In this document: piece after piece, positions 1 through 64,000 of the stretch
Numbering within the stretch: position 1 is the stretch's first letter
Layout: the number at the start of each line of letters is the position of its first letter
Source: Loktanella sp. D2R18
GTDB taxonomy: Bacteria > Pseudomonadota > Alphaproteobacteria > Rhodobacterales > Rhodobacteraceae
Direction of reading: 5' to 3'
DNA length: 64,000 nt
Assembly: GCF_003318235.1 (NCBI RefSeq)
Contig: NZ_QOCG01000031.1
Location: forward strand, 62,001-126,000
Translations under genes and position numbers: made by a program
Notes under the pieces: generated by a model
The model's database searches: none
Told to the model about the DNA's origin: nothing
Seen by the model: only the letters and a program-made list of their open reading frames with translations

Positions 1-313
1 CACCAAATAACATGCTTGAGAAGATGTTGACCATGGCGAGGCCGCCTTTGAAATGCCCTACCAGCGCCTGCGCCAATTTGACAAGGCGTGTCGCAATGCC
101 GCCGTGCAGCATCAACTCCCCCGCAAAGACAAAGAACGGGATCGCCAGCAATGACTTGGCTGTGATGCCAGCAGTCGCCTGTTGGAACGTCGTCAAAAGA
201 CCGAAGCTATCGTACCACATTGCGGACGCAGCAGCGATACCCATTGCAAAGGCGACAGGCAGACCAATAACGACACCGGCGCCAAAAACGCCTAACAAAA
301 TGAGCAGGCCCAT
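1..313 (-). CDS. dctM: TRAP transporter large permease DctM, partial (N-terminal 104 residues)
   Basis: This is the N-terminal end of the large membrane subunit of a tripartite ATP-independent periplasmic (TRAP) transporter; the gene runs off the left edge. The visible protein begins MGLLILLGVFGAGVVIGLPV, a hydrophobic first segment. It continues with the family-typical stretch LLAIPFFVFAGELM, followed by GGIATRLVKLAQALVGH. DctM normally has about 430 residues and 12 membrane segments and carries out Na+-coupled transport of a carboxylate or sugar acid delivered by DctP. The start codon (complement of 311-313) lies one base after the dctQ stop, so the two are translationally coupled. Family is certain; substrate is unknown. 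Confidence 0.93.
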   Translation of the reverse strand, partial: MGLLILLGVFGAGVVIGLPVAFAMGIAAASAMWYDSFGLLTTFQQATAGITAKSLLAIPFFVFAGELMLHGGIATRLVKLAQALVGHFKGGLAMVNIFSSMLFG

Positions 314-314
314 A

Positions 315-866
315 CTATAAGTTCTCCGTTTCGATCGGGTCGTTTGAGAATGGCTCTTCGGGCAACCATGTGGAAAATGTCAGGATGCGCGATATGGCGC
401 GCATGCCCGCAAATATAAAGATCAGCCCGCCGAATATGCAGATAGCCGCTGACCGGATGCTTTCGGGAACGTCAAGCATCGGGATGAGTGAGTCCCAACC
501 AAAGGCGACCCAACGCCAACTGGACACCATCATAACGAGCCCAAAGGCGGCAACGATCAAATCAATACTCACAATGAGTACTTTTTGAATCATTACAGGC
601 ATCATGTCGCGAAAAACTGTCACGCCGAGGTGGGTGTTATTTCTGACGCCGGCTGCGGCGCCAAGAAAGACGATATAGCAGATCAGAACAAAAGAGAGTT
701 GTTCAACCCAGGTCGGGGAATCGTTAAGTACCTTTCGGCCAAACGCCAACCAGAAGTACGTCACGATCAGGATGACCAATGAGATTGAGGCGATAAAAAT
801 GCAGAGCTTTTCGACGGCTCCAAGCACCTTTTCGATCCAGTTAAGAACCGCTCTACGGCTAGACAT
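315..866 (-). CDS. dctQ: TRAP transporter small permease DctQ
   Basis: The protein has 183 residues and four hydrophobic segments (roughly residues 18-38, 52-72, 90-115 and 140-160), the normal size and topology of the small TRAP subunit, which pairs with DctM in the inner membrane. The motif FGRKVLNDSPTWVEQLSF after the first segment is typical: a loop with Trp-Val-Glu before membrane segment two. The gene sits between dctP and dctM in the order P-Q-M. It probably shares the dctP promoter. A stem-loop lies in the dctP-dctQ gap. Confidence 0.93.
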   Translation of the reverse strand: MSSRRAVLNWIEKVLGAVEKLCIFIASISLVILIVTYFWLAFGRKVLNDSPTWVEQLSFVLICYIVFLGAAAGVRNNTHLGVTVFRDMMPVMIQKVLIVSIDLIVAAFGLVMMVSSWRWVAFGWDSLIPMLDVPESIRSAAICIFGGLIFIFAGMRAISRILTFSTWLPEEPFSNDPIETENL

Positions 867-903
867 ACTCGCCTCGTGTGTTGTTTTGATGGGGAATTAG
901 GAA

Positions 904-934
904 GGGCGGCTCGCGTGAATATCGCAAGCCGCCC
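904..934 (-). promoter_or_regulatory. Intercistronic stem-loop between dctP and dctQ
   Basis: An 8-bp perfect inverted repeat, GGGCGGCT (904-911) and AGCCGCCC (927-934), is extended by GCG/CGC after a single mismatch. It lies just after the dctP stop, and no long U-run follows on the minus strand. Hairpins in this position commonly stabilise the mRNA of a binding-protein gene or partially end transcription, giving more DctP than membrane subunits. The inverted repeat is seen directly; the role is inferred. Confidence 0.55.
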
Positions 935-949
935 AAAGATGTGCCGCGC

Positions 950-1933
950 TTATTCAGCGTTGCGGATCAGGTTTACCAGATCAGTCAGGTCAGGGTTTTC
1001 TGCTAGGAAGCCTTCGTATACTGGCGCCATTGCGTCTTGGAATGGGCCTTTGTCAGCAATCGTGTTGACGACTGTTCCGCCAGCTTGAACGATTTCCATA
1101 GAAGCCGCCTCACGTGCTTGCCACAGTTCACGCTGCAAGATTGCAGAGTTGTGACCAGCTTCTTTCAGGATTTCCTGCTGCTCAGCAGACAGACCATCGA
1201 AAGTGATCTTGGACATGCACAGGCACTCAGGAATGATCAGGTGCTCTGTAAGCGAGTAGTAAGAAGCAACTTCAAAGTGACTTGTTGATTCATATGATGG
1301 CGGATTGTTTTCCGCACCGTCAACAACGCCAGTCTGGATCGACTGATACACTTCGGCGAATGCCATTGGTGTTGCGTTGCCGTCCATTGATTCAACCATC
1401 TGAACGAACAAATTGTTGTTCATAACGCGAATTTTCAGACCTTCTACGTCTGCAGGCGTGTTGATTGGACGGACAGAGTTATAGAAAGACCGTGCGCCAG
1501 CATCGTACCAGCCCAGTGGTTCGACACCACGGGCGCGCATGCCTTCAGAGATGGCTTCGCCAACTTCACCGTCCATCATTTCATACATCGCTGGGATGGA
1601 TGGGAAGATGAATGGCAGTGAAACAACGTTTGCTTCTGGAACAGACGTGCCGAACGGGCCGAGGCTGAATTCACCGAAGTCGATGACGCCAAGACGCAGC
1701 TGTTCGATCGCATCAGGCTGGCTGCCCAAAACGCCGTTGTGGAATGTTTTTGCGGTCAATTCACCGCCGGTGCGTTCTGCAACTTCGGCAGCGAATGATT
1801 CCATCGCGATAGAAACCGGATAGTCTTCGACGTGGATGTTCCAGCCGCGCAGCTCTTCGGCTGAGGCCCCAGTCGCTGCAAGTGCAAGGCAGCTGCCAAG
1901 AACGGCACTGCGAAGTGTGAATGATGTCGTCAT
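950..1933 (-). CDS. dctP: TRAP transporter substrate-binding protein DctP
   Basis: This is the periplasmic solute receptor of the TRAP system. I place the start at the ATG complementary to 1931-1933, preceded by GGAGGATCAC; the longer frame (to 2005) adds 24 residues that overlap no ribosome site. The 327-residue product starts MTTSFTLRSAVLGSCLALAA and has an Ala-Ser-Ala cleavage site. The family core LKIRVMNNNLFVQMVESMDG, with the conserved Arg that binds the ligand carboxylate, and the GVVDGAENNPPSYES region are both present. Substrate is probably an organic or sugar acid. The shared palindrome with the alginate operon makes a uronate plausible, but this is inference. Confidence 0.93.
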   Translation of the reverse strand: MTTSFTLRSAVLGSCLALAATGASAEELRGWNIHVEDYPVSIAMESFAAEVAERTGGELTAKTFHNGVLGSQPDAIEQLRLGVIDFGEFSLGPFGTSVPEANVVSLPFIFPSIPAMYEMMDGEVGEAISEGMRARGVEPLGWYDAGARSFYNSVRPINTPADVEGLKIRVMNNNLFVQMVESMDGNATPMAFAEVYQSIQTGVVDGAENNPPSYESTSHFEVASYYSLTEHLIIPECLCMSKITFDGLSAEQQEILKEAGHNSAILQRELWQAREAASMEIVQAGGTVVNTIADKGPFQDAMAPVYEGFLAENPDLTDLVNLIRNAE

Positions 1934-2010
1934 GTGATCCTCCCAGATACAAATATGGTTTGCGCCCCCCACCGGCACGGAAAAGAATCCGTCCGATTGC
2001 GCCAACAGGT

Positions 2011-2042
2011 ATACTAGTATGCTCTTAGCGAAGCGGTGTCAA
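2011..2042 (-). promoter_or_regulatory. dctP promoter with GntR-type operator ATACTAGTAT
   Basis: On the minus strand a perfect -35 box TTGACA (complement of 2037-2042) is followed 17 bp later by TACTAG as the -10. The -10 lies inside a perfect 10-bp palindrome, ATACTAGTAT (2011-2020). A repressor bound here would cover the -10. The same palindrome occurs exactly at 3613-3622 and 8193-8202. The transcript would have a leader of about 75 nt before the dctP start. The sequence elements are directly visible; assignment to a GntR protein is inferred from neighbouring genes. Confidence 0.65.
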
Positions 2043-2084
2043 ACAAACCGTTGCAAAAACCCGATTTGCGCAGCAAAATCCTTG

Positions 2085-2603
2085 TTAAGCAGTGCCGCGC
2101 GCGGGGCGATCATTCACTTTGGTAAAGATCATACCGTCAAGAAGTTCTGCTAAATCCGGACGCGCAGAAGGGCCATTCGAGATTGCAACAATCACAAGGC
2201 TACCGTCTGGACGAATCACAAAGATGCCCGGTTCAGCAAAGCGGCGATCTGTTTCGCCGCTCGACAACGGGTCAGACATATAGACGCCAAGCTGCGTCAT
2301 ATGGGCTTCTGATAGGTCATATCCGATATCAAATTCCCAGCCAAATTCGGCCTGATCAGCCGCAGCTTTTTCAAGGGGATCCGCAGATACAACCGCGATA
2401 TCAAACCCTGCATCGGCCCACGCGCCGCGCATGTCGTTCAAAGTGTTCAGATACTTTTTGCAGCGCCCGCAATGCTTACCGCGATACACAACAAACAAGG
2501 TCCAGTTCTCACGCGGGCCACCGACTGTCAGCGTGCCGCCACCGAGTTTAGAAAATGACATTGACGTAAGAATGCTACCCGCGATTGGTTTTGGTGTTGG
2601 CAT
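2085..2603 (-). CDS. Thioredoxin-fold, AhpC/Redoxin-like protein
   Basis: The protein has 172 residues with a redoxin-type core: LFVVYRGKHCGRCKKYLNTL places a CGRC motif at the N-terminal end of a helix after the first strand. FDIAVVSADPLEKAAADQAE resembles the peroxiredoxin/AhpC second half, and PGIFVIRPDGSLVIVAISN is the typical cis-Pro strand region. There is no signal peptide, so it is probably cytoplasmic. The start is supported by GGGGAG about 10 bases upstream. It lies between dctP and gntR on the same strand. Function is probably peroxide or disulfide reduction; a specific substrate cannot be assigned. Confidence 0.75.
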   Translation of the reverse strand: MPTPKPIAGSILTSMSFSKLGGGTLTVGGPRENWTLFVVYRGKHCGRCKKYLNTLNDMRGAWADAGFDIAVVSADPLEKAAADQAEFGWEFDIGYDLSEAHMTQLGVYMSDPLSSGETDRRFAEPGIFVIRPDGSLVIVAISNGPSARPDLAELLDGMIFTKVNDRPARGTA

Positions 2604-2700
2604 CTGATCTACTCCCCTTTTTTCTGATCACATAGCGGAGCCTAGCGGGTCAAGCTCTGGGATACCAGTTCACAAATTCAGTCAAAATTCACATTCTCGT

Positions 2701-3384
2701 TTAGGGCTCGAAATAATCGGGCTTATCTTTAAAAATCGCATCGATTGTCGCATCAAGCCGCGCCAGGTGAATGCGCCCGATTGCGACAGCCCCTTCGGCA
2801 TCAGCTGCGGATACGCGCTCAGCGATTTTTGTATGATCGTCAAGCAGCTCTGGCATCCGATCCTCTTTTGATAGGCTCAGCATACACAGGCGATCAACGT
2901 TCGCTTTTTCGGCTGAGATAAGCTCAAACGCAAAGTCGACCTTGGCCGTTTTGCACAGAATGTTATGGAAGGCATAATCAAGCTTGCCAAATTTTTCGTA
3001 GCTTCCGGCCTCAACCGCTAGCGCCTGTTGCGCAAGATTCGCGTCAAGCGCAGTCTTCGTGGCAGCTGTGGCATTTTGAGCAGCACGGCGCATGACCTCA
3101 GATTCAACGCTCATGCGGACAAACCGCGATTTCGCGATTTCGCGGCGCGAGAAACGCTTCACCTCGGTTGCTTTTTGCGGCTGGATTAGCAACAGCCCCA
3201 AATTCGCCAATCGGCTGAACGCATCGCGCACTGGCTGGCGCGATACGCCAAATTGGGCCGCAATTTCCGCTTCGGAAATTTTGTCTCCGGGCAACATCTC
3301 AAGATTGTTGATCGCACCATAAAGCGTTTCAAAGACGACATCGACGCTCGTCTTGCGTTCTTTGGTGCGGGCTGTTGCTGTCAT
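2701..3384 (-). CDS. GntR-family regulator, FCD subfamily
   Basis: The protein has 227 residues. An N-terminal winged helix (about residues 12-80) contains ISEAEIAAQFGVSRQPVRDA, the standard GntR recognition region. A C-terminal FCD effector domain follows (about residues 85-215), with the expected metal or ligand positions (Asp and His in LDYAFHNIL, His in DDHTKIAERV, His in GRIHLARL). GGAGG lies upstream of the ATG. It is probably the regulator of the adjacent TRAP operon through ATACTAGTAT sites at 2011 and 3613. Its recognition helix is nearly identical to that of the GntR at 34158-34862 (both contain GVSRQPVRDAF), indicating paralogues. Confidence 0.9.
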   Translation of the reverse strand: MTATARTKERKTSVDVVFETLYGAINNLEMLPGDKISEAEIAAQFGVSRQPVRDAFSRLANLGLLLIQPQKATEVKRFSRREIAKSRFVRMSVESEVMRRAAQNATAATKTALDANLAQQALAVEAGSYEKFGKLDYAFHNILCKTAKVDFAFELISAEKANVDRLCMLSLSKEDRMPELLDDHTKIAERVSAADAEGAVAIGRIHLARLDATIDAIFKDKPDYFEP

Positions 3385-3761
3385 CGTCTTGTCCTCCGGT
3401 TCGGAAAGGGAATAACTTGAGTTTCAACAATTGGCCAGAGTTTCGCTGGTCGGCACATGGAAAGCTGAGGCATTTTCCCCGCCATCACATTAGCTAGCGC
3501 AAATATCGCGCATTATAGGTATCCGCCCCGCGCAACCGTTACTGTTGCTAGCCCCAAAACTCCCTCCCAAGAATTTGTGTAGTGGCTGCGCATCACAACC
3601 GCCCACGCAGCGATACTAGTATGTCACCGTCTCAAAAGCGAGCCTTCTATTTTTACTTGCAGAATTGGAATCGAAAGCGACATTTGTTTGTTACAGAAGT
3701 TTCATATCTGGGGCTACGAATTCAATTGACCTGCGACTAATTACTCCAATATTCATGAAAT
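3385..3761. other. 377-bp divergent intergenic region between gntR and arsRC
   Basis: This non-coding stretch separates the minus-strand gntR from the plus-strand arsenic operon. It contains the ATACTAGTAT palindrome at 3613-3622 and an AT-rich inverted repeat overlapping the arsRC start codon. No additional open frame with a ribosome site and no RNA gene is apparent. Confidence 0.6.
3613..3622. promoter_or_regulatory. Palindrome ATACTAGTAT, second copy
   Basis: This is an exact copy of the 10-bp palindrome found in the dctP promoter and upstream of the alginate operon; all three share a following G (ATACTAGTATG). Unlike the other two, no good -35 element sits 17 bp upstream on either strand. 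It is 229 bp upstream of the gntR start and 140 bp upstream of arsRC, so autoregulation of gntR is the most likely role. Confidence 0.5.
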
Positions 3762-3763
3762 AT
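3749..3763 (+). promoter_or_regulatory. Candidate ArsR operator overlapping the arsRC start
   Basis: The inverted repeat ATATTCATGAAATAT has arms ATATT/AATAT around an 8-bp TTCATGAA palindrome. It ends on the ATG of arsRC. AT-rich imperfect palindromes of this form are typical ArsR/SmtB binding sites at arsenic promoters, so autorepression is likely. No ribosome-binding sequence is visible before the ATG, so the message could be leaderless. Confidence 0.45.
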
Positions 3764-4598
3764 GGAATCATTACTTACAGATCGCCTTTCTACCCTTAGC
3801 CACCCGCAACGCATGGCGGTCTTTCGGTTGCTCATGCGTCGGTGTCCAGATGCTTTGCCTGCGGGTGAAATCGCATCGGTGCTTAACCTCAAACCGAGCA
3901 CGGCATCGGTCTATCTTTCGGCCTTGACCAAAACCCAACTGATCACGCAGCAGCGCAAAGGAACGCAACTGCTTTATTCCGTCAATCTGGCAACGGCCCG
4001 CGATGTTGTTGCTGGCCTTTTCCTCGATTGTTGTCGCGGACGGGCAGATCTTTGCCCGCCATCTTACTCAGATCTTTTAAATGGGCTTCCTCAAATGACT
4101 GACAAAAAATTCAATGTGTTGTTCGTATGTACGGGCAACTCAGCGCGATCCATCTTTGCCGAAACAATTTTGCGGGATATGGCTGGCGATCGGTTTACGG
4201 CCTATTCGGCTGGCACGATGCACCGGTCTGAACTGAACCCGCTTGCGGTGGAAATGCTTCAGGCGAAAGGCCACGACATTTCGTCGCTTCGGTCTAAAAA
4301 TGTAAACGAATTCCAGCAAAACGACGCGCCAAAGATGGATTTTGTTTTCACCGTCTGCGACCAGGCTGCCAACGAAGAATGCCCAACATGGCCCGGTCAA
4401 CCAATATCAGGGCATTGGGGTATGCCCGACCCGGTAAAGGCCGAAGGCACCGAAGCCGAGAAACGGCTGGTGTTCCATCAGACCTATGGCGCGCTGCATA
4501 ATCGGTTGCAGTCTTTCACAGCATTGTCACTAAACCTGTTGGATCGTGCCGCATTGCAAAAACAAGTCGATGACATCGGCAAACTTGAACAAGAATAG
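3762..4598 (+). CDS. arsRC: ArsR repressor fused to ArsC-type arsenate reductase
   Basis: This 278-residue protein joins two normally separate functions. Residues 1-100 are an ArsR/SmtB winged helix ([20 protein letters not shown] as the DNA-binding region) ending in [11 protein letters not shown], whose Cys90, Cys91 and Cys98 are plausible As(III) ligands. Residues 113-278 are a low-molecular-weight phosphatase-type (thioredoxin-coupled) arsenate reductase with the loop [12 protein letters not shown]; Cys123 is the nucleophile. The reductase makes As(III) for Acr3. An internal Met112 ([10 protein letters not shown]) could start a free reductase. The first ATG fits a usual ArsR N-terminus. 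It is the first gene of a four-gene operon. Confidence 0.93.
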
Positions 4599-4608
4599 GA
4601 CGATCAAA

Positions 4609-5607
4609 ATGGTGACTTACGCGTTGAACGGATTGGGCCGCATGGGCAAGCTGGCCTTGCGCCCATTGATTGAAAGCGGTGCCGAGATTGCATTTATTAA
4701 CGACGCGCTAGGCGATCCGACGATGCACGCGCATTTGTTGGAATTCGATTCCGTTCACGGGCGGTGGCCAGCCACATTCGCCGCTGATGACAGTGCGATC
4801 ACGATTGATGGCATACGTATTCCGGTCACAAACACGCGCGACTTGGCAAGCCTGCCACTTGGTGGGGTGGATGTGGTGATTGATTGCACCGGCGCGTTCA
4901 AGACTGAGGCCAAGCTTGCCCCCTATTTCGCTGCTGGCGTTCAAAAGGTTGTTGTATCTGCACCCGTCAAAGACGGGCCAACGGCCAACATCGTTTACGG
5001 GGTGAATGACGACATTTATGACCCTGAAACTCACAGCATCGTTACCGCAGCCAGTTGCACAACGAACTGCCTTGCCCCTGTGGTGAAAGTACTGTTGGAA
5101 AATATCGGGATCAAGCACGGGTCAATCACCACAATCCACGATGTGACCAACACCCAAACCATTATCGACCGTCCAGCCAAAGACATGCGGCGTGCGCGAT
5201 CGGCCTTGACCAACTTGATCCCAACTACCACAGGGTCAGCGACAGCAATCACACTGATTTACCCAGAGTTGGCCGGCAAATTAAACGGCCACGCTGTACG
5301 TGTGCCCCTGTTGAATGCATCTATTACGGACTGTGTGTTTGAAATGGCGCGTGAAACCACAGCAGAAGAGGTGAATGCTTTGTTCAAAGCTGCCGCTGAA
5401 GGCCCGTTGCAAGGAATTTTGGGCTATGAAACGCGACCTTTAGTGTCATCAGATTACACTAACGATCCGCGCAGCAGCATCATTGATGCGCCATCCACAA
5501 TGGTGGTGAATGGCACGCAACTGAAAATCTATGCTTGGTATGACAATGAATATGGTTACGCGAACCGACTGATTGATGTGGCGCTGATGGTCGGTAGCAA
5601 GCTGTGA
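4609..5607 (+). CDS. gap: ArsJ-associated glyceraldehyde-3-phosphate dehydrogenase
   Basis: The product is a 332-residue GAPDH. I use the ATG at 4609 ([20 protein letters not shown], the start of the NAD-binding Rossmann fold) rather than the longer frame from 4546, which overlaps arsRC. The catalytic motif [11 protein letters not shown] is intact, as is [12 protein letters not shown] near the C-terminus. In ars operons this enzyme uses arsenate in place of phosphate to make unstable 1-arseno-3-phosphoglycerate, which ArsJ exports. The direct 4-bp overlap with arsJ supports this role over glycolysis. Confidence 0.93.
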
Positions 5608-6869
5608 CACGCCCCACCGGATTTGCCGCCTATATGGTTGTGACTGCCGCCTATTGGGCGTTCATGCTGACAGATGGCGCGTTGCGGATGTTGGTGCTTT
5701 TGCATTTTCATACGCTTGGATTTTCGCCCGTGCAGCTGGCCTATTTGTTCGTGCTGTATGAAATCGCGGGTGTTGTGACCAACCTCTCTGCGGGATGGAT
5801 CGCGGCACGGTTTGGGCTGACGGCAACGCTTTATGCGGGTCTAACACTGCAGGTTTTGGCACTTTTGGCGCTCGCGCAGCTGAACCCGGCTTGGGGGATC
5901 ACCGCGTCTGTTGTGTTCGTTATGTTGGTCCAAGGGTTGTCTGGGGTCGCCAAAGACCTTGCCAAGATGAGCTCAAAAAGTGCCGTGAAAATCTTGGCGC
6001 CTAGCGAAGGCGCGGGGCTGTTTCGCTGGGTCGCTGTGCTGACCGGGTCCAAGAACGCGGTGAAAGGTGCCGGGTTTTTGCTGGGTGCCGCAGTGCTGGG
6101 GCTATTTGGCTTTGTGCCATCTGTACTGGTCATGGCGGCGATTTTATTTGTGATCTTGATCGGCGCTGTGATCGGGATGCCCACAGGCCTACCCGTCGGG
6201 CGAAAAGATGCGAAATTCACCGAAGTTTGGTCCAAAAATCGCAATATCAACTGGCTGAGCGTCGCGCGGATGTTCTTATTCGGCGCGCGCGATGTCTGGT
6301 TTGTCGTTGGCATTCCGATTTATTTCTATGCTGTTTTATCTGACGGCAGCCATGACGGGAACCGCAATGCCTTCTTTATGATCGGCACATTTATGGCAGT
6401 TTGGACGATCCTTTACGGGCTTGTCCAAGGGGGCGCACCTCGCATTTTGCGCGCGGCAACAAGGTCTGAGACTGAAATGCTGGCTCAGGCAAAGCGCTGG
6501 GTGGCGATGTTAATCGTGGTCCCCGCGCTATTGGCGGCTTTGGTTTGGATCACGCCGACGCCTTCCACTCCGCTCACAGCGACAATCATTGTCGGGTTGT
6601 TGATATTTGGTGCGATCTTTGCGGTGAATTCATCGCTACATTCCTATCTAATCCTGAATTTCACCGATGCAAAACGAGTCACGATGGACGTCGGATTTTA
6701 CTATATGGCGAATGCTGTCGGGCGGTTGATCGGAACGGTTTTGTCAGGGCTGACCTATCAAGTCGGCGGATTGCCATTGTGTCTTGGCGCTGCCGCCGCA
6801 ATGATTGGGCTAAGTTGGCTTGGAGTCGCACAGTTGCGACCCACCCAAACCCATGAGGCGCAGACATGA
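5604..6869 (+). CDS. arsJ: ArsJ, organoarsenical (1-arseno-3-phosphoglycerate) exporter
   Basis: This is a 421-residue major facilitator superfamily protein with about 12 hydrophobic segments. It starts at GTG 5604, overlapping the GAPDH stop as GTGA. Family-typical features are the N-terminal [20 protein letters not shown] and the loop [12 protein letters not shown] after segment four. Together with the preceding GAPDH it gives an arsenate resistance route that does not need reduction of arsenate. The ATGA overlap with acr3 shows tight coupling. Confidence 0.93.
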
Positions 6870-7876
6870 ATATTTTTGAAAAATACCTGTCGATCTGGAT
6901 TGGCTTGGCGATGGTCGGTGGGATTATTCTGGGCAATATCGCGCCGGGGTTGGTTAGCGGGGTCGCGGCGGCGGAATTTGCCAGCGTGAACCTTGTCGTT
7001 GCAGTGCTGATTTGGGCGATGGTCTATCCGATGATGGTCGGGGTTGATCCAAAATCGCTACGCGACGTCGCCAAACAACCACGCGGGCTATTCATCACCC
7101 TCGTGGTCAATTGGCTGATCAAACCGTTCACGATGGCCTTGTTAGCGGTGTTGTTTTTCAAATATATCTTTGCACCTTGGATCCCCGAAGAAGACGCGAC
7201 GCAATATATTGCGGGGCTGATTTTGCTCGGGGCGGCCCCCTGCACCGCGATGGTTTTTGTCTGGTCGCAGCTCACCAAAGGCGATGAAACATATACGTTG
7301 CTGCAAGTATCCGTGAACGACCTGATCATGGTGATCGCCTTTGCGCCGATTGTTGCGTTCTTGCTGGGGGTCACTGATATCACCGTGCCTTGGTCGACGC
7401 TGGTCTTATCGGTTGTGCTGTTTATCGCGCTGCCGCTTGTCGCAGGCCTGATCACACGCGCAAAATTAAAATCTGAAACGGCAATCGCGGTGTTTCAAAC
7501 CAAAGTAAAACCCTATTCCATCGTCGGCTTGATCGTGACGGTGATGATCCTTTTCGGGCTGCAAGGGCAGGTGATTGTCACTAAGCCGCTGATCATCGTG
7601 CTGATCGCAGTGCCGATTATTCTGCAAAGCTACGGCATTTTTGCAATCGCTTATGCCGCTGCTTTCGCGATGAAAGTCCCGCACCGTATCGCAGCCCCTT
7701 GCGCGTTGATCGGCACTTCAAACTTCTTTGAGCTCGCGGTTGCGGTCGCAATCAGCCTGTTTGGGCTGCATTCCGGGGCGGCGTTAGCCACGGTTGTGGG
7801 CGTGCTTGTCGAGGTGCCTGTCATGCTGACACTTGTTGCATTCGCAAACCGCACCCGATCACGGTTCGCAGCCTGA
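6866..7876 (+). CDS. acr3: Acr3-family arsenite efflux permease
   Basis: The protein has 336 residues and about 10 membrane segments (bile acid/arsenite symporter fold). The diagnostic motif [15 protein letters not shown], containing the conserved Cys of Acr3, is present, as is FVPNDL-equivalent [12 protein letters not shown]. The C-terminal region [18 protein letters not shown] is also typical. It exports As(III) produced by the ArsC domain of the first gene. The operon therefore combines reduction plus As(III) export with the ArsJ route. No clear terminator follows. Confidence 0.94.
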
Positions 7877-8231
7877 TTCAAATAAAAATGCCATTATTCG
7901 TGACGATCTTAGGCCACGTCTATCTACGAAAATCCAGACTCGTGTTCATTACTTTAGCGTGATTCTATCGGCATTTCTTGAAAAAAATACCCCGAATACC
8001 CTCACCCTAGGTGTGCATTCATTTTCTAAATCTAAATTGCCGCTGGCCCTTGTCGTAGTTAAATTTCTGACGCAGATTATGCTTAATTGATTGTAATACA
8101 AAAGAAAAATTACGTATCGCATCAAAGTTAATCGTCAAGGTGTATATACCTAAGGTTGCAAAGATTTATGTTGAGCGATTGGATTAACTGATATACTAGT
8201 ATGACATTCATACCTTGGGAGGGGGATTGAA
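7877..8231. other. 355-bp AT-rich intergenic region before the alginate operon
   Basis: This region is distinctly AT-rich and has no convincing gene. Near its 3' end it holds a near-palindrome AGGTGTATATACCT (8138-8151), then a promoter whose -10 is embedded in ATACTAGTAT (8193-8202), then GGGAGGGGG before the gntR start. No obvious arsenic-operon terminator is present in the first 100 bases. Confidence 0.5.
8171..8202 (+). promoter_or_regulatory. Alginate-operon promoter with operator ATACTAGTAT
   Basis: TTGAGC (8171-8176) is followed after exactly 17 bp by TACTAG (8194-8199), inside the palindrome ATACTAGTAT (8193-8202). The geometry is identical to the dctP promoter at 2011-2042. The gene immediately downstream is a GntR regulator, so autorepression with induction by a uronate-type ligand is the simplest model. 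Elements are visible; the binding protein is inferred. Confidence 0.65.
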
Positions 8232-9077
8232 ATGTCTGCGCAAATCGCCAATCCACCTGTGGGTATGCCAAGCGCAGCGCGCTTGCAGGATTTGCTTGAT
8301 GGGGTGGCACTTGATGCAGCCAAACCGCTTGCGTCACAGATCTATGAATTGCTGCGCAGCTTTATCATTTCGATGAAACTCACGCCCGGCTGCGCCCTTT
8401 CCGAAAAAGAGATCGGTGCGCTGCTGAACGCAAGTAAAACGCCCGTACGCGAAGCCATCATTCGGCTGGAAGGCACGGGGCTGGTCAATATTGTTCCGCA
8501 AAGCGGAACCTATGTCGCACCGCTAAATGTTGAAGGCTATATTTCGGCATGCTTCACCCGCCTGCACTTGGAAATCGGCGCAGTCCGCGCGGCCGCTAAA
8601 TCAAAAGGACGGCACGCATTCGTTTCGGTTTTTGAAGACCTTTTGGCCCAGCAGCAATCAGCCTGGGACAAGGACGATTTTGAAGCGTTCTTTCATCTTG
8701 ATGAAGCATTGCACAAAGAATTCTTTCGCGCAGCAGAGGTTCCTGACGTTTGGGAAACCATGCGCCGCACGCAAACAGACGTGTACCGCGTGCGCCACTT
8801 GCGGCGCATTCGAAATATTCGCAACGGTGCGAAGGTCATCGCGGACCACAAGGCAATTATTGGCGCAATTCTGGACGGCGATGCGGATGGCGCGCAGGCC
8901 GCGCTCATTGGGCATATCGGGTCGCTTGAGGAAAAAATTAAATCCTTGGCTGATCAGCCAGAGTTGATGCGCACCATCGAAATTCTAAACACAACGCGCC
9001 CACGTTCGCGGCGCAAAAAAACGAACCTGTCGGGCTCCGAACAGGTCACGGAGGAAACATGTCAGGCGTCGTACTAG
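8232..9077 (+). CDS. GntR-family regulator (FCD type) of the alginate operon
   Basis: The protein has 281 residues. The winged helix is preceded by an N-terminal extension of about 30 residues and contains LSEKEIGALLNASKTPVREA (about residues 55-75). The FCD domain (about 100-240) carries FHLDEALHKEFF and the later His residues ADHKAIIGAIL and IGHIGSLEEKI. A Lys/Arg-rich tail (PRSRRKK) ends the protein. A strong GGGAGGGGG ribosome site precedes the ATG. It overlaps algS by 19 bp and is first in the operon, so it probably controls alginate uptake genes. The recognition helix differs from those of the two other GntR proteins in the window. Confidence 0.9.
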   Translation: MSAQIANPPVGMPSAARLQDLLDGVALDAAKPLASQIYELLRSFIISMKLTPGCALSEKEIGALLNASKTPVREAIIRLEGTGLVNIVPQSGTYVAPLNVEGYISACFTRLHLEIGAVRAAAKSKGRHAFVSVFEDLLAQQQSAWDKDDFEAFFHLDEALHKEFFRAAEVPDVWETMRRTQTDVYRVRHLRRIRNIRNGAKVIADHKAIIGAILDGDADGAQAALIGHIGSLEEKIKSLADQPELMRTIEILNTTRPRSRRKKTNLSGSEQVTEETCQASY

Positions 9078-10159
9078 AAAAAATCGTCAAAAAATATGGC
9101 GCATTTGAAGTTGTCCACGGGATCGATTTGGAAATCGCGTCGCAAGAATTTGTTGTGTTGGTGGGGCCTTCGGGCTGCGGGAAGTCCACGACATTACGGA
9201 TGATTGCTGGGCTAGAGGAAATCTCTGGCGGCACATTAAAAATTGGTGATCGCGTGATGAACCGTGTGGCCCCCAAAGACCGTGATGTAGCGATGGTGTT
9301 CCAAAACTACGCGCTTTACCCGCATTTATCTGTGTCCGAAAACATCGCCTTTGGCTTGCGTATTCGGAAGGTAAAAAAGGAACAAATTGCTGAATCAGTG
9401 TCTGATGTTGCGGGCATTTTGGGATTGACAGATTACCTTGATCGGCGCCCGGCTGATTTATCGGGTGGGCAACGCCAACGTGTTGCAATGGGACGTGCGA
9501 TTGTGCGCCACCCCGAAGTCTTCTTGTTCGACGAACCGCTGTCCAACCTTGATGCCAAATTGCGCACGCAGATGCGCGCCGAAATCAAACGCCTTCACAA
9601 GCGTTTGGGCGTAACGAGTGTTTATGTTACCCATGATCAGGTCGAAGCCATGACATTGGCTGATCGGATTGTCGTCATGTGCGACGGTCGGATCGAACAA
9701 ATCGGCACGCCGATGGATCTGTTTAACAACCCGATCAATACTTTTGTCGCGGGCTTTATCGGCTCTCCGCCAATGAACCAAATTGATGCAACACTGGCTT
9801 ATGATGCCAACGGACCTTTGGCTGAAATCGATGGCGTCTCTGTCCGGCTACCAGACATTCCAGGGCTAGAGCACAGCGAAGGTCGCAAAATTGTCGTCGG
9901 CATGCGCCCCGAACACATGTCGATTGCCCCGATTGATGGCGGCTCAAAATTACCTGTGACTCTTGATCTGATCGAGACCCTAGGGTCCGAGGCGCTGTTA
10001 CATACGATGGTGTCTGACAAACCCTTTGTCGCAAAGGCGGAAACCAACGGCAAAGCGATGGAGATTGAAGATGTCACCGCGCTCAGCATTGCGGCAAGCG
10101 ATATCAAAGTCTTTGACGGCGAAACGGGCATGGCCTTTGGCCACCCGGGCGCAGCATAA
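9059..10159 (+). CDS. algS: ABC importer ATP-binding subunit, AlgS/MalK type
   Basis: This is a 366-residue ATPase of the CUT1 sugar-importer class. Walker A is GPSGCGKST, the signature is LSGGQRQR, and Walker B is VFLFDEPLSNLDAKLR with the D-loop. A C-terminal regulatory (TOBE/OB) domain starts near residue 240. Size and neighbours match AlgS of Sphingomonas sp. A1, which energises alginate import through AlgM1/AlgM2. The GAGG ribosome site lies inside the end of gntR, giving translational coupling. Confidence 0.92.
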   Translation: MSGVVLEKIVKKYGAFEVVHGIDLEIASQEFVVLVGPSGCGKSTTLRMIAGLEEISGGTLKIGDRVMNRVAPKDRDVAMVFQNYALYPHLSVSENIAFGLRIRKVKKEQIAESVSDVAGILGLTDYLDRRPADLSGGQRQRVAMGRAIVRHPEVFLFDEPLSNLDAKLRTQMRAEIKRLHKRLGVTSVYVTHDQVEAMTLADRIVVMCDGRIEQIGTPMDLFNNPINTFVAGFIGSPPMNQIDATLAYDANGPLAEIDGVSVRLPDIPGLEHSEGRKIVVGMRPEHMSIAPIDGGSKLPVTLDLIETLGSEALLHTMVSDKPFVAKAETNGKAMEIEDVTALSIAASDIKVFDGETGMAFGHPGAA

Positions 10160-10171
10160 GGCGGTCTGGAT

Positions 10172-11098
10172 ATGGCAGATCACACCACTAGAATGACCCG
10201 GATCGTGGACCATCTACGCGCCAATTGGCAAATTTACGTCCTGTTGGCGCCGACAATTATCTGGTTCTTGGTTTTCTTGTATCGCCCGATGTACGGGCTG
10301 CAAATTGCGTTCAAGGACTACAGCGTTTTTCGCGGGATCGAGGGTAGCCCTTGGATCGGGTTTGAACATTTCCACACTTTGTTTGGCAGCGACCAGTTCA
10401 TTCGGGCGTTAAAAAACACGGTCATTATCAGCATGCTGACGTTGGTGTTTGGGTTCCCGATGCCAATCATCTTGGCACTGATGTTTAACGAGGTTCTGAA
10501 CCAAACCTACAAGAAGACAGTGCAGACGGTTGTTTACCTGCCGCACTTTATCTCGACCGTGATTATTTCAGGCATCGTGATTACTGCATTTTCGCCGTCT
10601 TCGGGCGTGGTCAACACGGTGCTTGATTGGCTGGGTTTTGATAAGATCTATTTCTTGACCAAACCCGAATGGTTCCGCCCGATCTTTATCGGGTCTGGCA
10701 TTTGGCAAGAGGCTGGGTTTAGCTCCATCGTGTTTCTGGCCGCCATCGCCGGGGTGAACCCTTCACTGTATGAAAGTGCCGTGGTGGACGGTGCGTCGCG
10801 CTGGCAGATGATGTGGAAAATCACCATTCCATCAATCATGCCGACGATCATCATTATGCTGATCATTCGCATCGGTAACCTGCTTGAGGTCGGGTTTGAG
10901 CTGATCATCCTGCTGTACCAACCCGCCACCTACCAAACCGCCGATGTCGTGAACACCTACATCTACCGACAAGGTTTGCAGGTCGGTCAATATGATCTGG
11001 CCGCTGCGGCGGGTCTATTTAACGCTGTTGTTGCCTTTGTTCTGGTGATGACCGCGAACACAATTTCCAAGCGCTATTCGCGCACATCACTGTGGTAG
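10172..11098 (+). CDS. algM1: ABC permease, AlgM1/LplB type
   Basis: The protein has 308 residues and six membrane segments. The N-terminal signature IYVLLAPTIIWFLVFLYRPM YGLQIAFKDY is typical of the LplB/AlgM1 branch of oligosaccharide permeases. The EAA coupling loop is ESAVVDGASRWQMMWKITIP. It pairs with AlgM2 to form the inner-membrane channel for alginate oligosaccharides. It follows algS by 12 bp. Confidence 0.9.
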   Translation: MADHTTRMTRIVDHLRANWQIYVLLAPTIIWFLVFLYRPMYGLQIAFKDYSVFRGIEGSPWIGFEHFHTLFGSDQFIRALKNTVIISMLTLVFGFPMPIILALMFNEVLNQTYKKTVQTVVYLPHFISTVIISGIVITAFSPSSGVVNTVLDWLGFDKIYFLTKPEWFRPIFIGSGIWQEAGFSSIVFLAAIAGVNPSLYESAVVDGASRWQMMWKITIPSIMPTIIIMLIIRIGNLLEVGFELIILLYQPATYQTADVVNTYIYRQGLQVGQYDLAAAAGLFNAVVAFVLVMTANTISKRYSRTSLW

Positions 11099-11109
11099 GG
11101 GAATAGAAA

Positions 11110-11991
11110 ATGGCGAACATGAATCTCTATTCGCGCGGTGACAAAGGCTTTGTCATAGCCAACATGATCTTGATTGGGCTGTTCGCGCTGTCAACGCTGT
11201 ACCCGTTCATCTATATCGCGTCGCTATCGCTTAGCTCTGGGTTTGCAGCGCAAGCGGGAACCGTGGTGCTGACACCTGTTGATATGACCTTTGCCGCCTA
11301 TGGCAAGGTTCTGTCTGAACCACAGTTCTGGATATCGTATCGCAATACGTTCATCTACACGATTGGCGGCACGGTGATGAGCCTGATCATCATCATTCCG
11401 GGCGCTTACGCTTTGTCACGCCCCCAACTTTACGGTCGCCGTTTTTGGAACCTGATGGTGGCATTCACCATGTGGTTTAACGCCGGACTGATCCCGTTTT
11501 TCTTGAACATGCGCGACCTACACCTGCTGGATAGCTATTTCGGGATCATCATCGCCTTTGCCTGCAACGCGTTTAACATCATCTTGCTGCGCAACTTTTT
11601 TGAAAGCATCCCTGCATCCTTTGAAGAAGCTGCACGCATGGATGGCGCGAATGATTTTCAGGTACTGCGCAAGGTCTACATCCCGCTGTCCAAACCCGCG
11701 ATCGCGACAGTCACGCTGTTTTGCATTGTTGCACGCTGGAACGGGTTCTTTTGGGCGATGGTTCTGTTGCAAGACGAACAGAAGATCCCGCTGCAGGTCT
11801 ATCTGCGCCACGTCATTACTGAACTTTCAGATGACGAACAATTTGCGGCAACACTGATCGACGCGCCTTATTCGGTTGATACCGTCACGGCTGCGATTGT
11901 TGTCTGCTCCATCATTCCGGTTCTGCTGATCTATCCCTTTGTTCAGAAGTATTTCAACAAAGGCATCCTTTTGGGAGGGGTGAAAGAGTGA
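11110..11991 (+). CDS. algM2: ABC permease, AlgM2/LplC type
   Basis: The protein has 293 residues, the same length as AlgM2 of strain A1, and six membrane segments. The EAA coupling loop is FEEAARMDGANDFQVLRKVY. The start follows an AGGGGAAT site 11 bp after algM1. It is the second half of the membrane channel. The solute-binding gene follows immediately. Confidence 0.9.
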   Translation: MANMNLYSRGDKGFVIANMILIGLFALSTLYPFIYIASLSLSSGFAAQAGTVVLTPVDMTFAAYGKVLSEPQFWISYRNTFIYTIGGTVMSLIIIIPGAYALSRPQLYGRRFWNLMVAFTMWFNAGLIPFFLNMRDLHLLDSYFGIIIAFACNAFNIILLRNFFESIPASFEEAARMDGANDFQVLRKVYIPLSKPAIATVTLFCIVARWNGFFWAMVLLQDEQKIPLQVYLRHVITELSDDEQFAATLIDAPYSVDTVTAAIVVCSIIPVLLIYPFVQKYFNKGILLGGVKE

Positions 11992-12035
11992 TCCGGATAA
12001 CGACGTCGAACGAAACTGCATAATTGGAGGTAACT

Positions 12036-13583
12036 ATGCGTAAAATGAAACTGGCTTCGGCCATCTTGATGACCACGGCGATTGCGCCAGTGGCACATGC
12101 GGACGGGCATCTGCAAATTGTGGATGAACCCCTCGAGCTGACGATCCACATGCACTGGCCACGTGCACAGGGCTACAACGAAGAATATCCGGTCGAATTG
12201 GCTGCCCGCGAGATGACAGGTATTCACCTGCTTGACGCGACTTCAGGCAAGAACACAACTGACCACAACGAAGCGATCAACCTGCTGTTGGCGACTGGCG
12301 ATCTGCCTGACATCGTTGGCGGCCACCGGATCAAAGATGCGGTCAACCAATACGGCCCCGAAGGCGCATTTGTACCGCTGAACGATCTCATCGAAGAACA
12401 TGCCCCACACATCAAAGCATTCTTTGACGAACGCCCCGACATTGCCCAAGCGATTTCATCGTGGGATGGCAACATGTACTACATCCCCTATCTGCCCGAT
12501 GGTAAGTTCGGCCGCGCTTACTTCATTCGCCAAGACTGGTTGGACACGCTTGGTCTAGAACAGCCGCAGGACGTGAACGAATTGTATGACGTGCTGGTTG
12601 CATTCCGCGACAATGATCCAAATGGCAATGGCCTAAAAGATGAAATCCCGATTTTTCAGCGTCAGTGGGAAGAACTGATCCGCTATGTGACCCTCTGGGA
12701 TGGCCGTTCCAGTGGCTCTGACACCTATCATGACTTTATGGTTGTGGACGGCCAGTTGCAGCACCCTTATGCGACCGAGGGCTACCGCGACGGCATGGCG
12801 CATTTGGCCAAATGGTACGCCGAAGGCTTGATCGATCCAGAAATCTTTACGCGTGGGTCCAGTTCACGTGACTATCTGTTGTCTGAAAACCTTGGTGGGA
12901 TGACCCACGATTGGTTTGCGTCAACATCAGGCTACAATGCGTCGCTTGAAGGAACGGTCGAAGGCTTTAACTTTGTGCCTTACTTGCCGCCCGCATCTAT
13001 CAGCGGTGTGCGTATGGAAGAACACCGCCGCATTCCGTTCAAACCCGACGGTTGGGCGATCAGCCACACCAATGAAAACGTCGTTGAGACAATCAAATAC
13101 TTTGATTTCTTCTTCACTGAAGAAGGCCGTTTGTTGTCGAACTTTGGTGTTGAAGGCGACACATGGAACATGATCGACGGCGAACCAGTCTTTACTGACG
13201 AGGTTCTGAATGGCGGCATCGCGGTGAACACGCAGATGTACGAAGTCGGCGCACAAATCCAGCGTGGTTACTGGCAGGACTACCGTTACGAATGGCAGTG
13301 GACAGCAGAAGCCGCCCGTGAAGGGATTGAGCTTTACGACGCGAATGATCTGCTGATCGACCAATTCTTGGGTGTGGCGTTCAACGAAGATGAACAACGC
13401 ATTTACGATCGGAACTGGACCCAAATCCAAACCTACATGCTGGAACGTCAACAGGCGTGGATTTTGGGCACGGGCGACATCGAAGCTGACTGGGACGACT
13501 ACGTCGCCCAGCTGGATCGCATGGGCTACAACGACGTGATCGCAGTGATGCAAGCCGCATACACACGTCAATACGGCAATTAA
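12036..13583 (+). CDS. algQ: Alginate-oligosaccharide-binding protein, AlgQ1/AlgQ2 type
   Basis: This is a 515-residue periplasmic binding protein. The start is the ATG at 12036, six bases after GGAGG; the frame could be extended upstream to a TTG, but that codon overlaps the ribosome site. A signal peptide (MRKMKLASAILMTTAIAPVA) is followed by Ala-His-Ala. Residues 194-203, DPNGNGLKDE, form an EF-hand-like loop at the place and with the pattern of the calcium site of AlgQ2. This, the length and the operon support alginate binding rather than a generic sugar. Confidence 0.92.
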   Translation: MRKMKLASAILMTTAIAPVAHADGHLQIVDEPLELTIHMHWPRAQGYNEEYPVELAAREMTGIHLLDATSGKNTTDHNEAINLLLATGDLPDIVGGHRIKDAVNQYGPEGAFVPLNDLIEEHAPHIKAFFDERPDIAQAISSWDGNMYYIPYLPDGKFGRAYFIRQDWLDTLGLEQPQDVNELYDVLVAFRDNDPNGNGLKDEIPIFQRQWEELIRYVTLWDGRSSGSDTYHDFMVVDGQLQHPYATEGYRDGMAHLAKWYAEGLIDPEIFTRGSSSRDYLLSENLGGMTHDWFASTSGYNASLEGTVEGFNFVPYLPPASISGVRMEEHRRIPFKPDGWAISHTNENVVETIKYFDFFFTEEGRLLSNFGVEGDTWNMIDGEPVFTDEVLNGGIAVNTQMYEVGAQIQRGYWQDYRYEWQWTAEAAREGIELYDANDLLIDQFLGVAFNEDEQRIYDRNWTQIQTYMLERQQAWILGTGDIEADWDDYVAQLDRMGYNDVIAVMQAAYTRQYGN

Positions 13584-13594
13584 GTTTCCTCCCG

Positions 13595-13623
13595 GACTGT
13601 CCGCCACATGTTGGCGGGCAGTC
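13595..13623 (+). promoter_or_regulatory. Intercistronic stem-loop after algQ
   Basis: GACTGTCCGCCA (13595-13606) pairs with TGGCGGGCAGTC (13612-13623): 12 pairs including one T-G, with a 5-base loop. No U-run follows. It lies directly after the binding-protein stop codon, a position where such structures raise binding-protein mRNA relative to downstream genes. The role is inferred. Confidence 0.6.
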
Positions 13624-13654
13624 TAAACCCTTTTGAAGACTAGGACGAATTTCG

Positions 13655-15985
13655 ATGGCTACGCGCACCACTCAAGCAGCATATTTAGACGAACCCCGTG
13701 CGGGGCGGCTCAACATTCAATACGCGCCCGATGGACAAAGCGTGACTGAAAACCCGCCCCGGTTTACATGGCTGCCCGTTGTCGCAGACGAGGCCCATTA
13801 TGTCGTGCGCGTGTCCACTGACCCAACATACCCAGCCGCGAAAACGCAGCAATTCGAAGATATCGCGCTGAATTTCTTGACGCCCGACGTCGTCTTTGAG
13901 CCGGGCAATTATCACTGGTCTTACGCCGTTTGGGATACCCAATCAAACACTGTGGCCACACAATGGAGTACCTCGCGTAGCTTTGAAGTTGCAACCGACC
14001 TGCCCCAAGTACCCTTGCCAAACCGCGTCGACCGCTATGCAAACGCCGATATGGCGCATCCGCGTCTGTGGCAAAGCCCAACTGGGCTGAAACAATTTAA
14101 AGAAGACGTGGCGAAGGACGCAGATCATTGCACATGGTCCACGTTCTACGAAAAATCTGTCCTTCCATGGATGGATCGCCCTGTGATGAAAGAACCCGCA
14201 GGCTATCCCAACCATCAGCGTGTCGCGCCCATTTGGCGCCAGACCTATATCGACTGCCAAGAACTAATCTATGCGATCCGTCATTTAGCGATTGGTGGTC
14301 ATGTCACCGATGATCCAGAAATGATTGCCCGCGCCAAAGAATGGTTGCTTGAGGCCGCAAACTGGGACACGGCTGGCGTCACATCGCGCGGGTATACCGA
14401 TGAATGGGCGTTCCGCGTGACCGATGCTTTGGCTTGGGGGTATGACTGGCTCTATAATGATATGTCGCAAGATGAACGCGACACGGTCCGCGCGGCGCTG
14501 TTGATCCGTACCCGCGAAATCGCAGATCACATCATCAAGCACGCTAATATTCACCTGTTTCCATACGACAGCCACGCGGTGCGTGCGGTGTCGGCGGTTC
14601 TAATCCCTGCTGCGATTGCCATGCTGGACGAAGAACCCGAAGCCCGTGAATGGTTGGATTATTCGATTGAATTCCTCTTCACCGTCTATTCCCCTTGGGG
14701 TGATGCCGATGGTGGCTGGGCCGAGGGTCCACACTATTGGATGACCGGCATGGCTTACCTGACCGAGGCGGCAAACCTGTTGAAACTGTTTACCGGGATC
14801 AACCTATATGAGCGTCCGTTCTTTCAGCATACCGGCGACATGCCGCTTTACACCAAAGCACCTGACACGCGCCGCGCAACGTTTGGCGACGATAGCACGA
14901 TGGGTGATCTGCCTTGCCTGAAAATTGGCTATAACCTGCGCCAGTTTGCTGGGGTCACCGGCAATGGCGCCTACCAATGGTATTATGACGAGATCAAGCG
15001 TAACGATCAGGGCACCGAAATGGCGTTCTATAACTACGGTTGGTGGGATTTCAATTTTGACGAAATGCTTTACCGGACCGACTGGCCCGTTGTGGATGCC
15101 GTGCCACCGTCTGACATTGATAAGCTAAAGTTCTTTGAAGGCATTGGTTGGACCGCGATCCAACACCGGATGGATGACCCGACGCAACATATCCAATTTG
15201 TGATGAAGTCCTCCCCGTTTGGGTCGATCAGTCACAGCCACGGCGACCAAAATGCGTTCTGCTTGGCGGCATACGGCGAAGATTTGGCTGTACAGTCGGG
15301 CTATTACGTCGCCTTTAACAGCACCATGCACCAAGAATGGCGCAAACAAACCGTGTCAAAGAACGCGATCTTGATCAACGGCAAGGGGCAATATGCGGGC
15401 CGCGACAAGTCGCTGCAAATGCAATCCACAGGCAAAATTACCGCCGCCGAGGAACGCGACGACCACGTCTATATCAAAGGCGATGCGACGGAAGCCTATA
15501 AGCTGATCACACCAGAGATCACCAAGGTTGAGCGCGAAGTGTATTTTGTGCGCGACAGCTATTTTGTGATCGTCGATAGTATCGATGCCTCTGAAGAAGT
15601 GGAAATTGAATGGCGGTTGCACGCAAACAACGCCTTTGATCTAGGCAAAAATTCTTTCCGTAACACTGGTGAACGCGCCGGATTTTACGGGCAGGTCATT
15701 TGGTCCGAAGGCACCACGCCAACCCTGACGCAAACCACCGGGTATCCGGGCGTCGATATGTCGGAAATCAAAGACCAACACGTTGGGTCATTCCTAAGTG
15801 TAAACTACACGAAATCGCGACGTCACCGGGTGGCGACATTACTTGTCCCTTACCCCAAAGATGACCCCAAACGGGTCTTTCATTTCTTGGATGACCAAGG
15901 CTATGACTGCGATCTGTATTTCACCGACGCGGACGAGAATTCGTTCAAAGTCGTCATGAAAAAGCTAGCCAGCACCGGGATATGA
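13655..15985 (+). CDS. Exolytic oligoalginate lyase, polysaccharide lyase family 15
   Basis: The protein has 776 residues without a signal peptide, so it is cytoplasmic. It has an N-terminal beta domain (about residues 10-115, ENPPRFTWLP), an alpha/alpha barrel (about 130-400) and a C-terminal heparinase II/III-like beta-sandwich (about 480-770). Length and layout match Atu3025 of Agrobacterium (PL15). The catalytic His/Tyr pair of that enzyme falls at His307 (YDSHAVRAVSA) and Tyr361 (EGPHYWMTG), with Arg310 also conserved. The enzyme cuts imported alginate oligomers exolytically to unsaturated monouronate, which opens to 4-deoxy-L-erythro-5-hexoseulose uronate (DEH). It follows the importer and precedes the DEH reductase candidate. 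Confidence 0.92.
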   Translation: MATRTTQAAYLDEPRAGRLNIQYAPDGQSVTENPPRFTWLPVVADEAHYVVRVSTDPTYPAAKTQQFEDIALNFLTPDVVFEPGNYHWSYAVWDTQSNTVATQWSTSRSFEVATDLPQVPLPNRVDRYANADMAHPRLWQSPTGLKQFKEDVAKDADHCTWSTFYEKSVLPWMDRPVMKEPAGYPNHQRVAPIWRQTYIDCQELIYAIRHLAIGGHVTDDPEMIARAKEWLLEAANWDTAGVTSRGYTDEWAFRVTDALAWGYDWLYNDMSQDERDTVRAALLIRTREIADHIIKHANIHLFPYDSHAVRAVSAVLIPAAIAMLDEEPEAREWLDYSIEFLFTVYSPWGDADGGWAEGPHYWMTGMAYLTEAANLLKLFTGINLYERPFFQHTGDMPLYTKAPDTRRATFGDDSTMGDLPCLKIGYNLRQFAGVTGNGAYQWYYDEIKRNDQGTEMAFYNYGWWDFNFDEMLYRTDWPVVDAVPPSDIDKLKFFEGIGWTAIQHRMDDPTQHIQFVMKSSPFGSISHSHGDQNAFCLAAYGEDLAVQSGYYVAFNSTMHQEWRKQTVSKNAILINGKGQYAGRDKSLQMQSTGKITAAEERDDHVYIKGDATEAYKLITPEITKVEREVYFVRDSYFVIVDSIDASEEVEIEWRLHANNAFDLGKNSFRNTGERAGFYGQVIWSEGTTPTLTQTTGYPGVDMSEIKDQHVGSFLSVNYTKSRRHRVATLLVPYPKDDPKRVFHFLDDQGYDCDLYFTDADENSFKVVMKKLASTGI

Positions 15986-16061
15986 TCCCGAAGGCATACC
16001 TACAACGCGGCGGTTCTGGATTATCAGAAACGCCGGTAAATTTTTAAAACTGGAGAGAAAA

Positions 16062-16808
16062 ATGAAACTTCAAGGCAAAACAGCAATCGTAACGGGCGGC
16101 GGTCGTGATATCGGGCGCGCATGTGCGCTGGAACTCGCGGCACAGGGTGCAAATGTTGCGATCAACTATCATTCCAGCTCTGAAGGTGCGGATTCTGCGG
16201 TCGCAGAAATCAAAGCCGCTGGCGGCAATGCATTTGCCCTTCAAGGCGACATGACAAGCGAAGCAGACGTCAAAGAACTAGTCGCGAAAACAGTTGCTGA
16301 ATTTGGCAAGGTCGACAATCTCATGCACGTCACAGGCGGCATCGTTGCGCGCGTTCAAATGAATGACATGACGCTTGACCACTGGAACAAAGTGATGACG
16401 TTGAACACAACATCGTTCATGTTGGCTGTGCGCGAATGCCTGCCACATATGGGTGCGGGATCTTCAATCGTGGCAATGGCGTCCCAAGCAGGCCGTGATG
16501 GCGGCGGACCGGGTTCCAGCGCTTATGCGGCTTCAAAAGGTGCGGTCATGACATTGACACGCAGCATGGCCAAAGAATTGGGTCCAAACATCCGCGTCAA
16601 CTCTCTTTGCCCAGGTATGATCGACACTGATTTCCACAATGTGTTCACCAAACCGGAAGTCCGCACACATGTTGCGAACGTAACACCGCTAAAACGCGAA
16701 GGTCTTTCCGAAGATGTCGCCAAAGCCGCTGTGTTCCTCGCATCTGACGAAGCTGCGTTCATTACCGGCACAAACGTTGATATCAATGGCGGCATGCTGT
16801 TCTCTTAA
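16062..16808 (+). CDS. SDR-family reductase, probable DEH (4-deoxy-5-hexoseulose uronate) reductase
   Basis: This is a 248-residue classical short-chain dehydrogenase. The cofactor motif is TGGGRDIG and the catalytic set is Ser in MASQAGRDGG with YAASK. NYHSSSEGA after strand two suggests NADPH preference because it lacks an acidic residue. In alginate degraders an SDR next to the PL15 lyase reduces DEH to 2-keto-3-deoxygluconate, and the order lyase-SDR here matches. A strong terminator 18 bp downstream makes it the last gene of the operon. The specific substrate is inferred from context. Confidence 0.85.
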   Translation: MKLQGKTAIVTGGGRDIGRACALELAAQGANVAINYHSSSEGADSAVAEIKAAGGNAFALQGDMTSEADVKELVAKTVAEFGKVDNLMHVTGGIVARVQMNDMTLDHWNKVMTLNTTSFMLAVRECLPHMGAGSSIVAMASQAGRDGGGPGSSAYAASKGAVMTLTRSMAKELGPNIRVNSLCPGMIDTDFHNVFTKPEVRTHVANVTPLKREGLSEDVAKAAVFLASDEAAFITGTNVDINGGMLFS

Positions 16809-16825
16809 GAACGCCATAAACGACT

Positions 16826-16854
16826 AAAACAGCCCCGTTTCATGGGGCTGTTTT
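16826..16854 (+). terminator. Rho-independent terminator of the alginate operon
   Basis: A perfect 11-bp inverted repeat, AAAACAGCCCC (16826-16836) and GGGGCTGTTTT (16844-16854), has a 7-base loop and ends in a T-run. The A-run at its 5' side lets it act on both strands. This is the clearest terminator in the window. Confidence 0.9.
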
Positions 16855-16859
16855 CACCA

Positions 16860-18245
16860 ATGCGGGCCATAGGGCCTTTGGATATCACTGCAATGCAGTC
16901 GCTCACACCCAGCACAGGTACAGTCTTGCAAATGGCTTGGCCATTGACGCTTAAGGCGATGATGCTGCACGGCATTATCGTGATTGACGCCTATTTAGTG
17001 TCTGGTTTGGGTGAACAGGCGCTCGCAGCGATGGGATTGGCTGCATCGTTGGGCGGGGTGTTGCTTGGTGTGCTTTTTGCCTTTTCAAGCGCGACGCAAA
17101 TCCGATTGGCGCAAGCCTTTGGGTCGGGCAGGCCGGTGGCGCTTAAAACCGGGTTTTACGCGGGTATCATCATTAACCTTGTGATGGCGTCGATTGGATT
17201 GGTCTTGGTACTGATCTTTGGTGACCGGATCATCACTGCGTTTGCGCACACCCCAGACATCGCGACCCAAGCCCAAGCCTACTTGCACGTCTTTCTACTG
17301 GTGGTTTTGATAGAGGCTGTCGGCCAGTGTCTGGGTAGTTTTTTCAACGGTTGCGGCAATACAAAGACCCCGTTCTATAGCTATTTGATCGCATTGCCTG
17401 TGAACGTGACCGTCAGTGTGGTTCTGATCCATGGGCTTTATGGGTTGCCCGAACTCGGTGTGGTTGGCGCGGCCGTGGGGACCGTCGTTGCCGCTGTCAC
17501 ACGCACCATTTTTATGGGGGTGCATTTTTATAATGACACCTGTGGGTACCGCGATGTGGCAGGCTGGCTACACGCGACCCTATTTATCTCACTCAAACGG
17601 CATCTGAAATTTGCCGCCCCGATTGCGGGCACATTTGTCAGCATGACGTTGGCGACCAACGTCTGCGCGTTGATCTATGCTAAGATGAACATCAACGCCT
17701 TTGCTGCGATGACACTTATTGCGCCTTGGGTTCAGGTTGCTGGCACCTTTGGGATCGCGTGGGCGCAAGCAACGGGCATCACCGTCGCCCAATTGCTTGC
17801 CAAAGACACACCAGGCGACGCGCTTGACGAATTTCTTAGCCGCGCGTGGCGCATGGCCTTTGTCGCGGCAGGCGTCGTGTCGGTGACCTATCTTATCTTA
17901 TGTCTCGCGTCGGGCCGCCTCTATGCGGACCTCCAAGACGAAACGCGGGCCGCATTGTTCAGCTTTCTGCCTGTTTTACTGCTTTTGCCGTTCCCCAAGG
18001 GATCCAACGCGATCTGCGGGCAATCGCTGCGGGCGGGTGGCGATACCCTGTATGTAATGCATATTTTCATTGTCGGGTCATGGTTGTGCAAAGTGCCGCT
18101 AACGGTGCTTTTTGTTGTTTACCTTGAATTACCCGTGTTTTGGGTCTTTTCGCTGTTCCTCGCCGAAGAGCTTGTCAAATTTCCTTTGTTCCATCTGCGG
18201 TTTTACAGCGGGAAATGGAAATTAGGCGGGAAAGACGACGAATAG
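16860..18245 (+). CDS. MATE-family multidrug/metabolite exporter
   Basis: The protein has about 461 residues and 12 membrane segments in two six-helix halves. Typical stretches are MAWPLTLKAMMLHGIIVIDA and QCLGSFFNGCGNTKTPF. MATE proteins export cationic drugs or metabolites with H+ or Na+. The longest frame begins at 16842, inside the terminator hairpin, so that start is unlikely. I use ATG 16860; ATG 16893 (MQSLTPSTG) is also possible, and neither has a strong ribosome site. Substrate unknown. Confidence 0.85.
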   Translation: MRAIGPLDITAMQSLTPSTGTVLQMAWPLTLKAMMLHGIIVIDAYLVSGLGEQALAAMGLAASLGGVLLGVLFAFSSATQIRLAQAFGSGRPVALKTGFYAGIIINLVMASIGLVLVLIFGDRIITAFAHTPDIATQAQAYLHVFLLVVLIEAVGQCLGSFFNGCGNTKTPFYSYLIALPVNVTVSVVLIHGLYGLPELGVVGAAVGTVVAAVTRTIFMGVHFYNDTCGYRDVAGWLHATLFISLKRHLKFAAPIAGTFVSMTLATNVCALIYAKMNINAFAAMTLIAPWVQVAGTFGIAWAQATGITVAQLLAKDTPGDALDEFLSRAWRMAFVAAGVVSVTYLILCLASGRLYADLQDETRAALFSFLPVLLLLPFPKGSNAICGQSLRAGGDTLYVMHIFIVGSWLCKVPLTVLFVVYLELPVFWVFSLFLAEELVKFPLFHLRFYSGKWKLGGKDDE

Positions 18246-18421
18246 CGATCCCCATACAAAGATGGCGTTTACGCAAATTTCACTCCGACGCTGTAGCTTC
18301 ACTTTATAGCATGTGCTCGCTGGCTGCGCGTGTTGTGTGAATTGAATGCAAGAGGCGAATTCTTGAATGCATACTCTTTCGTCTACGAACAACCCTGCCG
18401 GATCAGCGGTTTGAGGATACA

Positions 18422-19708
18422 ATGTTTCATTACGTAGATCGTTCAACGCGCACGCAAGAACCCTATGTTCTTTTGCTACAAGGGCCGGTCGGTCCCTTTT
18501 TCCGCGACCTCCAAGAGGAGCTAAATGCACATGGCTTTCGCACGAAACGTGTCACATTTAACGCAGGTGATGAACGGTTTTCAGCGGGCCAAATGACCCA
18601 GCCGTTTTCAGGCTCGCTTGATAACTGGGCGCAATTTTTTGACGCTGAAATGCGTCAGAATTTACCAGACTTCGTTGTGATGTTTGGGGTGATGCGGCCG
18701 GCCCATCATATCGCGCGGCAAATTACCGCGACCTATGGTGTCCGGGTAATTTGCCTAGAAGAAGGGTATTTAAGATCCGGATATGTGACCTGCGAAATTG
18801 GTGGCAACAATGACAGTTCACCTTTGTGCCAATGGGCCCCCGGTCAAGACTGCGCGGGCGATTATCCCGCGCCAGTAACGCCACCAAACGCCTATCTTAA
18901 AATGTGTTTTTGGGCGGCGCTATATTACATGCGCCGTGATTTTCGGGCAACCTGGTACCAGCAATCTCTTTTTCACCGCAAACGCGAAGGGGTGTTCAGC
19001 CTCGCATACACATGGGCCAGCCATGCCGTGGTGCGCGGCATAGCGCGGCACACCAGCGGCCCTTTGTTACGCCGCCTTCGGGGAAAGCTGCGCAAGAATT
19101 TTGTACTGGTCATTTTGCAAGTCCCAAGCGATAGCCAGCTTTTGTATGCCGCGCGCGGTTGGTCGAATGAAAAATTAGTACAAGAGACGCTCAGCGCATT
19201 TCGGCACACGCACACCTCAGAAACCCTCGTATTTAAACTTCATCCATTGGACCGGCAGGCGCGTCAAACCCAACGGCTCATTAAAAGAACTGCACGGGAT
19301 CTGGGGATAGAAAGTCAGGTACACATCCTCAAATCTGGCGCAATTGGCGATATTGCAGCCCATGCGTCGGGCATGATCGTGATCAATTCCACCTCCGCAT
19401 TTTCGGCATTGCGTCACAATATCCCAATTCTCGCGATGGGCGATGCCATCTATCGTCATGACGCCGTGGTGACAGTGGGAAACAGCCCATATGACATTTG
19501 GGAATTCCTGAACGACCGCAGTGTAAAGCCCGCAGATAATGTGGCGATGTTTTTGCGGGCGGTGAAAGCCACGGCCCTTTTACCCGGCGACTTTTATTGC
19601 ATTACCGGTCGCCATGTCGCGGCCGCCGCGATTGCAGACAAACTCAAACAAGAATTACAGCAAACATCGCGACCGATACCGGCAGCCATTCGATCGGGTG
19701 CGGCCTAA
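18422..19708 (+). CDS. kpsS: Capsular polysaccharide biosynthesis protein, KpsS-like
   Basis: The 428-residue protein matches the capsule-synthesis family (KpsS/KpsC-type beta-KDO transferases). The start VLLLQGPVGPFFRDLQEELN is characteristic, as are VICLEEGYLRSGYVT and the later VFKLHPLDRQARQT and VINSTSAFSALRHNIPIL. KpsS adds the first KDO to a lysophosphatidylglycerol acceptor for capsule export. The neighbour kdsD makes a KDO precursor, which agrees. GAGGATACA precedes the ATG. Confidence 0.85.
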   Translation: MFHYVDRSTRTQEPYVLLLQGPVGPFFRDLQEELNAHGFRTKRVTFNAGDERFSAGQMTQPFSGSLDNWAQFFDAEMRQNLPDFVVMFGVMRPAHHIARQITATYGVRVICLEEGYLRSGYVTCEIGGNNDSSPLCQWAPGQDCAGDYPAPVTPPNAYLKMCFWAALYYMRRDFRATWYQQSLFHRKREGVFSLAYTWASHAVVRGIARHTSGPLLRRLRGKLRKNFVLVILQVPSDSQLLYAARGWSNEKLVQETLSAFRHTHTSETLVFKLHPLDRQARQTQRLIKRTARDLGIESQVHILKSGAIGDIAAHASGMIVINSTSAFSALRHNIPILAMGDAIYRHDAVVTVGNSPYDIWEFLNDRSVKPADNVAMFLRAVKATALLPGDFYCITGRHVAAAAIADKLKQELQQTSRPIPAAIRSGAA

Positions 19709-19799
19709 TGGGCATCGGCGCAAGTTTCACAAATTCATCATCACGTTTTTCGCACCGTTTTTCGGCGGTGTCACAGGCGCATAAAAACTAAGGAACCGA

Positions 19800-20642
19800 A
19801 TGTCGTATATCACCAGACCTGATCAAGAGGCCAAGCCGCATAACCTTTTTGACGTTGTTCACAAGGCGTTAGAAATCGAAGCATCAGCGCTACTGGCATT
19901 GCGCCGATCGCCTCCAGCGCAGCTTTGCGACGCGGCACAGTTGATTCACACTGTGCGCGGTCCGCTTGTCATCGCCGGCGTTGGCAAAAGCGGCCACATT
20001 GCGCAGAAGATCTCAGCGACATTTCGATCGCTGGGCAAGCAGTCTATCTTCCTACACGCCGCAGAGGCGAGCCATGGTGATCTTGGCGCTATCGCCACCG
20101 ACAGTGTTGTCTTAGTGATATCAAATTCGGGCGAGACCGCAGAATTAGGCGACTTGCTTGCCTATTGTGCCAAATACCGCGTGCCGGTGATTGGCATCAC
20201 CGCAGACGCGCAAAGCACCTTGGGCAAAGCGAGTCAAATTGTGATCCCACACGGCAAATTGAAAGAGGCTTGTTTGCACGGGCTTGCCCCAACGACATCA
20301 ACCACAGTGGCTTTGGCCATCGGCGATGCATTGGCCGTGGGCGTCAGCCATCTGTCCAATATTGCGCCACATGACTTCCGTCGTTACCACCCCGGTGGTA
20401 AGCTGGGCGCGCAATTGCTGAAGGCCGAAGATCTCATGCATCGCGGGGACGCTCTGCCGATCGTTGCCCCCGATGCTAAGATGCAAGACGTCGTCATCAC
20501 AATGTCCAGCAAAGGGTTCGGTGCCGCGATTGTCTGTGAAGATGACGTGCTGATCGGTCTCATTACGGATGGCGATATGCGTCGAAATGTGAACCGGCTC
20601 TGGCAATCATGTGCCAAAGATTTGGTGCTTGGTAGCCGATGA
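19800..20642 (+). CDS. kdsD: Arabinose-5-phosphate isomerase KdsD/KpsF, ends early by frameshift
   Basis: The enzyme converts ribulose-5-phosphate to arabinose-5-phosphate for KDO. The SIS domain is intact (VIAGVGKSGHIAQKI, SNSGETAEL, GLAPTTSTT; about residues 25-200), followed by HDFRRYHPGGKLG and the first CBS motif (about 210-270). The frame stops at residue 280, while the family length is about 320-325. The missing second CBS motif continues in another frame from 20639. SIS-only isomerases can be active, so some function may remain. Confidence 0.85.
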   Translation: MSYITRPDQEAKPHNLFDVVHKALEIEASALLALRRSPPAQLCDAAQLIHTVRGPLVIAGVGKSGHIAQKISATFRSLGKQSIFLHAAEASHGDLGAIATDSVVLVISNSGETAELGDLLAYCAKYRVPVIGITADAQSTLGKASQIVIPHGKLKEACLHGLAPTTSTTVALAIGDALAVGVSHLSNIAPHDFRRYHPGGKLGAQLLKAEDLMHRGDALPIVAPDAKMQDVVITMSSKGFGAAIVCEDDVLIGLITDGDMRRNVNRLWQSCAKDLVLGSR

Positions 20643-20783
20643 CAGTCTCACCGGATATCCCTGCCTCTGTGGCGCTCGCACTGATGAGCAAACAAGCGAT
20701 TACAGCTATCTTGGTGGTGGATCGCGCGTCTAAATTACTGGGGTTGCTTCAGATTCATGATTGCGTCCGCGCTGACGTCGGGG
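20639..20783 (+). pseudogene. kdsD: Detached second CBS motif of kdsD
   Basis: This frame starts with ATG overlapping the kdsD stop (ATGA) and reads MTVSPDIPASVALALMSKQA, then ITAILVVDRASKLLGLLQIH DCVRADV. That is the usual last 45 residues of KdsD, which should stop about here. Instead the frame continues to 20860 through the antisense of the tetR gene. A one-base shift at about 20635 separates it from the main frame. It could be translated by coupling as a separate subunit, but loss of the natural stop suggests a decayed 3' end. Confidence 0.7.
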
Positions 20784-21412
20784 GGCAACCCGTCATTGTC
20801 TTCGCGTTCAACGAACCCCGGTTGCATGGTGGAATCCAAGAATATCGCAAGCGTGCTTAGGATTATCTGAGGATCATTTTTGGGCATCATGAGTTTGAGC
20901 CCACGCGCCATCGCGATCATACCCATCGCAAGTTGACGTGCAGGAGCGCGCAGCTTCAGTTGGCGCGCATCGGCGGATTTTTGGACGATATGTGCCATCT
21001 TGTCCGCTTGTTCATCGAACAATGAATAATAGCTTTCTGCGAAGGTCGGATCGCGCAATGCATGCAGGCTAATCTCCGCTTCGAGCTGCGCTCTTTCGCT
21101 TGATCCACAGATTTCGCGCAACCATTGTGACGCCTCGCTGACTATTTCTGTGGTCGATTTTGAGGTATCTCTGCTCAGAACTTCCATTGACGCGTAAGCG
21201 TATTGGAACTGGCTGCGCATGATCTCAAGAACAAGGTCATTTTTGTTTCGAAAGTTTGAATAGAAGGCACCTTGCGTGTACCCCGCTCGCGCGGCGATAT
21301 CGCGCACAGAAGCGCCAGAAAATCCGTTTTGCGCAATCAATTCAGCGCCAGCCTGGGTGAGGGCGTCGCGTGTTTGTTGTTGGGATGTGGTGCGTTTAGA
21401 TTGCTTTGCCAT
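20735..21412 (-). CDS. TetR-family repressor of the adjacent RND efflux operon
   Basis: The protein has 225 residues. The N-terminal helix-turn-helix is FSGASVRDIAARAGYTQGAF YSNF, in the standard TetR position (about residues 30-55). The C-terminal region is a TetR ligand domain of the BetI-like type. It is divergent from the RND genes with two inverted repeats in the 60-bp gap. The last roughly 16 residues are encoded by antisense kdsD sequence, so the tail may be acquired. Confidence 0.9.
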   Translation of the reverse strand: MAKQSKRTTSQQQTRDALTQAGAELIAQNGFSGASVRDIAARAGYTQGAFYSNFRNKNDLVLEIMRSQFQYAYASMEVLSRDTSKSTTEIVSEASQWLREICGSSERAQLEAEISLHALRDPTFAESYYSLFDEQADKMAHIVQKSADARQLKLRAPARQLAMGMIAMARGLKLMMPKNDPQIILSTLAIFLDSTMQPGFVEREDNDGLPPDVSADAIMNLKQPQ

Positions 21413-21419
21413 GGGCAGT

Positions 21420-21481
21420 CAGATAGCAGTTGTAATCTGAATGTTCCAGCGCTATGTCGCCCAGATAGCAATTGTTATCTG
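21420..21481. promoter_or_regulatory. Two TetR-type operators between tetR and the RND operon
   Basis: CAGATAGCAGTTGTAATCTG (21420-21439) and CAGATAGCAATTGTTATCTG (21462-21481) are related 20-bp inverted repeats with CAGAT/ATCTG arms; the second matches its own complement at 18 of 20 positions. They start 42 bp apart, which is four helical turns, and lie between the divergent starts. Binding of the adjacent TetR protein is the natural inference. Confidence 0.75.
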
Positions 21482-21522
21482 ATGCGGGCTGTCGCGCGGA
21501 TTGCAAAGACCATGATGATGAA

Positions 21523-22596
21523 ATGGACATACCTATGCGCCGCATTCCCGTATTTGTTTTGTTTGCAGGGCTGTTTTTCTCAGCCCCAGTTGCCGCTGAT
21601 GAACCGCTGGTCGTTTCGGTCGTCACCACGCAATCTTCTGTTTCGACCCGCAACATTGCCCTCACCGGCGAGATTGTAGCGCGCGATGCGCTTGCGTTGT
21701 CATTCCCAAGCGGCGGACGCATCGACAGTATTGATGTGCACGAAGGCGATGTTGTCGAAGCTGGCGCCATCTTGGTGCGCATTACGTCTATTCAGCAAGA
21801 ACAAGCCCTGCGCGCAGCACGTGCTGGCGTTTCAACAGCGACAGCAGATCGGGATCAGGCAGACGAAGATTTGCGACGCCAGGAAGCGCTGCTCGAACGG
21901 GGGGCCACGACCCGCGTGGCCCGTGATGCCGCAGCCGATCAAACCCGCGTCAAAGAGGGCGTACTTGCCCAAGCGCAAGCAGACCTAGAGCTAGCAGAAA
22001 AGGCGCTGGAAGATGCCACGATTGTCGCACCGCAGGCGGCCACAGTGACTGCCCGACTTGCGGAACCCGGACAGGTCGTGGGTGCGGTTCAGCCGGTGGT
22101 GGAATTGGCTCTGGGTGGCGCTGTTGATGCCGTGTTCGAAGTGCCCGAAAGCCTCTTTACTGGCACGACCTCGATCGGGGGTGTGTCCCTTGCCCCATTG
22201 GATCACCCTGATCAGATTTTTTCTGGCACCGTTCGCGAAGTCTCGCCATTGGTTGACCCTGCGACTGGAACCGTCGCGGTGAAAGTGCAAATCGACGAAA
22301 AGCCATCAGGTGTCGAATATGGTGACCCTATCCGTGGCACCACAACGGAAGCCATTTCCGACCGGATCGTGCTGCCATATCGCGCGATGTCCGCGTCCCG
22401 GCTTGGCCCCGCCGTTTGGGTGGTTGATCCTGAAACCATGCGCGTTTCGTTGCAGCAAATTACAGTGGATCGGTTTGAAACAGGCAATATCCTTGTCTCA
22501 GATGGATTGGCTGACGGTGTTTTGGTCGTCACGGCCGGCGCTCAGCTTTTGTACCCTGGCCGGTTAGTGCAGGCTCAAGCGGAGACAAACCAATGA
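21523..22596 (+). CDS. RND efflux periplasmic adaptor (membrane fusion protein) 1
   Basis: The protein has about 358 residues with a signal peptide (MRRIPVFVLFAGLFFSAPVA). It shows the usual adaptor order: lipoyl half (GGRIDSIDVHEGDVVEAGAI), coiled-coil hairpin (about residues 90-160), second lipoyl half (VTARLAEPGQV), then beta-barrel and membrane-proximal domains. I use ATG 21523 (MDIPMRRIP); ATG 21535 is also possible. The longer frame from 21472 overlaps an operator. It links the RND pump to an outer-membrane channel not present here. Confidence 0.88.
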   Translation: MDIPMRRIPVFVLFAGLFFSAPVAADEPLVVSVVTTQSSVSTRNIALTGEIVARDALALSFPSGGRIDSIDVHEGDVVEAGAILVRITSIQQEQALRAARAGVSTATADRDQADEDLRRQEALLERGATTRVARDAAADQTRVKEGVLAQAQADLELAEKALEDATIVAPQAATVTARLAEPGQVVGAVQPVVELALGGAVDAVFEVPESLFTGTTSIGGVSLAPLDHPDQIFSGTVREVSPLVDPATGTVAVKVQIDEKPSGVEYGDPIRGTTTEAISDRIVLPYRAMSASRLGPAVWVVDPETMRVSLQQITVDRFETGNILVSDGLADGVLVVTAGAQLLYPGRLVQAQAETNQ

Positions 22597-23666
22597 AACG
22601 ATTAGCGCTGTTGATCACATTTGCCGCCCACCCAATGTTTGCGGAAACTGCACCCGCAGCGTCAGATATCGTGTCCGATGTACCGCGCCCAGTGGTGTCG
22701 ATGCATGTGGGAAATGGCAGCGTCCAAGAGACAACCTATATCGGCACGGTCGCAGCCGGAAATGAGGTCGCACTGGGATTCCCAATTAGCGGCACGTTGG
22801 TCGAACGCCGCGTTGATTTAGGCGCATTGGTCGCAAAAGGCGAAATCCTTGCGTCACTTGACCCCAAAGACCTACAAGCCGAGGTCCGTAGTGCAGAGGC
22901 TGGCGTGCTGGTCGCCCAGACAAACTTGGGTTCCGCAGAACAGGCTTGGAACCGTGCAGTTGAACTCGCCGAGCGCGGTGTCGATTCTGAGACCCGCCAA
23001 GAAGACGCGCAGCGTACACTTGTTGCCGCGCAAGCCGGGCTTGAACAAGCACAGGCCAACCTTGCGGGTGTGCAGGATAAACTTGATCTTGCGGTCCTGC
23101 GCGCGCCCCAAGACGGGGTTATCACAGGCGCTTACCAAGAGGTTGGCGCATCGGTGTCACCCGGGCTAGAGGTCTTACGCCTTGCAAATACGGACGAACG
23201 CGAAATTGTCGTGGATATTAGCGAACAAGGCCTCGCGACGCTTGAAATCGGCACGGTTTTTGACGTGGCGCTTGTGGCCAATCCTGAACTGACCACCACC
23301 GCGCGACTGGCACGAGTTGACCCCGTCGCGGAAAGCCTCACCCGGAACCGCCGCGTGCATTTGGTGTTGTCAGATGCGCCCGCGGGGTTTCGGTTTGGCG
23401 CGCTTGTCCAGCTCCAAGCAGTCGGTGACGGCACGACGCTTATCTCGGTGCCTCTGAGCGCGGTTCTACATCCCGACGCAGATGCCGCCGTATGGATCGT
23501 CGACCGTGACCAGAATGTCGTGAACCTGCGCACGATCAGCTTAGGCGCACAATTTGGCGATCACGTCAGGGTGGTATCAGGTATCGAACCCGGCGATGAG
23601 GTCGTCTTGCGCGGCATTCATTCTTTGCGTGAAAATCAAACCATCGGCCGGAGTGTATCGCAATGA
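22593..23666 (+). CDS. RND efflux periplasmic adaptor 2
   Basis: This is a second adaptor of 357 residues with its own signal peptide (MKRLALLITFAAHPMFAETA). Lipoyl (GFPISGTLVERRVDLGALVA), hairpin (about 95-165) and barrel domains are as in the first. It overlaps adaptor 1 by ATGA and the pump gene by ATGA. Two non-identical adaptors before one pump suggest a hetero-oligomeric adaptor ring, as in some MdtABC/TriABC-type systems. Confidence 0.88.
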   Translation: MKRLALLITFAAHPMFAETAPAASDIVSDVPRPVVSMHVGNGSVQETTYIGTVAAGNEVALGFPISGTLVERRVDLGALVAKGEILASLDPKDLQAEVRSAEAGVLVAQTNLGSAEQAWNRAVELAERGVDSETRQEDAQRTLVAAQAGLEQAQANLAGVQDKLDLAVLRAPQDGVITGAYQEVGASVSPGLEVLRLANTDEREIVVDISEQGLATLEIGTVFDVALVANPELTTTARLARVDPVAESLTRNRRVHLVLSDAPAGFRFGALVQLQAVGDGTTLISVPLSAVLHPDADAAVWIVDRDQNVVNLRTISLGAQFGDHVRVVSGIEPGDEVVLRGIHSLRENQTIGRSVSQ

Positions 23667-26600
23667 ACCGTTTTAACCTGTCCGATTGGGCACTATCGCA
23701 CCGGTCTTTTGTATGGTTTTTGATGATTGTTTCGGTCGTTGCGGGGGCGATGTCATATGTGAATATTGGCCGTGAAGAAGACCCCAATTTCGCCATCAAA
23801 ACGATGATTGTCTCGGCAGCCTTGCCGGGCGCCGACGTGGAACAGACGCTATCACAAGTTACCGACCGTATTGAAAAAAAGCTCGAGGAATTGCCAGAGC
23901 TTGATTTCACGCGCTCGGTGACTGCTGCGGGGCAGGCGATTGTTTACGTCGAACTTCTTGCGTCGACTGATGCCGAAGAGTTGCCACGCATCTGGCAACG
24001 TGTTCGAACTATGATGAGCGATATCAGTGGTGATTTCCCTGAAGAATTCCTTGGCTTCCAGTTCAACGATGACTTTGGCGATGTGTTCGGCAATCTTTAC
24101 GCCTTCACCTATGACGGTTTCACCCCGCGCGAAGTCCGTGACTATGTCGAATTGGTGCGCCGCGAAATTCAAGGGCTTGATGACGCGGGTAAGGTCGAAA
24201 TCTACGGTGTGCGCGACGAAGTCATCTATCTGGAAATTTCAACAGAGCGGATGGCCGCGCTTGGCATTAACCAAGAAACATTACAAGCGACGCTTGCTGC
24301 GCAAAACGCGATTTTGCCTTCAGGTGTGATTAAGGCCGGTCCAGAACAGGTGCTCGTGCGGATCGACGGGCAGTTTGATGACGCGCAAAGCATCGCTGAC
24401 ATTAACCTGCGCGTCGGGGACCAGTTTTTCCCGCTCACCGATATTGCCGATATCCATCGTGGCTATGAAGATCCACCTACTGAACTGTTCCGCTACGAAG
24501 GCCAAGAAGCGATCGGTCTGGCCGTCGGCATGCGCGTCGGCGCGAATATTGTCGAATTTGGTGGTGAACTGGACGCGGTGATGGCCCATGCGATCACGCA
24601 GTTGCCCATCGGGATTGATATCCACCAAGTTGCCAACCAACCGCATGTTGTGAATGGGGCCGTGAATCACTTTCTACAAGCGCTACTTGAAGCGGTTTTG
24701 ATCGTCCTCGCCGTTAGCTTTGTCAGCCTTGGTATGCGCGCCGGATTCGTGGTCGCGCTGACCATTCCACTGGTGCTAGCGATTACATTTGTGATCATGG
24801 AATACACCGGTTTCACGTTGCAACGGATTTCGCTCGGGGCGTTGATCATCGCGTTGGGTTTGCTGGTGGATGACGCCATGATCGCCATTGAAACGATGAT
24901 GTCGCGGCTAGAAAAGGGCGAAAGCCTTGTTAAATCTGCGTCTTATGCCTGGACGTCGATTGCCTTCCCAATGCTGACCGGCACCTTGATCACGATGGCG
25001 GGCTTCATTCCGATTGGCTTGAACTCCTCGGCGGCGGGCGAGTTTACGTTTTCGCTGTTTGTTGTGATTTCGGTCTCTTTGTCGATCTCATGGATTGTTG
25101 CTGTGCTGTTTGCGCCGCTGATTGGTGTGACATTACTAAAAGAAAACATCGGACATCACGAAGTCAAACCCGGTCGTTTCCGCCGCGCTTTCCACGTTCT
25201 TTTGCGTAGTGCGATGCGGTTCCGCTGGGTTACGATTATCGTGACAGTCATCGTGTTCGGTGGATCGATTTATGGGATGCGCTTTGTTGAGCAACAGTTT
25301 TTCCCAAACTCCGACAGACCTGAATTGCTAATTGATATGGCCTTGCCGCAAAACACCGCGATCAGCGAAACCCAAGCGCAGCTTGATCGGCTTGAATCCT
25401 ATCTGGACGATGATGAAAACGTATTGTTCTGGACATCCTATGTTGGTCGCGGCGCGCCACGGTTTATTCTGGCCTTTGACGTGCCGACACCCGGCCCGCA
25501 AACCGGTCAGATCGTGATCCAAACCCCATCCGTCGCAGCCCGCGACGCGCTTCGTGCTAAGATGCAAACCATCGCCGAAACCGAATTTCCCGGCGCAGAT
25601 ATCTTTGTGAAGCTTCTCGAAATTGGCCCGCCCGTTGGTCGCCCTGTGCAATACCGGTTGAGCGGTCCTGACCCCGATACTTTGCGTGACCACGCTCGCG
25701 ATTTGGCCGCCGTGTTGGCAACAGATGACCGTTTGACCGGGATTGTGCTTGACTGGAACGAACCTGCACGGGTCGTGCGGATCAATATTTTGCAAGACAA
25801 AGCCCGCCAGCTTGGGTTGTCGTCAAGCGATATCGCCCAGTCACTTTACACCATCTATGATGGGAACACAGTTACAGCGCTACGCGATGATGACTATTTG
25901 GTTGATGTTCGCGTCCGCGGAAGCGCTGCTGATCGGCAATCGGTCGAGGCATTGTCAAACCTGCAATTGTCTACGCCAAGCGGTACAGCGATTCCGTTGC
26001 GGTCGATTGCGACCTTTAGTTATGAAACCGAACAGCCCGTGATCCACCAACGCGACCGGATGCCGACAATCACCGTCAAAGCAGCGATTGCCACCAACGA
26101 CCAACCCGCAACGATTGTCACGCAACTTACGGACCAAATCGCGGCCTACAACGATGCGCTTCCGCTTGGCTATAACGCTGTGGTTGGCGGTACCGTCGAA
26201 AGCAGCGCAGATAGCCAAGCCCCAATCGCGGCGGTTGTTCCTGTGATGCTCTTGATCATGCTGACGTTGATCATGGTGCAAATGCAAGGGTTCCGGCTGG
26301 CATTCATCGTGTTCTGTGTCGCGCCTTTGGGACTGATCGGTGTGGTTGCCGCGCTTGTACCATCTGGCGCGCCGCTTGGCTTTGTCGCGATCTTGGGCGT
26401 GCTGGCACTCATGGGTATCTTGATCCGCAACTCGATCATTCTTGTCTCTGAAATCGAAGTTCTCCGCGACAAAGGCCGCAGCGCATGGGACGCGGTATTC
26501 GAGGCGAGCGATTCTCGGGCACGTCCGATTTTGCTGACTGCTGCGGCGGCCAGCCTTGCACTGATCCCAATTTCGCGCCAAATTTTCTGGGGGCCAATGG

Positions 26601-26695
26601 CCTATGCGATGATGGGCGGGATCATTGCCGGGACAGTCATTACCCTGGTATTTGTGCCTGCGCTTTACTTGGCGGTTTTCCGTGTAAAACGCTAA
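23663..26695 (+). CDS. RND-family efflux permease
   Basis: The protein has 1010 residues with 12 membrane segments and two large periplasmic loops. GREEDPNFAIKTMIVSAALP GADVEQ near the start is characteristic of the proteobacterial adaptor-dependent HAE/CzcA-like RND group. The proton relay Asp pair lies in LGLLVDDAMIAIETMMSRLE within segment 4. The TetR regulator and two adaptors complete the module. A TolC-like channel must be supplied from elsewhere. Substrate unknown. Confidence 0.92.
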   Translation: MNRFNLSDWALSHRSFVWFLMIVSVVAGAMSYVNIGREEDPNFAIKTMIVSAALPGADVEQTLSQVTDRIEKKLEELPELDFTRSVTAAGQAIVYVELLASTDAEELPRIWQRVRTMMSDISGDFPEEFLGFQFNDDFGDVFGNLYAFTYDGFTPREVRDYVELVRREIQGLDDAGKVEIYGVRDEVIYLEISTERMAALGINQETLQATLAAQNAILPSGVIKAGPEQVLVRIDGQFDDAQSIADINLRVGDQFFPLTDIADIHRGYEDPPTELFRYEGQEAIGLAVGMRVGANIVEFGGELDAVMAHAITQLPIGIDIHQVANQPHVVNGAVNHFLQALLEAVLIVLAVSFVSLGMRAGFVVALTIPLVLAITFVIMEYTGFTLQRISLGALIIALGLLVDDAMIAIETMMSRLEKGESLVKSASYAWTSIAFPMLTGTLITMAGFIPIGLNSSAAGEFTFSLFVVISVSLSISWIVAVLFAPLIGVTLLKENIGHHEVKPGRFRRAFHVLLRSAMRFRWVTIIVTVIVFGGSIYGMRFVEQQFFPNSDRPELLIDMALPQNTAISETQAQLDRLESYLDDDENVLFWTSYVGRGAPRFILAFDVPTPGPQTGQIVIQTPSVAARDALRAKMQTIAETEFPGADIFVKLLEIGPPVGRPVQYRLSGPDPDTLRDHARDLAAVLATDDRLTGIVLDWNEPARVVRINILQDKARQLGLSSSDIAQSLYTIYDGNTVTALRDDDYLVDVRVRGSAADRQSVEALSNLQLSTPSGTAIPLRSIATFSYETEQPVIHQRDRMPTITVKAAIATNDQPATIVTQLTDQIAAYNDALPLGYNAVVGGTVESSADSQAPIAAVVPVMLLIMLTLIMVQMQGFRLAFIVFCVAPLGLIGVVAALVPSGAPLGFVAILGVLALMGILIRNSIILVSEIEVLRDKGRSAWDAVFEASDSRARPILLTAAAASLALIPISRQIFWGPMAYAMMGGIIAGTVITLVFVPALYLAVFRVKR

Positions 26696-26747
26696 ATGTG
26701 CCTGCGACATTACAAGCCTTCCATCATCGCAAAAAGGATGATCTAAA

Positions 26748-26779
26748 AATACGCGGGCGGCTATTATGCGCCGCGTATT
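26748..26779 (+). promoter_or_regulatory. Hairpin before hglS
   Basis: AATACGCGG (26748-26756) and CCGCGTATT (26771-26779) form a perfect 9-bp stem with a 14-base loop, in the 104-bp gap between the RND pump and hglS. No T-run follows, so it is either a weak terminator or a leader structure. Role uncertain. Confidence 0.4.
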
Positions 26780-26799
26780 GAGCTAAGGAAGATCAAAAA

Positions 26800-28170
26800 A
26801 TGACCGCGACATTCGCGCAACCCGACACCATTCGTGCTGATTTTTCTGCGGCGATGTCCGCAATGTACCGTACAGAGGTTCCAGCCTACGGCGACCTGCT
26901 TGAAATTGTACATGACACCAATACCACGACGCTGGATAGCCCTGCCGCTGAGATTTTAAATCTGACGCCCGACGAAGACACCACGCGCATTTCGCAAGAG
27001 CGCCATGGCGCGATCCGTTTGGGCACAGCGCAAGAATTGGCGATGATGGCTCGGGTTTTTGCGGTGATGGGCATGTTTCCGGTTGGCTATTACGACTTGT
27101 CACCAGCGGCGGTTCCTGTCCATTCGACGGCCTTTCGCCCAAAGACGCGCGCGGCACTGGCCGCAAACCCATTTCGTGTATTCACATCGCTATTGCGGCT
27201 TGAGTTGATCACGGATGAAACCCTGCGCGCGCAGGCCATGGAGATTTTGGCAAAGCGACAGATTTTCACCAAAGATGCGATTGCCCTGACTGAAAAAGCC
27301 GAAGCCAATGGCGGCTTAACCCCGGCAGACGCCACGCAATTTGTTGCCGAGGTTCTGGAAACATTCCGTTGGCATGCGGATGCTTGCGTGGATATCGCAA
27401 CCTTTGATCAGCTGAACGCGGCACACCGTCTGATTGCCGATGTTGTGTCGTTCAAAGGGCCTCATATTAACCACCTGACCCCGCGCACGTTGGACATTGA
27501 CGCAGCGCAGGCTGCCATGATCACGCGCGGCCTACCCGCAAAAGCCATCGTCGAAGGTCCGCCTCGCCGCAATTGCCCGATTTTGCTGCGCCAGACTTCA
27601 TTCAAGGCGCTCGAAGAGGTGGTGAATTTCCCTGCCAATGACGGCGGTGCAGCCGTTGGCAGCCATACCGCCCGCTTTGGTGAAATAGAACAGCGCGGCG
27701 TTGCGCTGACCCCCAAGGGGCGTGCGCTTTACGATGAAACGCTGGCGTCCGTCCGGGCGCAGATTTTACCTGCTGGCGATGGATCAAACGCACAGGCCTA
27801 TATGGATGCGCTGGTGAAAGGTTTTGACGTGTTTCCAGATGATTGGCGTCGGTTGTATGATCATGGGCTGGCGTATTTTAAATTCGTTGTCGCGCAACCA
27901 GATGCAGAGGCAACCGATCATAGCGCTGCCGCGCTTTTGGATGCGGGCGTTTTGACGCTAAGCCCGATCATTTACGAAGATTTCCTCCCGGTCAGTGCTG
28001 CGGGGATTTTCCAGTCGAACCTTGGTGATGACGCCGACCAAGACAGCCACAGCGCGTCGAGCCAAGCCGCGTTTGAGACAGCGCTTGGTACAGCCGTCGC
28101 GGATGAATTTGCGCTCTATCAACAGATCGCAGATGCATCGCTTGCGGATTGTCTGAACCGTTTAAATTAA
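26800..28170 (+). CDS. hglS: 2-oxoadipate dioxygenase/decarboxylase HglS (DUF1338)
   Basis: The 456-residue protein belongs to the DUF1338 family, shown in Pseudomonas putida to convert 2-oxoadipate to D-2-hydroxyglutarate in lysine breakdown. The metal-binding set appears as His69 (ERHGAIRLG), His225 (GPHINHLTPR) and Glu295 (FGEIEQRG), close to positions 70, 226 and 294 of the characterised enzyme; Arg73 fits the substrate-binding Arg. There is no signal peptide. Its last 4 bases overlap the convergent codA stop. No other lysine-catabolic gene is nearby. Confidence 0.9.
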   Translation: MTATFAQPDTIRADFSAAMSAMYRTEVPAYGDLLEIVHDTNTTTLDSPAAEILNLTPDEDTTRISQERHGAIRLGTAQELAMMARVFAVMGMFPVGYYDLSPAAVPVHSTAFRPKTRAALAANPFRVFTSLLRLELITDETLRAQAMEILAKRQIFTKDAIALTEKAEANGGLTPADATQFVAEVLETFRWHADACVDIATFDQLNAAHRLIADVVSFKGPHINHLTPRTLDIDAAQAAMITRGLPAKAIVEGPPRRNCPILLRQTSFKALEEVVNFPANDGGAAVGSHTARFGEIEQRGVALTPKGRALYDETLASVRAQILPAGDGSNAQAYMDALVKGFDVFPDDWRRLYDHGLAYFKFVVAQPDAEATDHSAAALLDAGVLTLSPIIYEDFLPVSAAGIFQSNLGDDADQDSHSASSQAAFETALGTAVADEFALYQQIADASLADCLNRLN

Positions 28171-29438
28171 GTCACACGTCTGCGTAACTGTGCGGGGCGA
28201 CCAGATAGATTCAAGGTCGCATCCCCACGGGGGCTGCGCGCGATGACTTTGCCCTTAGCAACCACCGCAAGCCGGGCAGGGCGCAGACGTAACGCTTCGA
28301 TCGGGTTTGCAGCATCTAAGACGACCAGCGACGCGACGGCGCCCTTGTGTAACCCGTAATCCTTTAGACCAATAATCGCGGCATTGGTCTCTGTAACCAT
28401 CGTAAAACAACGGGTCATTTCGTCAGGGTGGCTCATCTGTGCGACGTGAAGCCCCATAAACGCCACATCAAGCATATCCGCCGTGCCGAGACTGTACCAA
28501 GGGTCCAGCACGCAATCTTGCCCCCAGCCAACGCGAATGCCCATCGCCTGCATTTCCTTTACCCGTGTCAGGCCACGCCGTTTGGGAAATGTATCGTGCC
28601 GCCCTTGCAGCATGATGTTGATCAGCGGGTTCGGGATAGCGGATATTTCAGCCTCGGCAATCAGCGGCAACAGTTTGGAAACATAGTAGTTATCCATCGA
28701 ATGCATAGATGTCAGATGCGAACCGGCGACGCAGCCTTCTAGCCCCAATCGGGTGGTTTCAAGCGCGAGCGTTTCGATATGGCGGGAATTGGGATCATCA
28801 GTTTCATCGCAATGAATATCGACCATCAAGCCGCGCTCGGCGGCGATTTCGCAAAGATCTTGCAGACTATCCGCGCCGTCTTGCATGGTGCGTTCGAAAT
28901 GGGGGATGCCGCCGACGACCTCGACCCCCATATCCAACGCACGGATCAGATTTTCGCGGCCATTTGGAGCGCGGTACAACCCGTCTTGCGGGAACGCGAC
29001 CAGCTGTAGGTCCATGTAGTCCTTCACCGCCTCTTTCACAGCCAGCATGGCAGTGACAGTGTTCAGGTGATCGGGCGTGGTGTCGACATGGCTGCGAATG
29101 GCCAGCAACCCCATCGAGGCCGCCCAATCGCAATAGCGCAAGGCACGCGCGATCATTTCATCCACGGTTGCGATATCACGCAGTTCGCCCCAAAGGTTGA
29201 TACCTTCCAGTAATGTCCCCGATGCGTTTACCCGTGGTGTGCCGTAAGACAGCGTCGCATCCATATGGAAATGCGGATCAACAAATGGCGGTGATACGAG
29301 ATCACCGGTGGCATCAATCGTTTCAGCGGCGTCAGCGGTGATATTTGGCGCAATTTCAGCGATCCGGTCGCCATGCACGGCGATGTCAGACACGGTGCCA
29401 TCGGGCAGGGTGCCCCCTTTGATCAGCAGATCAAACAT
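28167..29438 (-). CDS. codA: Cytosine deaminase, CodA-type amidohydrolase
   Basis: The 423-residue enzyme has the amidohydrolase metal sites: FVDPHFHMDATL near residue 60, DIHCDETDDPNSRH (catalytic His/Glu region) and GSHLTSMHSMDNY, then GQDCVLDPWYSLG with the metal Asp. These match CodA of E. coli in order and length. It hydrolyses cytosine (or a related pyrimidine or creatinine-like ring) to uracil and ammonia. Its start overlaps the stop of the upstream ABC permease (TAATG), so uptake and deamination are co-expressed. Confidence 0.88.
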   Translation of the reverse strand: MFDLLIKGGTLPDGTVSDIAVHGDRIAEIAPNITADAAETIDATGDLVSPPFVDPHFHMDATLSYGTPRVNASGTLLEGINLWGELRDIATVDEMIARALRYCDWAASMGLLAIRSHVDTTPDHLNTVTAMLAVKEAVKDYMDLQLVAFPQDGLYRAPNGRENLIRALDMGVEVVGGIPHFERTMQDGADSLQDLCEIAAERGLMVDIHCDETDDPNSRHIETLALETTRLGLEGCVAGSHLTSMHSMDNYYVSKLLPLIAEAEISAIPNPLINIMLQGRHDTFPKRRGLTRVKEMQAMGIRVGWGQDCVLDPWYSLGTADMLDVAFMGLHVAQMSHPDEMTRCFTMVTETNAAIIGLKDYGLHKGAVASLVVLDAANPIEALRLRPARLAVVAKGKVIARSPRGDATLNLSGRPAQLRRRVT

Positions 29439-30382
29439 TAGCGCTCTCCTTTGTTGAATGGCACCATAAGCGCGGCGGGAACCTCGGCGCGGCGCGACAT
29501 CACGATCAGCGCCATGATAGACAGAATATATGGCATCATCAGGAAAACTTGATAGGGCACAACAGCGCCGATGCCGGTTTGTTGCAAGCGAATTTGCAGC
29601 GCGTCAAAGGCGGCAAACAAGATCGCGCCAAACAGAGCCTTGCCGGGGCGCCATGCACCAAAAACCACCAGCGCAATACAAATCCAACCGCGCCCATTCA
29701 CCATGTCAAAAAAGAAGCTGTCAAAGGCGGACATGGTAAGAAATGCGCCCCCTACGGCCATACACCCGCTGCCGATCATGACGGCACCCATACGGATGGC
29801 TGTGACCGATAGGCCTTGCGCTGCGACAGCTGCCGGGCTTTCCCCTGCGGCGCGGACAGCCAAGCCGAGCGGCGTACGGTATAATGTGAAGGAAACGACA
29901 CCAACCAAAATGAAGGCCAGATAAGTTAGCGCGGTTTGCTGAAATAATGCAGGGCCAAAGAACGGAATTTCTGAAAGAAATGGGATGTGAAACGGTTGAA
30001 ACGCGTCAATTTTCGGGGGCGTCGATACCTCGGGCAGCATCACGCGGTAGGTGTAAAAAGTCGCGGATGTGGCAAGCAACGTCAAACCAATGCCAACCAC
30101 ATGTTGCGACAATCCGAATGGCACAGATAGGATAGAATGGATGCCGCCAAGACCGACGCCGACCAAAAATGCAACACTAACACCGCCCCAAAGTGGTAGG
30201 CCGGCCCAAACGGCGATCCAGCCAGCGAATGCGCCGGCCACCATGATCCCTTCGATGCCAAGGTTCAAAACACCCGCACGTTCACAGATCAATTCGCCCA
30301 TGGTTGCAAAAATCAGCGGCGATGCGATGCGGATGGCCGCCGCCCAAAACGCGGCTGAGGTCAGGATTTCGAACAGCTCCAT
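29438..30382 (-). CDS. ABC permease of a nucleoside/nucleobase importer (second permease)
   Basis: The protein has 314 residues with 8-10 hydrophobic segments. ICERAGVLNLGIEGIMVAGA F is the hallmark of the YufQ/NupC branch of BPD_transp_2 permeases, and AVRAAGESPAAVAAQGL is the coupling loop. It forms the channel with the next permease. The order BMP, ATPase, permease, permease, deaminase is contiguous, with overlaps at each junction. Confidence 0.9.
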   Translation of the reverse strand: MELFEILTSAAFWAAAIRIASPLIFATMGELICERAGVLNLGIEGIMVAGAFAGWIAVWAGLPLWGGVSVAFLVGVGLGGIHSILSVPFGLSQHVVGIGLTLLATSATFYTYRVMLPEVSTPPKIDAFQPFHIPFLSEIPFFGPALFQQTALTYLAFILVGVVSFTLYRTPLGLAVRAAGESPAAVAAQGLSVTAIRMGAVMIGSGCMAVGGAFLTMSAFDSFFFDMVNGRGWICIALVVFGAWRPGKALFGAILFAAFDALQIRLQQTGIGAVVPYQVFLMMPYILSIMALIVMSRRAEVPAALMVPFNKGER

Positions 30383-31431
30383 CAGTCTCTCCGCACACGA
30401 AATTTAGTGAGTAGGATTGCGAGCACCATACATAAGAGCGCCGTGGCTAGCATGATATCGGCAAGGTAGCTCGGTACGCCAATTGCGCGGCTCATACTGT
30501 CAGCGCCCACAAAAATCGCGGCGACGAACAGGGCGGCGACGACAACGCCCAGCGGATGCAAAAGCGCGAGCATCGCAACAACGATCCCGGTGTAACCAAA
30601 CCCCGGCGATAGATCGAGTGTGAGCGATCCCTTTAGCCCCGCGACTTCAGAAAACCCAGCGAGCGCGGCCAAGCCACCCGATAGCAACGCTGTTTTTAGG
30701 ATAACTTTGGTGACGGGAATACCCGCAAATCGCGCGGCCTCGGCGTTTTGACCGACCGCACGCATTTCGAATCCTAAGGTGGTCTTTGCATCGACTACCC
30801 AAACGATAATGGCCGCGATCAAGGCAATCGCAAACCCCCAATGGAGCCGCAACCCATCAACAATACGGGGCAGCCGCGCTTCTGGGATCAGCCGTGCGGA
30901 TTTGGGCCACCCCATACCCATCGGGTCTTTGAGCGGCCCTTCAAGAAGATAGGACACAAATAGCAAAAAGATGAAGTTGAACAAGAGCGTGGTCACGACC
31001 TCATCGACGCCCAATCGGGTTTTGAGCAGGGCGGGGACCAAGAGCAAGAAAGCGCCAGCCATCATCGCAGCAAGCGCCATAATCGTTAACAATGCTGGCG
31101 CAGGCAGTTGCAACGCGCCTGTGCCCAGAACCGCGACGACAACAGCGCCCGCGTATAATTGCGCCTCTGCGCCGATGTTCCACAGCTTTGCACGAAAGGC
31201 GACGGCGATCGCAAGCCCTGTGAAGATAAGCGGCGTGGCGCGATTTAGCGTCTCTAATAGGGCGAATTTTGATCCGAATGCGCCGATCAGGATTTGCCCT
31301 AACACGGCCATTGGGTTGCCTCCGGCAATCATGGCAAGCAACGATGCGATCAAAATCGTCGCGACAATTGCGAGTGCAGGTAGGGTTAATCGCCGCGCGA
31401 GGCTTGGGTTTGCAATCGGTTCAAGCCGCAT
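30382..31431 (-). CDS. ABC permease of a nucleoside/nucleobase importer (first permease)
   Basis: The protein has 349 residues when started at the ATG complementary to 31429-31431 (MRLEPIANPSLARRL), which overlaps the ATPase stop by 11 bp. The frame could extend to 31524, but that adds unusual sequence lying inside the ATPase gene. FRAKLWNIGAEAQLYAGAVV is the YufP/NupB signature, and AVGQNAEAARFAGIPVTKVI is the ATPase-coupling loop. Confidence 0.9.
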   Translation of the reverse strand: MRLEPIANPSLARRLTLPALAIVATILIASLLAMIAGGNPMAVLGQILIGAFGSKFALLETLNRATPLIFTGLAIAVAFRAKLWNIGAEAQLYAGAVVVAVLGTGALQLPAPALLTIMALAAMMAGAFLLLVPALLKTRLGVDEVVTTLLFNFIFLLFVSYLLEGPLKDPMGMGWPKSARLIPEARLPRIVDGLRLHWGFAIALIAAIIVWVVDAKTTLGFEMRAVGQNAEAARFAGIPVTKVILKTALLSGGLAALAGFSEVAGLKGSLTLDLSPGFGYTGIVVAMLALLHPLGVVVAALFVAAIFVGADSMSRAIGVPSYLADIMLATALLCMVLAILLTKFRVRRD

Positions 31432-32962
31432 GGTCGTGCCCTTCAAACCCGTCGCCCGCCATCCACACGCCAAGCTGCTCTGGCTGCATGGTCCCGCGTA
31501 CGAATTCAGGGCTGAGCCGCCCATCGCTGATCACATGGATCACGTCTGACAGGCGCATAATTTCGTCAAGGTCCTCAGAGATAAGCAAGACCGCAGCCCC
31601 AGCATCGCGTGCGGCCGCCAACCGTCCGTGGACATAGTTTACCGCGCCAATATCAAGCCCGCGCACGGGTTGATTGGCCAAAATGATGCGCGGTGCGTTT
31701 TCTAACACACGCCCCAAGATCAGCTTTTGCATATTCCCGCCTGACAGCAGCCGAATGCGTGCGTCGGGGCCGGAACACCGCACATCATATGTTTCAATCA
31801 GGCTTTCCGCATGGGCTTTGGCCTTGCGCCAGTTCATCCAGCCGCGTTTTGAAAATTGGGTCGCGTATGTTTCTAAGATGGTATTTTCGGTCAGATCGAA
31901 ATCCGCAATCGTCCCGGTTTTGTGGCGGTCTTCTGGGATACGCGCGATCCCTTGGCCGATGGCGTTGCGCGGTGACCACGTGGTGACTGTGTTGCCGGCG
32001 ATTTCAAACTGACCAGATTGCGGCGTCACCAAACCTGAAATCAAATCCGAAAGCGCGGCTTGCCCATTCCCTGAGACGCCTGCCAGTCCGGTGATTTGTC
32101 CGGCACGCAGCGCAAGGTTCGCGTGACGCAATCCCGGAGCGGTGCCGATGGATGGTGTCGAGAGATCACAAAGCGTTAATAAAGCCGCGCCTGGCGTTGC
32201 AGGGGCCAGATCTGGGGCGCTGGTTTCTGCGCCAACCATCAATGCTGATAATTCAGCACGATCAGTGTCTAATGTTGCCCTTTCGGCGACTAATTTGCCG
32301 TGTCGCAAGACCAATACCCGGTTTGAGATGGCCATCACCTCGTGCAGTTTATGCGAAATGAAGACGATAGAGAGCCCGAGGTCGATCGCGGTCCGCAGGG
32401 TGGCAAATAGCGCGTCAGTTTCTTGCGGCGTCAGAACAGCGGTGGGTTCGTCCAAAATCAGAATGCGGGCATCACGGTAGAGCGCTTTGAGAATTTCAAC
32501 GCGCTGACGTTCCCCGACCGTCAATGCCCCGATCTTGGCGTCTGGGTCGACCTTCAGTTGAAACTCTTCGGATAGGGCGCGAATTTTTGCCTTAGCCGCC
32601 CCTGCACGCAATCGGGGGGCATGGAGCGGTTGTGCGCCCAATACGATATTTTCCCAAACTGTCAGATTCTCAGCGAGCGTGAAATGCTGGTGAACCATGC
32701 CCACGCCTGCATCCAGCGCCGCGCGCGGGTTGCCGGGTGGCAACAGGTTGCCAAAGACCGTGACGGTGCCTTCGTCGGCGGTATATTGGCCAAAAAGGAT
32801 ATTCATCAACGTGGTTTTACCCGCACCGTTTTCACCCAAAAGCGCAATAACCTCGCCCTTGGCCAGATCAAAAGTCACCGCCTCATTGGCGGTGACTGAT
32901 CCAAAACGTTTGGTGATGTTTTGCAGGCGCAGAACGGGGTGCGCCGATTCTACGCCTGACAT
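31421..32962 (-). CDS. Double-ATPase subunit of a nucleoside/nucleobase ABC importer
   Basis: This 513-residue protein has two ABC domains. Domain 1 has Walker A LLGENGAGKTTLMN, a degenerate signature LTVGERQRVE and Walker B ILILDEPTAVLTPQE. Domain 2 has the usual degenerate Walker A VSGNGQAAL and a full signature LSGGNMQKLI. This asymmetry is normal for YufO/NupA-type and ribose-type importers. The gene abuts the BMP gene with no gap. Confidence 0.92.
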   Translation of the reverse strand: MSGVESAHPVLRLQNITKRFGSVTANEAVTFDLAKGEVIALLGENGAGKTTLMNILFGQYTADEGTVTVFGNLLPPGNPRAALDAGVGMVHQHFTLAENLTVWENIVLGAQPLHAPRLRAGAAKAKIRALSEEFQLKVDPDAKIGALTVGERQRVEILKALYRDARILILDEPTAVLTPQETDALFATLRTAIDLGLSIVFISHKLHEVMAISNRVLVLRHGKLVAERATLDTDRAELSALMVGAETSAPDLAPATPGAALLTLCDLSTPSIGTAPGLRHANLALRAGQITGLAGVSGNGQAALSDLISGLVTPQSGQFEIAGNTVTTWSPRNAIGQGIARIPEDRHKTGTIADFDLTENTILETYATQFSKRGWMNWRKAKAHAESLIETYDVRCSGPDARIRLLSGGNMQKLILGRVLENAPRIILANQPVRGLDIGAVNYVHGRLAAARDAGAAVLLISEDLDEIMRLSDVIHVISDGRLSPEFVRGTMQPEQLGVWMAGDGFEGHDHAA

Positions 32963-33991
32963 TTATGACGACTTTGGCTCTTCGTCGTTGATCACAACAG
33001 TATATGATCCGTCTTTGATCGCCGCTTCGCGCGCAGCAACCAAATCAAGCGCTTCTTGCGGGATTTTACCTTCGAAAGTGCCGAATGGGGCCAAGTAGCA
33101 ACCACCCATGTTCATGAACGAATAGGTGCCGTAGTCAGCAGCGGTAAACGTTCCTGCTTGCACTGCCGCAATTGCAGCATCCATTGTCGGGCCAAAGTCC
33201 CAAATCGCGGAGGCCACGACCGTTTCGGGATAATCGGTTTGCGTATCGATGACATTCCCAATCGCAAGCACACCTTTTTCCTGCGCGGCATCTGACACGC
33301 CAAAGCGTTCCGCGTAAAGCATATCAGCGCCGTTTTCGATCATCGCAAAGGCGGTCTCTTTCGCCTTGGGCGGATCGAACCAAGATCCGATGAACGAGAC
33401 TTGGAAGGCGATGTCTGGGTTCATCTCTGATGCACCGGCCATGAATGCGTGCATCAAGCGGTTTACTTCGGGGATAGGAAAGCCGCCAACCATGCCGATA
33501 TTGCCAGATTCTGACATGGCACCGGCGACGATACCAGACAGGTAAGCAGCGTCTTGGATGTAGTTATCAAAGACCGACAGGTTCGGCAGGGCGGGGTCTT
33601 CTTTGAACGATGACCCCAGCAAGAATGCGACGTTGGGGTATTCTGCCGCGACTTCGCGTGCTTCAGCCTCTGCGCCAAAGATTTCGCCGACGATCATGTC
33701 ATAACCCGCTTCAGCGTATTCACGCATGACGCGCGGATAATCGGTGTTGGCGGTGTTTTCAGAATAGGTATATGCGATGTCGCCGCGATCTTGGGCGGCA
33801 AGGGCAGCAATATGGATGCGGCTGACCCATTGTTGTTCGACTGGAACGGTGTAGATGCCAGCGACCTTAATCGGGTCTTGGGCAAACAAGGCGGTTGGCG
33901 CAGAGAGTGCGGAAACCGACAGCGCTCCCAGCGCTGTTGTGGTTAGAAATCGGCGGCGCGTTGGATGCTGCGCTTTGACGTGGCTCGTCAT
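32963..33991 (-). CDS. BMP-family nucleoside/nucleobase-binding protein, Tat-exported
   Basis: The 342-residue binding protein of the PnrA/BmpA family includes VAGIYTVPVEQQWVSRIH, DMIVGEIFGAEAEAREVA and IGMVGGFPIPEVNRL. The N-terminus TRRRFLTTTALGALSVSALS is a twin-arginine (Tat) signal, so it is exported folded. It delivers a nucleoside or nucleobase to the two permeases; the linked CodA suggests cytosine or a similar pyrimidine. GGGACATTTATC precedes the ATG. Confidence 0.9.
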   Translation of the reverse strand: MTSHVKAQHPTRRRFLTTTALGALSVSALSAPTALFAQDPIKVAGIYTVPVEQQWVSRIHIAALAAQDRGDIAYTYSENTANTDYPRVMREYAEAGYDMIVGEIFGAEAEAREVAAEYPNVAFLLGSSFKEDPALPNLSVFDNYIQDAAYLSGIVAGAMSESGNIGMVGGFPIPEVNRLMHAFMAGASEMNPDIAFQVSFIGSWFDPPKAKETAFAMIENGADMLYAERFGVSDAAQEKGVLAIGNVIDTQTDYPETVVASAIWDFGPTMDAAIAAVQAGTFTAADYGTYSFMNMGGCYLAPFGTFEGKIPQEALDLVAAREAAIKDGSYTVVINDEEPKSS

Positions 33992-34023
33992 GATAAATGT
34001 CCCTTTTGATGCAAAAATTTCTA

Positions 34024-34035
34024 GACCAATTGGTC
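34024..34035. promoter_or_regulatory. Palindrome GACCAATTGGTC upstream of the BMP operon
   Basis: A perfect 12-bp palindrome lies 33 bp upstream of the BMP gene start. A further half-site, ATTGGTCAAA, follows at 34049-34058, so the minus strand carries TTTGACCAAT twice, 23 bp apart. It is a good candidate operator, perhaps for the GntR protein encoded just upstream (34158-34862). No consensus -10/-35 pair is obvious around it. Confidence 0.5.
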
Positions 34036-34157
34036 AAATTGAAGGTGCATTGGTCAAACGCAATCATGGCACACGCATTTAGGATATGAGTCAATGATTA
34101 ATCGTTGAGCATAAATATGGGATCTGCCACAAATTGTTGCGGTTCGTTCGATTGACC

Positions 34158-34862
34158 TTACACCCCGCGCTGGTGCGCATTGGCTTCAATCAATTCAGGA
34201 TGGGTGTCACGAACCTGTGCGAGCACCTTCAAAATCCGCGCGAGATGCTTGCGCAACTCCTTTTCGGCGCGGTCGGCATCACGGTTTCTGATGCAATCCA
34301 TAATCGCCACGTGGTCGTCCAGCGCGGATTGCGCCCCAATCGTCAGCGACAGATACCGCAACCGATCCAGATGGACCTTTTGGTCATGGATGATCACCCA
34401 GGCCTTTGGGTGCCCGGCAATGTTGCAAATTAACTCATGAAAACTGTCATCAAGTCGATGAAATTCGATTTTATCGTCCGCTTGAAGGGCCTCATCTTGC
34501 GCGGCGACAAGCGCGTTAAGCTCTGCATTATCGTCGCTGGTCACGCGGTCAATGGCCGCGCGCAGACATTCGACCTCTAGTGCGCACCGAATGAACCGCG
34601 CATCCAAGAGCGCTTGGGGCGAGATATAGGTGACCGTCGTGGCGCGTTGTGGCCGGATCAGCATAAATCCTAGTTCCGACAGGCGGTAGAATGCATCACG
34701 GACAGGTTGACGTGACACCCCAAGGCTGCGCGCAATTTCAGCCTCGGACACTTTGGCACCCGGCGCCAATTCCAGCGTGACGATCTTGGAATAGAGCGCA
34801 TGAAAAACCTGATCGGTCGCAGTGGCCGCAGGCGTGAGGGTTAGTGAATTGTGCGCGCTCAT
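34158..34862 (-). CDS. GntR-family regulator, FCD subfamily
   Basis: The protein has 234 residues with a winged helix containing VSEAEIARSLGVSRQPVRDA and an FCD domain with LDDSFHELICNIAGHPKAW, DDHVAIMDCI and RKHLARILKV carrying the ligand/metal Asp and His residues. It is divergent from uxaC by 82 bp and lies upstream of the BMP operon, so it may control either. Its recognition helix nearly equals that of the GntR at 2701-3384. Confidence 0.9.
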   Translation of the reverse strand: MSAHNSLTLTPAATATDQVFHALYSKIVTLELAPGAKVSEAEIARSLGVSRQPVRDAFYRLSELGFMLIRPQRATTVTYISPQALLDARFIRCALEVECLRAAIDRVTSDDNAELNALVAAQDEALQADDKIEFHRLDDSFHELICNIAGHPKAWVIIHDQKVHLDRLRYLSLTIGAQSALDDHVAIMDCIRNRDADRAEKELRKHLARILKVLAQVRDTHPELIEANAHQRGV

Positions 34863-34875
34863 CTCATATTCCAGT

Positions 34876-34904
34876 TTGACCTATCTGCCAGACTAGCATA
34901 TTAG
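34876..34904 (+). promoter_or_regulatory. Probable uxaC-operon promoter
   Basis: TTGACC (34876-34881) and TATTAG (34899-34904) are separated by 17 bp. Within the spacer, AGACTAGCAT (34890-34899) differs from the ATACTAGTAT palindrome at two symmetric positions and keeps the ACTAG core. The transcript start would lie about 35 bp before uxaC. The promoter call is moderate and the operator resemblance weak. Confidence 0.45.
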
Positions 34905-34944
34905 AAGATCAGAGGTATCTCAAGACCTTTCGGGAGGACACCGC

Positions 34945-36351
34945 ATGCCATTGACCGACCCAGACCGCCTGCTTCCGGTGGAACCTTCGGTGCGCAAACA
35001 CGCGCGCGACCTATACGAAGGCATCGCGGCTTTGCCGATTATCAGCCCGCACGGCCATTGTGACCCGAGTTGGTTTGCTAAAAACGACCCCTTTCCGGAT
35101 CCTGCGCAATTGCTTGTTGTACCGGATCACTATGTTTTTCGGATGCTCGTTTCTCAAGGTGTCCCCATGGGGGATTTGGGCGTGCCACGCGCGGATAGCA
35201 GTGTAATAGAGACTGATCCGCGTCAAACCTGGCGCCGTTTCGCGCAGAACTATCACTTGCTGCGCGGCACCCCGTCGGCAATGTGGTTGGATCATTCTTT
35301 TGAACATGTCTTTGGAATTGATGAACGGCTGAACGCAGATACAGCGGATAGCTATTACAATCACATTGATGCGCAACTGGCGCAAGACAGCTTCCGGCCC
35401 CGCGCCCTGTTTGATCGTTTCGGGATAGAGGTTTTGGCAACCACTGAAAGCGCGCTGGACAACTTGAGCTGGCATAAAATGACAGCAGACAGCGATTGGA
35501 ACGGGCGGGTGGTGACAACCTATCGTCCTGACAATGTGGTTGATCCGGACTTCGAAGGGTTTGCGGAAAACGTCGCGGATCTTGGTGGGCTCACTGGTGA
35601 AGACACATCTACATGGGATGGGTATTTGCGCGCCCACCGCGTGCGCCGCGCCTTCTTTAAAGCGCATGGGGCAACGGCCAGCGACCACGGTCATCCCACG
35701 GCCCGCACCGAAGATATGCCGAAAGCGCAGGCTGCCGCACTGTTTGCAAAGGCGCTTGCCGGGACATGTACCACTGATGAGGTCGACGCGTTCCGCGGTC
35801 AGATGCTCACTGAAATGGCCCGGATGAGCCTTGATGACGGATTGGTGTTACAGATCCATCCGGGATCGTTCCGCAACCATTCCGCTGACGTGTTCGCCAA
35901 TTTTGGCCGCGACAAAGGGTTCGATATCCCGACCCAGACGAATTACGTGCAAGCGCTCAAACCTCTTTTGGACGCTGTAGGGATGGAACCGAGCCTGACG
36001 ATCATCATCTTTACGCTTGATGAAACCAGCTATAGCCGTGAACTTGCGCCGCTTGCCGGGGCTTATCCGGCGTTGCGCCTTGGTCCGCCTTGGTGGTTCC
36101 ATGATAGTTATGAAGGCATCAAGCGGTTCCGCGAAGCCACCACCGAAACCGCCGGGTTCTATAACACCGTCGGCTTCAACGACGACACCCGTGCTTTCTG
36201 TTCCATTCCAGCCCGCCATGATGTCGCCCGCAGGTCAGATTGCGCCTATTTGGCCAATTTAGTGTCTACTGGGCGGCTCAGCTTAACAGATGCACATGAG
36301 GTCGCGCACGACCTTGCCTACGGCCTTGCCAAACACGCTTACAAGCTTTGA
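34945..36351 (+). CDS. uxaC: Uronate isomerase UxaC
   Basis: The 468-residue enzyme isomerises D-glucuronate to fructuronate or D-galacturonate to tagaturonate. The N-terminal metal motif ISPHGHCDPSWFAKNDPF, the following DHYVFRMLVSQGV, and the C-terminal GPPWWFHDSYEGIKRFREAT and FNDDTRAFCSIPARHDVARR are all typical. It opens a seven-gene uronate operon. GGGAGGA precedes the ATG. UxaC belongs to the amidohydrolase superfamily and acts in the cytoplasm. Confidence 0.95.
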   Translation: MPLTDPDRLLPVEPSVRKHARDLYEGIAALPIISPHGHCDPSWFAKNDPFPDPAQLLVVPDHYVFRMLVSQGVPMGDLGVPRADSSVIETDPRQTWRRFAQNYHLLRGTPSAMWLDHSFEHVFGIDERLNADTADSYYNHIDAQLAQDSFRPRALFDRFGIEVLATTESALDNLSWHKMTADSDWNGRVVTTYRPDNVVDPDFEGFAENVADLGGLTGEDTSTWDGYLRAHRVRRAFFKAHGATASDHGHPTARTEDMPKAQAAALFAKALAGTCTTDEVDAFRGQMLTEMARMSLDDGLVLQIHPGSFRNHSADVFANFGRDKGFDIPTQTNYVQALKPLLDAVGMEPSLTIIIFTLDETSYSRELAPLAGAYPALRLGPPWWFHDSYEGIKRFREATTETAGFYNTVGFNDDTRAFCSIPARHDVARRSDCAYLANLVSTGRLSLTDAHEVAHDLAYGLAKHAYKL

Positions 36352-36362
36352 AGGAGATCAAA

Positions 36363-36674
36363 ATGATCAAAAGTTTTCCAGTTATTCAAGCCGACACGGG
36401 TGTTACCCGTCAGGTGCTTTCTGACAGTCCTGAATTGATGATTGTTGCCTTTACGTTTGATGAAGGCGGCGAAGGAAAGCTGCATAACCACCCGCATGTG
36501 CAATCCACCTATGTCGAAAGCGGCGAGTTCATGTTTTCCGTTGATGGGGTCGAGACCAAGGTTGGCCCCGGCGACAGCTTTGTGATCCCAACACAGGCGG
36601 TTCACGGTTGTCACTGCCTCTCTGCGGGCCGTCTGATCGATGCGTTCACCCCACGCCGCGACGATTTTCTCTAA
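36363..36674 (+). CDS. kdgF: KdgF, cupin that linearises unsaturated uronates
   Basis: This is a 103-residue single-cupin protein. I choose ATG 36363 with GGAG six bases upstream; the frame could begin at a TTG overlapping the uxaC stop. Metal-binding cupin motif 1 is LHNHPHVQSTYVESGEF and motif 2 is GPGDSFVIPTQAVHGCHC; the ending LIDAFTPRRDDFL is typical of KdgF. KdgF opens 4,5-unsaturated monouronates released by pectin and alginate lyases to 5-keto forms used by KduI or DEH reductase. It thus links this operon with the PL15 lyase at 13655. Confidence 0.9.
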   Translation: MIKSFPVIQADTGVTRQVLSDSPELMIVAFTFDEGGEGKLHNHPHVQSTYVESGEFMFSVDGVETKVGPGDSFVIPTQAVHGCHCLSAGRLIDAFTPRRDDFL

Positions 36675-36689
36675 TTTAGGACGGTCCCC

Positions 36690-37514
36690 ATGCTCAAAAC
36701 TGAAACACGTTATGCAATTGACCCGGTCGCGGCCAAAAGCTTTGATACCGAAGCGCTCCGCAATCATTTTCGCGTCGGCGATCTGTTCGCCGATGATGAA
36801 ATTCGCATGATCTATACCCATTATGACCGCTTAATCGTCGGCTCTGCCGTGCCAACCAATGGCCCTCTCACGCTGACTGCGATGGCTGAAACAGGCACTA
36901 AAGCGTTTCTTGAACGGCGTGAAATGGGTGTTTTGAACATCGGTGCGGCGGGTGATGTCACCGTTGACGGGGAAACCCATACCCTTGAAAGAGGCGAAAT
37001 TCTTTACATCGGCATGGGCAGCGGTGCGGTGACATTTTCAGGCGCTGGGCGTTTTTATATCTTGTCCGCACCCGCGCATCACAGCTACCCGACCACACAT
37101 ATCAAAGAATCAGACGCCCGCCGGATCGAATTGGGATCGCCCGAGCAGGCAAATGAACGCGTGATTATTCAACTGCTGCACCCTGACGTTTGTAAAAGCT
37201 GCCAGCTCTTGATGGGCTACACAAAGTTTAAACAAGGCTCTGTCTGGAACACAATGCCAACCCACGTGCATGACCGCCGGATGGAAGCCTATCTTTATTT
37301 CGACGTCGACGCTGACCAGCGCGTATTTCACATCATGGGCGAGCCCACTGAAACCCGCCACATGGTAATTGCCAATGAAGAGGCGATTATTTCGCCGCCG
37401 TGGTCTGTCCATTGCGGTGTTGGCACCGGGTCGTATTCTTTCTGCTGGGCGATGGCGGGCGACAACGTTGATTTCACTGACATGGATATGGTCGCAATGG
37501 GGGATTTGCGGTGA
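36690..37514 (+). CDS. kduI: 5-dehydro-4-deoxy-D-glucuronate isomerase KduI
   Basis: The 274-residue enzyme has the KduI zinc site THVHDRRMEAYLYFD (two His and Glu), with a further His in WSVHCGVGTGSYSF. It converts 5-keto-4-deoxyuronate to 3-deoxy-D-glycero-2,5-hexodiulosonate, the substrate of KduD. The preceding Asp/Val-rich FADDEIRMIYTHYDRLIVGS is typical. It overlaps kduD by 4 bp. Confidence 0.94.
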   Translation: MLKTETRYAIDPVAAKSFDTEALRNHFRVGDLFADDEIRMIYTHYDRLIVGSAVPTNGPLTLTAMAETGTKAFLERREMGVLNIGAAGDVTVDGETHTLERGEILYIGMGSGAVTFSGAGRFYILSAPAHHSYPTTHIKESDARRIELGSPEQANERVIIQLLHPDVCKSCQLLMGYTKFKQGSVWNTMPTHVHDRRMEAYLYFDVDADQRVFHIMGEPTETRHMVIANEEAIISPPWSVHCGVGTGSYSFCWAMAGDNVDFTDMDMVAMGDLR

Positions 37515-38239
37515 ACCCGTTTGATCTGACAGGCAAACGCGCACTTGTGACAGGTGCCAATACTGGCATTGGACAAGCGATTGCCATTGCCTTGAGTAAC
37601 GCTGGCGCCGAAGTGATCTGCGCGGGCAGGTCCGGCATGGATGAAACTTTAGCGCAGGTCCCAAACGGAATGGCGTTGCAGCTTGATTTCGCAGATCCGA
37701 TGGCCGCCCGGGATGTATTCACTGATCAACATATCGATATCTTAGTGAATAACGCTGGCATCATCCGCCGCAATGATAGTGTCGATTTTTCCGAAGCGGA
37801 TTGGGATGACGTCATGGATGTGAACCTGAAGGCTGTGTTTTTCACCTGTCAGGCCTTTGCCAAAGCAGCACTTGCACGCGGAACCGGCGGTAAGATCGTC
37901 AACATTGCGTCATTGCTGTCATTCCAAGGGGGCATTCGTGTGCCGTCATATACGGCGTCCAAACATGGCGTTGCGGGTCTAACAAAGCTGATGGCGAACG
38001 AATGGGCTGCCAAAGGGATCAATGTGAACGCATTGGCCCCCGGCTATATCGCGACCAATAATACCGCCGCGCTGCGCGCCGACAACGACCGCAACAAAGC
38101 GATCCTCGACCGCATACCGGCAGGGCAATGGGGCGATCCATCTGACATGGGGGGTGCTGCCGTGTTCCTAGCTTCTTCCGCTGCGAATTATGTGCACGGA
38201 GCTATTCTTAATGTCGATGGAGGCTGGCTTGCCCGCTAA
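37511..38239 (+). CDS. kduD: 2-dehydro-3-deoxy-D-gluconate 5-dehydrogenase KduD
   Basis: The 242-residue short-chain dehydrogenase has TGANTGIGQAI for cofactor, NNAGIIRR, Ser in NIASLLSFQGG and YTASK as the catalytic set. It starts at GTG 37511, overlapping the kduI stop. It reduces 2,5-diketo-3-deoxygluconate to 2-keto-3-deoxygluconate (KDG). KDG kinase and aldolase are not in this window. Confidence 0.93.
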   Translation: MNPFDLTGKRALVTGANTGIGQAIAIALSNAGAEVICAGRSGMDETLAQVPNGMALQLDFADPMAARDVFTDQHIDILVNNAGIIRRNDSVDFSEADWDDVMDVNLKAVFFTCQAFAKAALARGTGGKIVNIASLLSFQGGIRVPSYTASKHGVAGLTKLMANEWAAKGINVNALAPGYIATNNTAALRADNDRNKAILDRIPAGQWGDPSDMGGAAVFLASSAANYVHGAILNVDGGWLAR

Positions 38240-39668
38240 TCCGATCCTTAGAAGATCAAACGCCCCGCGGCCCAAGGTTGGCATTGTCCATCTTGGGCCG
38301 GGTGCGTTTTTTCGCGCCTTTAGCGCGCCATTCACATCAGAGGCGGTTGCGCAATCGGGTGGTGATTGGGGTATCCTGACGGTCAGCCTGCGCAGCCCCG
38401 GCATCCGCGACAAGCTAAAGCCGCAGGATTGCGCCTATACTTCGGTGACGCTCGCGCCGGATGGGGCAGAATATGCAGTGATCGAAGTGATCGACGACAT
38501 TCTGGTTGCCCCTGAAAACCCACCTGCTGTATTGGACGCGATGGCGGACCCGGCGATGAAAATCCTCTCGCTAACAATCACCGAAAAGGGCTATTGCTCT
38601 AACCCTGCTACTGGCGGCCTGCTACTAGATCACCCCGATATTGCGCATGATTTGGCGCACCCGAGCACCCCGAAATCCGCAATTGGCTATATCGTGCATG
38701 CGTTGAACCTGCGCCGTTTGGCGGGCGCTGCCCCGTTCACAGTGATGTCTTGCGACAATCTTCCCAATAACGGCCCGCTGACCCGCGCAGTTGTACTTGA
38801 TTTTGCGCGCGCGTTTGACGTTGATCTTGCCGATTGGGTCGCCACAAATTGCCGTTTCCCGGCCACCATGGTTGACCGTATTACCCCCGCAACGACCCAA
38901 GCCGACGTTGATGCGTTGGCGGCGGCCCAAGGGTACGTGGACAACGCCTGCGTGATGCATGAACCGTTTCGCCAATGGGTGATCACAGACGATTTTGTCG
39001 ATGGTGAACGCCCTGATTGGGGGGCGGTCGGTGCGCAGTTGGTCAGCGACGTTGAAGCGTTTGAGTTGATGAAGCTGCGCTGCCTGAATGGCACACATTC
39101 CGCTCTGGCCTATTTGGGGTATCTCGCGGGGTACGAAACGATTTCAAAAACCGTGGCCGACCCTGCCTTTGCGCGTTTTATCAAGACCCTCTGGGCGGAT
39201 GAAATCATTCCAACCTTACCCCAGCTCGAGGGCGAAGACCTAACCGCGTATGCGCACAGCCTTCTGACCCGCTATCAAAATCCCGCCATTCGCCACAAAA
39301 CGTGGCAGATCGCAATGGATGGCTCGCAAAAACTACCGCAACGGTTGCTTGGCACCATTGCGGATAATTTGGAAGCTGGGCGTGATATTGCTGGGCTATC
39401 TTTGGCGGTTGCCGGGTGGATGCGTTATGTCGGGGGCGTCGACGAAAAGGGCGCGCCGATTGACGTCAAAGACCCGCTGGCCGCCCAATTGCGCGCCGCC
39501 TATGACAGTCATGACACCCCTGAAACTAAGGTCGCGGCACTTTTGGCGATCGGTGATGTTTTCCCGGCTGATCTGGCCAAAAATGCGACCTTCCGTGCGG
39601 CAGTGACAGGCGCATTCACACAGCTTTGCGCAAATGGTGCACGCGTAACCGTCCAAGGAATGACCTGA
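38217..39668 (+). CDS. uxuB: Fructuronate reductase UxuB (mannitol dehydrogenase family)
   Basis: This long-chain polyol dehydrogenase has about 484 residues. The nucleotide-binding start is VGIVHLGPGAFFRAF, and the active-site region KLRCLNGTHSALAYLGYLAG contains Lys and His. It reduces fructuronate to mannonate. The frame extends back to 38190 inside kduD. ATG 38217 is used here, but TTG 38229 sits five bases after GGAGG and may be the real start. Confidence 0.9.
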   Translation: MEAGLPANPILRRSNAPRPKVGIVHLGPGAFFRAFSAPFTSEAVAQSGGDWGILTVSLRSPGIRDKLKPQDCAYTSVTLAPDGAEYAVIEVIDDILVAPENPPAVLDAMADPAMKILSLTITEKGYCSNPATGGLLLDHPDIAHDLAHPSTPKSAIGYIVHALNLRRLAGAAPFTVMSCDNLPNNGPLTRAVVLDFARAFDVDLADWVATNCRFPATMVDRITPATTQADVDALAAAQGYVDNACVMHEPFRQWVITDDFVDGERPDWGAVGAQLVSDVEAFELMKLRCLNGTHSALAYLGYLAGYETISKTVADPAFARFIKTLWADEIIPTLPQLEGEDLTAYAHSLLTRYQNPAIRHKTWQIAMDGSQKLPQRLLGTIADNLEAGRDIAGLSLAVAGWMRYVGGVDEKGAPIDVKDPLAAQLRAAYDSHDTPETKVAALLAIGDVFPADLAKNATFRAAVTGAFTQLCANGARVTVQGMT

Positions 39669-40843
39669 TGCAAGAAACGTGGCGCTGGTACGGGGCACTC
39701 GATAAAATCACACTGTCTGATGTGGCTCAAACAGGGGCCTCTGGCATTGTGAATGCCTTGCACGAAATCCCTTATGGAGAGGTCTGGGAACCCGAGGCAA
39801 TCAACGCGCGCGCAGACGATATTCGCTCTGCCGGATTTGATTGGTCTGTTGTTGAAAGCCTGCCCATTCACGAACGGATCAAACGTGGCGACGGTGATCT
39901 GAAGCAGCTTTTCGCGAATTACCGACAATCCATGGCCAATCTGGCCGCCGCTGGAGTGCAGGTTATTTGCTATAACTTCATGCCGCTTTTGGACTGGACG
40001 CGCACCGATCTAGCGGCACCAGTCGCGCGCGGCGGGACATGTCTGCGGTTTGAAACCTACCGTATGGCCGCGTTTGAAATTCATATGTTGGGCCGCACCG
40101 CTGCCGAAGACGATTATCCAGAAGACGAACGCAAACGTGCCGCCATATGGTTCCAACAATCGACGCAAGCCGACCGCGATGCGTTGTTACACGCAATCAT
40201 GTCAGGGCTTCCCGGTGCCTATGACCGTTATGATGTCGATGGGTTGAAACAAGCGCTGACGCTGTATGAGAGGCTTGATCGTGCGGCATTGCGGGCGAAT
40301 TACAAACGGTTCCTTGACGAAGTAATTCCCACCGCCGAAGAACTGGGCATGCGGTTTTGCGTACACCCCGATGATCCGCCCCGCGATATTTTGGGTCTGC
40401 CGCGTATTGTATCTAATGCGGATGATATTGATTGGATCATGTCCTCGGTGGACAGCAATGCCAATGGTCTGACGCTTTGTTCGGGATCGTTAGGCGCGAA
40501 CCCGACCAACGATGTGCCTGCAATTGCGGCGGCCCACGCAGACCGCATCCACTTTGCGCACTTGCGTAACGTGCGCAAAGACCCCGACGGCGCATTTGAA
40601 GAGGCCGCGCATTTGGCAGGCGACACCGATATGGTCGCGCTGATCAAAGTGCTGCTTGACGAAGAAGGCCACCGCCGCGAAACGGGCCGTGCGGATCACA
40701 GCATCCCATTTCGCCCCGATCATGGGCATGAGTTGTTGACCGATATTGGGCAAGGCACCTTTCCCGGCTACCCGATGATCGGGCGTTTGCGTGGGCTGGC
40801 GGAACTGCGCGGCGTCATCTCGGCGCTGTCGCATGGTGTTTAG
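39668..40843 (+). CDS. uxuA: Mannonate dehydratase UxuA
   Basis: The 391-residue enzyme starts at ATG 39668, overlapping the uxuB stop as TGATG. TWRWYGALDKITLSDVAQTG at the start, YNFMPLLDWTRTDLA, MRFCVHPDDPPRDILGLPRI with metal-binding residues, and the C-terminal DHGHELLTDIG are all typical. It dehydrates D-mannonate to KDG. With UxaC and UxuB it completes the glucuronate route. Confidence 0.95.
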   Translation: MQETWRWYGALDKITLSDVAQTGASGIVNALHEIPYGEVWEPEAINARADDIRSAGFDWSVVESLPIHERIKRGDGDLKQLFANYRQSMANLAAAGVQVICYNFMPLLDWTRTDLAAPVARGGTCLRFETYRMAAFEIHMLGRTAAEDDYPEDERKRAAIWFQQSTQADRDALLHAIMSGLPGAYDRYDVDGLKQALTLYERLDRAALRANYKRFLDEVIPTAEELGMRFCVHPDDPPRDILGLPRIVSNADDIDWIMSSVDSNANGLTLCSGSLGANPTNDVPAIAAAHADRIHFAHLRNVRKDPDGAFEEAAHLAGDTDMVALIKVLLDEEGHRRETGRADHSIPFRPDHGHELLTDIGQGTFPGYPMIGRLRGLAELRGVISALSHGV

Positions 40844-40896
40844 CTGCGAGCAGCGCTAAAAGGACCTGACTGTGGGCAAAATCGCCCGCGCCCTGA

Positions 40897-41871
40897 ATGA
40901 ATATGAGGTCCCAGGTGACAGCTACCAGTTCATCCGGCGCAGAATTGCGCGGTGCAAAAATTGCGATTGTTGGCGTGGGTAAAATCGCCGTTGATCAGCA
41001 TATTCCGGCCATCGCTGGTCTTGAGGCCTTTGAACTTGCGGCGACAGCCAGCCGTGCGGGCGGCGTTGACGGCATTGAAAACTATTCCGATATCACGGGG
41101 CTTTTGGCGGCCCATCCCGATATTCCCGCCCTGTCACTGTGTATTCCACCGGTTCCGCGTTACGACATCGCAGTAAAATCGTTGATGGCGGGCAAGCATA
41201 CGATGCTGGAAAAGCCGCCGGGTGCCACCGTGAGCGAAGTGCGCAAGCTAGAAAAGCTTGCGCAGGCCAAAGGCGTCACATTGTTTGCTACATGGCATTC
41301 GCGCTATGCAGACGGGGTTGCTGCCGCACGCGCATGGTTGTCCGACCGCAAGATCACATCGGTGCAGATTGATTGGAAAGAAGACGTCCGCCGCTGGCAT
41401 CCAGGCCAAGAATGGATATGGCAGCCCGGCGGTTTGGGTGTGTTTGACCCGGGAATTAATGCGCTTTCGATCATGACTGAAATATTGCCTAATCCGGTGC
41501 ACCTGACCGCGGCTGAGCTGTTTTTTCCAAAAAACCGCAGCACGCCAATTGCCGCAAACCTAAAATTCGCAGGCCCCGCTGGAATGGCGGTCACAGCTGA
41601 TTTTGATTGGCGCCAAGAAGGTGAGCAATCGTGGAATATCACGGTTGAAACCACCGAAGGTCTGCTGCGGCTCACCGATGGTGGGGCTAAACTATCAATC
41701 AATGGTGTGGATCAAACCTTGCCGGGTGTGGGTGAATACCCCGGCCTATATCACCGCTTTGCGGAACTGATTGAAACCGGAAAGTCTGATGTCGATATCA
41801 GCCCGCTGTTGCACGTCGCAGACGCATTCATGCTTGGCGATCGCAAGACAGTTGATGCTTTTCAAGACTAA
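40897..41871 (+). CDS. Gfo/Idh/MocA-family sugar dehydrogenase, galactose-1-dehydrogenase-like
   Basis: The 324-residue oxidoreductase has the nucleotide fold GAKIAIVGVGKIAVDQHIPA, the Lys-containing EKPPGATVSEVRKLEKLA (EKP motif) and the substrate-domain stretch WQPGGLGVFDPGINALSI. The closest named type I recognise is D-galactose 1-dehydrogenase, so it may oxidise an aldose or uronate at C1. Start is uncertain: ATG 40897, ATG 40903 and GTG 40915 are all possible. It lies 53 bp after uxuA and is probably the last gene of the operon. Confidence 0.75.
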   Translation: MNMRSQVTATSSSGAELRGAKIAIVGVGKIAVDQHIPAIAGLEAFELAATASRAGGVDGIENYSDITGLLAAHPDIPALSLCIPPVPRYDIAVKSLMAGKHTMLEKPPGATVSEVRKLEKLAQAKGVTLFATWHSRYADGVAAARAWLSDRKITSVQIDWKEDVRRWHPGQEWIWQPGGLGVFDPGINALSIMTEILPNPVHLTAAELFFPKNRSTPIAANLKFAGPAGMAVTADFDWRQEGEQSWNITVETTEGLLRLTDGGAKLSINGVDQTLPGVGEYPGLYHRFAELIETGKSDVDISPLLHVADAFMLGDRKTVDAFQD

Positions 41872-42003
41872 CCAAAGCCATATAGTCTTGATCCGACAGG
41901 TGCAAAACCCGAATAAATCTGTTGCCTACATGTACTAACGGCTCTTACAGTCATTTGGTAGACTCAATTTATTTTACGTATCACATTGGATTTGGAAATC
42001 AGC

Positions 42004-42438
42004 ATGAATACATCACGCCTTGCCGCTTTCGCGGCGTTCTTATGCATGGCCGCAACCACAGCCGCCGCACAAGCGCCATGTCATTTGACAACACCAGACC
42101 GTCTTGCGGGTTTTTCTTCTTTGGACGCAATGATTTTTGTGGACCTTCCTGACCCAATTGCAACCCGCGCAACATCCACCGTCGAAAGCAGTTTTGTGGA
42201 CCAAGTTATCAGCGAGGAAATTTCCGCATTTTCGAAAACTTGGTGCGAAATCGGCCTGCAAACTATGGTCGTCGATTTTGAAGTACCGGTCGAAGACGAC
42301 GCCGTAAAAAGCATTCTGACACGTGCCGTTTATATTTGGGATACACAAATGGACCCAGTCGGTTGGCGTCTTGATGCTATTGGTGAGCGGCAGCTTTGTG
42401 CACGCGGCAACGACCCTTTTGCAGAAATTTGTCCTTAA
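42004..42438 (+). CDS. Unknown secreted protein, 144 residues
   Basis: I do not recognise a family. The start at 42004 has GGAAATCAGC upstream and gives a signal peptide MNTSRLAAFAAFLCMAATTA with an AQA-type cleavage site. The mature part has four cysteines (APCHLTT, KTWCEIGLQ, RQLCARG, AEICP), which could form two disulfides in the periplasm. It is acidic. It is followed 26 bp later by another unknown secreted protein, probably co-transcribed. Confidence 0.7.
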   Translation: MNTSRLAAFAAFLCMAATTAAAQAPCHLTTPDRLAGFSSLDAMIFVDLPDPIATRATSTVESSFVDQVISEEISAFSKTWCEIGLQTMVVDFEVPVEDDAVKSILTRAVYIWDTQMDPVGWRLDAIGERQLCARGNDPFAEICP

Positions 42439-42464
42439 GAAAACATAACACGGGAACCATTTTT

Positions 42465-43187
42465 ATGATTATGCAACATTTCTTCCACGCGTCACGTAGC
42501 GCGTTTTCAATTCTATTTTTGGCAACACCAACGTTCGCCCAAGACGTTTTAGCCCAACCCTTGATGTCGGAGCCTTATGCGGCTGAAAACGCCCAAACCG
42601 CGATGGATGAAATCAAGCTGCGCTGGGACGCAGCACAACAAGAACAACAGGACAGATTTGCGGCATTTTCGGGCGACTATAATGATTTTGTGAGGTCCGA
42701 CCCGATCCTACAAAATGTAACTTGGCCCTATGAGGCCTGTACGGATCTGATCAGTTTGATCCCGCCCCCATTAGATGGTTGGGGGGTGCGCAGTGACGCC
42801 CCGTTTACCCAAAACCCCATCGAGGATAAGCGTGCCGAATTTGGTCTCGTGACTTTTGACGCGGATGTTCCGACAAATGACCCTGCGTTTTTTGGCAGCG
42901 AAGACAGTGTGTCTATCTCGCTCAGCGCATCTGTAGATAATGTGGTTCTGTGGAACATGATGTACGGCGAACCCACGATGCGCGAGTCCATGTATGTGCC
43001 CGGTCCCTATAACTATCCGGTCAGCAACATGGATGGGAGCGTCCTGTTTGGCGACGTTTTGGTGCGGATCTCTGCGACGGACGAAACCAACGCACAACTG
43101 TATCTTGAGACGATGATTGGCTGCGCGATTGCGGGTGGGATGATCGCAGAAGGGATCGATGTCACAACACTGCGCGACCAGCCTTAG
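42465..43187 (+). CDS. Unknown secreted protein, 240 residues
   Basis: No family is recognised. Starting at ATG 42465, the protein has a signal peptide (MIMQHFFHASRSAFSILFLA) cleaved near TFAQD. The mature protein contains a helical stretch (ENAQTAMDEIKLRWDAAQQE), two cysteines (YEACTDLI and MIGCAIAGG) and a mixed beta region. It ends just before a hairpin shared with the convergent cyclase gene. Confidence 0.7.
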   Translation: MIMQHFFHASRSAFSILFLATPTFAQDVLAQPLMSEPYAAENAQTAMDEIKLRWDAAQQEQQDRFAAFSGDYNDFVRSDPILQNVTWPYEACTDLISLIPPPLDGWGVRSDAPFTQNPIEDKRAEFGLVTFDADVPTNDPAFFGSEDSVSISLSASVDNVVLWNMMYGEPTMRESMYVPGPYNYPVSNMDGSVLFGDVLVRISATDETNAQLYLETMIGCAIAGGMIAEGIDVTTLRDQP

Positions 43188-43198
43188 CAGCGGGGTTA

Positions 43199-43222
43199 GC
43201 CTAAGTGTACTGTCGTTTAGGC
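43199..43222. terminator. Short hairpin between convergent genes
   Basis: GCCTAA (43199-43204) and TTAGGC (43217-43222) form a 6-bp stem around a 12-base loop between two convergent genes; the right arm covers the stop codon of the cyclase gene. It could act as a weak bidirectional terminator. The stem is short, so confidence is low. Confidence 0.35.
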
Positions 43223-46200
43223 CGTAGCGAGCATTTGCTTCAATTGTGTTGCGGCCTGCATTTCCAGCGGGCAGTCGCCCGGTAGCACCAAATCAAATAG
43301 GGGCGCAATCACTTGGCTAACTTCACCATTGCGCCCAGCACTGTGATAAAGTTTGGCCAGATCGATTGCTGCGCGAATTTCCCAAAGCGTACCGCCACCG
43401 AGCTGCGCCAAGCTAATCGCCGCTTTAAGGTGATCTTCTGCGCGGCCCATATCGTGCTCTGCAATCGCAAAGCCTGCGCGCAAGCGGTGTAAATCGGGCA
43501 ACCAGCTTTTCTCTCCGGTTTCGTTCATCATGTTTTCGGCGTCATCCGCGAGCGCTTTAGCATCCTTCACGAGGCCAAGCGCCAGCGCACGGCGCGCGGC
43601 GACCACACGATTACCCGGGACAAGTAGGCGAATGCCGACATCGAGCATTTTTGCTTCGGTTATGCGGAAAGCATCAAGCCCTAAAGCGTCTCCGTCGGCC
43701 ATCCGAAGCAAAGCATATGTCGCCTCGGCCCACAGATGCGAGGACGCGACGTTGTGCTCATTAATCAGCGGTCGCAAGATGCTTAAGTGACGCCTTTCGG
43801 CGGTGACATCATTCGCCACATGGGCGCAAATTACAAAAAGGCCAAGCATCGCACAGGTCGTGTTCGTATGCCCGATGATCCGTGCGCGATCTTCTGCATT
43901 CTTCCGATAGATGTTGGCACGTTGGGTTTGGCCGCGAAACGTCGCCCCAAGTGATTGATAGATTTGCAGCCCAACAATCGGGTCATGACCAAAACGGGCC
44001 GCAAGGTTTTCGCTCGCGACTTGTTCGCTCAGTGCTTCGGCCTCGTCGAGATAAGGTTGGGACTCAATAAAGCGTCCCATCTTAAGGCGCCCAATTGCGG
44101 CTAACCTTTTCGCGACCAGAAGTTGCGCGGTGTCCCCGGATACTTCGGCCAATCCCTTAAGCTCATCCGCACGGGCAATGCTCGTTTCAAGTCGGCCTCG
44201 GAAATAGCTGCTCATCAGAAGGCCATAGATAATATCTCCACGCAGGGGTGTTTCGCCAACTTTGTCGGCCATATCCAATGCTTCTTCGAGTGTTGCGACG
44301 GCCTCGTCTGACCAGAGGCCTTTGCCAGGAGAAAGCGCCACAAACAACTGCACTTTAAGCGCAATCGCGGTTGCCAAAGCTGCCTTATCGTCGGTCGCGA
44401 CCTTAGGCGCATTCAACGCGATCGCGCGGCGTAGGTGTGTCTCGCCTTCTTTATAGGCTGGGCGCGAAATGGCGGCCTTCCCCGCCGCCTGCCAGAGCGT
44501 GATGGCGCGATCAGTGAGCCGCGCAGCTTCTGCGTGGGTCGCTAAAAGCTCGGGGGCGGTGTCTGGTTCTGCCTCGAGTGCCGCAAGAATACGTTTATGA
44601 AACACAGTTCGGCGTTCTTTGACCAGACTTTCATAGGCTGCGTCGCGCACCAACGCGTGTTTGAATATATATTGCACCTGCGGGGCGACCCCGTGTTGAT
44701 GGATCAGCTCGGCGGCAACCAACTGGTCGAACGCGTCGTCTAATTCAACCTCAGGAATTTCGCAGATTTTGGTCATCAATTGATGGCTGAACACGCGCCC
44801 GACGCAGGCGGCGATTTGCGCAATTTCTTTGATTGGAGCCAGACGATCAAGCCGCGCCATCAAACTGTCTTGGAGCGTCGCAGGTATAGCAAAATCGCCA
44901 AGTGAATCGTTGACCAGATAGCCACTTTCACCTTCCGTGAGCGCCCCGGATTCAAGAATGGTCTTTGTAAGTTCTTCAATAAACAAGGGCACGCCATCAG
45001 TGCGGCGCACGATGATATTCATGATCTTTTCTGGCAGGGGTTTCTCGCCAGTTAGCTTAGCAACAATTGCGTAGGTCATTCCCTTGGTCAGGCGGTTAAG
45101 CTGTAGACGCGTGATATTGGGAACGGGACCAAAATCATGATCGAACGGGGGGCGGGCGGTAGCCAGGATCAGAATGCGTTGGCCCGGCAGCGCTGCAAGA
45201 ATAAAATCCAACAGCTCTAGCGATGTTGGATCAATCCAATGCAAGTCTTCAAAAACCAGTAGCACCGGCTTTCTTCGGGCCATACGCAGCAGTATTTCGA
45301 CCAAAGCCTGCATCATGTGGGCACGTTGCTGCGCCGGTGTTCCGTCGGTTTTGCCATAGCGCGTGCTTCCGTCGAGCCCAAGAAGAAGCGCTATCACCCC
45401 ATGGATCGCCGGCGACCCGTTAAAGAGCGCTTCGATCTTATCGAGCCGATCTTCGGTGGTGTCCTCTGTTGTGAACCGCGCTGCGTCGCTAAGCTGTTGA
45501 ACAAATGGATAAAATGCACTTTCTGTGTGATACGGAGAGCATTGATATATCAGCCGCGTGTGATCATCTGCTAGGCTCGCGTCCATAACAGCTTGGACGG
45601 TACGTGATTTGCCGATACCAGCCTCACCGCTCAACAGGATCATTTGGCCCTGTCCAGTCTGCGCCTGTGCCCAGCGGTTCAAGACGGTTTCAATCTCGTT
45701 TTCGCGCCCCACAATTGGGATCAGCGATCCGGTTCTGCGCGCTTCAAACCTACTTTTCGCGCTGGTTTCGCCGTCCACCACAAACGCCTCAATCGGGCGA
45801 CCAATTCCCTTCAGGTCATGTGCGCCAAGCGACGTAATTTTGAAAGTTGCGCCCAAAAGCGGCAGCATTTCACCAGGTATCACCAGCTGATTGGGTTCCG
45901 CCACTGATTGCAATCGCGCTGCCAAATTGGGGGTTTCTCCGATCGCTGCAGCCTCTTGCCGAGCGCCGCCGCCGGTTAGGTCGCCCACAACAACGACCCC
46001 GGACGCAATGCCTACCCGCGACGCAAGCGCCGCACCATCCGGGGTGGTGATTTGTTGAGTTGCCTCAATAACCGCCAAACCCGCGCGCACTGCCCTGTCT
46101 GTGTCGTCTTCGTTTGCATGGGGCCAGCCGAAATAGCACAGCATTCCATCCCCCAAAAGAGTGGCAACAAACCCAGCATATGCGTCGACGACGCTCGCAA

Positions 46201-46558
46201 CGGCTTGCTGATACTGCGTGATGACCTCGCGCATATCTTCGGCGTCCAACCGCATGACCATTTCAGTCGACCCAACAAGATCAACGAACATAACGGTCAG
46301 ATGCCTCCGCTCAGCGGTAGCGGCAAGCGGCATTTTGGCGTCTTCGCGTAATATATCAGGTTGACTAGCCGCGACGGCCCGTGTGATCGCGCCCCAGATT
46401 TTCCGGCGAGGACCTAAGGGTAGGCCAAGTTCTTTGAGATCTTCTTCAAGCAGTTCAGGCAAGGTGTCGACATCGATCTCGGCCTCTTCAAAGACCTTTG
46501 CATATCTCTGAAGGCCAATGTCAGCCAACCAATTTTCAATGCCTGACACCGCGGTCAA
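43217..46558 (-). CDS. SAM-domain class III nucleotide cyclase with AAA ATPase and TPR-like repeats
   Basis: This 1113-residue cytoplasmic protein has four parts. A SAM domain (residues 1-62, GIENWLADIGLQRYAKVFEE) is followed by a class III adenylyl/guanylyl cyclase domain (about 83-265) with metal Asp93 in FVDLVGSTEM and LLGDGMLCYFGWP. An AAA_16/LuxR-type ATPase (about 285-560) has Walker A LSGEAGIGKSRT and Walker B-like VLLVFEDLHWIDP. A long helical-repeat region runs from about 650 to the end. Such proteins are large signalling hubs of the STAND type. Ligand and output are unknown. It is divergent from the TOMM precursor gene with 239 bp between. Confidence 0.9.
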   Translation of the reverse strand: MTAVSGIENWLADIGLQRYAKVFEEAEIDVDTLPELLEEDLKELGLPLGPRRKIWGAITRAVAASQPDILREDAKMPLAATAERRHLTVMFVDLVGSTEMVMRLDAEDMREVITQYQQAVASVVDAYAGFVATLLGDGMLCYFGWPHANEDDTDRAVRAGLAVIEATQQITTPDGAALASRVGIASGVVVVGDLTGGGARQEAAAIGETPNLAARLQSVAEPNQLVIPGEMLPLLGATFKITSLGAHDLKGIGRPIEAFVVDGETSAKSRFEARRTGSLIPIVGRENEIETVLNRWAQAQTGQGQMILLSGEAGIGKSRTVQAVMDASLADDHTRLIYQCSPYHTESAFYPFVQQLSDAARFTTEDTTEDRLDKIEALFNGSPAIHGVIALLLGLDGSTRYGKTDGTPAQQRAHMMQALVEILLRMARRKPVLLVFEDLHWIDPTSLELLDFILAALPGQRILILATARPPFDHDFGPVPNITRLQLNRLTKGMTYAIVAKLTGEKPLPEKIMNIIVRRTDGVPLFIEELTKTILESGALTEGESGYLVNDSLGDFAIPATLQDSLMARLDRLAPIKEIAQIAACVGRVFSHQLMTKICEIPEVELDDAFDQLVAAELIHQHGVAPQVQYIFKHALVRDAAYESLVKERRTVFHKRILAALEAEPDTAPELLATHAEAARLTDRAITLWQAAGKAAISRPAYKEGETHLRRAIALNAPKVATDDKAALATAIALKVQLFVALSPGKGLWSDEAVATLEEALDMADKVGETPLRGDIIYGLLMSSYFRGRLETSIARADELKGLAEVSGDTAQLLVAKRLAAIGRLKMGRFIESQPYLDEAEALSEQVASENLAARFGHDPIVGLQIYQSLGATFRGQTQRANIYRKNAEDRARIIGHTNTTCAMLGLFVICAHVANDVTAERRHLSILRPLINEHNVASSHLWAEATYALLRMADGDALGLDAFRITEAKMLDVGIRLLVPGNRVVAARRALALGLVKDAKALADDAENMMNETGEKSWLPDLHRLRAGFAIAEHDMGRAEDHLKAAISLAQLGGGTLWEIRAAIDLAKLYHSAGRNGEVSQVIAPLFDLVLPGDCPLEMQAATQLKQMLATA

Positions 46559-46797
46559 TTCCCCAAAGCGCTATTGGTCTTACCCACATAGGCCATTTTC
46601 TAAGTTTCTCTCGGTTTCCTAACACATGGAAGACACGCAAACTAGTTTCTGATGGGGCTCGCGGTCAAGAATTGGCGGCACCTTCAAAATGCGAACGATC
46701 GTGATGCATTGTTGCGAAATCAACCGCCTTGAGAGTTTGACCAAAACGTTAATTTGTGCAAGGCTTTGCCCAACAAAGTAATTTTTTGGGAACCATT

Positions 46798-47304
46798 ATG
46801 ACTGATAACAACGATACAAAAAGCCTTGAGATGCGTGTCTCCGATCTGGAAGACAAGTTAGGCTGCGGAAACTTCAGCGAAGCAGAGCTTGCAGCATACC
46901 ACAAGGTTGCTGCCGCATTGGGAGCATGTATGACATCTGCGAACGCGTGCATGGGGGCGTGTATGCCTGCCGCAGGCGCTTGCATGGGGTCTGGCGCGTG
47001 TATGAACACGGCTTGCATGCCTGCCTCTGGCGCATGCATGGGTGCCGGGGCATGTATGACATCAGGAGCGTGCATGCCGGCAGCTGGCGCATGTATGGGA
47101 TCGGGCGCGTGTATGACCTCTTCTGTAGGTGCATGTATGAACATGGCCTGCATGCCTGCCTCTGGCGCATGCATGGGTGCCGGGGCATGTATGACATCTG
47201 CCAACGCTTGTATGGGGGCATGTATGCCTGCCGCTGGCGCGTGTATGGGTGCTTGCATGCCCGCTACAGGTCCCGCTGGCGATAAAAAATCAGACGACGA
47301 TTAA
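46798..47304 (+). CDS. Candidate TOMM/RiPP precursor with 19 Ala-Cys-Met repeats
   Basis: This is a 168-residue protein. I choose ATG 46798 (GGGAACC upstream) over an extension to 46756. Residues 1-42 form a polar, probably helical leader (MTDNNDTKSLEMRVSDLEDK, then LGCGNFSEAELAAYHKVAAA). Residues 43-158 are an array of 19 ACM triplets separated by short linkers rich in Gly, Ser, Thr, Ala, Asn and Pro; Cys spacing is 4-8. The tail is acidic (GDKKSDDD). There is no signal peptide. E1-like, YcaO and SagB-type genes follow on the same strand, so Cys (and perhaps Ser/Thr) are likely heterocyclised to thiazoles/oxazoles. If unmodified it would resemble a metal-binding peptide. I know of no described family with this repeat. 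Confidence 0.85.
   Translation: MTDNNDTKSLEMRVSDLEDKLGCGNFSEAELAAYHKVAAALGACMTSANACMGACMPAAGACMGSGACMNTACMPASGACMGAGACMTSGACMPAAGACMGSGACMTSSVGACMNMACMPASGACMGAGACMTSANACMGACMPAAGACMGACMPATGPAGDKKSDDD
46924..47271 (+). repeat. Coding tandem array of ACM units with higher-order duplication
   Basis: Nineteen GCN-TGY-ATG codon triplets occur in frame. An exact 50-bp direct repeat (47014-47063 and 47149-47198) is 135 bp apart, that is 45 codons covering seven ACM units. The units ACMTSAN-ACMG-ACMPAAG appear at both ends of the array. The array therefore grew by internal duplication and likely varies in length between strains. Confidence 0.9.
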
Positions 47305-47329
47305 TCTTCATCGCCGTATTGCATCAAAC

Positions 47330-47355
47330 TTGGCCTGCTGATTTCAGCGGGCCAA
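47330..47355 (+). promoter_or_regulatory. Hairpin between TOMM precursor and enzyme genes
   Basis: TTGGCCTGCTG (47330-47340) pairs with CAGCGGGCCAA (47345-47355): 11 pairs including one T-G, with a 4-base loop ATTT. It is followed by AATATG, not a T-run. It lies 26 bp after the precursor stop. RiPP operons often have a partial terminator or stabilising stem here, so that precursor mRNA exceeds enzyme mRNA. The structure is clear; function is inferred. Confidence 0.7.
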
Positions 47356-47413
47356 AATATGTGAGGCGCTGTTCATTCTAGGCCTAAAAGATTTGATACG
47401 GGGCAAGAAATAA

Positions 47414-48523
47414 ATGCAGCTTCACAAACCTATGCTGCCAGCGTGTTTTTTGCATTGGACAGACCCGGCACGCACGAGTGATGACGACGTCTTTCGGATA
47501 GTGTCGTGGCGGCGTAGCTTGACGCTGAAGGGTAAGTCGTTTCAAGCTTTCGAAGACAGTGTATTACCGCTGCTGACCGGTGCGCACACCGTTGACCAGA
47601 TATGTGAAAAAGTCGCGCATGTGTTTCAAAAGGATGATGTTGTAGCATCACTCAATATGCTTGCTGCGCAGGGGATTGTGGTGGAAGGCGACGGCCATCA
47701 ACCGGGCCGTGTACCACAACTTGGTTGGCTTGGCGAAGCCGCCCCCGAAGGCCGCGCCGCCCAGCGCAAATTGACTGATGCGCATGTGGTGATCGTGGGG
47801 GCCGGATCACATGGGGCAATAACCGCACGGGCGATGATCGCGGCGGGTATTGGCAAGCTGACAATTGTCGATCCTGCACCTGTTGCCACGGCTGATCTAT
47901 ATTTTTCTGGCATCTACAAGCCCGACGACATTGGCGAAAACCGCGCAGAAACGCTGGCATCGGCGCTGGCACAAAACGATAGCACGACCACGTTGACCGC
48001 CATTGGCTCGCGCCCTGCCGATGTCACCGCGATGAAGCAGCACGTGGAGGGCGCGTCGCTGGTGCTATGCTGCGTTGAATCGGGGGAACTGAACCTCGCG
48101 CTTCTGCTCAACCTTGCATGCCGTGAATCGCGGGTGCCGTGGATTGCCGCATCTCTTGAAGGCACCGAACTTGTCATCGGACCCGGTTTTTTCCACAGCG
48201 CAAACGCGCCTTGCTATATGTGTTGGCGGCTGCGCGAAATTGCAGGGGCAGCGAACCCGCAATCGCGATTTGCCGTTGAACAATATCTTGACCGCCTGCG
48301 CACAGACCTGTCTGGGCGGCGCGAAAACCTTGCACCCTCTGCGGATATTGTTGGCGGCATGCTATCCGTCGAAGCTTTGACATGGCTGACCGGGGCCAGT
48401 GCCCCGAACCTTGACGGGCGCTTTATCGTGGTTGGTTTGCCCGGCCTGCGGATGGAAAAGCACATGGTTTTGCGCAAGCCCGGCTGCCCCGTTTGCAGTG
48501 GTAATCAGGACAGTACGCAATGA
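47414..48523 (+). CDS. TOMM cyclodehydratase partner, E1/ThiF-like (SagC-type) with leader-binding domain
   Basis: The 369-residue protein has an N-terminal winged-helix, PqqD-like region (about residues 25-95, VFRIVSWRRSLTLKGKSFQA) expected to bind the precursor leader. An E1-like Rossmann fold follows (VVIVGAGSHGAITARAMIAA). Two zinc-binding pairs, CYMC (about residue 270) and CPVC at the C-terminus, are typical of the E1/ThiF superfamily. Such C proteins present the precursor to YcaO. It overlaps the YcaO gene by 4 bp. It is the only gene here that could recognise the leader. Confidence 0.88.
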   Translation: MQLHKPMLPACFLHWTDPARTSDDDVFRIVSWRRSLTLKGKSFQAFEDSVLPLLTGAHTVDQICEKVAHVFQKDDVVASLNMLAAQGIVVEGDGHQPGRVPQLGWLGEAAPEGRAAQRKLTDAHVVIVGAGSHGAITARAMIAAGIGKLTIVDPAPVATADLYFSGIYKPDDIGENRAETLASALAQNDSTTTLTAIGSRPADVTAMKQHVEGASLVLCCVESGELNLALLLNLACRESRVPWIAASLEGTELVIGPGFFHSANAPCYMCWRLREIAGAANPQSRFAVEQYLDRLRTDLSGRRENLAPSADIVGGMLSVEALTWLTGASAPNLDGRFIVVGLPGLRMEKHMVLRKPGCPVCSGNQDSTQ

Positions 48524-49818
48524 ATGATCGCGTTGATGCCGCAAAGCTGACCGAGGCACTGGTGAGCCGCCGTTGCGGGATCGTAACCGACCTATCCCCG
48601 CAAGCACGTGGCCCCGAAGAACCCAGCCCGCCGCATCTGTGGAACGCGACACTCACAAATTACAATTTTCAGACTGTGCCGCTCGCGATGCGCCTCACCG
48701 GGGGCAAAGGGTTGACCGAAGAAGCTGCGAAACTTGCAGCCCTGGGCGAAGCGATGGAACGCTATTCGGCCTTTCACTGGGACCCAGCACGCCTGCATGT
48801 CGGGCCAGCGTCGGACACTGCGATTACCCCAGCGGAATCCGTGCTGTATTCTGCCGATCAATACGCTGCCGGGTTGCCCTATCAACCGTGGTCGCGGACA
48901 AACCAAACGAGCTGGATCAAGGGAACGGAGCTCCCCCCTGGCGCTGCGGTCGATATGCCCGCTTCGCTGGTTTATTTGGTGGGTCCGCCGCCCAATCCAG
49001 CGGATTATTTCACCGCTGTCACGTCAAATGGGTTGGCTGCGGGCCGGGATTTGCCCCACGCGATTTTGGGAGGGCTGAACGAGGTGATCGAGCGCGATGC
49101 GTTTATGATCACGTGGTTGAACCGGCTCCCGGCCACCACAATTGCAACACCGCAAAGCGGTTGTAACGCCGCGCAAATCATTCGCCATTATGATCGGTTC
49201 GGGGTCAAAGTTAGACTCTTGTCGCTATATACCGATCAAGCCCCCTATGTGATCATGGCTATCGCCGAAGAGCCGACAGGCTACCGTCTGGTCGGGTTAG
49301 GCTGTGATCTCGATCCGGCCGGGGCCGTTGATAAAGCAATGTTTGAGCTGTGCCAATTGCGCCCAGGAATGGCCGCGCGGATGCATGGGAACGATTATCA
49401 GACCCGGTTAAAATCCTATAAGGATGTGCAAAGCATTGATGACCATCCGCTTTTTCACGCAATCCCTGCAAACGCGGGTGAATTTGATTTTCTGACGCAA
49501 ACGGGCGCAACCGTAACGTTAGACGACATGCCACGACCATCATACGCGACAAACCAAGAGGCGCTTACGTTAACAGTAGACGCCGCCGTGAAAACAGGCG
49601 CACGTGTGGCCTATGCCGATATTACGGCGCCCGATATTGCGCCGCTTGGGCCACGGGTTGTGCGGGTGATCGCGACAGGGATGCAGCCGATCCACTTTGG
49701 ACACGACCAAGGCCGGTTTGGCGGCGCGCGTCTGTACGATGCGCCAGTGACTTGGGGTTTGCGGGACACCCCGCTGACCAAAGCCGGGCTTAACCCATGC
49801 CCGCATCCATTGGCCTAG
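48520..49818 (+). CDS. YcaO-domain cyclodehydratase (SagD-type)
   Basis: The 432-residue YcaO protein uses ATP to activate amide oxygens so that Cys/Ser/Thr side chains close to azolines. ATP/Mg-binding motifs include ALGEAMERYSAFHWD (about residue 75-90) and GGLNEVIERDAFMITWLNR (about 185-205), with the Glu residues of the YcaO ATP site. The C-terminus reads NPCPHPLA, which retains the Pro-x-Pro-x-Pro motif near the end that is needed for catalysis in azoline-forming YcaO enzymes. Pairing with a separate C protein is the classical TOMM arrangement. Confidence 0.92.
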   Translation: MNDRVDAAKLTEALVSRRCGIVTDLSPQARGPEEPSPPHLWNATLTNYNFQTVPLAMRLTGGKGLTEEAAKLAALGEAMERYSAFHWDPARLHVGPASDTAITPAESVLYSADQYAAGLPYQPWSRTNQTSWIKGTELPPGAAVDMPASLVYLVGPPPNPADYFTAVTSNGLAAGRDLPHAILGGLNEVIERDAFMITWLNRLPATTIATPQSGCNAAQIIRHYDRFGVKVRLLSLYTDQAPYVIMAIAEEPTGYRLVGLGCDLDPAGAVDKAMFELCQLRPGMAARMHGNDYQTRLKSYKDVQSIDDHPLFHAIPANAGEFDFLTQTGATVTLDDMPRPSYATNQEALTLTVDAAVKTGARVAYADITAPDIAPLGPRVVRVIATGMQPIHFGHDQGRFGGARLYDAPVTWGLRDTPLTKAGLNPCPHPLA

Positions 49819-49821
49819 CAT

Positions 49822-50574
49822 ATGAGCAGTGACGTCAACGATACCACCGGTCTTTCGCGCCTGTTTCACCTGAATTCAGAACCGTGGGTTAATGAAAATC
49901 AGCGACCCAACGCGCCGTTTTCGCAAGAGACCAAAAACGACCCCCAGACTGCGCGCATTGCCTTGCCGGATACAGCTGCTGGTACCATTGATCAGCTTGC
50001 CGCCGCACGCAGATCAACACGCACCTTTGCTGATACGCCGCTTGCCTTGCACGATTTCGCGGCATTGCTGCGCGCCGGGTATAAAACGCTTGGGCCCGAT
50101 AAAATGGAGGGTGGCATGCAAGCCCTGCGGCGTCCGGTGCCATCGGCGGGCGGGTTGTATCCGCTAGAGATTTATGCGCTGGTTCGAAACGTCGATGGGC
50201 TTGCCAAGGGGATTTACCACTACGACAGCAAGGCCGACGATCTTGAGATCATGCACGAGGGACCATGGGAAAATCAGGCGTGTAAGGCGTTCTTGACGTG
50301 GTCATTTGTCGCCCAAGCACCAGTTGTTTTGTGCATTGGGGCCGTTTTCGCGCGGACGCAGCGCAAATACGGGCCACGCGGGTATCGCTATATCCTGATC
50401 GAAGCGGGGCACGTCACCCAAAACCTGTGTTTAGCCGCGACAGATATGGCGCTATCAAGCCTCTGCTTAGGCGGATATTCCGATAGCGTGCTGAATGATC
50501 TCATTGGTTTGGACGGCCAGAAAGAGGCGATCATCTACGCGGTCGGACTCGGGGCCGCAGCGCATAGCGATTAG
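49822..50574 (+). CDS. SagB-type FMN-dependent azoline dehydrogenase
   Basis: The 250-residue nitroreductase-fold protein has AARRSTRTFADTPLALHDFA (FMN phosphate binding), RRPVPSAGGLYPLEIYALV and YGPRGYRYILIEAGHVTQNL, all typical of SagB/McbC-type dehydrogenases that oxidise azolines to aromatic azoles. It lies 3 bp after the YcaO stop. Its presence implies that the final product carries oxidised thiazoles/oxazoles. Confidence 0.92.
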   Translation: MSSDVNDTTGLSRLFHLNSEPWVNENQRPNAPFSQETKNDPQTARIALPDTAAGTIDQLAAARRSTRTFADTPLALHDFAALLRAGYKTLGPDKMEGGMQALRRPVPSAGGLYPLEIYALVRNVDGLAKGIYHYDSKADDLEIMHEGPWENQACKAFLTWSFVAQAPVVLCIGAVFARTQRKYGPRGYRYILIEAGHVTQNLCLAATDMALSSLCLGGYSDSVLNDLIGLDGQKEAIIYAVGLGAAAHSD

Positions 50575-50734
50575 CTACATTTCTCTAAAATACACTGTCG
50601 CAGGTTTGCAACGATTGCCAATTTGCACGCCTTCTCCCTCTTGTGGGTAAACCCGCATTAATGGAATGGGAACCTAGACCAAGGCAGCTATGCATTCGCT
50701 CAGCCCCCTAATTTACCACCTAGGGGAATGAGTA

Positions 50735-52711
50735 ATGAAACACCTAAGATTAACGACCTGTATTTTACTTGGCATGGGGCCTGCCAGCCTTTCTGCGCAA
50801 GATACAACAGCAAATTCGTCTGACGCGCCATTTATGCTGGGCCGCATTTTGCTATCTACGGCATTAAACCCAGAAGCAGAGGACGGTGTATCCGTCACCA
50901 GCGAGGGTCTTGCACTCGCGAATCCAGCCGATCTATCAGAACTTTTTGTGGCAGAACCAACGCTGGCTGTCGGTAGTTCTATTCCGATGTCACAAAAACT
51001 GTATGTCAACGGCATCGAAGAAAACAACCTCGCGATTTCGATTGATGGCGCGCGCCAAAACAACCGTGTGTTCCACCACAACACAACGACCCTGATTGAT
51101 CCGTCTCTGCTACAAGCAGTCAGCATTGATCCCGGCGTAGCCCCCGCAGATGCAGGCCCTGGCGCGCTTGCTGGTGCGCTCGACTATGAAACACGTGATG
51201 TTGCGGATCTATTGGATGCAGGCGACAATTTTGGCGGTGCATACAAACTTGAATATGCATCTAACGGTGACATCCTTACCAACAGCCTGACGCTACTTGG
51301 CCGCGAAGGCGGACTCGAAGTGCTTGCGTTCGCACGCTACGCGACGGGTGACAATCGTTTCGATGGTAACGGCGACGAGATCGTGGGTTCCAGCACGGAA
51401 CTGCTGAGCCTGTTAGGTAAGGTCGCATATGAAAGCGAAGAAGGTCACCGTTTTGAATTCTCGATGGAGGATATCGGCGATGACGCCGCGCGGCCCTACC
51501 GTGCAAATATTGGCACAATCATCGGTGGACGACCTGTGCCAGAAACGCGGACCTATGATCTGACGCGCACAAACTATAGCCTTGAATACACGAACACCCG
51601 CGCGACAGGGCTTTGGGATCCTTACATTCGCTTGTCATACAGTGGCACGGAACTGATCAATGACGAATATGACCTGTCTACAGAACAATACGCATATGGT
51701 GAAACCACGAGCCTGAACGGTGAGATTTCAAATAAATTCGTTCTGACAAATGGCGACGTGAACGTCGGCATCGACTTCTTTAGTGATGAGGCGTCATACG
51801 AATTCCTCTACGCGCTCTACCCATCTTACGATGACGTTGGGCAAGAAGAACTGGTGAATGTTGGGCTGTTTGCACAGCTTCGCCTTGAGCCGACAGAACG
51901 GATGCGCCTGTCAGCTGGGTTTCGTGCCGATTTTCAAGACTTCACTGGTATTGATGGATCAACCCAATCGACCGAAGGCCTTTCTTTCAATGCCTCGGGC
52001 GAGGTTGATCTGAACGACCGTCTGACCATTGGCGCGGGGTATTCACAGGTTTGGGGCGGAATCGCGCTCGCTGAAAACTACATCATGAACTCGGCATGGG
52101 ACTATTCAACCGACGACATCGAAGATGTCACTTCTGAAAACCTATATGTTGCTGCGACTTACGCAACTGGCAGATGGGTCATCGACGGTAAAGTATTCTC
52201 AACAGATATCGATAATTCACGCGCAGCTTCTTGGGGCGGCGGCCCTGCATTGACGGCAGATGTTTCATCGACTGGCTATGAAATTGGGTTCTCAACAAAT
52301 TGGGATAGCGGTTTCTTCCGGATCGGATACGCAAATATCGAGACAGAAGTGAATGACGCGGCCGCAGATTCCTACACCGGGAACTACCTGACAATTCCGA
52401 TGGGCGAGATCATCTCCTTGCAGACAGCACATGAATTCGCAAATGGCGTTGTATTTGGTGGGGATGCCGAAATCGCGCTTGACTATAGCGGTGCTGCTTC
52501 GGGCGTAACGATTGCTGGATATACGGTTGTAAACACATTCGTTGAATACGAACCGGAAAGTATCGAAGGGCTCAGCCTGCGTGCGGAGATCAACAACCTG
52601 TTTGATGAGCAATATGTTGCGCGGGCAACGTACGGGCAGGATTTCGATACTGTCGAGCCGCTCTATGAAACAGGCCAATCCCTAAGATTTTCTGCAGAAC
52701 TGACGTTCTAA
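50735..52711 (+). CDS. TonB-dependent outer-membrane receptor
   Basis: The 658-residue protein has a signal peptide (MKHLRLTTCILLGMGPASLS-AQ) and a plug (about residues 35-160) with KLYVNGIEENNLAISIDGAR QNNRVFHH, resembling haem/haemoglobin-type receptors. A 22-strand barrel (about 165-658) ends NNLFDEQYVARATYGQDF and a C-terminal aromatic LTF. It imports a large ligand across the outer membrane with TonB energy. It is 160 bp after sagB and the same strand. The ligand could be haem, a corrinoid or a metal complex of the cluster's own peptide; sequence alone cannot decide. Confidence 0.88.
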   Translation: MKHLRLTTCILLGMGPASLSAQDTTANSSDAPFMLGRILLSTALNPEAEDGVSVTSEGLALANPADLSELFVAEPTLAVGSSIPMSQKLYVNGIEENNLAISIDGARQNNRVFHHNTTTLIDPSLLQAVSIDPGVAPADAGPGALAGALDYETRDVADLLDAGDNFGGAYKLEYASNGDILTNSLTLLGREGGLEVLAFARYATGDNRFDGNGDEIVGSSTELLSLLGKVAYESEEGHRFEFSMEDIGDDAARPYRANIGTIIGGRPVPETRTYDLTRTNYSLEYTNTRATGLWDPYIRLSYSGTELINDEYDLSTEQYAYGETTSLNGEISNKFVLTNGDVNVGIDFFSDEASYEFLYALYPSYDDVGQEELVNVGLFAQLRLEPTERMRLSAGFRADFQDFTGIDGSTQSTEGLSFNASGEVDLNDRLTIGAGYSQVWGGIALAENYIMNSAWDYSTDDIEDVTSENLYVAATYATGRWVIDGKVFSTDIDNSRAASWGGGPALTADVSSTGYEIGFSTNWDSGFFRIGYANIETEVNDAAADSYTGNYLTIPMGEIISLQTAHEFANGVVFGGDAEIALDYSGAASGVTIAGYTVVNTFVEYEPESIEGLSLRAEINNLFDEQYVARATYGQDFDTVEPLYETGQSLRFSAELTF

Positions 52712-52722
52712 ACCAAACGAAC

Positions 52723-52755
52723 GCCCTTTTTGCACCATAATGGTACGAGAAGGGC
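52723..52755 (+). terminator. Hairpin after the first TonB receptor
   Basis: GCCCTT (52723-52728) and AAGGGC (52750-52755) close an outer stem, and ACCAT/ATGGT forms an inner stem. It lies 12 bp after the receptor stop. T residues sit inside the hairpin rather than after it, so termination strength is uncertain. Confidence 0.4.
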
Positions 52756-52911
52756 ACAACTCGCGCCGGAAATACATTGAAAACCTAGCTTTTGCAGGTA
52801 CGTTCTTAGCGTGGATTGACAATTCTGACTATTTCACTAAGAAAATAGCTGAGCCTGCTGCATCGACAGTCAGTTCCAAAGACAGACACACCCATACGCA
52901 GGGGCAACAGG

Positions 52912-54498
52912 ATGCAAAAAAGTAGACCTGATACAGACTTCACACCTGGCCCATATCCTCAGGTAACACGGCAGCGGGTCAATGCGCTTGAAATTCTAGA
53001 TGCGGCATATGTCGCGAATAGGATACCCATTGAATGGATATTGGATCACGCAAAACGGCTCACTGAGAACTTTGAAACGCTATTTGCTCTGAACTACCGA
53101 ACCGCAGGGAACTATTCCGACGGGGACGGAAATGAGATTGCGGGGTCCAAATTTGATGCTGTTTCCGGACTTGTTAAATCGCGTCTGACCTTTGGTGATG
53201 ACGGTGCGCAGGCATTGACGATGTCATATACCCGTTGGGACAGTGATCTTGATGATACGGAATATTCGCAAACCGGCACCTCAGGGTTTGGAACAGTTGA
53301 TCGGGAAATCATCGATGATACGCTTGCCATTCGGTATGAAAACCCTGTCTTGGGGAATGACCTTATCGATCTAGATGTCGTATTAAGCTATGCGAGCACG
53401 CAAGTTGAGCAATCGGATTCATCCACTCCGTATGGGCCTTGCGTCTCGGCATCATTGTTCTGCGATTCAGAATACGGCTACGAAACAACAAGCCTAAAAG
53501 GCGAAAACACAGCAACACTTGGTGGTGCAACCTACGACGCATATATCACGAAAGGTGTACAGTTATCGCACCTTGAACGTGTTGCAACAACTGTTGCAGG
53601 CGATCTGGGCTATCATCCAGAGGGCACAGACGACAAAATTGGCGTCTACGCCCAAGGTGAATTCATCTTCAATGATCGCCTGACAATCACCCCCGGTATG
53701 CGCGCAGATTTCATTGCCCTCGAAGCCTCTAGCGATTTGGGGTCTACCGATGCGGACGAGGTTGCTGTGTCTCCCAAATTGGCGGCGCACTATGAAATCA
53801 ACGACACTTATGCGGTCTTTGGGTCCCTTGCGCACACCGAGCGCGCGCCAACAATCGACGAGATTTTCTCGTATGATGATAGCGATGGCGAGATGTATAG
53901 TCTCGACCTGACCACTGAAACCGCAAACAGTGCGGAATTCGGCGTCAGCGCTTCATATCGTGATCTGTTCGGCGGTGCGAACGCGATGGATGTAAAAGCG
54001 ACGTTCTTCTATTCAGAAATTGATGATCTAATTGCGCTCGATAGCACTGCTGGAACGCCCTATTATGAAAACATTGATTCATCAAAGATTTACGGGCTCG
54101 AGTTCGAGGTCGCATTCGAAGCGGATCGCATGTTTATGCGCGCTGCATATTCCGATGTGCGCGGCGAAGACCTATCAACTGGCGAAACGCTGACTTCTAT
54201 TCCAGTACGCAACTTGAACCTGACGGTTGGTGGCCGCGATCATACCCGTGGCATTGAATACGGCTGGAATGACGGCTTCTTCGACGAAATTAGCTATGGC
54301 GCGGGCGACGATTATGCCAGCTACGCAGTTCACGATCTATTTTTTGACTGGAGCCCCCAACAGGGTGCCCTGCAAGGCATCAAAGCGGGCCTGCGCGTCA
54401 ACAATGTTCTCGACACCCAATACGAAAATTCACTGGCCGGAGATCCGGGCGAAGGCCGGTCATGTGAAATTAGCTTGGCCCGTACATTTGAGTTTTAG
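52912..54498 (+). pseudogene. N-terminally truncated TonB-dependent receptor (barrel only)
   Basis: The 528-residue frame contains beta-barrel sequence from about residue 48 to the end (ALNYRTAGNYSDGDGNEIAG, SPKLAAHYEINDTYAVFGSL AHTERAPTIDEI, C-terminal EISLARTFEF). There is no signal peptide and no plug; the first 45 residues (MQKSRPDTDFTPGPYPQVTR) do not look like a receptor. Nothing upstream supplies the plug: the 200 bp before it is a hairpin and non-coding. A full-length relative would need about 200 more residues. It is probably a remnant of a second receptor. The barrel frame is still open, so decay or deletion is recent or the part is functional in an unknown way. Confidence 0.65.
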
Positions 54499-54948
54499 AT
54501 GAATACAAAACTTTCCAAACTTGGACCTGCTTTGGCTGCTGCTTCCCTCGTGGTGACGCCAGATATGCTCCTTGGACAAGAGGGGGCTGCCCAAGCAGCC
54601 CCCTCAATTTCCGTTGAAATGAACCAAATCCAGCAACACGAAGGTGCTTGTCAGTTAACCTTTATGCTGCGCAATACCTTGGAGTCGGACATCGCGACGC
54701 TGGTGTTCGAAACAGTGCTGCTAACCAAAGACGGGGCGGTCAATCGCCTGACCCTTTTTGATATGCGGGATGTTCCCTCTGGCACACCACGCGTGCGTCA
54801 ATTCAATGTGCCAGCTTTGGCCTGTGTCGATCTTGGGCAGGTTCTGATCAACGGGGTTGCGGAATGCTCTGGCAACGCACTCGATGCACAAACCTGCATA
54901 CAGGCACTGCAATTTCCGTCCCGTATTGATGTGGAGATTCTAGGTTGA
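54499..54948 (+). CDS. Small exported protein linked to ExbBD/TonB genes
   Basis: The protein has 149 residues with an N-terminal export signal (MNTKLSKLGPALAAASLVVT). Mature sequence has four cysteines (HEGACQLTF, PALACVDLG, GVAECSGNA, AQTCIQA) and an immunoglobulin-like beta pattern (LTFMLRNTLESDIATLVFET). Similar proteins occur beside exbB/exbD in Rhodobacterales, to my knowledge without assigned function. It overlaps exbB by 4 bp and probably acts in the periplasm with the Ton system. Confidence 0.7.
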   Translation: MNTKLSKLGPALAAASLVVTPDMLLGQEGAAQAAPSISVEMNQIQQHEGACQLTFMLRNTLESDIATLVFETVLLTKDGAVNRLTLFDMRDVPSGTPRVRQFNVPALACVDLGQVLINGVAECSGNALDAQTCIQALQFPSRIDVEILG

Positions 54949-55559
54949 ATATTGTGGAACTTGTGAAGGCCCAAATAAGCGCAATCTACGAATTGGGTGG
55001 GCCCGTTGTCGTCTTAATGATGGCTCTGTCCGTGTTGTCGCTGGCGGTCATTTTGTGGAAACTTTGGCAATTTACGCGCCTCGGCGTGGGACGGAATGTA
55101 CAGATTTCCCAAGCCATTACTGCGTGGGATGCTGGCGATGAAGACAACGCCGCGCAAGCCCTCTCGAAAAGCAAAAACGCATTGGCGGATGTCCTGAAAA
55201 CGCGGCAGGTCAACGGGCCAAAAACACGCGTCGAAGCCAAGGCAAGTGCCCATTTGGCGCGGCTTGAATCTGGTTTTCGTATTCTGGATAGTATCGCGCA
55301 AATAGCCCCGCTTTTAGGTTTGTTCGGGACTGTTTTGGGTATGATCAACGCGTTTCAGGCCCTGCAAGAAGCAGGCAATTCGGTCGATCCGTCCTTGCTC
55401 GCCGGTGGTATCTGGGTTGCGCTTCTCACCACGGCCGCGGGACTTGCTGTCGCAATGCCGACGTCGCTTGTGCTGACATTTTTTGATAGCCGTGTCGCGC
55501 GCGAACGGGTGCTTGCTGAAAGCGCGATTGAATCAAAATTTGCAGCACGTTCTGCGTAG
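54945..55559 (+). CDS. exbB: ExbB/TolQ-family proton-channel protein
   Basis: The 204-residue protein has three membrane segments (about residues 17-37, 115-140 and 150-175). The family motif LGLFGTVLGMINAFQALQEA GNS and the following GGIWVALLTTAAGLAVAMPT carry the conserved residues of the proton path. It starts at TTG or ATG close to 54945 overlapping the previous stop. It forms the ExbB-ExbD motor for TonB. Confidence 0.92.
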   Translation: MNIVELVKAQISAIYELGGPVVVLMMALSVLSLAVILWKLWQFTRLGVGRNVQISQAITAWDAGDEDNAAQALSKSKNALADVLKTRQVNGPKTRVEAKASAHLARLESGFRILDSIAQIAPLLGLFGTVLGMINAFQALQEAGNSVDPSLLAGGIWVALLTTAAGLAVAMPTSLVLTFFDSRVARERVLAESAIESKFAARSA

Positions 55560-55565
55560 ATTATC

Positions 55566-55952
55566 ATGGCAATCAGTGGTGCAAAAACACGTCGAAAACA
55601 CATCTCGATGACGTCATTGATCGACGTGATCTTTTTATTGCTGTTGTTTTTCATGCTCAGCTCAACCTTTACCCGGTTTGCTGAAATTCCATTGACAGGC
55701 GCATCTGCTGGCCAAGGGGCTGCATCGGCAGAAACGCCACTCCTGTTTGTACGCCTTTTCGAAGAACAGATCGAATTGAATGGGAAATCCCATGCGATTG
55801 ACGAATTAAGCGCACAGATTTCTCAAATGGAAATCAAAGAAGGACAACAGCTTTTGGTCGCCCCAGATGATACTGTCACGTCCCAACGGCTTGTTGATCT
55901 ACTTGTCGTTTTGGCGGCGTATCCCGACCTGACCGTTGTTGTATTGGAGTAA
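55566..55952 (+). CDS. exbD: ExbD-family protein 1
   Basis: The 128-residue protein has one membrane segment near residues 15-37 containing the proton-carrying Asp in ISMTSLIDVIFLLLLFFMLS, and a periplasmic domain. It is the first of two adjacent ExbD proteins. It follows exbB by 6 bp. Confidence 0.92.
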   Translation: MAISGAKTRRKHISMTSLIDVIFLLLLFFMLSSTFTRFAEIPLTGASAGQGAASAETPLLFVRLFEEQIELNGKSHAIDELSAQISQMEIKEGQQLLVAPDDTVTSQRLVDLLVVLAAYPDLTVVVLE

Positions 55953-55955
55953 CTG

Positions 55956-56348
55956 ATGCCCCTATCAGCCAAGCCTCGTCGCGCGCAATCAGAGCCAACA
56001 ATCGCGCTGATCAACATCGTCTTTTTGATGCTCATTTTTTTTATGATTGCGGGTGCGCTTGCGCCGACGCTGGATGATGAAATTAAGCTAATTGCGACGG
56101 ATGAACTGGACGGGCGCGCGCCGCCGAATACGGCAGTCCTGCGCGAAGATGGGACGCTGTACTTGCGCGGTGAAGCCGTGACGGTTGAACAGGCTATTGC
56201 CGCATCTGAAACGGGCGAAAACGGACGCGATATTCGGTTGGTTGCGGATCGCGCTGTGCCGGCGAACCTGTTGATGGAACGGGTCGGGGAATTGCGGGCA
56301 GCGGGCGCAACTTCGGTCTGGATTGTCACTGAACGGGGGCTTGAATGA
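55956..56348 (+). CDS. exbD: ExbD-family protein 2
   Basis: The 130-residue protein has one membrane segment, IALINIVFLMLIFFMIAGAL. The position of the usual proton-carrying Asp is occupied by Asn (LINIVFLM versus LIDVIFLL in ExbD1). It may form a heterodimer with ExbD1 in which only one partner carries the proton. It overlaps tonB by 4 bp. Confidence 0.9.
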   Translation: MPLSAKPRRAQSEPTIALINIVFLMLIFFMIAGALAPTLDDEIKLIATDELDGRAPPNTAVLREDGTLYLRGEAVTVEQAIAASETGENGRDIRLVADRAVPANLLMERVGELRAAGATSVWIVTERGLE

Positions 56349-57271
56349 TGTCGCCGCGCGTCTCTGCATTAATCTTTTTGTTGGTCTCTTTGGGTGTTCA
56401 TATTGGATCAATGCAGGCCATTGCTGTACCCGATACAACGCTGTCAGCCGCTAGTCCGCCCGCTGCACTTGTTTCATACGGGAACAATTTTGCCGATATG
56501 GTGATGGGCAGCCCAGAAACCACCCCAGAGGTCATCGATGCGGTAGAAGCGGAACAGACCGAAAGCCCAGCGCTCGCCCAACCGACCCAATCCCTGCAGC
56601 CAGAGACAACAGAAACAACAGACGAGGCCCAAACCTCGGATGCACCCATCTTGGACCCGATCGAGGTCACATCTGGCACCGTTGATATACTTGCCGCAGT
56701 AACCCCATCGACAGCGTCAGCAGCCCCTGCCGCTATTCCAACCACACTGAGCACGATAGAACCGGTCGAGGTTACAACATCGCAACCAGATCGGTTAGAG
56801 GCCCTGCCTGATGTGCAAGTCAACGACGCGAGCCTTGCAACGGTTCGACCTACCCAGCGCCCAAGCGATCTTGGCCAAACCGTTGCGTCAGGAAACGCTA
56901 ACCAAGACGCCCGACGCGGGTCTACGATCGGAACCCAACAGGTTAGCCAGCAATCCCAACAAAGTGGTCAAGGGCAACAAGTTGACGAAATCGCCATCCA
57001 AGCCGCTCGTGAAGCAGCTGCAAACTATGGCAACGCCGTCATGCGCAAGATCAGTCGCACGCGGCAGGAAAGAATACGCGCACGCGGAACGGCAATTGTT
57101 CAGTTTCGCGTTGCAGCATCTGGGCAAATTGGATCGATAGGGATCGCACAAAGCTCTGGGAACGCAAGCTTAGACAGCGCCGCCGTGAACCACATCCGTC
57201 GCTCTGCCCCGTTTCCTGCCCCGCCCGCAGGGGCGGCGACATCATTTACAATCCCGATCGAATGGCGTTAG
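56345..57271 (+). CDS. tonB: TonB-family energy transducer
   Basis: The 308-residue protein has an N-terminal membrane anchor (VSALIFLLVSLGVHIGSMQA), a long Pro/Thr/Ser/Glu-rich periplasmic spacer (about residues 45-210) and a C-terminal TonB domain (about 225-308) with RGTAIVQFRVAASGQIGSIG and SGNASLDSAAVNHIRRSAPF. The C-terminal domain contacts the receptors' TonB boxes. It completes the receptor-ExbB-ExbD-ExbD-TonB set. Confidence 0.92.
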   Translation: MMSPRVSALIFLLVSLGVHIGSMQAIAVPDTTLSAASPPAALVSYGNNFADMVMGSPETTPEVIDAVEAEQTESPALAQPTQSLQPETTETTDEAQTSDAPILDPIEVTSGTVDILAAVTPSTASAAPAAIPTTLSTIEPVEVTTSQPDRLEALPDVQVNDASLATVRPTQRPSDLGQTVASGNANQDARRGSTIGTQQVSQQSQQSGQGQQVDEIAIQAAREAAANYGNAVMRKISRTRQERIRARGTAIVQFRVAASGQIGSIGIAQSSGNASLDSAAVNHIRRSAPFPAPPAGAATSFTIPIEWR

Positions 57272-57324
57272 CGCTAAATAGTTTTTAAACCTTGACGCCC
57301 CACCGTAAACCTTTCAAAAAACCC

Positions 57325-57515
57325 GCGATGGTTTCCAACCGCCGAATATGCGGTCGGAATGAAAAGGGAATACGGTGAGGAAGAGCGACAACGCGCTGAA
57401 TCCGTAACTGCCCCCGCAACTGTGAGCGGTGAGTGACCCCGATGAACACCACTGAGCCTTGGCTCGGGAAGGTTCGGGAAAACGCTGACCCGCAAGTCAG
57501 GAGACCTGCCATCAG
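57325..57515 (+). ncRNA. Cobalamin (adenosylcobalamin) riboswitch
   Basis: Conserved elements are present in order: GAATGAAAAGGGAATACGGT (57357-57376), CCGTAACTGCCCCCGCAACT (57404-57423), the GGCTCGGGAAGGTTCGGGAA region near 57460-57480, and the B12 box CGCAAGTCAGGAGACCTGCC (57491-57510). Ends are approximate. It is on the plus strand after tonB and before the FecCD-type ABC genes, so binding of cobalamin should lower expression of the downstream uptake genes. Confidence 0.95.
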
Positions 57516-57899
57516 GCGGCATTGAGCCGTTTCTGCAACTCAACCCAGACGGGGCGTCTGGATCGGAGATCATGATGGCAACACGGAAACCCCCGTGCTT
57601 TAAAACATGTCTGCCCCGCGCCCTGCATATGCGCAGAGGGCGTTATGAACGTGCGTCAAAGCCTTAGCGGCCATTTACCTGCGACTGCCCTTCAGATCGG
57701 TCGAGAATTAGCCGTTTTATTTGAGTGTGTTACCCGTTTTATTGAGGCCGTCGAGTATGTTGTTTTTATAAACGGTATAATTCGGAACCGTCGCATATTG
57801 CCAATTGCAACAGATACACATTGTTATAGTATTACACGTGCGTTTAGATGTTGAACCGGAGACGTTCCATGCAATTCACAAAAATCAACTTCGGCCATT
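57511..57899 (+). other. 389-bp leader between cobalamin riboswitch and btuD-like gene
   Basis: This is a long stretch with no recognisable gene. It holds a possible 31-codon frame (57572-57667), a weak hairpin CGCCCT/AGGGCG (57619-57642), an AT-rich segment around 57740-57840 and a 14-codon frame running into the ABC ATPase start. The distance is unusual for a riboswitch acting on the next gene. Confidence 0.5.
57572..57667 (+). CDS. Possible short frame directly after the riboswitch
   Basis: ATG 57572 is preceded by GGAG at proper spacing, and the frame encodes 31 residues (MMATRKPPCFKTCLPRALHM, then a basic tail). It resembles no protein I know. It may be the stub of the gene once controlled by the riboswitch, a leader peptide, or chance. 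Confidence 0.25.
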   Translation: MMATRKPPCFKTCLPRALHMRRGRYERASKP

Positions 57900-57913
57900 A
57901 TGAAATCGGCTAG
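57869..57913 (+). CDS. Possible 14-codon leader peptide overlapping btuD start
   Basis: ATG 57869, with CCGGAG upstream, encodes MQFTKINFGHYEIG and stops at 57913, overlapping the ABC ATPase start (57900) in another frame. No separate ribosome site is evident for the ATPase, so translation of the short frame could deliver ribosomes to it by coupling. Confidence 0.35.
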   Translation: MQFTKINFGHYEIG

Positions 57914-58700
57914 TCTTGCCGTAAATGGGGTAAGTTGGGCGCCTCATAAATCGGATCTGCCAGTGCTGCACCCCACCTCATTCAGTGTGGATGCGGGGCG
58001 CGTGTTGGGCGTGGTCGGGCCGAATGGTGCGGGTAAATCGACCCTATTGCGGCTTTTATACCGGTTCCAAAAACCGCAAACGGGCAACGTGTGCGTTGGG
58101 GGTCAAGACATCTGGGCAATGAACGCGCGTGATTGCGCAAAACAGATTTCTGCGGTGTTGCAAGAACAGGCCTCTGCCTTTGGGCTGACCGTCCGCGAAA
58201 TTGTCCGCCTTGGCCGCACACCGCACCGGTCCGGTTTTGCAGCATCTGGGGCAGGCGATGAGCGGATCGTAAACACGGTCTTGGAAAAGCTCAGCCTGCA
58301 TCCGTTTGCTGACCGCAATTTCGGCACTTTGTCAGGAGGTGAACGGCAACGGGTGATGGTCGCGCGGGCCTTGGCCCAAGAACCGCAGGTATTAATCCTC
58401 GATGAGCCGACAAACCATCTGGATGTGCGTCACCAGCTAGAGGTGGTATCACTCATCCAAAATCTTGGCCTGACCATCGTGGTGTCTTTACATGATCTCA
58501 ATATGGCGGCCGGGGTGTGCGACGATGTTCTGGTGCTCAAAGACGGGCAACCACAAGGGTTTGGCCCACCGCAAACGCTTTTGACCGACAGCCTTGTCTC
58601 TCACACCTTTCGGGTTGCTGCGCAGCGCGAACAGCTTGCCGCTAGCGGGGCATCCCATTTTTCATTTTCACTTCCCAACGAAACAGGACCAAGATCATGA
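57900..58700 (+). CDS. btuD: ABC importer ATPase, BtuD/FecE type
   Basis: The 266-residue ATPase has Walker A GPNGAGKSTL, signature LSGGERQRVM and Walker B QVLILDEPTNHLDVRHQLEV. It belongs to the siderophore/haem/B12 class. The upstream cobalamin riboswitch favours corrinoid transport. It overlaps the binding-protein gene by 4 bp. Confidence 0.88.
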   Translation: MKSASLAVNGVSWAPHKSDLPVLHPTSFSVDAGRVLGVVGPNGAGKSTLLRLLYRFQKPQTGNVCVGGQDIWAMNARDCAKQISAVLQEQASAFGLTVREIVRLGRTPHRSGFAASGAGDERIVNTVLEKLSLHPFADRNFGTLSGGERQRVMVARALAQEPQVLILDEPTNHLDVRHQLEVVSLIQNLGLTIVVSLHDLNMAAGVCDDVLVLKDGQPQGFGPPQTLLTDSLVSHTFRVAAQREQLAASGASHFSFSLPNETGPRS

Positions 58701-59632
58701 AACTCACTCTGACCACTTTGGCAGCACTTGCCATTGCTGGCGCCGCAGCGGCACAAACGACGGTGCAAAGCTGCAACCGCGAAGTCACATTTGACGCGCC
58801 GCCACAGGCGGCAATTTCCAATGACGTTAACCTGACTGAAATGATGCTGGTGCTTGGGCTTGCGGATCGCATGGTCGGCTACACAGGTATTTCGGGCTGG
58901 AAAACGCTGGATGAAAACATGACCGCCGGCATTGAAGAACTGCCCGAACTGTCATCACAGTACCCATCCAAAGAAGTGCTGATTGGCGCTGACGCTGATT
59001 TCTTCTTTGCCGGTTGGAACTATGGCATGAGGGTCGGCGGCGAAGTGACGCCCGAAACATTGGAACCTTTCGGCATTCAAGTTTATGAGCTGACCGAAAG
59101 CTGCATTCACATCGGTGAAAAAGACGCGGCCTCTATGGACGATATGTACAACGATCTGCGCAATCTCGGTGCGATCTTTGATGTTTCAAATCGCGCAGAG
59201 GTCTTGATCGAAAACTACCAGATCGATCTTGAAGACTTTCTATCCGATCAACCCATTTTGGACGAAGCCCCACGGGTCTTTATCTATGACAGCGGCGAAG
59301 ATGTGCCGTTTACGGCGGGTCAATACGCCATGCCAAACGCGCTGATCGAAGCGGCTGGCGGGACCAACATTATGAATGACCTTGATAAAAGCTGGGCAAC
59401 AATTGGCTGGGAAGCCGTGGTCGAACGTAACCCCGAAGTCATCGTGATCGTGAACTATGGCGAAGTCACAGCGGACCAGAAACGCGCATTCATGATGTCG
59501 AATCCTGCCTTTGCGGATATCGACGCAGTGCGCAACGACCGCTTTGTTGTGCTTGAATATGTCGAAGCGACACCTGGGCCACGCAATATCGCCGCCATCA
59601 AAACGCTTGCCGCGGCATTCCGCGCCGAGTGA
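58697..59632 (+). CDS. btuF: Periplasmic binding protein, BtuF-like
   Basis: The 311-residue protein has a signal peptide (MKLTLTTLAALAIAGAAAAQ) and two lobes joined by a helix, as in class III (BtuF/FhuD/FecB) binding proteins: VNLTEMMLVLGLADRMVGYT in the first lobe, AVVERNPEVIVIVNYGEVTA in the second. Two cysteines (SCNREV, ESCIHIG) are present. Ligand is probably a corrinoid, given the riboswitch; Fe-chelates or haem cannot be excluded. Confidence 0.82.
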   Translation: MKLTLTTLAALAIAGAAAAQTTVQSCNREVTFDAPPQAAISNDVNLTEMMLVLGLADRMVGYTGISGWKTLDENMTAGIEELPELSSQYPSKEVLIGADADFFFAGWNYGMRVGGEVTPETLEPFGIQVYELTESCIHIGEKDAASMDDMYNDLRNLGAIFDVSNRAEVLIENYQIDLEDFLSDQPILDEAPRVFIYDSGEDVPFTAGQYAMPNALIEAAGGTNIMNDLDKSWATIGWEAVVERNPEVIVIVNYGEVTADQKRAFMMSNPAFADIDAVRNDRFVVLEYVEATPGPRNIAAIKTLAAAFRAE

Positions 59633-59638
59633 TTTGAC

Positions 59639-60688
59639 ATGATGACGCCACAGCAATCGCCCGCCAAACGATCCCAACCTTACGGGTTGTGGGTTGTTGG
59701 GGCCATTGGGATTTCGACCCTTTTGGTATCATTCGCGATCGCTGTGAGCGTCGGGGCAGTTGCTATCCCCCTTGAAACGGTTTGGGGCATTTTAATTAAC
59801 AAGATCGCCCCAGACACATTGCCTCGGGACTGGTCACGCGGACGCGAAGCGATTGTGTGGGATATTCGGTTCCCACGGGCGATCCTCGCGAGCCTTGTCG
59901 GTGCGGGTTTGGCGATGGTCGGTGCAAGCCTTCAAGCCGTCACACGCAATCCGCTTGCTGATCCACATTTGCTGGGGATCTCGGCTGGCGGGGCATTCGG
60001 CGCGATTTTGGCGCTGCTGCATACGGGGTTGTTTATTGGCTTGCTAACGGTGCCGCTCTTGGCCTTCGCAGGCTCGCTTGGGGCAACATTGATTGTTCTG
60101 GCCGTCTCCCAATTTGCATCGGCGACCAGCGCTGATCGATTGGTGCTTGCGGGTGTTGCTGTGTCGTTCATCGTGATGTCTGCAGCTAATGTGTTGATCT
60201 TTCTTGGCGATCCAAGGGCCACGCATACCGTGGTATTTTGGATGTTGGGGGGGCTTGGTCTCGCTCAATGGGATCAGCTGATCTACCCGGCGGTGATCCT
60301 ATTTGGTTGCGGGGCATATCTGTGGCTTAAATCCGATACGCTCAACGCGATGACCATCGGTGATGAAACCGCGACGACATTGGGTATTCCGGTTGCGCGA
60401 TTTCGGCTAACGATCTTTGTGATCGGGGCTTTGATCACCGGGGTCATGGTCGCGTTTTCGGGAATTATTGGATTTGTTGGTCTTATGGTTCCGCATATCG
60501 TGCGCCTTTTGGTGGGCGGTGATTATCGGCGGCTTTTGCCTATTTCAGCGCTGTGTGGTGCAGTATTTCTTGTCTGGGCGGACATTATCGCGCGCACGAT
60601 CATGGCCCCAGACGATATGCCGATTGGGATCGTCACTGGGTTGATCGGCGGGCTTTTCTTTGTCTGGCTGCTGCGACGACGGACCTAA
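59639..60688 (+). CDS. btuC: ABC permease, BtuC/FecCD type
   Basis: The 349-residue protein has about 10 membrane segments. [40 protein letters not shown] is the FecCD hallmark, and [20 protein letters not shown] the coupling loop. It starts 6 bp after btuF. It completes the inner-membrane importer fed by the TonB receptors. Confidence 0.92.
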
Positions 60689-60717
60689 AAAGCGCCGAGT
60701 GGATTTCTTCCCGTTAG

Positions 60718-60734
60718 TGTGTAGCCTATACACA
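60718..60734. promoter_or_regulatory. Inverted repeat upstream of iorA
   Basis: TGTGTA (60718-60723) and TACACA (60729-60734) form a 6-bp inverted repeat with a 5-bp spacer, 31 bp before the iorA start. It may be an operator, but no regulator gene is adjacent and chance occurrence is possible. Confidence 0.3.
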
Positions 60735-60764
60735 GGATACAGTCAGTTAGGGGCAAAGACCACC

Positions 60765-61229
60765 ATGCAAGCAAGCTTTACCGTGAACGGCACAGTGCGA
60801 TCTGTGGATGTCCCAGAGGATATGCCGCTGTTGTGGATACTTCGCGACAAAATCGGGCTGATGGGCACAAAATACGGCTGTGGCATTGCGCAATGCGGCG
60901 CCTGTACCGTGCATCTGGATGGGATTGCCGTGCGATCCTGTCAGGTGCGCGCCTACGAATTAGATGGGGCTGAAATCACCACGATTGAAGGTTTAGGCAC
61001 CCCCGACACGCCGCATCCGGTGCAAGAAGCATGGATCGAAACGCAGGTTGCGCAATGTGGCTACTGCCAGTCGGGGCAAATCATGCAGGCCGTGTCGATG
61101 CTCTCTGACAACCCAAGCCCAAGCGACGATGAAATCGATGACGTGATGTCGGGGAACCTGTGTCGCTGCGGGACCTATCCGCGCATCCGCGAAGCGGTCC
61201 GGCTTGCCATTCAAAAGCAGGGGGCCTGA
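60765..61229 (+). CDS. iorA: (2Fe-2S) subunit of a molybdenum hydroxylase, IorA type
   Basis: The 154-residue protein starts at ATG 60765; the frame extends to 60660 within btuC, which is implausible. The plant-type cluster motif is [17 protein letters not shown] with the fourth Cys in VRSCQV, and the second cluster is QCGYCQSGQ with [11 protein letters not shown]. It passes electrons from the molybdenum site of the next subunit. It is 3 bp before iorB. Confidence 0.93.
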
Positions 61230-61232
61230 TCC

Positions 61233-63476
61233 ATGGGTAAATTACGCACGCTCACCCGCCGCACGTTTTTGGTCGGATCATCTGCGGTTGCTGGCGGTGT
61301 CGCCTTTGGCGTCTACCGAGCCAAAGCGCCGTTTGAAAATCCGAACCTTGCAGAGCTACCAGAGGGTGCCGCGAGCTTTAACCCTTGGGTCATTATCGAC
61401 GCTGAGAAAATAACGCTCATTGCGCCGCACGCCGATAAGGGCCAAGGCGTCTTTTCGGCGCAAGCGGCCTTGATTGCCGAAGAATTAGATATTGAGCTGG
61501 ATCAGGTAGAGATCAGTTTCGGCACACCTGACAAAGCCTATATGAATGGCGCGCTTACTGCCGCCATGGTGCCGTTTCCGCAATATGATTATGGGAAAGT
61601 CGCCGAAGGGGCGCGGCGCTTTGTAGGCGGTGTCGTGCGTGCTGCCTTGCCGATCATGGGAACTGGCGGGTCCTCTGCCATGCCTGACAGTTACGATAAA
61701 TTACGCGAAGCCGGGGCGGTTGCGCGTGAAACGCTTAAAGCCGCAGCATCGCAACAGGCTGGCGTGCCAATTGAAGATTTGCGAACAGAAAATGGGGCGG
61801 TCTGGCTACCCGACGGCACGGCGCTAACCTACACATCGCTTGCCGCTACCGCTGCCCAAATAGAGCCCGTGACAAATGTAGCGCTACGCGATCCATCGCA
61901 ATGGCGCATTCTGGGCAAACCGATGGAACGGGTTGATATTGTTGCCAAGTCAACGGGCACCTTGCCTTACGGCATCGATTACAAAACGGAGGGGATGCTG
62001 TTTGCGACGGTCAAGGTGAACCCCCGTCAAGGCGGCGCATTGATCAGCTTTGATGCCACTGCGGCGCTTGCAATGGACGGTATTACAGACGTCTTTGAGA
62101 TCACCGGCGGCATCGCCGTTGTCGCCAATAACACGTGGACCGCCATTCACGCTGCCAATGCGGTTACCTGTGAATGGCGCAAAGCGACCTACCCGCCAGA
62201 ACAAGACGCGCATTGGGCTGCGCTTTCGGCGAGTTTCACGGATGATAGGCTGAACGCCGAAGCCCGCAATGTTGGCGATGTTGACGCAGCGCTTGGTGCA
62301 GAGGTGATCGCGGAATACCGATCCCCATACGTCGCCCATGCGCCGTTAGAGCCGTTGAACGCCACGATTCTTGTGTCTGATGACCGCGTTGACGTCTGGA
62401 CCGGGCACCAATTGCAAATGTTCGCAGTAGATATGGTGGCCGAAATCACAGGTATGGACGGCGACAACGTGCATTTACACAATCAGTTCATTGGCGGCAG
62501 CTTTGGGCATCGGCTGGAATTCGATTACCTGAAACAAGCTGCTGAAATTGCCGTAAAAATGCGCGGCACACCTGTCAAAATGACCTATTCGCGCGAAGAA
62601 GATTTCGCCCATGATTTCCCGCGCCATATCACCATGGGGCGCGGCATTGGCAAGCACGAAAACGGCAAAGTCACCGCGCTTGATGTGCAGATCGCGGGGC
62701 AATCGGTGATGACCTCGCAAATGTCGCGCATGGGATTCAGCCTACCCGGCCCGGATACGCAATTGCATGAAGGGGCGTGGGATTACCCCAACCTGAATCT
62801 GCCCAATATCCGGGTAAGGTCCTATAAGGAAACCGGGCTTGCGCCCGTATCGTCATGGCGGTCGGTTGGTGCGGCACCAAACGGGTTTATCTATGACACG
62901 CTACTTGATGAAACGATCCATGCGGCGGGTGCTGACCCGCTGATGGAACGCATTCGCCTGATGGGGCATGAAGTATCGGTCAAAGTGCTCGAAACCGTGG
63001 GCGAAATGTGTGGCTGGAATGGGCATGACTTGGGCACCGGGCGCGGGCGCGGCGTTGCCTATGTGTTTTCCTTTGGGGTTCCCGTCGCAACGGTTGTTGA
63101 GGTCACGCAAACAGATCGCGGTATCCGTTTGGATGAAGTTTGGGTTGCGGCTGATGTTGGTCAGGTGATCGATCCTGTGAACCTTGAAAACCTTGCGCAG
63201 GGCGGCACGCTGTTTGGTTTGGGACACGCGATGAATTGCGAAATCACTTATTCGGATGGGATGGCGCAGCAAAGCAACTATCATGACCACGAGGCGATGC
63301 GGCTTTATCAAGCGCCCAAGGTCAATTTCACCGCGCTAGAGAACAATCCAAAAATCAAAGGTTTTGGTGAACCGCCCGTTCCCCCAGCGGCCCCGGCGTT
63401 GGGCAATGCGATTTTTGCGGCGACCGGGCAGCGGATACGGGAGTTGCCGTTCAATAAACATATTGATTTCGTCTAA
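61233..63476 (+). CDS. iorB: Molybdenum-binding subunit of an aldehyde/isoquinoline oxidoreductase, Tat-exported
   Basis: The 747-residue protein begins [20 protein letters not shown], a twin-arginine signal, so the enzyme is periplasmic. Molybdopterin-binding motifs include [39 protein letters not shown] and the catalytic Glu region [19 protein letters not shown]. This is the IorB branch of the xanthine oxidase family, which lacks an FAD subunit and donates electrons to a cytochrome. Substrate (aldehyde or N-heterocycle) is not determinable. Confidence 0.92.
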
Positions 63477-63487
63477 GGAGCCGACAA

Positions 63488-64000
63488 ATGCAGTCTCTAT
63501 TCCGTATTTTTATGCCTGTTTTTGTGTGTATTCTTGGCACGATATCTTGGGCTGATGGTGATACACCTGCGACAATTTCTGCGCCTGCGGCTGGCTCTGT
63601 GACGCCGGCTGAGGGGCTTGCCGCGTTTGATCGCGTCTACGAGGTCGTTAGCCATCCGCGTTGCGCCAATTGCCATACGGGGCCAGATAATGTTCCGATG
63701 TGGTATGGGGACAGTGCGGGCCCTGCGCGGCCACATGGGATGAATATCAACGCTGGCCAAAGCCGAATTGGTGTCGAAACTTTGATCTGTTCGTCCTGTC
63801 ACCGCACATCCGCAGATCTACGCAGCGCGCCGCATGCCCCACCGCGTGCTGGGTTGGATTGGCAGCTAGCACCAGTTGAATTCGAATGGTTTGGCAAAAC
63901 CCCTGCCGAGATCTGCGCCCAATTGTCAGACCCTGACCGGAACGGTGGCCGTGATTGGATGGGGCTTGCAGAACATTTAGTTGATGACGCTGGGCATTTC
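63488..64000 (+). CDS. Di-haem cytochrome c-like protein, partial
   Basis: The frame starts at ATG 63488 (AAGGAG upstream) and is open to the window edge: 171 codons seen. A signal peptide (MQSLFRIFMPVFVCILGTIS-WA) leads into haem-binding motifs CANCH (HPRCANCHTGP) and CSSCH (LICSSCHRTSA). It is a likely electron acceptor for IorAB in the periplasm, and such cytochromes commonly sit beside iorAB genes. C-terminal part unknown. Confidence 0.88.
   Translation, partial: MQSLFRIFMPVFVCILGTISWADGDTPATISAPAAGSVTPAEGLAAFDRVYEVVSHPRCANCHTGPDNVPMWYGDSAGPARPHGMNINAGQSRIGVETLICSSCHRTSADLRSAPHAPPRAGLDWQLAPVEFEWFGKTPAEICAQLSDPDRNGGRDWMGLAEHLVDDAGHF

What the first reader, a model, noticed from the sequence alone, without database searches (positions are those of the whole stretch)
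46798..50574. A TOMM/LAP-type RiPP cluster whose precursor is a 19-fold Ala-Cys-Met array
Seen in sequence: a 168-residue protein with a polar leader, 19 exact ACM triplets at 4-8 residue spacing, and an acidic tail, followed on the same strand by an E1/ThiF-like protein with an N-terminal winged-helix region, a YcaO with a terminal PxPxP motif and a SagB-type FMN dehydrogenase. Known: these three enzymes together make thiazoles and oxazoles from Cys/Ser/Thr. Each Cys is placed between Ala and Met, which I do not recognise from any characterised TOMM (repeated Cys-Xaa-Xaa cores are known in Bacillus heterocycloanthracin-type peptides, but not with Met). If all Cys are converted, the product would be a poly-thiazole with regularly placed thioethers, suited to soft-metal binding such as Cu(I). 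The cluster has no exporter, leader protease or immunity gene. This is my best candidate for an undescribed system.
Basis: partly seen in the sequence, partly recalled or inferred. Interest (0 to 1): 0.96.

Follow-up and report, generated by a model that had tools for sequence, protein, structure and literature searches.

The report
Thiazole-peptide array with cyclase partner
A Yoonia-like bacterium encodes a peptide with 19 copies of an alanine-cysteine-methionine motif beside enzymes predicted to turn those cysteines into thiazole rings, and a gene for a likely cyclase-type sensor lies next to the peptide gene in all seven genus genomes where the full-length peptide gene was found, so the peptide may belong to an undescribed signalling or warfare circuit.

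Summary
46798-47304 encodes a 168-residue precursor with 19 ACM triplets; an RRE-E1 protein, a YcaO and a SagB dehydrogenase follow. The cluster is best read as a LAP/TOMM-type RiPP pathway; the chemistry is inferred, not measured. (1) The precursor belongs to a wide leader family (K-S/T-LEMRV..LEDKL..): 579 database proteins match its profile, and Paracoccus, Nostoc and Ginsengibacter loci pair such precursors with related enzymes. The window precursor matches no Pfam or NCBIfam model. (2) Met after Cys is not conserved: genus arrays are Ala-Cys-X, X nearly uniform within an array but M, Q or F between species, so regular thioethers for Cu(I) are not a family property. (3) The divergent 1113-residue protein at 43217-46558 (SAM domain, class III cyclase, AAA/STAND-like ATPase, TPR-like) was missed. 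It lies next to the precursor in 7 of 8 genus genomes that have the pathway, in four mutually different surroundings; in one genome the enzymes are about 270 kb away and it is still beside the precursor. Best explanation: a thiazole-peptide cassette coupled to a cyclic-nucleotide switch. Whether the peptide is ligand, weapon or merely regulated is open.

The parts
43217..46558 (-). Divergent 1113-aa protein: SAM (sterile alpha motif) domain, class III cyclase domain, AAA_16 ATPase (STAND-like), TPR-like solenoid; the conserved neighbour of the precursor
   Evidence: SAM_1, Guanylate_cyc and AAA_16 over their Pfam cut-offs, TPR_12 below its cut-off in the window but TPR models over cut-off in orthologues L037 and L039; orthologue at 63% identity or more in 7 of 56 genus genomes, each next to the precursor; AF2 model mean pLDDT 71, but under 50 over most of the cyclase domain; best Foldseek hit a STAND-TPR protein, 6mfv, E 5.8e-11, TM only 0.17/0.27
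46736..46761 (+). Promoter-like element TTTGAC-N13-TGTGCAA upstream of the precursor (candidate only)
   Evidence: TTTGAC 60-62 nt before the start in 6 of 6 loci the script could place (L005 not placed, G399 not tried); TGTGCAA exact in 5 of 6. With up to 2 mismatches the pattern occurs in the window no more often than chance, 2 against 2.5 expected; what is conserved is the position
46798..46923 (+). Precursor, leader region (residues 1-42): KSLEMRVSDLEDKL...AELAAYHKVAAALG
   Evidence: Leader aligned with Paracoccus, Nostoc and Ginsengibacter precursors; leader pattern in 119 of the 120 listed database relatives
46924..47259 (+). Precursor, core region: 19 Ala-Cys-Met triplets, every core Cys preceded by Ala and followed by Met
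47260..47304 (+). Precursor, charged tail PATGPAGDKKSDDD and stop
   Evidence: Charged tails also close the six other genus arrays; the eroded G399 array lacks one
47414..48523 (+). C protein: predicted RRE (leader-binding) domain fused to an E1/ThiF-like domain, with CYMC...CPVC tetracysteine
   Evidence: TIGR03882 and ThiF; Cys267, 270, 358, 361 invariant in 10 of 10 aligned C proteins; fold hits MccB and PaaA
48520..49818 (+). D protein: YcaO/SagD cyclodehydratase, the only YcaO found in the genome; predicted to form thiazolines from Cys
   Evidence: TIGR03604; single PF02624 match in own genome; matches LynD, TruD and MusD; EAMERYS, NEVIERD and PCPHP line up with LynD
49822..50574 (+). B protein: SagB-type FMN dehydrogenase, predicted to oxidise thiazolines to thiazoles
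   Evidence: TIGR03605; matches the microcin B17 protein McbC, E 1.8e-10

Best explanation
This is a ribosomal-peptide cassette in which an Ala-Cys-X array precursor is predicted to be docked by an RRE-E1 protein and its cysteines likely converted to thiazoles by a YcaO/SagB pair, while a divergently encoded cyclase-ATPase-TPR-like protein that lies beside the precursor gene likely couples the peptide to a cyclic-nucleotide switch. Shown by sequence: the leader-array precursor, the C, D and B enzymes, the shared leader across phyla, the near-uniform residue after Cys within each array and its change between species, and the physical linkage of the cyclase gene to the precursor. Inferred: (a) the RRE binds the LEMRV..LEDKL leader; (b) YcaO cyclises Cys, the constant Ala in front being a small residue that suits cyclodehydration (recalled preference); (c) SagB aromatises the rings (about -20 Da per Cys, up to -381 Da); (d) the TPR-like/STAND-like part of the partner responds to the peptide, its precursor or a condition linked to it and drives the cyclase, which then controls production or response. 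My commitment on role: a diversifying peptide, recognised by residue X, that works with its own dedicated cyclase switch; a metal chelator is less likely.
For: Enzymes: TIGR03882, TIGR03604 and TIGR03605 over cut-off; PDB relatives LynD, TruD, MusD, MccB, PaaA and McbC. Precursor-enzyme pairing: of the 22 YcaO loci, 11 of the 12 listed first (L002-L013) have a precursor with this leader and a Cys array in the locus; the twelfth (L006, genome G443) has it on the same contig about 270 kb away. In the genus 8 of 56 genomes have the YcaO and all 8 have an AC-X array: 7 by profile and G399 with an eroded 74-aa one. Core: Ala precedes every core Cys in six of seven arrays (12 of 15 in L004); X is M 19/19 (window), 19/19 (L002), 18/18 (L003), 12/15 (L004), F 13/13 (G440), Q 19/19 (G443), Q 14/17 (L005). 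Cyclase: matches of 63-100% identity in exactly the 7 genomes whose precursor the profile finds; of the other 49 only G434 has a match at E <= 1e-80, at 33%. It is adjacent in all 7, including G443 where C-D-B lies elsewhere. Four surroundings (window type, L005, L037, L039) share no flanking sequence pairwise at tblastx E 1e-10, though L005 offers only 4.5 kb and 0.3 kb. The cyclase domain is its best-kept part (lowest pairwise identity 0.77; SAM 0.58, AAA 0.53, TPR/C-terminal 0.52). STAND-type best folds: 6mfv, Avs3, Apaf-1. Paracoccus L008 and L009 have a BTAD protein with a weak TPR match downstream of B.
Against: No product, binding or cyclic nucleotide has been measured. Cyclase homologues at 51-53% identity occur in 5 of 388 sampled family genomes; none of the five has the YcaO at E <= 1e-60 and no array is seen in their flanks of about 1-1.5 kb, so the protein family exists without the peptide. 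G399 has C-D-B and a short array but no cyclase match. Residue 133 is Thr in all 7 orthologues where I recall the adenine-specifying Lys, so nucleotide and even activity are uncertain. The models are of moderate confidence (61.5 and 71.0); the cyclase domain is not modelled reliably and the STAND match has low TM. TPR is below Pfam's cut-off in the window protein. BTAD genes were found in 2 of the 4 radical-SAM-type loci only. Linkage could reflect shared regulation. The first Pro of PxPxP is Gln in 4 of 7 genus YcaOs.
Confidence: 0.5

Rival explanations
1. It is an ordinary narrow-spectrum LAP antibacterial, like phazolicin, exported by a pump encoded elsewhere; the cyclase protein is only its regulator and the X residue tunes target or uptake.
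For: Same enzyme set; phazolicin is an azole peptide of Rhizobium that inhibits close relatives (PMC10128002, abstract start, passages). Species-specific cores fit antagonism between relatives. The precursor gene is unusually similar to L002's (dS 0.046 against 0.24-0.33 for C, D, B and cyclase), as if exchanged between strains. ABC transporter genes lie upstream of two Nostoc precursors (L011, L013).
Against: No exporter or immunity gene lies inside the cluster and no flank gene of the window is shared with L005, L037 or L039, whereas phazolicin has the self-resistance pump PhzE. An array of 13-19 Cys is larger than phazolicin with its eight azoles.
Confidence: 0.25
2. One reading: a poly-thiazole with regular Met thioethers that binds Cu(I) or another soft metal, perhaps a metallophore taken up by the neighbouring TonB-dependent receptor.
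For: In the window, L002 and L003 a TonB receptor follows B (best models heme-type in the window and L002, below cut-off) with heme-type uptake genes nearby in L002; L008 and L009 also have one upstream (L008's passes the heme model cut-off). Cys and Met are soft donors, and in G443 5 of 19 Cys have Met at +2.
Against: Met directly after Cys is replaced by Gln or Phe in G440, G443, L005 and G399, and Met is absent from the core of L007, L008 and L026. tblastn finds no such receptor in the L037, L039 or L006 loci, and one search lists none in L004.
Confidence: 0.1
3. The cyclase gene is merely a neighbour carried along on the same mobile cassette and has nothing to do with the peptide.
For: Homologues exist without the peptide, and G399 has the peptide cluster without the cyclase.
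Against: In G443 the pair is together although C-D-B is about 270 kb away; adjacency holds in four mutually different surroundings and down to 63% identity.
Confidence: 0.15

Closest known systems
[quoted passage not shown] Cox et al. 2015, PMC4603692, named sections read)
   Same: RRE-E1 + YcaO + SagB enzymes and a leader-core precursor rich in Cys
   Different: Core is a long Ala-Cys-X array; no exporter or immunity gene inside the cluster; a cyclase-ATPase neighbour. Product not shown.
Anabaenasins (predicted group in Cox et al. 2015; section read, supplement not)
   Same: Discrete cyclodehydratase; Gly- and Cys-rich precursors. My Nostoc loci L010, L011 and L013 (YcaO 38-39% identical to the window's) fit that description
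   Different: The section gives no sequence, so identity with my Nostoc loci is untested; alphaproteobacterial AC-X arrays and the cyclase are not in the sections I read
Heterocycloanthracin/sonorensin (TIGR03601)
   Same: Repeated Cys-Xaa-Xaa cores acted on by a YcaO (recalled)
   Different: The window precursor does not match TIGR03601; 2 of 10 aligned relatives do, best E 1.5e-7. C-D is fused there and discrete here
rSAM_ocin_1 (TIGR03975) clusters, as in Paracoccus L007-L009 and genome G119 (L026)
   Same: Same leader family and related C-D-B; YcaO 62-66% identical to the window's
   Different: They add a radical SAM C-methyltransferase; core CVIQQC-like with a Gly-rich tail. The window cluster has neither
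STAND ATPases with TPR sensors (6mfv) and Pycsar cyclases
   Same: Domain order and best folds of the partner protein; its cyclase domain matches Pycsar PycC models (best E 6.6e-16)
   Different: No Pycsar effector was found among the proteins scanned, and the partner is tied to a RiPP

Membership tests
LAP/TOMM RiPP | YcaO (D) of the cyclodehydratase type with ATP motif and C-terminal Pro-rich end | tested here: met
   TIGR03604 over cut-off; aligned to LynD to the last Pro; ends PCPHPLA, though QCPHPLA in 4 of 7 genus YcaOs
LAP/TOMM RiPP | E1-like C protein with leader-binding RRE | tested here: met
   TIGR03882 over cut-off; tetracysteine; fold hits MccB and PaaA with a moderate model
LAP/TOMM RiPP | Precursor with conserved leader and Cys/Ser/Thr core beside the enzymes | tested here: met
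LAP/TOMM RiPP | Azoles actually installed (about -20 Da per residue) | not testable with these tools
   needs mass spectrometry
Heterocycloanthracin (TIGR03601) | Precursor matches the family model | tested here: not met
   No NCBIfam match for the window precursor at E up to 1
Heterocycloanthracin (TIGR03601) | Fused C-D cyclodehydratase | tested here: not met
   C and D are separate genes overlapping by 4 bases; the fusion as a feature of this group is from PMC4603692
Anabaenasin | Membership in the Cox 2015 D-protein group | not tested
   Supplement not readable here; only a textual likeness
NHLP / Nif11 leader RiPPs | Leader matches the nitrile-hydratase or Nif11 leader models | tested here: not met
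   No such model among the NCBIfam or Pfam families matched by any of 10 precursors at E up to 1
STAND ATPase with TPR (partner protein) | P-loop NTPase of the STAND type plus TPR sensor | tested here: inconclusive
   AAA_16 over cut-off, Walker A GEAGIGKS, helical C-terminal half at high pLDDT, STAND proteins as best folds; but TM is low and TPR is below cut-off in the window, above it in L037 and L039
Class III nucleotide cyclase (partner protein) | Metal-binding Asp pair, Asn/Arg and adenine-specifying residues (assignment recalled) | tested here: inconclusive
   Guanylate_cyc over cut-off; D93, D137, T209-P-N211 and R215 invariant in six aligned orthologues; expected Lys is Thr133
Pycsar anti-phage system | PycC cyclase next to a cNMP-activated effector | tested here: inconclusive
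   Only the cyclase domain matches PycC; precursor, C, D and B match no Pycsar effector; C matches E1-E2 models; other neighbours were not scanned

The most novel reading that the evidence does not exclude
A thiazole-peptide / STAND-cyclase circuit: the azole array made from a species-specific Ala-Cys-X precursor is the ligand of its own TPR-STAND cyclase, X being the recognition code, so a RiPP acts through a cyclic-nucleotide second messenger inside or between sister cells, possibly as an alarm or self-recognition system.
Probability: 0.2. Interest if true: 0.92.

Novelty: new variant of a known kind. Interest (0 to 1): 0.62.

Why it matters
The leader family is large (579 database proteins at E <= 0.01 with only 7989 candidates scored; I saw 120 of them), spans at least three phyla among the loci, and I found no Pfam or NCBIfam model for it, so it marks a little-explored branch of azole peptides. 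The homogenised X residue is a natural experiment on what a poly-azole array is for. A RiPP gene linked to a STAND-like cyclase would, if the link is functional, join peptide natural products to second-messenger signalling; a one-gene deletion and a mass spectrum can test it.

Tried and rejected
Single-sequence search of the precursor found nothing (906 candidates, none at E <= 0.001); the alignment search did. A search with five genus arrays gave 9 proteins, one an ACV array fragment. Simple patterns for CRP/FNR- and Fur/Irr-like sites gave nothing convincing in the cyclase-precursor intergenic region. A TonB receptor as part of the system: next to B only in the window, L002 and L003 among the genus loci. 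M16 proteases in the Nostoc loci: a guess from memory that was wrong; they are ammonium transporters, with an ABC transporter in two. A Nonomuraea YcaO relative (35%) shows no such precursor (+ strand only). L014-L023 (YcaO 33% or less) show none. Family sampling with the YcaO: 2 of 394 genomes at E <= 1e-60. Class sampling with A2: 1 of 387 genomes, at most 11 candidates scored per genome. Phylum sampling: 7 of 397, the window's own and six of one genus with leader-like peptides. The A2 profile missed the G399 array even at E 10, so profile counts are lower bounds. Literature: searches returned nothing; others listed papers. In what I read of them (sections or passages) these arrays and a cyclase-RiPP pair of this kind are not described, but adenylate cyclases near graspetide/YcaO loci are mentioned in PMC8939145 (one passage). 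These searches cover only the open-licence library.
Full report
WHAT IS THERE. The reported ORF is real: 46798-47304, 168 aa, 19 ACM triplets, plus one leader Cys. Shuffled residues 43-168 give at most 6 ACM in 20,000 trials. C (47414-48523), D (48520-49818) and B (49822-50574) follow on the same strand and pass the curated cut-offs of TIGR03882, TIGR03604 and TIGR03605. D is the only YcaO found in the genome and aligns with LynD to the last Pro of PCPHP. C has an invariant tetracysteine; its model, of moderate confidence, finds MccB and PaaA first, both, as I recall, RRE-bearing E1 enzymes of RiPP pathways. B matches McbC.

A WIDE LEADER FAMILY. A scan of genome contigs with D gave 22 loci. 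Of the first 12 (L002-L013), 11 have a precursor with a leader of the type KTLEMRVAELEDKL in the locus. L006 lacks it nearby, but its genome (G443) has it on the same contig about 270 kb away. In the ten others (L014-L023, YcaO 25-33%) none was seen. Cores differ: ACM (Yoonia), CVIQQCVRPC (Paracoccus), GCGRCF (Nostoc), closely spaced Cys (Ginsengibacter). The alignment search found 579 proteins at E <= 0.01 with 7989 candidates scored. Of the 120 listed, 119 have the leader pattern, 115 a CINEC-like motif and 115 a GFGxLG-like tail. Among 10 precursors scanned, no Pfam match is better than E 0.04; in NCBIfam TIGR03601 matches 2 (best E 1.5e-7) and the rest is E 0.0018 or worse; the window precursor matches nothing.

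ARRAYS ARE ALA-CYS-X. In the genus, the profile finds the precursor in 7 of 56 genomes and the YcaO is in 8 of 56. The eighth, G399, has a 74-aa array with a truncated leader that the profile misses even at E 10. The residue after core Cys: window M 19/19, L002 M 19/19, L003 M 18/18, L004 M 12/15, G440 F 13/13, G443 Q 19/19, L005 Q 14/17 (two sides of an N gap). G399 has five ACF units. A database fragment, P0121, has ACV; its 3' end may be adapter (recalled). Ala precedes every core Cys of these seven arrays except three in L004. Each array is thus nearly homogeneous at X while species differ. That argues against Met thioethers as the function and for a varied recognition residue; against this, 5 of 19 Cys in G443 have Met at +2.

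THE MISSED PARTNER. On the other strand, about 240 bp upstream, lies a 1113-aa protein: SAM, cyclase and AAA_16 over Pfam cut-offs, TPR below. In the genus a match of 63-100% identity occurs in exactly the 7 genomes whose precursor the profile finds, next to it in all 7; a 33% match in G434 is the only other at E <= 1e-80. G399, with the eroded array, has none. Window, L002, L003 and L004 share left flanks. The window-type surroundings and those of L005, L037 and L039 share nothing pairwise at tblastx E 1e-10, with only 4.5 kb and 0.3 kb to compare in L005. In G443 the enzymes and the precursor are apart, and the cyclase is with the precursor. I take this as the strongest sign that the pair is functional. 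Against it, homologues at 51-53% occur in 5 of 388 family genomes that lack the YcaO at E <= 1e-60 and show no array in 1-1.5 kb of flank. The cyclase domain is best conserved (0.77); SAM (0.58), AAA (0.53) and the C-terminal part (0.52) are less so. The model's best folds are STAND proteins, led by a STAND-TPR ATPase, at E 5.8e-11 but TM 0.17/0.27, and the cyclase domain itself is not modelled reliably. Thr133 where I recall a Lys leaves nucleotide choice open. In Paracoccus L008 and L009 a BTAD protein with a weak TPR match follows B; in L007 and L026 it was not found.

RADICAL SAM BRANCH. L008's gene between precursor and C is a TIGR03975 C-methyltransferase, with homologues in L007, L009 and L026. 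The window cluster has no such gene; the rest of the genome was not searched for it.

HOW IT PROBABLY WORKS. Inferred: the RRE binds the leader, D cyclises Cys after Ala, B aromatises; up to 19 thiazoles would remove about 381 Da. A crude hydropathy scan shows no signal-like stretch in the leader. The partner may read the peptide and make a cyclic nucleotide, or only control expression; the data do not separate these.

COMPARISON WITH THE LITERATURE. I read the outline, passages and named sections of Cox 2015. Its anabaenasins (Gly- and Cys-rich precursors, discrete cyclodehydratase) resemble my Nostoc loci, but the supplement is out of reach. Passages only were read of PMC7470986, PMC11583998, PMC2887384, PMC10128002 and PMC8939145; other papers were seen in listings only.

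SCORES. LAP-type chemistry 0.85; cyclase functionally tied to the peptide about 0.6; peptide as ligand about 0.2. Overall interest 0.62.

Noticed in passing
window 52912-54498; junction 53049-53057: Heme-uptake locus cut by a deletion: compared with L002 about 4.8 kb is missing (L002 14540-19311, with a heme-type ABC ATPase, permease, binding-protein and weakly HutX-like genes), 9 bp shared at the junction, leaving a TonB receptor ORF without its plug part.
   Followed up: yes
window 46751-47500: Precursor and its near flanks are 96-100% identical to L002 in 150-base blocks while other blocks are 80-97%; dS of the precursor is 0.046 against 0.24-0.33, suggesting gene exchange or DNA-level constraint.
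   Followed up: partly
L075 7366-7590 (G399): Eroded 74-aa precursor with truncated leader and five ACF units beside C, D and B, in a genome without the cyclase match.
   Followed up: partly
L057-L067 (genus g653, family f151): Leader-only matches in short ORFs in 6 genomes of one genus; the three printed (L059, L065, L067) have a leader-like region but no Cys array: possible free-standing origin of the leader.
   Followed up: partly
window 54945-60688: ExbB/ExbD/ExbD/TonB-like genes by eye and an ABC importer whose ATPase and binding protein best match F420-0-type models below cut-off next to the cluster.
   Followed up: no
L004 12381-17715 and L006 13631-19514: Peptide-type ABC importer genes (SBP_bac_5 binding proteins) lie downstream of B in two loci.
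   Followed up: no
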